Positions 1 through 35,458 of a stretch of DNA of 35,458 nucleotides are shown here, piece after piece. Source of the stretch: Candidatus Rifleibacteriota bacterium (lineage in GTDB: Bacteria; Muiribacteriota; Ozemobacteria; Ozemobacterales; Ozemobacteraceae). The position numbers and the translations under genes are program-made. Where the stretch lies: assembly GCA_012517355.1 (NCBI GenBank), contig JAAYVD010000124.1:1-35458 (forward strand), given 5' to 3'. The stretch's first letter is position 1. Each line of letters opens with the position of its first letter. Below the pieces are notes generated by a model. It was not told the DNA's origin and did not search any database. It saw only the letters and a program-made list of their open reading frames with translations.

Positions 1-130
1 CGGAAGTTGGCGTCGGAAGTGGGCGCCAGAAGTGGACGCCGGAAGTTGGCGTCGGAAGTGGGCGCCAGAAGTGGATGCCGGAAGTTGGCGCGGGAAGTTG
101 GCGCCAGAATTGGACGCCGGAAGTGGATGC
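1..130. repeat. 13-bp minisatellite in a 39-bp higher-order repeat
   Basis: Three 39-bp units (1-39, 40-78, 79-117) are followed by a lone 13-bp unit (118-130). Each 39-mer is itself three diverged 13-mers: CGGAAGTTGGCGT, CGGAAGTGGGCGC and CAGAAGTGGACGC. The array begins at or before the window edge, so its full size is unknown. It is open in several frames only because 39 is a multiple of 3; the translated peptides are low-complexity and I do not call a gene. Confidence 0.9.
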
Positions 131-270
131 CGGAAGGAGGGTGGTCATTGCGGGGCACCTCCGTCTGTCTTCCCCGCGGTTCCCGGGTTCCTGCCTGTTG
201 CGGCTGGGGGGGGGCCGCCAGGCCTTTTGCCGGCTTCGACTCCTGAGGCACCGGACGGGAAATGGGCAGC

Positions 271-320
271 CGCGGATGAACGCCGATGAACGCCGACGAA
301 TGCCGATGAACGCGGATGAG
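271..320. repeat. Five tandem GCGGATGAAC-like decamers
   Basis: Consecutive 10-mers CGCGGATGAA, CGCCGATGAA, CGCCGACGAA, TGCCGATGAA and CGCGGATGAG occupy 271-320. Similar short GCGGATGAACGC arrays occur between genes in many unrelated bacterial genomes and are often mistranslated as small proteins, sense reading like NADERR and antisense like HPRSSAF. Origin and function are unknown to me. Confidence 0.85.
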
Positions 321-529
321 AGCGGCAAGGTATCGTGACCGGGGACGCGGGCCGCCACCTCCCGATCCCACCCCAGCAGGTCGTTTCCGCAACGGTCTCA
401 GATGGGCCGGCCCATCGACTGCGGGTTTCAGAGGGTCGGGAAGGAACAAGCCCACGCGATGGTCCGGAACCGGCTCCAGCGGGCGAATGGCCCGGTGGGG
501 TCATCGGCCTGGGGGGGATTGCCCGCTCC

Positions 530-558
530 TTGAACAACCCGCCCCCCTTGGCTATCAT
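530..558 (+). promoter_or_regulatory. Sigma70-type promoter for the alkaline phosphatase gene
   Basis: TTGAAC (530-535) and TATCAT (553-558) are separated by 17 bp, the ideal spacing. The -10 lies 30 bp before the ATG at 589, leaving a short leader with a GAGGTG ribosome-binding site. No operator or Pho box is obvious. Confidence 0.6.
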
Positions 559-588
559 GGGTCCATCCCTAGTTCCCGAGGTGCAACC

Positions 589-2049
589 ATGAAGACGTTG
601 GCCGAGTCCCGGCGTATGCTGCTGATCGCCGTCCTCATCCTGGTGGCGGGGGTCGCCGCCGCCCAGGATCCCCTCGTCGCCCCCGTCACGCCGACCCTGC
701 CGCCGCCCGGGTCGGCCGATTTCCTCACCCCGCTCACCCCGGAACCGATTCCCATCGACCAGGCCCTCGAGGGCCGGGTCCGGATCGTCGGCAAGCCGGC
801 CCGCAAGGTGATCCTGTTCATCTGCGACGGCATGGCGGCCTCCGCCCTGACCTTCGCCCGCGCCCTGGTGCCGGAGCGGCGGCTCGAACTCGACCGGTTC
901 CCCGTCGTCGGCCGGGTCATCGGCAAACCGGTGGCCGGGGAGGTCAACGACTCGGCTGCCGCGGGTTCGGCCCTGTCGACCGGGTTTCCCGGCCGCAACG
1001 GCCAGGTGGCACTCGACGACCAGGGCGAGCCCCGCCGCACCCTGTTCGAGGAGGTCCGCCAGCGGGGGTTCCGGGTGGGACTGGTCTCCGACACCCGGTT
1101 GTCCCATGCCACGCCCGCCGCCTTCGGAGCCCACGTGCCCGACCGCGCCGACGAGGCGGAGATCGCCCGCCAGCTCTTGCAGAGCGGATTCGACGTGATG
1201 CTGAGCGGTGGGCTGCAGGTCTTCCTGCCGGCCGAGGAAGGCGGGCGGCAGCCGCGTGGCCGCCGCCTGCTCGACGAGGCGGCCGCGGCCGGTTACACCG
1301 TGGCCCGCACCCGCGACGATCTGGTGGCCGCCGCCTCCCGCAATGCCGCCCGCGTGCTCGGGTTGTTCGCCCCGTCCTTCCTGCCCTACCGGCATGATCC
1401 AGCCTCCCGGGACGGTCCCGGCCTGCCCGAACTGACGGCGGCCGCCTTGACCCTGCTCGACCGCGGCCCCAACGGGTTCCTGCTGATGGTCGAGGCGGGC
1501 CTGATCGATCCCGTGCTGCACCAGTCCGACCCGGCCGAACTCCTCGCCCAGATGCAGGAGATGGACAAGGCCCTCCGCGTGGTGGCCGACTTCACGCGCG
1601 GTCGCACCGATGCCCTGGTGGTCGTCGTCTCCGATCACGGCACCGGCGGCCTGCAGATCACCGGGGCGTTCGCGCCCGACCGTTTCCTGGCGCTCGCCAC
1701 CTCCACCATCGGCCTGGCCGCCCGCCTCGATCCCGCCGATCCGAAGCTGGGCGACCGGCTGTCCCAGGCGGTTCCCGGCCTGACCTTCACCGAAGCCGAC
1801 CTGGCCTTCCTCAGGGACGGAGAGGCCAAGACCTTCCCCCACCGGCTGGGAGACCTGGTCGGCCGGCGGCTCGGTCTGGCCTTCCTGCCCGTCAAGGGGG
1901 AATACGGCCACGGCGACGCCGACGGCCACACGGGGGAAGACCTGTTCCTGCACGCACTGGGCTGCCACCAGGGGCTGTTCGGCGGGGTGACCCGCCAGAC
2001 CGACATTCCCCGGCGGCTCGCCGCCGCGATGGGGCTGCGGTTCCCCTGA
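589..2049 (+). CDS. Secreted alkaline phosphatase family protein
   Basis: Predicted 486-aa metal-dependent phosphomonoesterase exported from the cytoplasm. Residues 1-26 form a signal peptide ending AAAQ, followed by a Pro-rich linker. Family landmarks appear in order: Asp80 in the ILFICDGM strand (metal ligand), the nucleophile motif DSAAAGSA (Ser122), SHATPA at 172-177, VEAGLID around 301-307, His311, SDHGTGG at 348-354, and HTGED at 447-451 near the C-terminus. The usual ADHETGG is changed to SDHGTGG, but the metal-binding Asp-His pair is kept. The ATG at 589 is chosen because it follows a promoter and gives the signal peptide; upstream in-frame sequence is low-complexity. The next gene starts 49 bp downstream. 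Confident of the family; substrate unknown. Confidence 0.93.
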   Translation: MKTLAESRRMLLIAVLILVAGVAAAQDPLVAPVTPTLPPPGSADFLTPLTPEPIPIDQALEGRVRIVGKPARKVILFICDGMAASALTFARALVPERRLELDRFPVVGRVIGKPVAGEVNDSAAAGSALSTGFPGRNGQVALDDQGEPRRTLFEEVRQRGFRVGLVSDTRLSHATPAAFGAHVPDRADEAEIARQLLQSGFDVMLSGGLQVFLPAEEGGRQPRGRRLLDEAAAAGYTVARTRDDLVAAASRNAARVLGLFAPSFLPYRHDPASRDGPGLPELTAAALTLLDRGPNGFLLMVEAGLIDPVLHQSDPAELLAQMQEMDKALRVVADFTRGRTDALVVVVSDHGTGGLQITGAFAPDRFLALATSTIGLAARLDPADPKLGDRLSQAVPGLTFTEADLAFLRDGEAKTFPHRLGDLVGRRLGLAFLPVKGEYGHGDADGHTGEDLFLHALGCHQGLFGGVTRQTDIPRRLAAAMGLRFP

Positions 2050-2098
2050 CCGTCGGGCTGGCCGTCAGCCCCCGGTCCGGAACCAATGGGAGGATTCC

Positions 2099-4006
2099 AT
2101 GAGCAAGCATTGCCTGATCGTCTACCCCGGCCTCGAACAGGGCCCCGCCCTCGCCGCGGTCAAGGGCCTGCCCGACCTGCTGAAGGCGCATCCCGAGGGG
2201 TTGTGCCGGTATCCCTACCTGTTCGCCACCGACCAGGTGGCCGAGGCCCGCACCGGGCTGGTGAACGGCACCCTGCCGGTGACCGGGCCGTTCGTGGCCA
2301 CCCACGCGGTGCGGCGGGCGGCCGACCTGCTGCTGGACGAGGCGCTCTACGAGGGTCTGAACCTGCAGCTCGAGGTGGGGGGGCGGCGGCTGCCCGAACT
2401 GCCCGGCCGGGCCGAGCTGGAGCCCCTGCTGCGCCAGGAGGGGACCCTGGTGCGGGTCGACGACAAGCCGTTCAAGCCGGCCACCGAGGTGCTCGGCTTC
2501 CAGCACGTCTACGACGACACGGTGCGGTTCATCGACGGGTTGAAGAAGCTGGGCATCCCCCAGGAGGCGCTGTTTCTGCTCGCCACCGCCGAGGAGATCT
2601 CCATCGAGGTGCATCCCGGGGTGTTCGGCCTGGGCGAGGATCCCCGGGTGCCCCGCCTGTTCACCGGCCTGCTCCACCACCTCGGGGGGCTCAAGCGCGG
2701 TGACCGCACCCTGGTGAAGACGGCTGACCGCACGCTGTTGCTGGGCAGCTGCCGGCCCACCCATTCGATCCTGGTGCCCGGCAGCGTCCATCCGGTGCTG
2801 CACCGGCCGAAGGTCGGGGTCGGCCCCTCGCATTTCGCCTACGGCATCGCCGCCTTCTCCGATTTCTGCGGCAAGAAGCGGACGGTCGAGGAGAGCCTGA
2901 AGGAACTGAAGGCCTGGCTCAAGTTCCTCGAGGCCGAGATCGCGCCGCTGCCCAAGGCCAAGGATCTGGTGACCTCGCTCTCCCCGCTGGAAACGGCCCG
3001 TCCGGCCGCGGGGCCCGGCCAGGGGGCCGCCGTTCCCACGGTGGCCACCCCGGCGGGAGGCTTCCAGCCGTTCGCGGCCGAAGTGCGGGCGGTGCCGCCG
3101 GCCTGGGCCCCACCCGCCGGCAGTCTGTCGCTGCCGTGGGCCGAGCTGGGCCGGGCCCTGGGAGGAGGCCTGGCGGTCCCGTCCCTGCACGTGGTGGCCG
3201 GGGCCCGCGAGGAGGGGAAGGCCGCCCTCCTGCTCAACCTCGCCGCCCACGCCGCGGCGCAGGCATCTGTATTGTACATATCAAAAGAACATGACACGTA
3301 CGAGTTTGCCGGCCGGCTCGCCGCGTGGGCGGGGAAGGCGGCCCTGCCCGAGCTGGCCCTCAAACGGACGGCCGCCGGGGCGGACGGCGAGGTCGCCCGG
3401 CAGCAGCTCGCGGCCGGCCTGGCCGCCGCCCTCGGCGGGCTCGGCGAGCACCTGTTCTTCCGCGGCTGCGACGGCCCCATCGACGTGTTCGATCCCGACG
3501 GGTTGGCCGAACTGGTCAAGATGCTGCCGGACGGCCGGCCCCGGCTGCTGGTCCTCGAATCGCTGCCGGCCGAGGCCGTGGCGGCCCGGGCCGGCTACGC
3601 CGCCCGGTTGCGCCGCCTGGCCCACGACCTGGGAGCGGTGTTCGTCCTGTCGCTGCACACCGCGCCGCTGCCCCTTCCCCGCCCCCACCTCGTCGAGGGC
3701 CCCGACCTCGAGTTGCTGGCCGCCTGGCAGGGGGTGGCCGACAGCCTGGTCTGCCTGCAGTCGGAGAAGGTCAACCTGAAGAAGTTCCTGGCCATGTCGC
3801 AGGGGAAGGTCGATCCCGCCGTGGCCGAAAAGCTGGAGGCCTGGTTCCTGCAGGGCGCCGGCGGCCTGCGGCTGAAGGGCGACACCTACACCCTGCTGCG
3901 GGTGCTGCATGCCCGGCGGGGCGCGCGCCAGGCGATCCTGGCCCTCTTCCAGCGCGAGATCCTGCGGTTCGTCGAGGGGAAGGCCATGCCCCTCGGCCGG
4001 GCGTGA
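2099..4006 (+). CDS. Primase-like / DnaB-RecA-like fusion protein with degenerate P-loop
   Basis: A 635-aa cytosolic protein preceded by a GGGAGGAT ribosome-binding site. The first ~280 residues resemble archaeo-eukaryotic-type primase domains in two places: a stretch around 166-195 beginning EISIEVHPGVFG, and VPGSVHP at 226-232, reminiscent of the PNSRH/PGSLH motif that follows the base-binding region. A Pro/Ala linker (~285-345) leads to a RecA/DnaB-like ATPase domain (~345-600). There GGLAVPSLHVVAGAREEGKA aligns with the DnaB Walker A strand, but the P-loop reads GAREEGKA, lacking the Ser/Thr after Lys, and the Walker B-like strand LLVLESLP has no Asp. ATP hydrolysis is therefore doubtful. 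I recognise the fold resemblance, not a named family. Role in replication or repair is inference. An acylphosphatase gene follows after 14 bp. Confidence 0.6.
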   Translation: MSKHCLIVYPGLEQGPALAAVKGLPDLLKAHPEGLCRYPYLFATDQVAEARTGLVNGTLPVTGPFVATHAVRRAADLLLDEALYEGLNLQLEVGGRRLPELPGRAELEPLLRQEGTLVRVDDKPFKPATEVLGFQHVYDDTVRFIDGLKKLGIPQEALFLLATAEEISIEVHPGVFGLGEDPRVPRLFTGLLHHLGGLKRGDRTLVKTADRTLLLGSCRPTHSILVPGSVHPVLHRPKVGVGPSHFAYGIAAFSDFCGKKRTVEESLKELKAWLKFLEAEIAPLPKAKDLVTSLSPLETARPAAGPGQGAAVPTVATPAGGFQPFAAEVRAVPPAWAPPAGSLSLPWAELGRALGGGLAVPSLHVVAGAREEGKAALLLNLAAHAAAQASVLYISKEHDTYEFAGRLAAWAGKAALPELALKRTAAGADGEVARQQLAAGLAAALGGLGEHLFFRGCDGPIDVFDPDGLAELVKMLPDGRPRLLVLESLPAEAVAARAGYAARLRRLAHDLGAVFVLSLHTAPLPLPRPHLVEGPDLELLAAWQGVADSLVCLQSEKVNLKKFLAMSQGKVDPAVAEKLEAWFLQGAGGLRLKGDTYTLLRVLHARRGARQAILALFQREILRFVEGKAMPLGRA

Positions 4007-4020
4007 CCGGAGGGCCGGCC

Positions 4021-4314
4021 GTGAGCGCGGTCTGTCGCCGGGTGCGCGGCGTCGTCCGGGGCGACGTGCAAATGGTGGGCTTCCGGGCCTTCGCGCAGCG
4101 GATCGCGGTGGGGCTCGAGCTGGCCGGGTGGGTCCGCAACCTGCCCGACGGCTCGGTGGAGTTCGAGGCGGAAGGGGCCCCCGACCGGGTCGCCGAGTTC
4201 CTGGCCCGGGTGCGCGAGGGGCCGCGGATGGCCGCGGTCGAGACCCTCGACCTGACCCTCGACCAGGAACCGGCTTCCCTGCCCCCCCGGTTCCGATTCG
4301 AGATCCGGTACTGA
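4021..4314 (+). CDS. acyP: Acylphosphatase
   Basis: A 97-aa cytosolic enzyme, close to the usual ~90 aa, predicted to hydrolyse acyl phosphates such as acetyl phosphate or 1,3-bisphosphoglycerate. The phosphate loop is at 14-22 (GDVQMVGFR; the family consensus has GVGFR, here MVGFR) with catalytic Arg22. GWVRNLPDGSVEFEAEG supplies catalytic Asn40. The start is GTG at 4021, preceded by GGAGGG; it puts the phosphate loop at the normal distance from the N-terminus. It lies 14 bp after the preceding gene and is probably co-transcribed with it. Confidence 0.95.
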   Translation: MSAVCRRVRGVVRGDVQMVGFRAFAQRIAVGLELAGWVRNLPDGSVEFEAEGAPDRVAEFLARVREGPRMAAVETLDLTLDQEPASLPPRFRFEIRY

Positions 4315-4344
4315 GTCGCGGTGGCCACACACAGGAGGAGCGAC

Positions 4345-5328
4345 ATGGCGGGAGATCGACGGTTGGGTCTGCTGGGCACCTTCGGGTTCTTCGTCTTCTG
4401 GCTCGTCGTCAGCTACGGGCTGGTGGCCGGCCTGGGCTACGGCTTCCTCGCCGACCTGCGGTTCATCCAGCCGCGGTTCCCCCTTTCCCCGTTTCTCGAG
4501 AATCTCGAGCGCGACCGGTCCGAGCTCGGCTGGCCCCTGCGCAAACTGCGCGTGGCCCGCAACGCCTGGCGCGAGTCGCTGGGCCGGGCCGAGTTGGCCG
4601 CCATGGACGGGGTGGTGACCGCCGAGCCTTCCGGGCTGTATCTGGGCGACCCGCGGGAGATGGAGGCGAAGCTCTTCACCGACCGGGGGGAAGGCGGCCG
4701 CGGTCGGGGAAAGGAGGTCCTGAACCCGACCCCGGCCAGGGTCTGGAAGGACTGGATCGGCCGGTCCGAGCGCCGGCTTCCCCTCCCCGACCCCTATGGT
4801 TTCCCCATGATGCCCGTGGGTTCCCCCGACACCATGCAGCGGTTCTTCCCCCTGCTGGCCGGCGAACGGCAACCCCCCGGGGCGGATCAGATGGATCGGG
4901 GCCCCTTCGGCGACGGCCTGGATCTGATCGGCACCGAGGGCCCGGTCAGCTTCCCCCTGCTGTGGCGGCACGAGAAGATGCTCGAGTCGTTCGCACACAA
5001 GAGGAAGGGGTTTTACGCCTGGCTGGTGCTCGTGCTGGTCGGGATGGTCGTGACCGGGGCGATGTTCTTCGCCCCCATGCCCGATTTCGGGGAGGTGCAG
5101 TTCCTGCAGGTCTTCGGCATCATCTTCGGGATCGTCACCCTCGGCTCGGTGTTGAACTTCCGGACCTGCTACCGGCCCCGCTACGTTTCCGACGCCGAGG
5201 AGATCGAGCAGTCCACCGTCGACGAGATCAAGCACGACTGCCAGCGATACCTGGAAGCCCTCCAGCAGGAGGGGAAGATGACCAACGAACAGGCCCGGCT
5301 GATGTCGCGCCTCGTGGAACGGCGCTAA
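4345..5328 (+). CDS. Unknown three-pass membrane protein
   Basis: A 327-aa protein with hydrophobic segments at about 10-34, 224-244 and 252-272. Between the first and second is a ~190-residue hydrophilic region rich in charged residues and Pro/Gly. The C-terminal ~50 residues (DAEEIEQSTVDEIKHDCQ and on) look helical and soluble. No family recognised. The ATG at 4345 is preferred over an upstream GTG (4321) because AGGAGG sits 6 bp before it. It lies 30 bp after acyP, so the same transcript is likely. Its stop codon overlaps the stop of the convergent radical SAM gene by 4 bp. Confidence 0.8.
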   Translation: MAGDRRLGLLGTFGFFVFWLVVSYGLVAGLGYGFLADLRFIQPRFPLSPFLENLERDRSELGWPLRKLRVARNAWRESLGRAELAAMDGVVTAEPSGLYLGDPREMEAKLFTDRGEGGRGRGKEVLNPTPARVWKDWIGRSERRLPLPDPYGFPMMPVGSPDTMQRFFPLLAGERQPPGADQMDRGPFGDGLDLIGTEGPVSFPLLWRHEKMLESFAHKRKGFYAWLVLVLVGMVVTGAMFFAPMPDFGEVQFLQVFGIIFGIVTLGSVLNFRTCYRPRYVSDAEEIEQSTVDEIKHDCQRYLEALQQEGKMTNEQARLMSRLVERR

Positions 5329-6563
5329 CCGGGCGGTCCCTCCCGGTCGCGCCCGGCCAGCACCCGCTCCACCCACGGATCGAGGCCCGCGGCCGACCCG
5401 GCCCAGGTGGCCGCCGCCCCGCGGCAGCCTCCGCGACACCGGTCGAAGGTGGGGCAACCCCGGCAGGGGGCCGGCACCGTGGCCAGTTCCTGCCGCAGGC
5501 GCTGCCAGGGTTCGCCCCGCAGGATGTCGGCGACCGGGGTGGTCAGCAGGTCGCCCAGGGATCCGGGAAGGTGGTTGCAGGCCCGCAGGGCGCCGTCGGC
5601 CCCCACCGCCCAGTACATGCCGCGATCCCGGCCGATCGGGCAGGCCGAGAACTCGAGGTGGGGATACCGCGACAGGTCGGCCAGGCAGGAGGGGATGGGC
5701 ACCCCCAGCGGGATGGTGAGGTTCCAGCGCGCCCCGGCCTCCTCCAGGTCGGCCAGGAAGCGGTCGAGATCCCCGCCGGTCAGGAACAGGCCGGCCGGGT
5801 CGGCGGCGGCCGGGAGCGGGTCGGCGGCGGCCGGCGCCGGACCATCTCCCCCGCGGGCCGGGACGTCGGTGGTCGAAAGGCCATCGTCGGTGGCCGGGCG
5901 GCTCGGGGCCTGTTGCGGGGCCGGTCCCGGGGGTTCACCCCCGCCCTTTGCGGGAAAACCGCCATTGTAGCGGTTGACCAGGAAGCTGCCCAGACCGAGC
6001 CCGAGCAGGAAACGCAGCGATTCCGGCACCCGCCTGGCGGTCGGGCGGGTGACCAGCAGGATGGCGCCGACCTCGAGCCCGGCCTCCCGGGCGTGGGTCA
6101 GGCCGGCCAGCCACCGGTCGAACGAGCCCGCCCCGCACAGGGCCTCGTGTTCCGCCGGCACGGGCGACAGGAAGGTGACCTGGATGCCGCGCAGCCCAGC
6201 GGCCCGCAGGCGGCCGGCCAGGGCCGGGGTCATCGTCGACAGGTTGGTGATCAGGGTGGCGGCCGGATCGACCGCCACGCACCGTCGGACCATCGCCTCG
6301 AGGTCGGGGTGCAGCGTGGGTTCCCCCCCGGTGATGGTCAGCCGGAGCCGGCCGAAGTGGGTGGTCAGCCTCTCGAGCACCGTGTCGAGCTCGGCGGGGG
6401 CCAGGCGGCGGGCCGGCCCGCGGCTGTCGGGCAGCCGGTAGCAATAGGCGCACCGCTGGTTGCACTCGCGCACGATCTCGAGCAGCACGGTCGTGCCACC
6501 GCGCCAGTCGGCGATCAGCCGCGACCACCACCGTCGCAGCCGCCGCCCCCAATCGTTCACCAT
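5325..6563 (-). CDS. Radical SAM protein with SPASM domain
   Basis: A 412-aa protein. The radical SAM motif CNQRCAYC has Cys34, Cys38 and Cys41 for the 4Fe-4S cluster that cleaves S-adenosylmethionine; the SAM-binding GGEP follows at 79-82. The C-terminal third carries a SPASM-type Cys set (Cys308, Cys329, Cys367, Cys370, Cys376, Cys380, ending CRGGCRG) expected to bind extra Fe-S clusters. This layout matches PqqE/AlbA-like peptide-modifying enzymes and sulfatase-maturase relatives. Between the two parts (about 201-258) is a Pro/Ala/Gly-rich insertion that looks like a flexible linker rather than a fold. The start at 6563 (MVNDWG) is chosen because the upstream open sequence is only Pro/Arg repeats. 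No precursor peptide or sulfatase gene is recognisable nearby, so the substrate is unknown. Confidence 0.9.
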   Translation of the reverse strand: MVNDWGRRLRRWWSRLIADWRGGTTVLLEIVRECNQRCAYCYRLPDSRGPARRLAPAELDTVLERLTTHFGRLRLTITGGEPTLHPDLEAMVRRCVAVDPAATLITNLSTMTPALAGRLRAAGLRGIQVTFLSPVPAEHEALCGAGSFDRWLAGLTHAREAGLEVGAILLVTRPTARRVPESLRFLLGLGLGSFLVNRYNGGFPAKGGGEPPGPAPQQAPSRPATDDGLSTTDVPARGGDGPAPAAADPLPAAADPAGLFLTGGDLDRFLADLEEAGARWNLTIPLGVPIPSCLADLSRYPHLEFSACPIGRDRGMYWAVGADGALRACNHLPGSLGDLLTTPVADILRGEPWQRLRQELATVPAPCRGCPTFDRCRGGCRGAAATWAGSAAGLDPWVERVLAGRDREGPPG

Positions 6564-6693
6564 GGCGGGCCTGGGCGGCGGGCAAGGGGGCCCCCGGCCT
6601 GGCGGGCCACGGGGGGGTCGTTCCGCCAACGGGGCCGGACGGACATCTGGTCGTCGCGGCGGACGGCCGCCACGGCGATCCGCACCGCGGAGC

Positions 6694-6957
6694 CTACTTC
6701 ATGAAGGTCCGTTTGTTGATCACGTCGATCGCCGCCCGCACCGCGTCGCGCACCCGGAAATCGGGGTCGTCGCGGTTCAGCTCGAGGACCTGCAGGGCCC
6801 GCGGGGTGGCCAGCTCGCCGAGCTGGGTGGCGGTCTCCCGCCGGACCTCGGGATCGGGGGATTTCATCTGTTTCTCGAGGGCGGCCTCGGTGCCGAAGCA
6901 CCCGGTGAGCCCCCAGGTCAGGCCGAGCACCAGAACCAGCAGCAGGAACCTCTTCAT
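6694..6957 (-). CDS. Small HEAT-repeat-like lipoprotein
   Basis: An 87-aa lipoprotein precursor. The signal peptide ends in the lipobox LTGC (Cys19 by count), predicting lipid anchoring in the envelope. The mature part contains about one and a half HEAT-like helical hairpins, with PDPEVRRETATQLGEL and the later RVRDAVRAAIDVI. GGAGGATGT precedes the ATG. It is encoded between the B3/4-domain gene and the radical SAM gene on the same strand. A single HEAT hairpin suggests a binding rather than an enzymatic role (inference). Confidence 0.85.
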   Translation of the reverse strand: MKRFLLLVLVLGLTWGLTGCFGTEAALEKQMKSPDPEVRRETATQLGELATPRALQVLELNRDDPDFRVRDAVRAAIDVINKRTFMK

Positions 6958-7020
6958 ACATCCTCCTCCGGCGCTTTTCGCGCGGGTCTGGGCCGGCCCG
7001 GGCGGCCGGCCGGTCTCATG

Positions 7021-7701
7021 TCATTTCGGTCCGTCCAGGATCTTCCAGGTGGCGGCGGTGGCGCCGGCCCTGGTCTCGAGCAGCCGGGCGAACCGCTTCA
7101 GCAGTTCCGCCAGCTCCTCTTCCGGGGTGATGGTGGCGGCGGTGTAGACGACGCCGAAGGCGCGACGCGTCTCCTCGCGGATCTTGGTGGCGTGCGAGTC
7201 CTTCACCGGGCTGCCCAGGGCGGCCCGGTCGCCCTCGCCGCGGGCGACCACCAGCAGGTTCTTCACCGACAGCACCTGCCCTTCCCGGTTGAACACGTAT
7301 TCCTCGCTCTCGCCGCCGACCCGCAGGCACAGGTTGGGCCCGGCCAGGTCGAGGTCCAGGATGCTGATGGGCAGGTGCGAGACCAGCGACAGGTGGTTGT
7401 TGATGTCGACGACGTTGTTGATCGCGTTGAAGCAGCCGCGGGCCTGCAGGTCCTTGACCAAAAACTCGGAGGCCGGCCGGTTCCGCCCCGAGGGATGGAA
7501 CCCGTAGGCCTTCAGCAGGCTGCGGATGCCCTTTTGCAGGTGGTCGGGATAGACCCAGTCGGCGGCCAGCAACGGCCGGATCTCCTCCCGGATCTCGTTG
7601 AGATACCCGGGGTCGGAGGGGGCCACCCGCAGTCCGTCGGCCTCCACGAGGCCGAGGCGCAGCTGACCGGGGGGAAGGGAGACGAGCAGCGATGTCTTCA
7701 T
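7021..7701 (-). CDS. Free-standing B3/4-domain protein (PheRS beta-like editing fold)
   Basis: A 226-aa soluble protein related to the B3/4 domain of phenylalanyl-tRNA synthetase beta chain. The signature NAINNVVDINNHLSLVSHLPIS lies at the centre; conserved SPVKDSHATKI and GVVYTAATITPEEELAEL follow, as in other stand-alone members. In PheRS this domain removes mis-attached amino acids; some free-standing relatives are proposed to edit tRNA in trans, but activity here is inference. The start is ATG with an AGGAAT ribosome-binding site. It lies 121 bp downstream of the Mur ligase gene on the same strand. Confidence 0.9.
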   Translation of the reverse strand: MKTSLLVSLPPGQLRLGLVEADGLRVAPSDPGYLNEIREEIRPLLAADWVYPDHLQKGIRSLLKAYGFHPSGRNRPASEFLVKDLQARGCFNAINNVVDINNHLSLVSHLPISILDLDLAGPNLCLRVGGESEEYVFNREGQVLSVKNLLVVARGEGDRAALGSPVKDSHATKIREETRRAFGVVYTAATITPEEELAELLKRFARLLETRAGATAATWKILDGPK

Positions 7702-7822
7702 GGGCGGATTCCTGGTGGCTCACTGGCGGTGACGGTACCGCCAGGATACCAGATTTCAGGCCGGTTGTCCGCTTCCCGGCGGGGCGGCTTCGGGGGCGGG
7801 ACCGGGGGGAGGGGCCCGCCGG

Positions 7823-9178
7823 TCAAAGACGGTCCAGGATCTCCTGGCAGATGACGTTGATGTCGCGGGCGCCCATCACCAGGACCATGTCGCCCGACCG
7901 GGCCTGGGTGACGATGTCGGTGACGATGCGGCGCCGGTCGCCGTAGTAGTAGACGTTGGGGAAGCCGGGCCGCACTTCGTCGACCAGGTGCTGCGAGGAG
8001 ATGTCCTTCTCCACCGTGCCGCCCCCGTAGTAGATGTCGTCGAGGAACAGGAACTCGTCGGGGCGCAGCGACCGGAACACCCGCACCAGGTCGTCCCGCG
8101 TGAAGCGGGTGGGCCCGAACCCGTGCGGCTGGTAGACGATGAAGCGGCGGCTCGAGGTGCGCCGCGCCGTGGTGATGGCCGCCTCGATCTCGGCGGGGTT
8201 GTGCGCGAAGTCGTCGATGATGGTGACCCCCTGCGCCGTGCCCACCTTCTCGAACCGGCGCTTCATGCCGGGAAAGGCGCGCAGGGCGGCGGCCGTTTCC
8301 TCGAGCGGGATGCCCAGGAACAGGCCGATCGCCACCACGCCGAGGGCGTTGAGCACGTTGTGCTGTCCGGGCAGGCCCAGCGCGAACGGCACCCCGCGTA
8401 CCGTGAAGGTCGAGTGGTCGGGGGCGATCACCAGGTGGTCGGGATGCACGTCGCAAGTCGCGCCCAGCCCGTAGGTGGTCACCGGCCCGGTCAGCGCCGG
8501 CAGCAGTCCGGCGATGTGCGGGTCGTCGCCGTGGACGACCTTCATGCCTTTGGGGTCGGTCTGGTTGAGGTAGGTCGAGAACAGGGAAAGGAGCTCGTCG
8601 AGGGGCTTGTGGTCGCGCGAGATGTTCGTGAGCAGCGAGACGTAGGGGCGGTACTTGACGATCGAACCGTCCGACTCGTCGGCCTCGATCACGAAGTGCG
8701 GTCCCGTCCCGCGGAAGGCGTTGGTGTCGAGCCCCGAGATCACCCCGCCGATGGCGCAGGTCGGTTCCAGGCCGGCAAACTTCAGCAGCCAGGCGGCCAG
8801 GCCCGAGGTGGTCGTCTTGCCGGCCGTGCCGGCGATGGCGATGCCCAGTTGGGCGTTGAACAGCGAGGCCAGCAGGTCGGAACGCATGATCTCGCGCAGG
8901 CCCAGGCGGCGGGCGGCGACGATGTCGGGCACCTGGTCCTCGACGGCGGTCGACTTGACCACCACCACGTCGGCGGGGGCCAGGCGCCGCTCGCGCAGGA
9001 ACGCCTCGATGCCGGTGCCGTCCTGCGGATGGATCGGGATGCCCAGCGCCAGCAGCCGCCTGCAGTATTCCCCTTCGAGATTCCGGTCAGACCCGGCGAC
9101 GATGCCTCCCGCCGTGTGCAGGATCTTGGCGATGCCGCTCATGCCCATGCCGCCGATGCCGACGAAATATGCGTTCAT
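7823..9178 (-). CDS. MurC/Mpl-type Mur ligase with altered motifs
   Basis: A 451-aa cytosolic ligase of the Mur superfamily. The N-terminal UDP-sugar-binding domain begins FVGIGGMGMSGIAKIL, typical of MurC and Mpl. The ATPase P-loop is GTAGKTTT (117-124), where MurC and Mpl normally have GTHGKT; Ala119 replaces His. ADESDGS (166-172) and the LTNISRDHK segment are present. The C-terminal domain has DDFAHNP (322-328), closer to Mpl DDFAHHP than MurC DDYGHHP, then YQPHGFGPTRF. The reaction is expected to be ATP-dependent joining of an amino acid or peptide to UDP-MurNAc, but the motif changes and absence of neighbouring mur genes make strict MurC function uncertain. AGGAGG precedes the ATG. It is transcribed divergently from the cyclase genes. 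Confidence 0.88.
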   Translation of the reverse strand: MNAYFVGIGGMGMSGIAKILHTAGGIVAGSDRNLEGEYCRRLLALGIPIHPQDGTGIEAFLRERRLAPADVVVVKSTAVEDQVPDIVAARRLGLREIMRSDLLASLFNAQLGIAIAGTAGKTTTSGLAAWLLKFAGLEPTCAIGGVISGLDTNAFRGTGPHFVIEADESDGSIVKYRPYVSLLTNISRDHKPLDELLSLFSTYLNQTDPKGMKVVHGDDPHIAGLLPALTGPVTTYGLGATCDVHPDHLVIAPDHSTFTVRGVPFALGLPGQHNVLNALGVVAIGLFLGIPLEETAAALRAFPGMKRRFEKVGTAQGVTIIDDFAHNPAEIEAAITTARRTSSRRFIVYQPHGFGPTRFTRDDLVRVFRSLRPDEFLFLDDIYYGGGTVEKDISSQHLVDEVRPGFPNVYYYGDRRRIVTDIVTQARSGDMVLVMGARDINVICQEILDRL

Positions 9179-9283
9179 ACTGCCTCCTTCTTCCCCGTCC
9201 CACGCACCGACGGGGATGCCCTTTTCCCTTGTATCGGGCCGCGGGGCCCGGCACCTTAGCGCGAATGTGGCCCGCCCCGGATG

Positions 9284-9292
9284 TGATAGACT
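9284..9292 (+). promoter_or_regulatory. Candidate extended -10 promoter of the cyclase cluster
   Basis: TGATAGACT is an extended -10 (TGn plus TAGACT at 9287-9292) with no matching -35. It lies in the 244-bp divergent gap between the Mur ligase start and the first cyclase start, and resembles the elements before the third cyclase and cas3. Confidence 0.35.
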
Positions 9293-9422
9293 GGAAACCG
9301 TGGACAGACCGACGTTGCCGCCTGGCCCGCCCCCTCCGGTTCCCGTCACGGAAACCGGCAAAGGAGTGGCGACCGACCCGCGGTCGGCCCTCCCCCCTTG
9401 CCGCCCCGCCGGGCGAAACGGG

Positions 9423-12400
9423 ATGCCCGTTTCGCGCGGGGAAGGAGGACCGGCCGGCCCGACCTCGAAAGGGCCTCCTCCAGCCCAGGCCGGGGAGCCC
9501 GAGACGGCCGGGTCGCGCCCGGCCGGGGGGCCCGCTTCCCCCGTGGCCGGGGGGGCGCCCCCCGCCTCGCTGGTGGCCGGTCTCGCCCTGTTGGTCTTCC
9601 TGCCCGTCCTGCTGGGCATCGGATTCGCCCGCGAGCGGCGCGAGTCCCGCGAGCGCCAGGACCACGAGGAGGCCGAGATCGCCCTGCAACGGGCCGCCCG
9701 CAAGATGGCCACCGCCGTCCAGCCGATGGCCGCGCTCGGCATGGCCCTGCGGCGGCTCGAACTGGAATGGGATTTCACCTACACCCCCCGGGGCGTCGCT
9801 TCCCTGGCCCGTCTCCTGCGCCGCCACCTGCCATGCGACCCCCGCCTCTACGTGTTCGACCCCGTCGGGCGCCTGCTGCTGCCGAGGCGTCCCTTCGCCC
9901 AGCGGGCCGAGCGCGAGAACCTCTGGCGGACCCTGATCGATCGCCGGCTGTCCGTCGACGATCACCCCGGGCCCGTGGCCGATGCCGCCGGCGACCCCTC
10001 CCGGCCGCCACGACGGGATCGGTCCCCCCGTGCCGACCGCCTTCCCCGTGCCGACCGCCCTCCCCGGACCGACCGCTCCCGCCGGGAAGCGGGACGCCGC
10101 CCGACGCTGGGCGACCACGCCCGCGCCGCCCGGGCGATGGCCCGCCTGTATGGCCCCTTCCTCGGCTTCAACGAACTCGACAAGAACCAGAATTTCGACA
10201 CGTTCTACGAGGACCGCCGCCAGGAACGGATCTTCCTCGCCGTGAACTTCAGCCGGGATCCGGGCCGTCCCGGATTGCCCGGCCACTTCCTCGAGGTGTG
10301 GGAAAGCCGCATCCCTCCTGCGTTCTTCGACCGCGAGATCCTCGCCCTCCGGCCCGACGAGGCGGACGGGGCGATCCTCTTCCGCGACGGGCAGGAGGCG
10401 GGCCGGTCGGGACTTCCCGCGCCCGCCTCGTGGCCCTCGCTGGCCCCCGGCCGGCTCCAGGCGACCGTCGACCACTTCTGGTTCCGCTACGATCCCGGTC
10501 CCGGCCGGATCCTGCTCCTGCATCGCGCCCGTTCCCACCTGGGAGGCCTCCGGCCACGCGACTGGCTGACGCTCGAGGCCCTGCTCTGTCTGTGCGGCGG
10601 CACGGCCGGCTGGTGGGTGGCCCGCCGCGTCGCCGATCCCGAGGGCTACCGCCTTCCCCTGCGCACCCAGATCCTCGGCGGTCTCCTGCTGGCCGCCTCC
10701 TTCCCCCTCGCCGGCCTGCTCTCGCTCGGCCTGAGCCGGGCCGCCGACATCGACACGCTGGTCCGCCAGGCCTTCCGGGCCCGCATGGCCGACCTGACCC
10801 GTGCCGTCGACCTCCACTTCCGCAACACCGTCGAGTCCTACCAGCGGGTGGCCCGACGGCAGGCCGCCGAGATCGAGGCCCGCCTCGCCGCCGGCCAACC
10901 GCTCCTTCCGGCGATGGACCGGTTCCAACCCTACCTGACCTCGGTGGTCCTCACCCTCGAGGACGTCCTGACCGTTCCCGATCGCCTGAAATACGGGCGG
11001 CGCGAGGTGGGCGACATCCTGCGCAAGGTCTTCTTGCTGATGTCGACCGACCTGCTCGAGGGCTTTCGCCCGGCCGGGCGACCGGGGAAGGGAAAGGTGC
11101 GGCTCGGCCTGCGGGACATGTTCGGGGAAGGGCATCCCCTGTTCGACCTGCCCAAGCGGATCGGCCGTCTCAACCGGGTGGCCTTCGGCACCATCAACCA
11201 TTTCGGCTACCACGAGTTCCTGCGCACGCCGCAGGGGCGCGTGCGCGGCCTGGCCTTCGCCTTCCTCGACTCCGGCACCCTGGCCCGCCGCTACCGCGAA
11301 TGGCTGGCCCGGCCCCGGTTCCTGGCCACCGACAGCCTGTTCTTCTTCTCGGGCATCTCCAGCAACGTCGCTCCCGGCTTTCTCAAGGAGTCCCGCGACC
11401 TGCGCGAGTTGCTGGGCCGGGTCCGGGATACCGGCGCCCCCGAGGAGCGGACGATCGAGGCGGCCGGGCAGCAATGGCTGGTCTGGGCCCGCTTCCCCCA
11501 GTTCTTCTACGAGTTCATGCTGGGGGCCGCGGTGCCGGTGACCGCCCTCTCCGGGCACCGCCAGGGCATCCTGGCCGGCCTCGCCCTGGGAGCCGGCGCG
11601 GGGCTGTGCGTGCTGCTGGCGGGGGGCGGGCTGCTGTTCCGCCGCATCCTGGCCCCGATCCGGACCCTGACCGAGGCCGGCCGCCGGATCGCCGGGGAGG
11701 GCCGGGCCACCGACCCGGCGGCCACCGACGGCTTCGATGCCCTGCCCGACCCGCTGACGGTCGAGACGGACGACGAGCTGGGCCGCCTGGCCGACTCGTT
11801 CAACGGCATGGTGACCGGCTTGCGCGAACGCGAGCGGATGCGGCGCTTTCTGTCCTCCTCGGCCTGGGAAGGGGCCGCCCGCCCCGACGAGGAGGCCGGC
11901 CGCCGCGAGGAGGCGGTGGTGCTGTTCTCCGACCTCCGGTCGTTCACCACCCTGTCCGAAACCCACCCGCCACAGGACGTGGTGGACATGCTCAACGACT
12001 ACTTCACCCTGATGGACCGGGCCATCAGGGCCGAAGGCGGCGACATCGACACGTTCATCGGCGACGCCATCGTCGCGGTCTTCCGTGACCAGGCCGACCG
12101 CTCCCCGGCGGTGGAACGGGCCGTGCAGGCCGCCATTGCCATGCGGCGGGCCCTGGCCCGCCTCAACCGCCGCCGTCGCGAACTCGGGCAGTTCGAGATC
12201 GAGAACGGCATCGGTCTGGAGTGGGGCCCCCTGGTCCTCGGCCGGGTCGGGGCGGCGGCGGGGCGCAGCGCGTTCACCGGCCTGGGGGCGGTCGTGGGGC
12301 GGGCGATGGAGCTGGAAGCCCTGAGCAAGCTCGGGCGCGCCAGCCGGGTCATCGTGTCGGAGGCGGTCGTCGGCCGCCTGGATGGAGGGTCCCCCGGCGG

Positions 12401-12542
12401 GGCGGGGAACGGGGGTTTCGTGTCTCCGTCGATGTCGGCAGGCGGGCCCTTCCAACCTGCTGCCGCCCGGATCGGTCGTCTGCCGCTCGCCGGGTCCCCC
12501 CGACCGGCCTGGGAGCTGGAGACAAAGGACGGTTCCGCATGA
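9423..12542 (+). CDS. Membrane sensor with HAMP and degenerate class III cyclase domain (cyclase 1)
   Basis: About 1039 aa if started at ATG 9423; GTG codons at 9303, 9366 and 9570 are alternatives and no ribosome-binding site decides. Layout: Pro-rich N-terminus, membrane segment ~50-70, first sensor region containing an Arg/Pro/Asp repeat, two membrane segments (~382-400 and ~415-435), second sensor region, membrane segment ~714-735, HAMP (conserved DELGRLADSFNGM), then a class III cyclase domain. Both metal Asp are present (Asp837 in LFSDLRSF, Asp881 in FIGDAI). The base-binding Lys is Thr877, the catalytic Asn is Gly959 and the transition-state Arg is Glu963, so a homodimer should be inactive. 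It resembles the metal-binding half of a cyclase pair. The stop overlaps the next start (ATGA). Confidence 0.85.
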   Translation: MPVSRGEGGPAGPTSKGPPPAQAGEPETAGSRPAGGPASPVAGGAPPASLVAGLALLVFLPVLLGIGFARERRESRERQDHEEAEIALQRAARKMATAVQPMAALGMALRRLELEWDFTYTPRGVASLARLLRRHLPCDPRLYVFDPVGRLLLPRRPFAQRAERENLWRTLIDRRLSVDDHPGPVADAAGDPSRPPRRDRSPRADRLPRADRPPRTDRSRREAGRRPTLGDHARAARAMARLYGPFLGFNELDKNQNFDTFYEDRRQERIFLAVNFSRDPGRPGLPGHFLEVWESRIPPAFFDREILALRPDEADGAILFRDGQEAGRSGLPAPASWPSLAPGRLQATVDHFWFRYDPGPGRILLLHRARSHLGGLRPRDWLTLEALLCLCGGTAGWWVARRVADPEGYRLPLRTQILGGLLLAASFPLAGLLSLGLSRAADIDTLVRQAFRARMADLTRAVDLHFRNTVESYQRVARRQAAEIEARLAAGQPLLPAMDRFQPYLTSVVLTLEDVLTVPDRLKYGRREVGDILRKVFLLMSTDLLEGFRPAGRPGKGKVRLGLRDMFGEGHPLFDLPKRIGRLNRVAFGTINHFGYHEFLRTPQGRVRGLAFAFLDSGTLARRYREWLARPRFLATDSLFFFSGISSNVAPGFLKESRDLRELLGRVRDTGAPEERTIEAAGQQWLVWARFPQFFYEFMLGAAVPVTALSGHRQGILAGLALGAGAGLCVLLAGGGLLFRRILAPIRTLTEAGRRIAGEGRATDPAATDGFDALPDPLTVETDDELGRLADSFNGMVTGLRERERMRRFLSSSAWEGAARPDEEAGRREEAVVLFSDLRSFTTLSETHPPQDVVDMLNDYFTLMDRAIRAEGGDIDTFIGDAIVAVFRDQADRSPAVERAVQAAIAMRRALARLNRRRRELGQFEIENGIGLEWGPLVLGRVGAAAGRSAFTGLGAVVGRAMELEALSKLGRASRVIVSEAVVGRLDGGSPGGAGNGGFVSPSMSAGGPFQPAAARIGRLPLAGSPRPAWELETKDGSA
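10025..10078 (+). repeat. Three 18-bp repeats inside cyclase 1
   Basis: Three consecutive 18-mers (10025-10042, 10043-10060, 10061-10078), the middle one TCCCCGTGCCGACCGCCC, encode the hexapeptides PRADRL, PRADRP and PRTDRS. They lie in the first sensor region and keep the frame. Probably a slippage-prone disordered linker. Confidence 0.75.
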
Positions 12543-15500
12543 CCGGCGGCCTCCGACGGGCGGGCACCCTCCCGCTTTCCCTCGCGCTGGGCCTTGCCGC
12601 CGCGCTCGCCATGGCCGGCCTGTTGTGGTGGTTCGCCGGGTACCAGGAGGAACTGGCCGCCCGGGAGCGGGGGGAGGCCGGCATCCGGTTGGGGCAGGCG
12701 GCGCGGCAGCTGATCGCCGCCGCCGCCCCCGAGGCGATCCTGGAGCGCACGCTGTCCCGCCAGTTCTACCACCTGAAGCCCGACCAGACCATCTACGCCA
12801 CCGCCTTCGACTGGATCGCCTGGTGCCGCTCCCTCCACGACGCCCTGTCCCGGTTCGTCCGGCCCGAGGCCGCCGACACCTTCCTGTTCTTCTGCTTCGA
12901 CCCCCGGGGGGAAGTGGCTTCCGTCGGGCAGCCCCTCCCCGCCGACCTGGCGGACGCCCGGACCTACTGGCGGGGCATGCGCTCCCACCTGCGCGAAGTC
13001 TGGCATCACCCGCAGGACCCCGGGTGGGAGACCCACCGCCGCGACGGGGAGCGGATCCTGCACCGGTGGCTGTTCCCCCTGGCCACCATCCAGGCGGTCT
13101 TCGAACTCGACCGGTTCCAGAAGGTGCTCAAGGATGGCGTGGGGAACCTGCTGTATGTCCTCTCCCTGTACGGCGAGGTTCCCGGCGTCAGTCCGCCCCA
13201 GGTCTTCGGCCTGTTCCTGCGCCTGCCGGCGGCCGCCCTCGACTGGGACGCGCTGGCGCGCACCGCCGTCGAGGACCGGCTCGACCGGCAGGGCGGGCCG
13301 GTCGCCATGGTCGTCGCCCCGCTGGCCGGGGAAGTCACGCTTCCCCCCGACCCGGGTCGTGCGGGGCCCGGGATGCCGGTTCCCGGCGCGGTCTGGGAAC
13401 CGGAACGGCCGACCCCCCCGCTCCCCCCTTTCGGGGACGGCCACCCCCCGTCCGGGCTGCCGCTTGTCCCCCCGGTCCGGGAACCGGGCCCGCCGGCCCG
13501 CCGGCCTCCCCCTGCCGGGGAGGTTCGCTGGCTGACCGGTCTGCCTCCCTGGCCGGCCGGTCGTCCGCCCGCGGTCACCGGCGAGGTGGAGCGCCAGGGC
13601 GACTGGTTCGTCGCGGCCTTTCCCCTGTTCCCGGGGCAACCCCACCGCCTGGTCCTGGGCAGTCCGGTCCCCCTTCTGGCCCGCACCCCTCCCTGGTGGC
13701 CGTCCTGGCGCTGGGGTCTGCTGGCCGGGGCCTGCCTGGCCGGCACCGGCCTGGGGGCGGCCCTGGCCCGCCCCGCTCTCCAGACCCTGCGGGTCCGCCT
13801 CCTGGTGCTGTTCCTGCTGGCCGCGGGGTGTCCGGCCGCCTTCTTCCTCCGCCTCGGGCTGGAGCGCTTCTCCACCTGGGAAACGGTCCAGCGGGTGGCC
13901 TGGGAGTCACGGTTGCAGCACCTGTTGGGCCTGCTCGACCAGCATTTCCGCTTCCGGGTGGAAGGCTTCCAGCTTCCGCTGAGCCGCCTGGCCCGTCGCC
14001 TGGAAGCCCTGCCCCCCGATCGTCCCCTCCGCCCGGATCACCTGGAGCGGCTGCACCGGCAGGCTCCCTCCGGGTTCGAACTGCAGTTCAACGACGTCGT
14101 CCGCGACGAGACCCATCTCTTCACCAGCCAGAAGGCCGCCCAGGACTCCCATCTCCGGTCCGGGTTCCTGCCCGGTCTCATCCGCGGGGTCTGGGACGAC
14201 ATCCTGCCGTTCCAGCCACGGGGGGAGCCTGCCGGCCAACCGCGCCGCGACAGGACCCGCCTCAAGGTCCAGGACTTCGTCGGGGAGGGGATCCCGTATC
14301 AGGCGATGTTCCTGTCACCCGGGAAGCTGGTCCAGACCATCCTGGCCGACCGCACCTTCCTCTCCTATTACGCCCCGGTCCGGACCCCCACCGGCCGCAT
14401 CCGCGGTTTCCTGTTCGGGGTCTCGGGCCTGGTCGGGACGACGCGCACGTTCCTGGCCTGGTTCGATCGGCGGCCCGACCGCCCCTACCCGGAATGCCTC
14501 CTCCACCAGGTCGCCCATTTCGGGTCCGTCCCGTTCCTCGGGTCGGCCTTCCCGCAGGCGGTCGGGCTCCTGCGGTTCGTCGAGGAGGGGCGCGGCGGCG
14601 CCTGCACGATCGGTCCCGCCCCTGACGGCGACCGCCTGATCGCCGCCAGGGCAACACGTTTTTTCAACGAGTACCAGGTGGTTGCCTCGGTCCGGACCGA
14701 CCTCCTGCGCCGGGATGCCGACCGCCTGTTCCTCCAGCTCTGCCTGGGGGCGGCCGGGGCGGCGGGATTGGCGCTCGTGCTCGCCCTCGTCCTCTGGCGG
14801 CGGCTGGTCATCCCCATCCGGTGCCTGCAGGAGCGGGCGGTCCAGGTGGCGGCCGGCCGGCTCGATGCCCGGCTGCCCGTCAACTCTCCTGACGAATTGG
14901 GGCACCTGGCCTTCTCCTTCAACGAGATGACCGACGGCCTCCTGCAGCGGGAGCGGATCCGCCGGTTCATCTCCGACGAGGTCTGGCATGCCACCGCCGC
15001 CGGCGGGGGGGAGGCGGTCACCCGGACCCGCCTGGCGGTGCTGTTCTCCGACATCCGCGGCTTCACCACGCTGTCCGAGACCCATCCCGCGCCCGCGATC
15101 GTCGACCTGCTGAACGACTATTTCACCGAGGTCGACCGCATCATCCGCTTCCACGGGGGGACGATCGACAAGTTCATCGGCGACGCCGTCCAGGCCTTCT
15201 TCAAGGAGGTCCCGGGCCTGCCCGATCCGGGGGTCAGGGCGGCCCGGGCGGGGCTGCGGCTGCGGGAATGGGTCGCCGCCCTCGACCGGCTCCGCGTGCG
15301 CCGGAATCTGTTCCCCATCGAGACCGGGGTCGGCGTCTGCGTCGGCACCGGCATCATCGGCCGGGTCGGGGCGGCCGCCGGGCGCAGCGATGTGACCGTG
15401 ATCGGGCCCATCGTCCAGGAGGCGGCACGCCTGGAAGCCCTGAGCAAGTTCGGAAGCCTGTCGCGCGTGCTCGTGGGCGGCGACATCGCGGCCATCCGGG

Positions 15501-15562
15501 CGGAACTGGCCCTCGAACCCCGCGACCACGAAGGCTCGACGGGCTGGGAGGTGCGCGCGTGA
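12539..15562 (+). CDS. Membrane sensor with HAMP and class III cyclase domain (cyclase 2)
   Basis: 1007 aa, overlapping cyclase 1 by ATGA, hence translationally coupled. Same architecture: membrane segment ~12-33, a first sensor region with a long Pro-rich insertion (~265-350), membrane segments ~388-410 and ~415-438, second sensor region, membrane segment ~728-750, HAMP (PDELGHLAFSFNEM), cyclase. The catalytic domain keeps both metal Asp (Asp838 in LFSDIRGF, Asp882 in FIGDAV), Lys878 and Arg964. The usual GDTVN reads GPIVQ, so the adenine-contacting Asp is Pro957 and the catalytic Asn is Gln960. Activity is uncertain: reduced, altered or dependent on a partner. Confidence 0.9.
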   Translation: MTGGLRRAGTLPLSLALGLAAALAMAGLLWWFAGYQEELAARERGEAGIRLGQAARQLIAAAAPEAILERTLSRQFYHLKPDQTIYATAFDWIAWCRSLHDALSRFVRPEAADTFLFFCFDPRGEVASVGQPLPADLADARTYWRGMRSHLREVWHHPQDPGWETHRRDGERILHRWLFPLATIQAVFELDRFQKVLKDGVGNLLYVLSLYGEVPGVSPPQVFGLFLRLPAAALDWDALARTAVEDRLDRQGGPVAMVVAPLAGEVTLPPDPGRAGPGMPVPGAVWEPERPTPPLPPFGDGHPPSGLPLVPPVREPGPPARRPPPAGEVRWLTGLPPWPAGRPPAVTGEVERQGDWFVAAFPLFPGQPHRLVLGSPVPLLARTPPWWPSWRWGLLAGACLAGTGLGAALARPALQTLRVRLLVLFLLAAGCPAAFFLRLGLERFSTWETVQRVAWESRLQHLLGLLDQHFRFRVEGFQLPLSRLARRLEALPPDRPLRPDHLERLHRQAPSGFELQFNDVVRDETHLFTSQKAAQDSHLRSGFLPGLIRGVWDDILPFQPRGEPAGQPRRDRTRLKVQDFVGEGIPYQAMFLSPGKLVQTILADRTFLSYYAPVRTPTGRIRGFLFGVSGLVGTTRTFLAWFDRRPDRPYPECLLHQVAHFGSVPFLGSAFPQAVGLLRFVEEGRGGACTIGPAPDGDRLIAARATRFFNEYQVVASVRTDLLRRDADRLFLQLCLGAAGAAGLALVLALVLWRRLVIPIRCLQERAVQVAAGRLDARLPVNSPDELGHLAFSFNEMTDGLLQRERIRRFISDEVWHATAAGGGEAVTRTRLAVLFSDIRGFTTLSETHPAPAIVDLLNDYFTEVDRIIRFHGGTIDKFIGDAVQAFFKEVPGLPDPGVRAARAGLRLREWVAALDRLRVRRNLFPIETGVGVCVGTGIIGRVGAAAGRSDVTVIGPIVQEAARLEALSKFGSLSRVLVGGDIAAIRAELALEPRDHEGSTGWEVRA

Positions 15563-15610
15563 CGCGGGGCGGGGGGCGGCCATCCGCGCCCGGGGCCGGT
15601 CGTCGGGGCA

Positions 15611-15619
15611 TGGTAGAAT
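15611..15619 (+). promoter_or_regulatory. Candidate extended -10 promoter of cyclase 3
   Basis: TGGTAGAAT is a strong extended -10 (TAGAAT at 15614-15619) in the 98-bp gap before cyclase 3, which would let it be transcribed apart from cyclases 1 and 2. No convincing -35 lies at the expected distance. Confidence 0.4.
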
Positions 15620-15660
15620 CTCCCCGGTCGAACGGCTCCCGCAACGCCTGAAAGGATCTC

Positions 15661-18528
15661 ATGGAACGCCCATTCACCGTCGAAGCCCGGCCCCAGCGCC
15701 TGTGGTTCGTCGTCGCGGTCCTCGCCCTGGTGCTGGGCGGCGGGCTGGGGGTGCGGAGTTTCTCCGGCTGGCTCGACCGCACCGAGGCCGAGACCTTCGA
15801 CGAATGCCGGGTCACCCTGTCGAATGCCGTTCTGGCCCTGGCCGAGCGGTTCAACCGCCCCCGCTGGATGCGGCAACGGGTCGAACCCCTGCTCCGCCGG
15901 CAGGCGGGGCGGCGGTTCGATGCCGGCCTGGCCCGCCTCCTCGGCCGCCAGCTCGTACGGCGGTTCCCCGACGCCCTGGTCTATGCCTTCGACCCCAAGG
16001 GCCGGCTGGTCTTCCAGCGGCACCAGGAACCGGTGCGGACCCGCGAGATGGTGTGGCAGGGCATCCTGGCCAGCCTGCGCCAGGAGGCCGGCGGGGACGA
16101 GGCCGAGCGGCGGCTCGATTCCGCCACGCGGATCTGCCGCAGCCTGTTCGGCACCATCACTTCGCTGACCGACCTGTCGGGGCCCGACGGACTGCCGCAA
16201 CCCTTCCTCAACCGCGACCGGGGGTGGCTGTCCTGGACCATCCCGCAGGAGATGGTCACCGGCACCGGCTCCGCGCCTGCCGGGCTCGGGGGCTTCTGGC
16301 TGCTGGTCGATCCCGAAACGCTGCCGGCCGCCCGGGTCGGCGAGCACACCCTGCGTCAGATGGACCCCCGCCTCGACCTGGCCGCCGTCGTCCTCGCCAC
16401 GGGGAAAGGCGGCCTGGTGGAGGCCCGCCGCGGGGTCGGCCTGCTGCCGCGCAGCGTCCTGCGCCGGGTCCTGGCCAACGTCACCCAGGTCCGGAACCCG
16501 CACGGGCTCTGGATGGCCCGCTACATCCCCGGCGAGAACGGGCGCTACCTGGTGGCCGGGATCCGGTCGGCCGCCCTGCGGGGATTCCTCGGCCGGCATC
16601 GCGGGCTCTGGCTGGGGATGATCCTCCTCCTGCTGGTGGCGCTGGTGGCCCTGGCCTGGCGGGCCTGGTGGCGCGGGGAGCCTCTCGGCTGGAACCTGAA
16701 GACCCAGGTGGTGGTCCTGTTCGTCCTGACCGCCGTCCTGCCGCTGGTGATGCTGGTCGTCTTCGGCCGCGAACGGGCCCGCGACCTCGGCCGGCTCGAG
16801 CGCAACCGGTGGGAGGAGCGGCTGCAGGACACCCTCAACACCGTCGACCTGACCTACGGCGACTACCTGCGGAACCAGGACGCCGCCCTGCGCGGCATCG
16901 AGCGCCAGTTGCAGGAGCGGCTGCCCACCGCCACCGATCCCGCTTCCCTCCTCGAGGAGCTGTGCGGGGAACGCCGCCGGTTCGAGGTGCTGGTCCTGGA
17001 GGCGTCGGGCCGGGCGACCCGGCTCAATCGGGGAGTGGCCTCGCCCCAGCGCGACAACGACGAGTTCCGCAAGATCGTCTCCCAGTTCCTCGTCCGCCTC
17101 CTGGCCGCCCAGGGCTCCCCCGTCCCCCGCGCCTACAGCGACAAGACTCCCCTGCTGAAGGACGACGAGCTCGAGCGCCTGTTGAACAACTTCTACCGCA
17201 CCCGCGGGGAGTTCAACCGCATGCGGGTGGGGAAGCGCCAGATCCTGCAGCGGGCCGAACTGCTGGCCGCGCCCGGAACCGGGGTGACCGCCGTGGTCAG
17301 CTGGATCTTCGACGAGACCGAGTTCGCCCGCCCCTTCGTGCAGGAGGTCCTGGCCCGGGCGGCCGCCGGAAAATACGGCCAGATCGACATCGCCATGGTC
17401 GGCGAGGACGGCCGCCTCTACCCCGAGGCGCGGGGCCGGCCGGTCGAACTTCTCGACATCGCCCATCGCGTGGCCACCTTCCGCACCAGCGAGGTCTCGG
17501 ACATCACGTTGGACGGCAGACCCCTGCTGGCGGCCGGCTTCTCTCCCGTCAAACTGGGCGGCTACCAGTTGGTCGGGCTCCTCGATGCCTCCCTGCTCAC
17601 CCGCGAGCGGGAGACCCTGACCCTCATCCTGTGGCTCATGGTCGGCTGGTCCCTGGCCTGGATGATCGGCTGCGCCCTGTTCCTCTCCCGGCGGCTGGTC
17701 GGCCAGGTCACCGGCCTGCGCGACTTCGTCGAGGAGATCTCGCTCGGCCGCTACGGGGCCCGGGCGGCGGTCACCTCCCGGGACGAGCTCGGGCAGCTGG
17801 CGGGGACCTTCAACGCCATGGCCGAGAAACTCGAACACGGCCAACGCCTGCGCCGGTTCGTCTCGGAAAAGGTCGTCGACGAGGTGAAGAAGGATGACCG
17901 CATCAGCCTGGCCCTGACCGGTTCCCGCCTCGAGGTCGCCGTGCTGTTCTCCCATCTCCACCATTTCGACGCCCTGCTCGAGGCGGTTCCCCCCGACCGG
18001 CTGATCGGCCTGCTCAACGCCTACTTCTCCCGGCTGGACCCCGTCATCCGCGCCCATGGCGGAGTCATCGACAAGCTGATCGGCGACGCCATCATGGCCG
18101 TCTTCGAACCCGTCGCGGGCGCCGACCACCCCGCCCTGCGCGCCGCCCGCGCCGCGGCCGGACTCCTGGCCGAGCAGGAGGCCCTCAACCGGGAACGGGC
18201 CTCCACTGGCGGGGCTCCCCTGCGCACCGACGTCGGCGTCCATTTCGGGGCCGTCATCTCCGGCAAGGTCGGTTCCCGCGAAGGCCGCATCGACTACACC
18301 GTCATCGGCGACACGGTGAACACCGCCGCCCGGCTCAGCTCCGCCGCCGCCGCCCGGCCCCGCCCCGCCGTCCTGGTCTCGGGGTCGGTGGCGGCCCACC
18401 TCGGCGCCGATCTCGCGCTCGCGCCGCTCGAGCCCATGGCCCTGAAAGGCAAGCGCGCCGTGGTCGAGGTGTTCGAACTGGTCCTCTCCTATTCCCCTTG
18501 TCCCGGGGGTTCGGTCGAGAAGAAGTAG
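15661..18528 (+). CDS. Membrane sensor with HAMP and class III cyclase domain lacking one metal Asp (cyclase 3)
   Basis: 955 aa from ATG 15661, preceded by AAAGGATCTC. Layout as in its two neighbours: membrane segment ~13-33, first sensor region, membrane segments ~311-333 and ~345-367, second sensor region (Cache-like in layout, ~370-650), membrane segment ~650-673, HAMP (RDELGQLAGTFNAM), cyclase. The substrate-binding half is canonical: Lys805 in IDKLIGDA, GDTVNTAAR with Asp884, Asn887 and Arg891. The first metal-binding Asp is replaced by His765 (LFSHLHHF, codon CAT at 17953). A homodimer should be impaired, whereas a heterodimer with cyclase 1 or 2 could rebuild a full site. The 3' end overlaps the convergent lipoprotein gene by 40 bp. 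Confidence 0.92.
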   Translation: MERPFTVEARPQRLWFVVAVLALVLGGGLGVRSFSGWLDRTEAETFDECRVTLSNAVLALAERFNRPRWMRQRVEPLLRRQAGRRFDAGLARLLGRQLVRRFPDALVYAFDPKGRLVFQRHQEPVRTREMVWQGILASLRQEAGGDEAERRLDSATRICRSLFGTITSLTDLSGPDGLPQPFLNRDRGWLSWTIPQEMVTGTGSAPAGLGGFWLLVDPETLPAARVGEHTLRQMDPRLDLAAVVLATGKGGLVEARRGVGLLPRSVLRRVLANVTQVRNPHGLWMARYIPGENGRYLVAGIRSAALRGFLGRHRGLWLGMILLLLVALVALAWRAWWRGEPLGWNLKTQVVVLFVLTAVLPLVMLVVFGRERARDLGRLERNRWEERLQDTLNTVDLTYGDYLRNQDAALRGIERQLQERLPTATDPASLLEELCGERRRFEVLVLEASGRATRLNRGVASPQRDNDEFRKIVSQFLVRLLAAQGSPVPRAYSDKTPLLKDDELERLLNNFYRTRGEFNRMRVGKRQILQRAELLAAPGTGVTAVVSWIFDETEFARPFVQEVLARAAAGKYGQIDIAMVGEDGRLYPEARGRPVELLDIAHRVATFRTSEVSDITLDGRPLLAAGFSPVKLGGYQLVGLLDASLLTRERETLTLILWLMVGWSLAWMIGCALFLSRRLVGQVTGLRDFVEEISLGRYGARAAVTSRDELGQLAGTFNAMAEKLEHGQRLRRFVSEKVVDEVKKDDRISLALTGSRLEVAVLFSHLHHFDALLEAVPPDRLIGLLNAYFSRLDPVIRAHGGVIDKLIGDAIMAVFEPVAGADHPALRAARAAAGLLAEQEALNRERASTGGAPLRTDVGVHFGAVISGKVGSREGRIDYTVIGDTVNTAARLSSAAAARPRPAVLVSGSVAAHLGADLALAPLEPMALKGKRAVVEVFELVLSYSPCPGGSVEKK

Positions 18529-19157
18529 TCCGGTGAGTAGGTCTGCACCTCGTCGAGGCCGTGCCGGCCGACCACGATCCGGAAATGGTAGGAGGTCGAC
18601 GGCTGCAGGCCCAGCAGTTGCAGACGGTGGGTCTTGGACATGGCGCTGTCGGTATGCGTGGAATACCCGTAGGAGGCGTCGAGGCCGTAGTCGATCCGGC
18701 CCTCCGACTCGACGTCGGTCTCCCACTCGATGAAGGCGTCGCGCGCGCCGGCCAGCGGCACGGCCACGCTGATCACGGTCGGGATCGGCACCAGTGCCAC
18801 GTCGAGAAGGCTGATCGTCAGGTCGTCCTCGACCTCCAGGGACCGCTTGACCAGGGTGAGACTGCCGGAGGCGTTCTTCAGCAGGACCGAATAACGGCCG
18901 GAAGGCAGCCGGACCGAGAACCGGCCGTCGGCGCCCACCGGCACCTCCTGCCCCGCGGTCGAGCCCGCGACGCGGAAGACCAGCGAACCGGTCCGGCCCG
19001 CGGGAACCGTTCCCGACACCACGGCCAGCCCGGGGGCCGACGGGGCGGTGGGCGACGACGCCTGCCCGCACCCCCACAGGCCGGAATAGAGGGACAACAG
19101 GGCCAGCACCAGGACGGTCTTCCCCGTCACGCGGGGAGTCGAATGAGGTGTCTTCAT
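18489..19157 (-). CDS. Lipoprotein with fibronectin III-like domain
   Basis: 222 aa. The N-terminal signal peptide ends at a lipobox-like LWGC, predicting a lipid-anchored envelope protein. Residues ~45-120 look like a beta-sandwich of the kind found in carboxypeptidase regulatory domains (VSGTVPAGRTGSLVF, then FSVRLPSGRYSVLL). The C-terminal half (~128-215) resembles a fibronectin III domain, with IEWETDVESEGRIDYG and LQPSTSYHFRIVVG. The start codon shares one base with the stop of the FecR-like gene (TGATG), so the two are coupled. Probably structural or adhesive (inference). Confidence 0.85.
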   Translation of the reverse strand: MKTPHSTPRVTGKTVLVLALLSLYSGLWGCGQASSPTAPSAPGLAVVSGTVPAGRTGSLVFRVAGSTAGQEVPVGADGRFSVRLPSGRYSVLLKNASGSLTLVKRSLEVEDDLTISLLDVALVPIPTVISVAVPLAGARDAFIEWETDVESEGRIDYGLDASYGYSTHTDSAMSKTHRLQLLGLQPSTSYHFRIVVGRHGLDEVQTYSPDYFFSTEPPGQGE

Positions 19158-20896
19158 CAGTAGCGGTCTCCCGTGGGAACGACCTTGAACTCGCTGACCG
19201 TGGTCTTGCCGAACCCGTTCTTCGCGAACTCGACGTCATACGTGCCGGGCGGGATGTTGTAGATCACGTACTCGCCCATGCTGTCGGTGGTCGTGGCCAT
19301 CGAGGTGTCGAGGATCCGCACCCGGACCCCGCCGATCGGCCGGCCCGACACCTCGTCGGTGACCCGGCCGCGCAGGATGCCCTGCCGCAGGTCGACCGCC
19401 ACCTTCAGCCGCTGGAAGAACAGGCCCTTGGCCTTCGACCGGATGCGCCAGTCGCCGTCGGTGAAGACCAGCGTCATCAGCTCGCTGCCGAGGTCTTCGT
19501 AACGCCAGGTCCAGTTGCCGGTCAGGGCGGTCAGCCGGTAGTTCATGTTCACCTGCACCTGGTCACGGCGGAACTTGAAGGAATGCGGGTGCAGGATCAG
19601 CCGCAGGTCTCGGTAGGTGCGCAGCGTGTCGTCGAGCAGCCGCGTGAAGTCGAAGTAGGTGTTGCCGTACCAGTCGCGGTACTCCCGCGAGATGTGGTCG
19701 CGCAGGAAGACCAGGTCGCGGCGCTCGAAGGCCAGCGACAGCTGTTTCAGGAACTGCCGCACCTCCGTGATCTTGCGGTGTCGGTTGAAGATGACGAACC
19801 GGCTGTCGAAGATGCGGTCGCGCCGTCCTTTCGAGTCGAGATAATGGATCTTCACGAAGAACTCGGGGAAGGCGGGCACCCGGAACCGCACCTCGTGGTA
19901 GCCGTCCGTCCCTTCGCGCAGGGCGTAGATCAGGTCCTTGTTCAGGTAGACCTCGAACCGGTCCTGCGGGCGCGGGTAAGGGGTGATCTTGACCCGGAAA
20001 TGGATGTCGCGCGGCGCCGGGTCGGCCCCGGGATCGAGGACCCGGAAGCCGTCGGGGTCGGTTTCCAGGTTGCTGACGAACTTGCCGTTGACCAGCACCG
20101 AGTCGACCCGGTAGGAAAGTTCGGTCGACATCCGCTCGTGGAGCTGGTCGAAGTTGCGCAGCCAGGTGTTGAACCGGCGCCAGGAATCGTATTCCAGGCG
20201 CAGGTCGAAGGCGGTCAGGGCCGAGTCGCGACCGTGGTGGTCGAGCTCGATCCCGTAACCCTCGGGGATCTTCACCGGGTCGGTGCCGCCCACCATGCGG
20301 TATTCCCCTTCCCCCTTCAGCACCCGAACCTGGTCGTGCAGGTCGTTCGACTGGATGGACGCCTCGCCCTGCGGCACCCAGAGGCTGCCGTTGCGGCCCT
20401 CGATCTGCACGTGGCGAGAGTCGCGCGAGGACAGCAGCAGGGTGGCGCGGTGCAGACGGGCCAGGACGCGGGGGTTGCCCCGGGGATCGAGGCGGAACCG
20501 GAGTCCGGACTTGGGCTTGATCAGCAGCAGGTTGTCGGTCGACCAGGCGATGACCGCGTAGCCATGGTTGTCGGTGCGGATGGCATCGCCGTCGATGAAG
20601 GTCTGGCGCTGGGTCACGCGCTTCCACTCGCTCTGGCCCAGGTGGTTGAAGTAGACCGGCCCGTCGACGAAGACGGCGACCAGCTGGTCCTTCACGTAGC
20701 CGTCGGTGCCCGCGAACATGGTGACCTCGGGGCTGGCCGGTGGGCAGGGGGGCAGGACGGGGGGGCCGCCGGCGGGAACCGCTGAGGCATCGGCCGCGGC
20801 CGCCCTGGTCGTGGCGGCCTGGGCGGCTCCCGTCGGGGCCGCGGTCAGGCACAGGAGGAGGGCGAGCAGCAGCAGGGGGTGGCGGCGCCTGGTCAT
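19157..20896 (-). CDS. Exported FecR-like protein with C-terminal carboxypeptidase-regulatory-like domain
   Basis: 579 aa. Signal peptide ~1-27 (LLLLALLLCLTAAPTGAAQA). Residues ~65-190 resemble a FecR domain: a WKRVTQRQTFIDGDAIRTD stretch, then AVIAWSTDNLLLIKPKSGL and a VWVP/LWVP-type strand. A middle region of ~300 residues is rich in aromatic and charged residues and not recognised; part (~395-480) may be a SnoaL-like fold. Residues ~505-575 form a carboxypeptidase-regulatory-like beta-sandwich (LRGRVTDEVSGRPIGGV, then GEYVIYNIPPGTYDVEF). The ATG lies 1 bp after the beta-barrel gene. Together with its neighbours it suggests a surface or periplasmic complex (inference). Confidence 0.85.
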   Translation of the reverse strand: MTRRRHPLLLLALLLCLTAAPTGAAQAATTRAAAADASAVPAGGPPVLPPCPPASPEVTMFAGTDGYVKDQLVAVFVDGPVYFNHLGQSEWKRVTQRQTFIDGDAIRTDNHGYAVIAWSTDNLLLIKPKSGLRFRLDPRGNPRVLARLHRATLLLSSRDSRHVQIEGRNGSLWVPQGEASIQSNDLHDQVRVLKGEGEYRMVGGTDPVKIPEGYGIELDHHGRDSALTAFDLRLEYDSWRRFNTWLRNFDQLHERMSTELSYRVDSVLVNGKFVSNLETDPDGFRVLDPGADPAPRDIHFRVKITPYPRPQDRFEVYLNKDLIYALREGTDGYHEVRFRVPAFPEFFVKIHYLDSKGRRDRIFDSRFVIFNRHRKITEVRQFLKQLSLAFERRDLVFLRDHISREYRDWYGNTYFDFTRLLDDTLRTYRDLRLILHPHSFKFRRDQVQVNMNYRLTALTGNWTWRYEDLGSELMTLVFTDGDWRIRSKAKGLFFQRLKVAVDLRQGILRGRVTDEVSGRPIGGVRVRILDTSMATTTDSMGEYVIYNIPPGTYDVEFAKNGFGKTTVSEFKVVPTGDRY

Positions 20897-20897
20897 G

Positions 20898-22796
20898 TCA
20901 GAAGGACCTCAGGAAGCGGAGCTTGGCCGACAGGTCGGTGTAGTCGCGGCCCGGCGAGGTGAACCGGTGGTTCGAGCCCTCGACATCGAGGATGAGCCTG
21001 GCCATGTTGTTGTATTCCTTGGTCAGGGCCAGGTTGAGGCGGTCGTGCGAGGAGTCCCAGACGGAATTGGCCGGGTCGTTGTTCTCGTGGGTCCAGTCCA
21101 GGTTGAGGCTGACGTCCTCGTGGAACTGGGAATGGCCGCCCACGCCGTAGATGCCGACCACGTCCTGGCCGCCGGCCGTCTTCCAGCTGAGCTGTTCCTG
21201 GCTGAACAGGGCATACAGGCGGTTGGCCATGTCGTATTCCCAGGTCAGTTTCAGGTCGTACTTGTTGACGTCGCGGTCGTTGGCCTTGGTGATCTTGTCC
21301 TTGTCGATGGTGGCGCTGAACCCGGCGAAGTAGCGGAAGGCGCCGGCCCGGTGGTTCAGTTCCATCCACATCAGGTCGCGGTAGCGGTCGACGAAGTCGC
21401 CGTTGTCGGAATACTCGTGCAGAGGCTGGTAGAAGAAGTCGACCCGGAGGTCGCGATAGTAGTCGCTGGGGTGCATGGTGACCTGGATCTCGGGCTGGTC
21501 GCGCACCAGGGTGGCCGTCTTGTAGGAGTCGAGGTTGTCGCGGGCGCTGCGGGCCCCGATGCGGGTCGACAGGTAGCGGTTGAGTTCGTAGAAGAAGGTG
21601 CCGAACAGGGCCCGCTCGTCGCGCGGGCTTTCGCCGAGGTAGGTCAGGAAGGCGGTCTCGGCCTGCTCGACGCCCGCCTCGGCCTTGTAGTTCTCGCGGC
21701 CGTAGCCGGCCTGCACGCGGTAGGCCTCGCCGGTCTGGTTGCCGCCGCCGTGCCGCCGGTCGAAGTCGGTGTCGCTGCCCGCGTATTCGCCGTTCACCCA
21801 GAGGTTCTCGGTCGGCCGGATCTCCATGTCCATGGAATAGACCTTGTTGCGGATGGTGGGCAGGTCGGTGTCGGCGCCGGGGTTGTCGTGCACGTCCCGG
21901 GTGCCCACGGCGTTGAGGCCGATGGTGACCGCATCGTCGTGGCGGTGCTCGACCCGCAGGCCGGTGACGAGGCGGGGGCTCTTGAGGTCGTCCTTCTCCA
22001 CCGCCTTGTAGCCGGTGAAGCTGCGCACCTCGGTGTTCTGGAACCGCTGGACCCCGTACAGGCCCATCTGCTGCTGGGTCATGGTGAAGTTCGAGAACTC
22101 GGGATAGGAGTGGCCGAACACCAGTTGCGACCGGGCGGTGCGGGATTCGACGCTCAGCTGGTTGAGGGTGAACCCCTCCTTGTACTCCCGGCGGTCGTTG
22201 TTGTGGACGGTGTCGACCGTGACGGCGAGGGAGTCGCCGTTGCTGCGCGTGGTGTAGAGGTCGTAGCGCAGGTTCTGTTCGTAGAAGGTGCCGTTCGTCT
22301 TGCTGGACAGCTGTTTCGCCTTGCTGACCCAGTTTCCGTAGATCGTGGTGTCGGTGTAGAGGTTGGAACTGAAGGCGCGGTCGTCCTCCTGCTCGTTCAG
22401 GTCGGTGTAGCCGGGGGGCAACCGGTCGACGATGGGGATGCTGGTGCCCATCTCGGGGGGTTTGACCTGCGACGCCGGGTAGAACGGCACCCGGTGGGAA
22501 CCGAACTCCCTGGCGTTGGGGGCCGGGAGCATCTCCAGGCCGGGGGCGGGTTCGGTCTCGGGGATGGCGCGGCCGGCCTGCAGTTCGGGGATGTTGCGCG
22601 GGTTGAAGTTGGTGAAGATGCCGGGGATGGCCGAGGGGCCGGCCCAGGGTTCGGTGTCGAAGGTGCGGTCGGGGTCGAGGGTCTGCAGGCTGCTGGCGGT
22701 GAAGGCCGATCCGAGGTACAGGAAAAAACCCGCCAGCACGGCGAGCGTGATCCGGGCCAGGGAGCGGGTTTCCGAAGCAGCCCCGGGGGTTCTCAT
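20898..22796 (-). CDS. Putative outer-membrane beta-barrel protein
   Basis: 632 aa. An N-terminal hydrophobic stretch (~15-36) acts as signal peptide or anchor. A ~100-residue Pro-rich segment follows. From ~150 to the end, amphipathic strands alternate polar and aromatic residues with charged turns, as in large beta-barrels: SARDNLDSYKTATLVRDQPE, VSLNLDWTHENNDPANSVWD. The last residue is Phe, typical of outer-membrane barrel insertion signals. No named family recognised. No good ribosome-binding site precedes the ATG, so the start is tentative. It is encoded 45 bp after the LysM-M23 gene and directly before the FecR-like gene. Confidence 0.75.
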   Translation of the reverse strand: MRTPGAASETRSLARITLAVLAGFFLYLGSAFTASSLQTLDPDRTFDTEPWAGPSAIPGIFTNFNPRNIPELQAGRAIPETEPAPGLEMLPAPNAREFGSHRVPFYPASQVKPPEMGTSIPIVDRLPPGYTDLNEQEDDRAFSSNLYTDTTIYGNWVSKAKQLSSKTNGTFYEQNLRYDLYTTRSNGDSLAVTVDTVHNNDRREYKEGFTLNQLSVESRTARSQLVFGHSYPEFSNFTMTQQQMGLYGVQRFQNTEVRSFTGYKAVEKDDLKSPRLVTGLRVEHRHDDAVTIGLNAVGTRDVHDNPGADTDLPTIRNKVYSMDMEIRPTENLWVNGEYAGSDTDFDRRHGGGNQTGEAYRVQAGYGRENYKAEAGVEQAETAFLTYLGESPRDERALFGTFFYELNRYLSTRIGARSARDNLDSYKTATLVRDQPEIQVTMHPSDYYRDLRVDFFYQPLHEYSDNGDFVDRYRDLMWMELNHRAGAFRYFAGFSATIDKDKITKANDRDVNKYDLKLTWEYDMANRLYALFSQEQLSWKTAGGQDVVGIYGVGGHSQFHEDVSLNLDWTHENNDPANSVWDSSHDRLNLALTKEYNNMARLILDVEGSNHRFTSPGRDYTDLSAKLRFLRSF

Positions 22797-22841
22797 GTCA
22801 TGGCGTGGCCGGCGGGTGGGGTGGGCATGGGGCCGGTCGGC

Positions 22842-24428
22842 CTACCGCCCGAGGAGGGTGCGGGGGTTGAGGGTCTTGCCGTTGCGGCGAACCTCGAAGT
22901 GGAGGTGGGGGCCGGTGGCCACGCCGGTGGCGCCGACGCGGGCGATCATCTGGCCGGCCTTCACGTTCTGGCCCCGGCGCACGGTGAAGCTGCTGCAGTG
23001 CCCGTAGCGGGTCGACATGCCGTTGGCGTGCCGCACGATGACCAGCTTCCCGTAGCCGCTGCGCCAGCCGACGTAGACCACCTGGCCGGGCATGGCGGCA
23101 ACGATCGGCATGCCGCGCTTGGCGGAGATGTCGACGCCGGCGTGGAACAGGCGCTTGCGCCAGACCGGGTGCATGCGCCAGCCGTAGCCGTCGGTGAAGG
23201 AGCCGGACACCGGCATCTGGCAGCGGATCTTGGCGGGGGTCTTGCGGCTGGTGACCTGCATCACCCGGTAGAACCGCTTGTTGACCGGGACCTTGACCGG
23301 CTGCCCGACCTTCAGGTTGGCATTGGGAAGACTGTTGTGGGCCACGATCTGGCTGATGGTGGTCTTGTACTGCCGGGCCAGTTTCGCCAGGCTGTCGCCC
23401 TCGACCACTTTGTGGACGACGACCTTGATCTCGTCATCGTCGGCATTCGCCGCGACGGTGGAGGTGGTCGTCAATCCCGTCACCGCCAGGCTCTTCGTGG
23501 CCGGCGCGGGCGCGGCCACCGGCCGGACGGCCATGGCGGGGGCGGCGACCGGGGCGGCAGTTGGGGCCGGGGCGGCAGTGGGGGTCGGGGCGGGAGTGGG
23601 AGCCGGGGCGGCGGTGGGGGCCGGGGTGACGGTGGCGGGAACCCGGACGATCTTCAGGGCGGTTGGCAGGCCGGGGTTCGGCACCATCTGCAGTTTCTTC
23701 GCATCGGGAACCATGGCCAGGGCGGGGCGGGCGGGATCGGCCACCATCTTCAGGGGGGCGGCCGGGGCCGCGGTGCCGGCCTTCACCATGACCAGGCCGG
23801 CGGGCTGTCCGCGGAGGGGGATGGTCAGCTGCTGGTCTTCCTGCAGGGAATAGGTCCGGAGGTTGTTCTCGTTGATCAGGTCCTGGATGGTGATGCCGAA
23901 GCGGCTGGCGATCTTCGACAGGGATTCCCCCGCCTTGACCGAGTAGACCATGCGGTTCGAGGAGAGGGGGATGCGGATCTTCTGACCGGCCTTGAGGCTC
24001 CGGTCTTCCTTCAGATTGTTGGCGGTGGCGAGGTGGGCGGTCTTGACCCCGAACAGGCCGCCGATCTGGGCGAGCGAATCCCCTTTCTTCACCGTGTAGT
24101 CCAGCCAGTCTTGCACCGCGGCCAATTCGGACAGGGGAACGGCGGGGGCGGCGGCGGGGGCGGCGAGGGGGGCCTTGAGCACGGAAACGCGGGACACCCG
24201 GCCGGCCGCCTGGTGGACGTTCAGGGTGGGCGGCAGCGGGGCGGCGTTGGCTTCGGCCAACTGGAAGCGTTCCATGAACGGGTTGTTGCGGAACTTCCCG
24301 TCGATGGCGAAAGCGGTGTCCTCACCCCGGCTCAGGAACCGGTCGATGGCGATGGCTGAGGTCTCGAGGGTGACCACGGCCAGCAGCAGGATGATGGCGT
24401 AGTGCCGGGCTCGCAATTTATTCCACAC
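22842..24428 (-). CDS. LysM-M23 (LytM-type) envelope peptidase
   Basis: 528 aa. Membrane anchor ~9-27; LysM domains at ~110-154, ~161-204 and ~337-381 (each with YTVKKGDSL-like openings), which bind peptidoglycan glycan chains; an Ala/Pro/Thr-rich linker ~268-315. The C-terminal M23 metallopeptidase domain (~405-528) keeps the Zn ligands His429 and Asp433 (HAGVDIS) and His508/His510 (GPHLHFEV), so it should be an active peptidoglycan endopeptidase rather than an EnvC-type activator. The start is GTG at 24428: AAGGAG lies 6 bp before it and the anchor follows at once. It is the first gene of a four-gene minus-strand cluster. Confidence 0.93.
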   Translation of the reverse strand: MWNKLRARHYAIILLLAVVTLETSAIAIDRFLSRGEDTAFAIDGKFRNNPFMERFQLAEANAAPLPPTLNVHQAAGRVSRVSVLKAPLAAPAAAPAVPLSELAAVQDWLDYTVKKGDSLAQIGGLFGVKTAHLATANNLKEDRSLKAGQKIRIPLSSNRMVYSVKAGESLSKIASRFGITIQDLINENNLRTYSLQEDQQLTIPLRGQPAGLVMVKAGTAAPAAPLKMVADPARPALAMVPDAKKLQMVPNPGLPTALKIVRVPATVTPAPTAAPAPTPAPTPTAAPAPTAAPVAAPAMAVRPVAAPAPATKSLAVTGLTTTSTVAANADDDEIKVVVHKVVEGDSLAKLARQYKTTISQIVAHNSLPNANLKVGQPVKVPVNKRFYRVMQVTSRKTPAKIRCQMPVSGSFTDGYGWRMHPVWRKRLFHAGVDISAKRGMPIVAAMPGQVVYVGWRSGYGKLVIVRHANGMSTRYGHCSSFTVRRGQNVKAGQMIARVGATGVATGPHLHFEVRRNGKTLNPRTLLGR

Positions 24429-24622
24429 GTTGCGCTCCTTGCAGATCAGGTTCCGGGCGGGGGTGGGACCGGGGCCCGTGGGATTGGTGGCTGACGTCCG
24501 TGTCGTCCGCCGACTTCCGTAGCTCATTCATCGGCACGATCGGGCGTTGACCTTAGCCCCCCGACTGACCGACCGACGGCGGCGGGAAAACCCGGGCGCG
24601 GGGGGCCGGGGCCGCGCCGCAC

Positions 24623-24651
24623 TGGACGACGTCGGGAGCTTGTGCTATCGT
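24623..24651 (+). promoter_or_regulatory. Candidate promoter of the DUF3465-like gene
   Basis: TGGACG (24623-24628), 17-bp spacer, then TGC-TATCGT (extended -10, 24646-24651), 54 bp before the GTG start. The -35 is imperfect. No gene lies in 24429-24705 apart from this element. Confidence 0.4.
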
Positions 24652-24705
24652 GTTCCCGCCCGGCCAGCCCACCGGCCGGTTCACCCCCGGCAAAAGGAGT
24701 CGGCA

Positions 24706-25170
24706 GTGAGCAAGAAAGCACCTGAACTGACCTGGCAGGATTCGGCCATCCTCATCACCATCCCCCTGGTGGTGTTCGGCATCTTCGTGTTCGCCAACTA
24801 CATGAGCCAGGACCTCACCGTGACCGAAGCCTTCCAGCAGCAACTGCGCAAGGCCGAGGTGCGTGACGGGGGCACCGTCACCGAGATCCTGCCCCCAGAG
24901 GCAGCCGTTGCCAGCGCTCCCACGGTGCAGCAATGCCGGATCCGGAGCCGGGACGGCCAGACCGAGTTCACTTTCCGCTTCCCCGTCACCGGCTCCGAGA
25001 GCCTGACCCTGGCCGTCGGCCGCCTGCTCCAGTTCCACGGGGAGTACCAGTATGACCCCCGGGGCGGCGCGGTCGAAGCCCCGTTCAAGGGCAAGAGCGG
25101 CCGCTACACGGGGTGGGTGGTCTACGAGAACCGCCGGTACTTCCACCACGAGGAAGCGGGGGGCCTGTAA
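24706..25170 (+). CDS. Membrane-anchored DUF3465-like protein
   Basis: 154 aa from GTG 24706, with AAAAGGAGT upstream. A single membrane segment (~13-32) is followed by a ~120-residue soluble domain. Its end, with LLQFHGEYQYDPRGGAVEAPFK and then GGWVVYENRRYF-like residues (here TGWVVYENRRYF), resembles DUF3465, a small OB-like domain of unknown function where GEYEYNPRGG and GGWI...Y are conserved. The usual WTHHDP stretch is replaced by EAPFKGKSG. Topology suggests the domain lies outside the cytoplasm. Function unknown. Confidence 0.75.
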   Translation: MSKKAPELTWQDSAILITIPLVVFGIFVFANYMSQDLTVTEAFQQQLRKAEVRDGGTVTEILPPEAAVASAPTVQQCRIRSRDGQTEFTFRFPVTGSESLTLAVGRLLQFHGEYQYDPRGGAVEAPFKGKSGRYTGWVVYENRRYFHHEEAGGL

Positions 25171-25189
25171 CGGCGCTCCCCCGGCCCCA

Positions 25190-25591
25190 TCACTTCCCCC
25201 CGGCCAGGCGCAGGGTGACTTCGGCCACGCCCTGGGCGACCATGCCGATCTCCCCAGCCGCGGCTTTCGACAGGTCGATGATCCGGTCCTCAGGGGTGGG
25301 TCCGCGGTCGTTGATCCGCACCTTCACCCGCCGGCCGTTCGCCAGGTTTTCCACTTCCACCATCGTCCCGAAGGCCAGGGTGCGGTGGGCCGCGGTCAGC
25401 TGGTACATGTCGAACGTCTCGCCCGAGGCGGTCGGGCGGCCATGGTATTCCTCGCCGTACCAGGAGGCCAGGCCGGTCTGGAAGATCCCGGTCGAGGTGC
25501 TGCCGGCCGGGCTGCCGCTGTCCGTGCCGGCGCAGCCGGTCACGGCGAGGAGGGCGCAGAGGGAAACGGCCAGCAGGCGGCGGCGGGTCAT
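25190..25591 (-). CDS. RlpA-like lipoprotein (double-psi beta-barrel)
   Basis: 133 aa from the ATG at 25591 (MTRRRLL), chosen because it opens a signal peptide ending in the lipobox VTGC. The RlpA core follows: GLASWYGEEYHGRPTASGE, AHRTLAFGTMVEV, then VRINDRGP and IIDLSKAAA. RlpA homologues cleave peptidoglycan strands lacking stem peptides or bind septal peptidoglycan. The C-terminal SPOR domain of longer RlpA proteins is absent. Probably outer-membrane anchored. It converges on the DUF3465-like gene with a 19-bp gap and diverges from the HAMP protein gene. Confidence 0.92.
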   Translation of the reverse strand: MTRRRLLAVSLCALLAVTGCAGTDSGSPAGSTSTGIFQTGLASWYGEEYHGRPTASGETFDMYQLTAAHRTLAFGTMVEVENLANGRRVKVRINDRGPTPEDRIIDLSKAAAGEIGMVAQGVAEVTLRLAGGK

Positions 25592-25659
25592 GCCCCCTTT
25601 ATCGGCAGGCGGGGCTGAATTCCGAGGTCTTTCCCCCGGGTGCCGCTCCGGTCCTGTCG

Positions 25660-25688
25660 TTGACAAACGTCGGGGGCTCCGGTAAGAT
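25660..25688 (+). promoter_or_regulatory. Strong sigma70-type promoter of the HAMP protein gene
   Basis: Perfect -35 TTGACA (25660-25665), 17-bp spacer, -10 TAAGAT (25683-25688), 37 bp before the ATG at 25726. The best promoter match in the window. Confidence 0.7.
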
Positions 25689-25725
25689 AGCCTCGATTCC
25701 TGATCCCACCTGAAAGGGGAGAGGC

Positions 25726-26325
25726 ATGAGCAGCTTGACCCAGCGGAAGAACTATTTCATCGCCAAGGGCATGCAAAGCAAGTTCGCCGGGACGATCCTG
25801 TTGCTGGTGTTTTTGATCACCGTCATCACCGCCTGCAACATCTACGTCCTCGGTTCGTTCTTCATGCAGACCCGCGCCACCCTGACCGAGAGCCAGAGCA
25901 CCGAGAGCCTGATGCGGCTCTTCATCCTGGACCTCTGGCCCCGGCTCCTGCTCCTGGTGCTGGTCAACGTGATCATCGTCTTCATCGTCAGCATCATGTA
26001 CTCCCACCAGTTCGCCGGGCCGGCGTTCAAGCTCGAGAAGAGCATCCAGCGCATCGCCCGCGGTGACCTGACCTTCGAGATCCACCTGCGCAAGAACGAC
26101 AGCCTCAAAGAGGTGGCGGCCGCCATCAACCAGATGCTGTCACGCTTCCGCGACACCCTGGCGCAGGCTCGCACCCTGAGCGACGACATCGCCGCCAAGC
26201 TGGCCACCCTCGGCAACGACGAGAAGTTCGCCCAGCTCGCCAAGAGCGCCCAGTCGCTGAAAGACCAGATCGACCAGTTCAAGATCACCCGCGACGACGA
26301 AGAGGGGACCTCCTCCAAGAGCTGA
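25726..26325 (+). CDS. Two-pass membrane protein with HAMP domain
   Basis: 199 aa. Membrane segments at ~22-47 and ~71-95 flank a short (~25-residue) extracytoplasmic loop; a HAMP-like segment follows (~95-145, with FKLEKSIQRIARGDL and NDSLKEVAAAINQM), then a helical tail (~145-190) ending in acidic and Ser residues. No kinase, cyclase or chemotaxis output domain is present, so it could relay a signal by protein contact or be a stand-alone adaptor (inference). Expressed from its own strong promoter with a GGGGAGAGGC ribosome-binding site and followed by a hairpin terminator. Confidence 0.88.
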   Translation: MSSLTQRKNYFIAKGMQSKFAGTILLLVFLITVITACNIYVLGSFFMQTRATLTESQSTESLMRLFILDLWPRLLLLVLVNVIIVFIVSIMYSHQFAGPAFKLEKSIQRIARGDLTFEIHLRKNDSLKEVAAAINQMLSRFRDTLAQARTLSDDIAAKLATLGNDEKFAQLAKSAQSLKDQIDQFKITRDDEEGTSSKS

Positions 26326-26355
26326 TCGTTCCGACCTTTCCTCCCGCCGTTTCCG

Positions 26356-26384
26356 AACCTCCCCGGGTCCCGCCCGGGGAGGTT
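26356..26384 (+). terminator. Hairpin terminator between the HAMP gene and the cas operon
   Basis: Perfect 12-bp stem AACCTCCCCGGG (26356-26367) / CCCGGGGAGGTT (26373-26384) with a 5-nt loop, followed by only a short T-rich tract (TTTCGCT counting the stem end). It lies 30 bp after the stop codon. Confidence 0.65.
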
Positions 26385-26400
26385 TCGCTCATGGGGGCCA

Positions 26401-26430
26401 TTGAAGGAGGGGGACGGCTCGTGGTAGAGT
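26401..26430 (+). promoter_or_regulatory. Candidate promoter of the cas operon
   Basis: TTGAAG (26401-26406), 18-bp spacer, TAGAGT (26425-26430) preceded by TGG, forming an extended -10. It lies 37 bp before the GTG of cas3 and just downstream of the terminator hairpin. Confidence 0.5.
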
Positions 26431-26467
26431 TGCCGACAGTCATTCGGAGAGGGACGTAGAGAGGGAC

Positions 26468-28801
26468 GTGAACCAGGACCGGAGACCGGATGGATCGGGG
26501 ACGAGATGGTTCGGGCATACCCGGAAGGGATCGCCACCCGAGGACTGGCAGCCTCTCCAGGATCACTTGCGGAATGTCGCGAGCCTGGCCGGGAGTCTCG
26601 CGAGAGACGCTCGGCCGGGCGATGAGGGTTTCCAGCAGGCCGCACGCTGGGCTGGGTTGCTACACGACCTGGGTAAGTACAACCCCGCGTTCCAGGACAT
26701 GTTGCGGGCGGCGGTGGCAGGGAATCGTTGCCGGAAGGTCAAACACGCCGTCCATGGCGCATCGCTGTTGCTCGAATGGGAAGCCCGCGAAGCCGCCATG
26801 GCGGTTTTGGGTCACCACGCGGGATTGTGTGCCGCCTCGAGACTGATCGATGCTTGTGGAACTGCCCGGAAGGACGCCGGGGTATTCCTGGAGTCCGCCC
26901 GTTCGGAAAACCTCCTTCCCGCCGAAGGCCCGTCTTTCTCCCGGGCCGCTCTCCGCGATCCTCCAGCCCGCCTCGCGTTCGATGTCCGGTGCCGGATGCT
27001 CCTCAGCCTCCTGGTCGACGCCGACCGCCTGGATACGGCTGCCGCGACTGGCTCGACAGTTCCGGTGTGGCCCGCTCTTCCTGCCCAGTCTTTGCTGAAC
27101 AGACTGCTCGAGGCCATCGAAGCCAAGGCTGAGGAGGTCCGGGTCGAAGCGGTCCGTCTTTCACGGAAGAAGATCCTGGAAGGGTGTCTTGCCGCGGCTT
27201 CCGTTCCTGAGAGGCTCCTGTCTCTGACTGTCCCCACCGGTGGGGGCAAGACCTTTGCCTCGATGGCCTTTGCCCTGCGCCGGATGGCGATGGCCCAGGC
27301 GGAAAACCGCACCGATTCCCCACGTCGGATCATCGTCGTGATTCCCTTCCTTTCGATCATCGAGCAGAATGCCGCGGTGCTCCGGCAAGCTCTGGGCGGC
27401 AACATCGTGTTCGAGCATCACTCGGGCGATCCCGCAGGACTCGTCAGGAGCCATGCCGGTGATCGGACGGTCTTCCTCCCCGAGCCCGAAGAGGATGAAG
27501 AGGACCTGGGAGATCATGGCCGCAAGGTCGCCTCGGAGAACTGGGGTCCCCGGATCATCGTCACCACTTCAGTGCGCTTCTTTGATTCCCTGTTCTCCAA
27601 CCATCCTTCCGACCTCCGTCGGCTTCACAACGTCGCCTGCTCCATCGTCATCCTGGACGAGGTGCAGACCCTGCCTCGCTCCTTCCTGGCCCCCGCCCTG
27701 TCGATGATGAAAAGTCTCGCCGAAGACTGGGGAACCCACTTTCTCTTTTGCACCGCGACCCAACCCGCCTTCGAAAAGGGGCCCGGGGGAGGGAACCCGA
27801 TGGGGGAGACCGATCAACGGTGGGAACCGGGAACGATCCGCCCCCTCCTCGATCCGGTCTGCGAACGTGTTTTGTTCCAGGATCTGCAAAGGACCGTCGT
27901 TTCCTGGCCGGCTCCCGACGAGCGTTGGTCATGGAAACGGGTGGCTGGGGAAATGACTCGGGAAGCCCGCTCTCTGTGCATCGTCAACACCAAAGCGGAT
28001 GCCGGCCGTCTGTATGATCTTCTTCGGGAGTGCGGACTCAACGGCTTGTACCATCTGTCCACGCGCATGTGCCCGCAGCACAGACTGGAAATGATCGACA
28101 GGATCAAGGCCCGGCTGCTCAGTCCGGGAGACCCCTGTAGGGTGGTGAGCACCCAACTGATCGAGGCAGGCGTCGACCTCGACTTTCCCGTCGTCTTCCG
28201 TGCCTTGGGGCCCCTCGATGCCATTGCCCAAGCCGCCGGTCGCTGCGACCGGGAAGGTAAACGGACCTGTGCCATGAACCGGCCCGCCGGGAGAGTGGTC
28301 GTCTTCGATCCCGAGGACGGGGGCCTGCCTCCGGGAGTCTACTCCGAGGCCACCGATATCACGCGGGGTTTGATCCGGACCGGCCGGGCTTCGATCCACG
28401 ACCCCGAGGTGATCGGGGCCTACTTCCGCGAGTTGTATGGCGGGGGCCAGGATTCGAATGACATCCAGATCCTTCGGTCACAACTCGATTTCCCCGAGGT
28501 GGCCCGCCGGTTTCATCTGATCGACGACAGGACCAGGGCCGTGTTCGTTCCCTATGACCAGTCCGCCCAGGATGGCATCGCCGCCCTGATGGAAGCCGGG
28601 ACTTTTCTTCCGGAGATCGTGAGCCGGTTGCGGCGATACCAGGTCGGCTTGTATCCCGGCGAGTTCGCCCGGGCCGAGGAGGAAGGTGCCATCTATCGGA
28701 TATGGGAGGGTGGGGAGATCTGGGCTTGCCGCCCGAGCTGTTATTCGCAGGAAAGGGGCCTCCGCCTGGAGCGCCCGGCCGCAGAGGAATTCATCATCTG
28801 A
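26468..28801 (+). CDS. cas3: Cas3 HD nuclease-helicase, type I-C
   Basis: 777 aa, the usual fused form. The N-terminal HD nuclease has His33, His66-Asp67 (LLHDLGK), His93/His96, His116-His117 (GHHAG) and Asp184/Asp186, expected to bind metals and cut single-stranded DNA. The superfamily 2 helicase has Walker A TGGGKT (257-262), DEVQ box (397-400), TATQ (429-432), motif V around STQLIEAGVDLDF (561-573) and motif VI QAAGRCDREG (588-597). It degrades target DNA after recruitment by the Cascade complex encoded downstream. The start is GTG at 26468 after GAGAGGGAC. First gene of the operon, 46 bp before cas5c. Confidence 0.97.
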   Translation: MNQDRRPDGSGTRWFGHTRKGSPPEDWQPLQDHLRNVASLAGSLARDARPGDEGFQQAARWAGLLHDLGKYNPAFQDMLRAAVAGNRCRKVKHAVHGASLLLEWEAREAAMAVLGHHAGLCAASRLIDACGTARKDAGVFLESARSENLLPAEGPSFSRAALRDPPARLAFDVRCRMLLSLLVDADRLDTAAATGSTVPVWPALPAQSLLNRLLEAIEAKAEEVRVEAVRLSRKKILEGCLAAASVPERLLSLTVPTGGGKTFASMAFALRRMAMAQAENRTDSPRRIIVVIPFLSIIEQNAAVLRQALGGNIVFEHHSGDPAGLVRSHAGDRTVFLPEPEEDEEDLGDHGRKVASENWGPRIIVTTSVRFFDSLFSNHPSDLRRLHNVACSIVILDEVQTLPRSFLAPALSMMKSLAEDWGTHFLFCTATQPAFEKGPGGGNPMGETDQRWEPGTIRPLLDPVCERVLFQDLQRTVVSWPAPDERWSWKRVAGEMTREARSLCIVNTKADAGRLYDLLRECGLNGLYHLSTRMCPQHRLEMIDRIKARLLSPGDPCRVVSTQLIEAGVDLDFPVVFRALGPLDAIAQAAGRCDREGKRTCAMNRPAGRVVVFDPEDGGLPPGVYSEATDITRGLIRTGRASIHDPEVIGAYFRELYGGGQDSNDIQILRSQLDFPEVARRFHLIDDRTRAVFVPYDQSAQDGIAALMEAGTFLPEIVSRLRRYQVGLYPGEFARAEEEGAIYRIWEGGEIWACRPSCYSQERGLRLERPAAEEFII

Positions 28802-28847
28802 GATAGGAGCTGTCTCGAATGTGGTTTGCGCCCAAGGGAGGACCGAC

Positions 28848-29555
28848 ATGAGCAATAGCGTTCGCGTGCGGGTTTCCGGGGAGTTCGCCTGCTTCAGCCG
28901 CCCCGAGTGCAAGGTGGAACGGGTATCCTACGAGGTCATGACGCCATCAGCCGCTCGCGGGGTTCTCGATGCGATTCTCTGGAAACCGGAGTTCCGGTGG
29001 AACATCCGTCGGATCAAAGTCCTGAAGCCGATCAGGTTCATCGCGCTCAAACGCAACGAGATCCAGAGCAAGGTGGTTCCCAGTGCCGTCCAGGCCTGGG
29101 CCCGTCACCCCGCCGACTACGAGCCTCAGGCGGCGGGCGCGGGCTCGTCTGAAGCTACCCCCCGAAACACCCTGGCCCTTCGGGACGGGGCCTGGATCAT
29201 CGAGGCGGAACCGCTCCTCTTCGACGCGACAGGGGACAATACTCCGATGAAGTATGTTTCGATGTTTCAGCGCCGTGTCGAAAAAGGCCAGTGCTTCACA
29301 CAGCCGAGCCTCGGGTGCCGGGAGTTTCCCGCTCGGTTTGAGCCCCCGATCGAGGGAGAGGAAGCCATTGGGGAAACCCGCGACCTGGGAATGATGCTCT
29401 ACGACATCATCTTTCCCGGGCTCCGCAAAGGTCCACACCGCCCGGTGTTCTTTCCCGCCCGTCTCGAGTCGGGAGTTCTCGATACCCGGGTCGAGCAAGT
29501 CCTGGCCGAAGAAGGAGTCCGCAAGGAGGTGTTGGCATGTTCATACAGGCGTTAG
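28848..29555 (+). CDS. cas5c: Cas5c (Cas5d), type I-C Cascade subunit
   Basis: 235 aa from the ATG at 28848, preceded by AAGGGAGGAC. The family hallmarks are an N-terminal RRM-like strand (VRVRVSGEFACFSRPE), the block DAILWKPEFRWNIRRIKVLKPI and a following KRNEI. In type I-C systems this protein, not Cas6, cuts the pre-crRNA at the repeat hairpin and then holds the 5' handle. The position usually Tyr in the IYWKP motif is Leu44 here, and the stretch around 110-116 (ALRDGAW) differs from the Lys-His pair I recall for Bacillus halodurans Cas5d; see findings. The last 19 bp overlap cas8c. Confidence 0.96.
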   Translation: MSNSVRVRVSGEFACFSRPECKVERVSYEVMTPSAARGVLDAILWKPEFRWNIRRIKVLKPIRFIALKRNEIQSKVVPSAVQAWARHPADYEPQAAGAGSSEATPRNTLALRDGAWIIEAEPLLFDATGDNTPMKYVSMFQRRVEKGQCFTQPSLGCREFPARFEPPIEGEEAIGETRDLGMMLYDIIFPGLRKGPHRPVFFPARLESGVLDTRVEQVLAEEGVRKEVLACSYRR

Positions 29556-31435
29556 CGGCTTACGCCGACACCTATCTGGCCGATCAGCTCGAAGACCCCG
29601 CCTTCGAATCGAAGCCAGTTCCCTACTGGGTCGTGATCTCGCCGGATGGCCGGTTCCAGGAGATCCGCGAGCAGAACGAGGAAAAGATCGTCGGCAAGAA
29701 AAAGGTGGTCGTTCCCAGATCCCTTCTCGTTCCAAAGTCGCCGGTGAACCGCAACAGCGGTGTGCATCCTCTCCTGGGTTGCGACGCGATCCAATACCTG
29801 TTTGGTCCTTGCCTTCCGTCCTGGACCAAACCTGGCGAGGAGGCCAAGCATCGGGGGCACCATTCGGGTTTCGTCGCTCTGATGGAAAAGATGGCCGGGG
29901 AGACGGCTGACCCGGGATTGAAAACGTGTGTCCGGTTCCTGAAGGACGAAAGCCAGCTCGAGCTGGCCAGGAAGGAGCTCGCCGACAAGAAAGCCAAGGG
30001 CGGAGCCCTGGTCGCCATGGCTCCTGCCCTTCCATCCGCGGGTGAGCCTCCCCAGGCCGTTCCAGTCATCCAACGGGAGGCTGTCCGCCAAGCGTGGCGG
30101 GACCATTTCCACCGGCACTTTGCGGACCGGCACGAGAAGGGGGGGGCCGGAGTCTGCCTGATCAGCGGGAAGACGGGCCCATTGGCGGTCACCCACGAGC
30201 CGGTCAAAGGGACCTCCAACATCGGAGGCCAGGCTTCCGGGGTCCGGTTGATGTCCTTCGACAAGGGCGCTTTTGAATCCTACGGCTGGGAACGGAATCT
30301 CAACAGCCCGGTCAGCCCCGATCGGGCGACCGCTTATGTTCTGGCTTTGAATGACCTCTTGACACCAGGACAACACCGTCGGGGCCGGACGGCGACAACC
30401 CTTCTCCGTACCCGGAGCGATTATGCGGGGATGGCTTTCCTCTATTGGACTCGCGACCCGGACGATCTCGACCCGTTCCAGGCGATCACCGACAAAGCCG
30501 CTGCCCTGTTCGAAGCCCTCTGGAAGGGTAATGCGTCTGCCCTGGCGGCCATTCCTGCCAACGAGTTCTACCTGGTGGCGGTGTCGGGAAACGGCGGGCG
30601 ACTCGTGGTCCGCGACTGGCTGACGGAGTCGTTGGCGGGGATCCTCGCTCGCATCAGGAGCTGGTTCGATGATCTCAGGATGATCCCGGTCATCTCGGAT
30701 GGCGAAGACCTGCCTCCGCCAACCTTGTTCGAACTTTTGCGGGTTCTGACGCCTGGGCGGGTCAAACCCCAGGATATCGGCAAGGAGCCTACCCATTCCG
30801 TGCGGGTTCTTGCCTTCGTCCGGAGGGCCTTTCGCGGGGCCCCCCTCGGTCGGTCCATCCTGGCCGCCGCCCTGGGCCGTCTGCGCGTGGAAACCGGGAC
30901 CCGCCGCCTCGATTCCCATCGTCTGGGTTTGATCCGTCTCTGCGTAAACGACCTGACCGACGGCCTCATGAAAGGAGGGCTCCGAATGCCCATCTCCCTC
31001 GATTCCCGCCTCCGTCACCCGGCGTACCTGTGCGGACGTCTGCTCGCCATCTACGATGGTCTCCAGTTCCAGGCCCAGGGGGACCTGAACGTCACGGTGA
31101 CGGACCGCTTCTATGGCATGGCGATGACCAACCCCCGGCTCGCCTTTCCCAAGCTCGAGATTCTTAGCCGGGCCCACCTGAAGAAGCTTCGGAAGAACAA
31201 GCCTGCGGCACATCATGCCATCGAAAGTCGCCTTCACGAGATCATCTCCCTGCTGACCGAAGGGGATCCGGTCTTTCCGGCGAACCTGAGTCTCGAGGAC
31301 CAGGGCCGCTTCGCCATCGGATTCCACCATCAGAAAGCCGAGGATCTCCAACGCATCCGGGAGGCGAAAAGCTCCACTTCCGCACCGCCTGCCCGGAATC
31401 ACTCCGACGAACCCTCTTCCCTGACCGGAAAATGA
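29537..31435 (+). CDS. cas8c: Cas8c (Csd1), large subunit of type I-C Cascade
   Basis: 632 aa, normal size for the family. It begins MFIQALAAYADTYLADQLED, as Csd1 proteins do, and carries the conserved central block with VCLISGKTGPLAVTHEPVKG followed by GAFESYGWERNLNSPVS. The large subunit recognises the PAM and helps open target DNA. It overlaps cas5c by 19 bp and has its own AAGGAGGTG ribosome-binding site. The C-terminal 149 residues can also be made separately from an internal start as Cas11c. Confidence 0.96.
   Translation: MFIQALAAYADTYLADQLEDPAFESKPVPYWVVISPDGRFQEIREQNEEKIVGKKKVVVPRSLLVPKSPVNRNSGVHPLLGCDAIQYLFGPCLPSWTKPGEEAKHRGHHSGFVALMEKMAGETADPGLKTCVRFLKDESQLELARKELADKKAKGGALVAMAPALPSAGEPPQAVPVIQREAVRQAWRDHFHRHFADRHEKGGAGVCLISGKTGPLAVTHEPVKGTSNIGGQASGVRLMSFDKGAFESYGWERNLNSPVSPDRATAYVLALNDLLTPGQHRRGRTATTLLRTRSDYAGMAFLYWTRDPDDLDPFQAITDKAAALFEALWKGNASALAAIPANEFYLVAVSGNGGRLVVRDWLTESLAGILARIRSWFDDLRMIPVISDGEDLPPPTLFELLRVLTPGRVKPQDIGKEPTHSVRVLAFVRRAFRGAPLGRSILAAALGRLRVETGTRRLDSHRLGLIRLCVNDLTDGLMKGGLRMPISLDSRLRHPAYLCGRLLAIYDGLQFQAQGDLNVTVTDRFYGMAMTNPRLAFPKLEILSRAHLKKLRKNKPAAHHAIESRLHEIISLLTEGDPVFPANLSLEDQGRFAIGFHHQKAEDLQRIREAKSSTSAPPARNHSDEPSSLTGK
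30986..31435 (+). CDS. cas11c: Cas11c small subunit from internal start within cas8c
   Basis: ATG at 30986 is in frame with cas8c (codon 484) and is preceded by AAAGGAGGG ending 7 bp upstream (30971-30979), a stronger ribosome-binding site than that of most genes here. The product would be 149 aa beginning MPISLDSRLRHPAYLCGRLL. In type I-C systems the small subunit is known to be made by independent translation of the 3' part of cas8c, and position and size agree. No separate cas11 gene exists in the operon. Expression is inferred from sequence. Confidence 0.8.
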   Translation: MPISLDSRLRHPAYLCGRLLAIYDGLQFQAQGDLNVTVTDRFYGMAMTNPRLAFPKLEILSRAHLKKLRKNKPAAHHAIESRLHEIISLLTEGDPVFPANLSLEDQGRFAIGFHHQKAEDLQRIREAKSSTSAPPARNHSDEPSSLTGK

Positions 31436-31451
31436 GAGAAAGGATCCAGAA

Positions 31452-32360
31452 ATGACTGCTTCATTCGTCAACAATCGGTACGATTTCGTCTACCTTTTCG
31501 ATGTACAGGACGGGAACCCGAACGGGGATCCCGACTTGGCCAACACGCCCCGGTTCGATCCCGAGACGTTCCAGGGATTGGTTTCCGATGTCTGTCTCAA
31601 GCGGAAGATCCGGGACTGGGTGTTCGCAAAAAAGTCGGAATCGGGGAAACCCCAAGCGGGGTATGATGTGTTTGTCCTGCAGGGGCACTCGCTCGAGAGC
31701 CGGCAGAAGATGCCCTACGATCATTTGAAGATTCCGCCGAAAACCGATGACCGGGGAAAGATCGCCGAAGCCCGGAACTGGATGTGCGCCAACTTCTTCG
31801 ACGTGCGGGCTTTCGGGGCGGTGATGAGCACCACCGATTTCAACTGCGGGCAGGTCCGGGGGCCGGTCCAGATCACCTTCGCCCGGTCGATCGACCGGAT
31901 CCTTTCTTCGGAACATGGCATCACCCGGGTGGCCTACACCAAAGAGGAGAAGAAAGCCTCTACCACGGCTTCAACGGAAATGGGAAACAAGCATACGGTC
32001 GCCTATGGGCTCTATCGGGCGCATGGGTTCGTCAACGCCCACCTGGCTGCCCCTCCGAACGGTACAGGATTTCACGATGGTGATCTGGCGCTGCTGTGGA
32101 GTGCCCTGACCAACATGTTCGACCTCGATCACTCCGCCGCTCGCGGGCTGATGGCGGCCCGTCGGCTGATTGTCTTCAAGCACGCTTCCGCTTTGGGCGA
32201 GGCTCCCGCACATCGTTTGTTCGACCTGGTGACCGTCCGTCGGAAGGAAGGAATTGAATCCCCCAGGGCCTTCGGCGACTATCAGGTGACCCCCATCGAT
32301 GAAATCCGCAAGGGGGTGGCTGCGGCCTTTCCCCAGGTTGAAGTCCTGGACCTGATCTGA
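31452..32360 (+). CDS. cas7c: Cas7c (Csd2), backbone subunit of type I-C Cascade
   Basis: 302 aa. It opens with the family strand YDFVYLFDVQDGNPNGDPD and contains GLVSDVCLKRKIRDWV, FDVRAFGAVMSTTDFNCGQVRGPVQ-type residues (read in shorter blocks, e.g. VRAFGAVM and GQVRGPVQITF) and the conserved RRLIVFKHASALGEAPAHRLFD region near the end, seen as VFKHASALGEAPAH. Multiple copies coat the crRNA. AAAGGATCC precedes the ATG. Its stop overlaps the cas4 start (TGATG). Confidence 0.97.
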   Translation: MTASFVNNRYDFVYLFDVQDGNPNGDPDLANTPRFDPETFQGLVSDVCLKRKIRDWVFAKKSESGKPQAGYDVFVLQGHSLESRQKMPYDHLKIPPKTDDRGKIAEARNWMCANFFDVRAFGAVMSTTDFNCGQVRGPVQITFARSIDRILSSEHGITRVAYTKEEKKASTTASTEMGNKHTVAYGLYRAHGFVNAHLAAPPNGTGFHDGDLALLWSALTNMFDLDHSAARGLMAARRLIVFKHASALGEAPAHRLFDLVTVRRKEGIESPRAFGDYQVTPIDEIRKGVAAAFPQVEVLDLI

Positions 32361-33151
32361 TGACAAGAGGGTCTTCGGACAACGACCGTGAAGGGACGGT
32401 CCCCGTCAGGACCCCCGAACATTCCGTCGGCTCCCCGGAAGGCTCCGGGGGGCCGCCCGCCCACCCCTTCGATGACCATGCCCTGCAACCCCTTTCCGCC
32501 CTTCAGCATCTGCGTTTCTGTGAACGGCGGTGGGCTTTGGTCCACCTTGAAGGGGTGTGGGCCGAAAACCGGTTCACGATGGAGGGGAAGCAGCTTCATG
32601 CCACGGTCCATGAGGCATCGACCGAGAACCGGCCGGGCCTTCGCCTGGCCCGGTCGTTGCGGATCCGTTCCCTGTACTACGGCCTGATCGGCTGTGCCGA
32701 CATCGTCGAGTTTCACCGTTGCGATCCTCCTCCGGGGCCGGGGCAGGCCATCCGATTGGAGGGTTCAACCGCTTGGTGGCGGCCGGTTCCCGTCGAATAC
32801 AAACGTGGGAAACGGCGGCGGGATCAGTGTTACGATATCCAGTTGTGCGCCCAGGTCTTATGCCTCGAGGAAATGTTGGAGGTTGCCATTCCTGAAGGGG
32901 TCCTGTATCAGGGGAAGATCCGTCGCCGGGTCGTGGTGCCCATGGATGATCAGTTGCGGAGAGAAACGGTCACCTTGATACGGCGCTTGCATGCCCTGGT
33001 GAAAGCCCAGGCCACACCCCTGCCGACGTATGACCGGAGATGCGAGTCCTGTTCCCTGTTCGACCAGTGTCTTCCCCGCGGGATTGGGCGGGCAGGGCGT
33101 GTGGACGAGTGGCTGAAATGGCAGGTCCAGGAAACGGGAGAAGACCCATGA
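32360..33151 (+). CDS. cas4: Cas4, RecB-type adaptation nuclease
   Basis: 263 aa. Fe-S cluster Cys: Cys54 (FCERRW) and Cys228, Cys231, Cys237 (CESCSLFDQC). The RecB-type nuclease residues are Asp114 (ADIVEF), Glu146 and Lys148 (PVEYKRGK) and Gln161-163 region (YDIQLCAQ). Cas4 trims prespacers at the PAM side before Cas1-Cas2 integration. About 40 extra hydrophilic residues precede the core compared with typical family members; the ATG at 32360 is nevertheless supported by TGATG coupling to cas7c. Its stop overlaps the next start (ATGA). Confidence 0.96.
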   Translation: MTRGSSDNDREGTVPVRTPEHSVGSPEGSGGPPAHPFDDHALQPLSALQHLRFCERRWALVHLEGVWAENRFTMEGKQLHATVHEASTENRPGLRLARSLRIRSLYYGLIGCADIVEFHRCDPPPGPGQAIRLEGSTAWWRPVPVEYKRGKRRRDQCYDIQLCAQVLCLEEMLEVAIPEGVLYQGKIRRRVVVPMDDQLRRETVTLIRRLHALVKAQATPLPTYDRRCESCSLFDQCLPRGIGRAGRVDEWLKWQVQETGEDP

Positions 33152-33600
33152 GATTGCGGATCTACCTGGATGTGTGTTGCCTGAACCGCCCTTTCGACAA
33201 CCAGGAAAACGAAATCATCAGGCTGGAAGCCGAGGCGGTGCGGATGATCATTCGGGCTCTCCGTCAGGGAACCTATGATTGGGTGTCCAGTCATGCCGTG
33301 GAATATGAGGTGGCCCGAACCCCCTCCCCGGAGAGACGGGCCCTGTTGACCGCCTTGCTGGGGGAAGCTCATGCCATGGCCCCGTTCACCGGCCGGCTGG
33401 TCAGGAAGGCCCGGACCCTGCAGGGACTTGGCCTGCATCGCTTGGATGCCCTGCATCTGGCCTTTGCCGAGACCGCAGGGGCCAAGGTGTTTCTTACGAC
33501 GGACCGCCGGATCCTGAGGTTCGCCGAACGGGAAGGGACCGTCATTTCCCTGGCGGTCAGAAACCCGGTATCATGGCTCTTGGAGGTGGAGGACGAGTGA
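33148..33600 (+). CDS. PIN-domain protein, probable toxin-like RNase
   Basis: 150 aa from the ATG at 33148, overlapping the cas4 stop (ATGA). It opens RIYLDVCCLNRPFDN, typical of a PIN subfamily, with acidic residues Asp8, Glu52/Glu54, Asp100 (HRLDALHLA) and Asp119 (LTTDRR) positioned to bind metal for RNA cleavage. PIN proteins of this kind are usually VapC-like toxins paired with a small antitoxin. Here the partner gene overlaps its stop codon (GTGA). It is not a standard cas gene; placement between cas4 and cas1 with overlaps on the upstream side means it is probably co-translated with the cas genes. A toxin, a guard of the CRISPR locus and a mere passenger are all possible. Confidence 0.88.
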   Translation: MRLRIYLDVCCLNRPFDNQENEIIRLEAEAVRMIIRALRQGTYDWVSSHAVEYEVARTPSPERRALLTALLGEAHAMAPFTGRLVRKARTLQGLGLHRLDALHLAFAETAGAKVFLTTDRRILRFAEREGTVISLAVRNPVSWLLEVEDE

Positions 33601-33830
33601 AGAAGACCATCAGAACCGACGAGGAGATTCGAAGCTCCGGTCTGGAAGCTCTGTTGCGGGAGTTGGGACCTGACGGAATGGTCCGGTTCTTCCAGCAGTT
33701 TGGGATCGGGAAAGGGGATTATACCAGGGACCGTGCCCGGCTGTTCCCTGACGGGGATCTCGATGAGCTGATCGAGGAGGTGCGTTCCCAGCAGGTCCGC
33801 CGGTCGCGACGGTCGATGGCTTCCGGATGA
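33597..33830 (+). CDS. Small partner of the PIN protein, antitoxin-like
   Basis: 77 aa from GTG 33597, overlapping the PIN gene (GTGA). Sequence features: TDEEIRSSGLEALLRELGPDGMVRFFQQF, read as short blocks EALLRELGPDGMVRFFQQF and GKGDYTRDRARLFPDG, then an acidic helix DLDELIEEV and a basic tail. This resembles a widespread small family (LGP.GM.RFL..., DYT) that I recall being found next to PIN genes and presumed to be the antitoxin. No DNA-binding domain is evident except possibly the basic tail. It ends 12 bp before cas1. Confidence 0.75.
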   Translation: MKKTIRTDEEIRSSGLEALLRELGPDGMVRFFQQFGIGKGDYTRDRARLFPDGDLDELIEEVRSQQVRRSRRSMASG

Positions 33831-33842
33831 AGGACGGTCGGG

Positions 33843-34874
33843 TTGAAGAAGCTATTGAATACCCTCTACGTGACCACCCAGGGGACCTATCTCGCCCGCA
33901 AGGGGTTGACGGTGGATGTCCGTGTCGAGAAAAAGACGAAAGTGCGGATCCCCATTCATACGCTTGCGGGAGTGGTTTGCTTCGGTCGTGTTGCCATGAG
34001 CCCGGCTCTGATGGAACTGTGCGGTCTTCGGAACGTCGGGGTGTCCTTCCTGAGCGAACGGGGCCGGTTTTTCGGCCGGGTTCAGGGCCCCGTTTCGGGA
34101 AACGTGCTTCTGAGGCGGGAGCAGTATCGCCGTGCGGATGACCTCGAGGCCACCCTGCGGATCGGCCGGGCTGTGGTGACGGCCAAGATCGCCAACAGCC
34201 GGACGGTCCTTCAGCGGGGCCTCCGCGACCACGGGGAGAAGATCCCTGTGCCACCGGTGAATGATGCTCTGGACCGGATGGGTGCTGGGTTGGCCCGGGT
34301 GGGAACCCTGGACGCGCTGGATGCGGTCCGGGGAATCGAAGGAGAAACCTCCCGAGCCTATTTTGGCGTGTTCGATCATCTGATCGTGGCGCAGAAGGAC
34401 CATTTTTCCTTCCGGGACCGGAACCGCCGCCCACCCTTGGACCGCGTGAATGCCCTGCTCTCGTTCTTGTACACCGTTCTTTCCCATGATGTTTCATCCG
34501 CCCTGCAGGCTGTCGGACTCGATCCGGCGGTCGGTTTCCTCCATCGGGACCGCTCTGGGCGCGCCAGCCTGGCCCTGGATCTCATGGAGGAATTGCGGGC
34601 CGTCATGGTTGACCGGCTCGTTTTATCGCTCATCAACCGCCAGCAGATCCGGGGGAAAGGTTTTGTCGTGACGGAGTCTGGTGCCGTCCTCATGGATGAC
34701 GGGACGCGCAAAGAGGTGTTGGCGGCCTATCAGAAGAGGAAGCAGGAGGAGCTCACACATCCCTTTCTTGATGAGAAGATTCCACTGGGCCTGCTCCCGC
34801 ATGTGCAAGCCTTGCTCTTGTCGCGCCACCTTCGGGGGGATCTCGATGGATATCCTCCGTTCATTTGGAAGTAA
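33843..34874 (+). CDS. cas1: Cas1 integrase, type I-C
   Basis: 343 aa from a TTG start at 33843, giving the typical type I-C opening MKKLLNTLYVTTQGTYLARKG when cut into MKKLLNTLYVTT and TYLARKG. AAGGA lies ~12 bp upstream. Catalytic Glu is in VRGIEGETSRAYF, His in GFLHRDRSGR and the acidic pair in LALDLMEELR. With Cas2 it inserts new spacers at the leader end of the array. The TTG start and the 12-bp gap after the antitoxin-like gene may lower its expression relative to the effector genes (inference). Confidence 0.97.
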   Translation: MKKLLNTLYVTTQGTYLARKGLTVDVRVEKKTKVRIPIHTLAGVVCFGRVAMSPALMELCGLRNVGVSFLSERGRFFGRVQGPVSGNVLLRREQYRRADDLEATLRIGRAVVTAKIANSRTVLQRGLRDHGEKIPVPPVNDALDRMGAGLARVGTLDALDAVRGIEGETSRAYFGVFDHLIVAQKDHFSFRDRNRRPPLDRVNALLSFLYTVLSHDVSSALQAVGLDPAVGFLHRDRSGRASLALDLMEELRAVMVDRLVLSLINRQQIRGKGFVVTESGAVLMDDGTRKEVLAAYQKRKQEELTHPFLDEKIPLGLLPHVQALLLSRHLRGDLDGYPPFIWK

Positions 34875-34877
34875 GCC

Positions 34878-35168
34878 ATGCTGGTTCTTGTGTCCTATGA
34901 TGTCAGTACGGAAACCCCTGCTGGGCGCCGCCGTCTCCGCAAGGTGGCAGGGCTGTGTGAGGATGTGGGCCAGCGCGTGCAAAAGTCCGTTTTCGAGTGC
35001 AGCCTTGATCAGACCCAGTGGATTGAGTTCCGGGGCAAGCTTCTGACCACGATTGATCCGGCCGAGGACAGTCTTCGGTTTTACTTCCTCGGCAACAATT
35101 GGAAACCTCGGGTTGAGCATGTCGGGGCCAAACCATCCTATGACCCGGAGGGGCCGCTGATTGTTTGA
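34878..35168 (+). CDS. cas2: Cas2, adaptation protein
   Basis: 96 aa. The ferredoxin-like fold starts MLVLVSYDVSTET with the conserved Asp8, then RLRKVAGLCEDVGQRVQKSVFEC in shorter blocks (CEDVGQRVQKSVFEC) and a final RFYFLGNNW strand. It bridges two Cas1 dimers in the integration complex. It begins 3 bp after cas1, with GGAAG within the cas1 end as ribosome-binding site. Last gene before the leader. Confidence 0.97.
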   Translation: MLVLVSYDVSTETPAGRRRLRKVAGLCEDVGQRVQKSVFECSLDQTQWIEFRGKLLTTIDPAEDSLRFYFLGNNWKPRVEHVGAKPSYDPEGPLIV

Positions 35169-35345
35169 TTTCGATCCGCGCGAACCGGAAATGACCATGC
35201 GTTTTCCGGGGGAAGGTTCGCGATCACTGGGGAAGAGGCCTTCTCCACATCCAAGTTGCTTTCGATTCCCAATTCCCAATCGGTAAAATGGGTTCGCGAA
35301 ACTGACCGCCGCGGCTCTGATCTGGTCTAACTCCTGGTCTGAAGG
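35169..35345 (+). promoter_or_regulatory. CRISPR leader
   Basis: A 177-bp A+T-richer stretch between cas2 and the first repeat. The sequence GGTTCGCGA occurs at 35215-35223 and again at 35291-35299, and its core is present inverted as CGCGAACC at 35179-35186. A short tandem ATTCCCA repeat lies at 35265-35278. Presumed to hold the array promoter and adaptation signals. Confidence 0.8.
35261..35289 (+). promoter_or_regulatory. Candidate promoter for the CRISPR array
   Basis: TTCGAT (35261-35266), 17-bp spacer, TAAAAT (35284-35289), 57 bp before the first repeat. The -10 is good, the -35 weak. Confidence 0.4.
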
Positions 35346-35458
35346 GTCGCCCCCCGCGCGGGGGGCGTGGATTGAAACTCCAGATGCCATCGTCGGCACC
35401 AGCTCGGGCCGTCGCCCCCCGCGCGGGGGGCGTGGATTGAAACTTCAGATCCACGACG
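35346..35458 (+). CRISPR. Start of type I-C CRISPR array (two repeats, runs off the window)
   Basis: Two identical 33-bp repeats lie at 35346-35378 and 35411-35443, separated by a 32-bp spacer (35379-35410). The second spacer is cut by the window end after 15 bp. The repeat begins GTCGCCCCCC, continues GCGC, GGGGGGCG and ends TGGATTGAAAC, the familiar type I-C end. CGCCCCCC and GGGGGGCG form a perfect 8-bp stem around a GCGC loop, the substrate for Cas5c. Because both repeats are followed by T, the boundary could be one base longer. Orientation is leader-first from cas2. Confidence 0.97.

Follow-up and report, generated by a model that had tools for sequence, protein, structure and literature searches.

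A locus of three adjacent genes, cyc1, cyc2 and cyc3, is predicted from its sequence to encode the subunits of an obligate C1/C2 heterodimeric class III adenylyl cyclase receptor, a reading to which a probability of about 0.86 is assigned. The locus was analysed within a 35,458-nucleotide stretch of DNA (designated here as the window), which belongs to a 7.1 Mb Candidatus Riflebacteria genome (G000:C20). Class III active sites are formed at the dimer interface, where one subunit provides the metals and the other the base-binding and transition-state residues. The pairing of cyc1 with cyc3 as a C1/C2-like heterodimer, proposed in an earlier note on this DNA, is strongly supported at the sequence level by a complementary residue split in 28/28 tandem loci of the genome, in 71 pairs when its relatives are included and in 12 gene fusions.

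Three receptor cyclases with incomplete catalytic sets

The gene cyc1 (9423..12542, + strand) encodes a C1-type receptor cyclase of 1039 aa (Pfam HAMP and Guanylate_cyc), cyc2 (12539..15562, +) a second C1-type receptor cyclase and cyc3 (15661..18528, +) a C2-type receptor cyclase of 955 aa, the latter two also being identified by Pfam and by their residue sets. The halves in the window are therefore three separate genes and not one polypeptide; the ATG of cyc2 overlaps the stop codon of cyc1 as ATGA, and a gap of 98 bp separates cyc2 from cyc3. In all three proteins, a HAMP domain lies directly N-terminal of the cyclase domain, both being above the Pfam cut-offs. The HAMP domains (PF00672, all +) were located at 11634..11828 in cyc1 (E=5e-11), 14792..14944 in cyc2 (E=2.6e-12) and 17680..17835 in cyc3 (E=2.2e-9). 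The C1-type cyclase domain of cyc1 (11898..12383, +) was assigned by Pfam, residues and tree position, the C1-lineage domain of cyc2 (15029..15451, +) by Pfam and residues together with its grouping with cyc1 and the C1 domain of locus C155, and the C2-type domain of cyc3 (17932..18465, +) by Pfam and residues. The PF00211 scores of cyc1, cyc2 and cyc3 were 54.7, 42.2 and 70 bits, respectively, compared with a Pfam cut-off of 21.9.

Six catalytic positions were read from the alignment in the order first metal Asp (Me1), Lys, second metal Asp (Me2), Thr, Asn and Arg, and the full homodimer-type set was found to be absent from each protein (cyc1 DTDTGE, cyc2 DKDTQR and cyc3 HKDTNR). Both metal aspartates are retained in cyc1 (D837 at 11931-11933 and D881 at 12063-12065), with Lys replaced by T877, Asn by G959 and Arg by E963. 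In cyc2, numbered from the Met at 12539, D838, K878, D882, T953 and R964 are retained and Asn is replaced by Q960, while cyc3 retains K805, D809, T880, N887 and R891 and carries H765 (17953-17955) in place of the first metal Asp. All residues named for the three cyclases in the earlier note (e.g. D837, Gln960 and H765) were found at the numbers given there. However, D884 of cyc3 and P957 of cyc2, which it had listed for the base partner of Lys, do not occupy that position. The partner is the base-contacting Thr of the '[YFV]TxxG' stretch, which is present in all three proteins (T951, T953 and T880 in cyc1, cyc2 and cyc3, respectively). The Lys of the class IIIb Lys/Thr base pair is represented by K878 in cyc2 and K805 in cyc3, and is lost in cyc1.

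Hydropathy analysis indicated three to four TM segments per half and periplasmic regions of ~300-380 aa. For the layout with two sensors that had been described for all three proteins, the four TM segments of cyc3 are in agreement, whereas only three strong peaks each were called for cyc1 and cyc2 at the hydropathy threshold used. The AlphaFold2 model of the cyc3 sensor was of medium quality (mean pLDDT 60), with values of mostly 70-90 in the membrane-proximal (second) sensor region (16741..17640, +; residues ~361-430 and 510-660). Foldseek matches of this model to solved structures, at E about 1e-5, included many double-CACHE ligand-binding domains of chemoreceptors, and Pfam profiles returned no CACHE match in cyc1, cyc2 or cyc3. 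Judged from the model, the window sensors look dCACHE-like.

Complementary partners in the genome and its relatives

Every cyclase-bearing site identified in this genome was retrieved and its domains were counted. The genome contains 88 class III cyclase domains, 57 of which are held in 28 tandem loci (12 two-domain polypeptides, 15 gene pairs and the three-gene set of the window). At the six aligned positions, every tandem locus exhibited the complementary split: in the C1-type partner, both metal aspartates are present but Asn, Arg or both are gone, frequently along with Lys, and the C2-type partner has Lys, Thr, Asn and Arg but is missing a metal Asp. A full residue set was present in none of the 57 paired domains, compared with 28 of the 31 unpaired ones (Fisher 6e-20); residue readings in two tables match for 86 of the 88 domains, the other two having shifted start coordinates and being unmatched. 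An apparent first metal Asp in the C2 domains of C7 and C94 was rejected as spurious, as the domain start is unalignable and the motif absent; a profile alignment places Gly at this position in C7. The C1/C2-like split that the earlier note had described is borne out at the window, but it is not special to this locus; given its recurrence throughout the genome, chance can be excluded as the source of the window's residue losses.

The 12 fused twins carry both halves in one ORF of 1632-2681 aa, within which the layout of the single genes (TM, sensor, TM-TM, sensor, TM, HAMP, cyclase) occurs twice, so that the fused proteins correspond to gene pairs if joined. The AlphaFold2 prediction for a C1-C2 segment of a fused twin, built from a three-row alignment, had a pLDDT of only 35; single-domain rows added to this alignment mapped to the C2 half. 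Gene order was shown to vary, with the C2 gene preceding the C1 gene in L051 (G000:C160) and L022 (G000:C181:35201/38205). A lone C2-type cyclase (GKDTNR) is encoded by an 809 aa ORF at L041 (G000:C112:23829-26255), with no C1-type domain found adjoining it; any partner would be encoded elsewhere, unlinked to this gene.

Tandem and fused loci were furthermore drawn from 12 related genomes and from the Riflebacteria contigs of the genome collection. The final count, covering this and the related genomes and excluding near-duplicate neighbouring twins of L191, was 71 pairs, which share ancestry and do not represent 71 independent events. With partner roles assigned by the Lys/Asn/Arg half only, the C1 metal positions were Asp in 70/70 readable cases for Me1 and in 71/71 for Me2, and the C1 Asn and Arg positions were replaced by many different residues. 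The C2 partners retained Lys in 70/70 readable cases, Asn and Arg in 71/71 each and Thr in 70/71. Their Me1 residue was Gly in 29 cases, His in 15 and Ala in 7, with others in the remainder and Asp only once (L209), where the second metal Asp is lost instead. The composite site was complete in 69 of the 71 pairs; the sequences of the other two are truncated where the residues in question would lie. Relatives in which each paralog retains all catalytic residues, which the earlier note had held to speak against such a pairing, were not observed (0/71); neither a self-sufficient partner with the full set (0/71) nor a pair with the same half lost in both partners (0) was found. Conversely, the 75 domains located outside tandem loci in the same scan were nearly all canonical, with few exceptions, and no complementarity was detected in tandem cyclases of Burkholderia, Desulfosarcina and Stappia (three control pairs from other phyla).

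Several pairs display additional features. His at the first metal position, found in 15 of the 71 C2 domains (e.g. H765 of cyc3, L187, L192, L199 and L211), is recurrent and conserved, suggesting that the residue has some function and is not just the mark of a lost Asp. In L184-L186 (G013, a more distant Riflebacteria family), the C2 partners appear to lack the start of the cyclase domain, which bears the metal Asp, and to retain Thr, Asn and Arg. Locus L191 (G003:C152:12001-32000) contains three fused twin cyclases of ~2140 aa each in a row, indicating a recent tandem amplification of whole twins. Two proteins of 1550 and 1431 aa in one related genome (L195, 1493-6142, - strand; L215, 1920-6212, - strand) consist of two N-terminal cyclase domains followed by AAA_16 and TPR, the domain layout of mammalian soluble adenylyl cyclase; the residue sets of L195 are complementary (DKDLRA/-KQTNR), and L215 is only partly readable.

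Separate histories of the C1 and C2 lineages

When the catalytic columns were removed before tree building, a single clade (support 100/99) took in 23 C2 domains, and the C1 domains grouped together (86/75; a core of 23 at 100/93) in subgroups that mirror those of C2. The C1 and C2 distance matrices were correlated (Mantel r=0.69), with none of 20000 permutations reaching as high a value, and a 184-domain tree required 6 label changes for C1 and 7 for C2, compared with 58.9 and 57.0 for shuffled labels. The C1 and C2 domains are separate, mirror-image lineages.

The nearest relatives of the window locus, based on the C2-type domain, belong to Candidatus Riflebacteria, Candidatus Ozemobacter among them. 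Within the tree, cyc2 clusters with cyc1 and the C1 domain of C155 (99/83), and cyc3 with the C2 domain of C155, a sister locus made up of a C1/C2 pair alone, with no counterpart of cyc2. From sequence, the three window genes are accordingly best explained as a putative C1/C2 pair with a duplicated C1 gene. An in-between status of cyc2 is refuted by its tree position as a second C1-type paralog, which provides two candidate C1 partners for cyc3. Three further genomes of the family were found to encode orthologs of cyc3 (53, 47 and 33 % identity), each with a C1-type gene directly upstream (3/3), and both readable orthologs carry His at the first metal position (L177, HKDTNR; L178, HKETNR). The orthology of cyc1 in these relatives is poorly resolved because the contigs end at the locus.

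Predicted mechanism, alternatives and known cyclases

In the proposed mechanism, cyc3 would act as the C2 subunit, contributing Lys and Thr for adenine and Asn and Arg for the transition state, and cyc1, or alternatively cyc2, as the C1 subunit that supplies both metal-binding aspartates. A C1-C2 dimer would possess one complete and one empty site, and C1-C1 or C2-C2 dimers none, such that the single composite site is expected to form only upon pairing of a C1 with a C2 chain. Every chain would bring its own HAMP relay and a pair of periplasmic sensors, probably of the dCACHE type; the output of the composite site would accordingly reflect the state of both receptors, and two inputs may be integrated there. 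The Lys/Thr base pair points to ATP as the substrate and cAMP as the presumed product, and cyc1 and cyc2 may compete for, or alternate on, cyc3. The assignment is least secure for cyc2, in which Asn is the only residue lost: the natural cyclase Ma1120 has Ala at this position and is still active (PMC4215837), so that cyc2 may also be active by itself. The genome also encodes 24 cNMP-binding domains, which are possible readers of a cyclic nucleotide signal.

A different assignment of roles, in which cyc2 is an active homodimer modulated by catalytically dead cyc1 and cyc3 as regulatory subunits, appears unlikely. It draws on the retention of both Asp, Lys, Thr and Arg in cyc2 and on the activity of Ma1120. 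However, the sister pair at C155 has no cyc2-like third gene and the fused twins need no third chain; furthermore, Lys, Asn and Arg are invariant in the C2 partners of the 71 pairs, and a dead subunit would not need them. Less probable still is that the composite site is present but that both halves serve mainly as ligand-binding, non-catalytic signalling dimers, e.g. as nucleotide sensors. Catalysis is predicted here from sequence, and several C2 domains appear to lack the beginning of the fold (the G013 pairs L184-L186); yet the conservation of the C2 Asn and Arg and of both C1 metal aspartates is expected for catalysis and not for binding alone, and the cNMP-binding domains are available to read a cyclic nucleotide. 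Neutral decay of tandem paralogs into pseudo-cyclases with coincidental complementarity is hardly credible: many residues are indeed lost, as might be expected of large paralog families, which often decay, but the kept residues are invariant exactly where a composite site needs them while the lost ones vary freely, in no pair is one and the same half missing from both partners, and random assignment of loss types would render all 28 pairs mixed with a probability of 3.5e-8 (shared ancestry ignored).

The C1/C2 heterodimer that is favoured here resembles the mammalian transmembrane adenylyl cyclases (ADCY1-9, class IIIa pseudoheterodimers), in which C1 provides the metals and C2 the Lys, its base partner, Asn and Arg; in the 12 fused loci, the likeness extends to a single chain that contains both halves, each preceded by a membrane module. 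In contrast to the mammalian enzymes (6 TM with short loops and a Lys/Asp base pair), the window halves are separate genes with ~4 TM per half, large periplasmic sensors, HAMP and a Lys/Thr pair. Because TM number, base residue and gene organization differ, the window proteins are not members of the mammalian family, although by residue split they would be C1/C2-like. Their closest solved relatives are bacterial (CyaB, CyaC and bPAC-type, E 1e-13 to 1e-24), with mammalian VC1 far behind (2e-4 for cyc3); convergence is therefore the most likely source of the likeness between their residue sets and those of mammalian adenylyl cyclases.

Bacterial HAMP-linked class IIIb adenylyl cyclases (e.g. 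Rv3645) share the membrane anchor, HAMP, class III domain and Lys/Thr pair. However, the bacterial class III enzymes that have been described form homodimers in which both sites are identical, which has been regarded as a fundamental difference from mammals (PMC4821796), whereas neither partner holds a full set here. Soluble guanylyl cyclase alpha/beta is likewise a heterodimer of two gene products with one good catalytic site, but has guanine-specific residues and a haem sensor instead of Lys/Thr and periplasmic dCACHE-like sensors. An engineered parallel is provided by Rv1625c, for which fusions carrying the metal-site mutation D300A or the Arg mutation R376A are inactive singly and regain activity upon co-expression, yielding a ligand-regulated dimer (PMC4821796). 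The tandem loci look like a natural version of this state, which in Rv1625c is a laboratory construct and here occurs in dozens of paralogs. In the open-licence literature, no report of a natural bacterial C1/C2 heterodimer was found, the arrangement being known there for bacteria only as a laboratory construct, and the first duplication-fusion to a C1/C2 enzyme has been placed in an early eukaryote (PMC9552081). The cyclase expansion of Trichomonas was considered as a precedent and rejected, since it has one cyclase domain per protein.

It seems moderately likely that a mammalian-type C1/C2 cyclase arose independently in one bacterial lineage and multiplied there until each genome encoded dozens of two-receptor enzymes, of which some are fused, others split and others again supplied with alternative C1 partners; together they would amount to a large two-input cAMP sensing network. 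With ~28 natural C1/C2 sets per genome, as fusions and gene pairs, such a lineage would demonstrate more than one evolutionary origin of the asymmetric enzyme. Its genetically simple set of paralogs would also lend itself to the question of what selects for asymmetry (one site and not two, two inputs, or an unused second pocket that serves regulation), and to tests of how partner specificity arises when dozens of paralogs share a cell.

Other genes in the window include a Mur ligase (MurC/Mpl-like) gene (7823-9178, -; probable start Met at 9178), which is divergent from cyc1, and a gene for a small protein of 199 aa (25726-26325, +) that carries a HAMP domain but lacks any recognised output domain. 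A type I-C CRISPR-Cas set (26468-33151, +) comprises cas3, cas5, cas8c (Csd1), cas7 and cas4.
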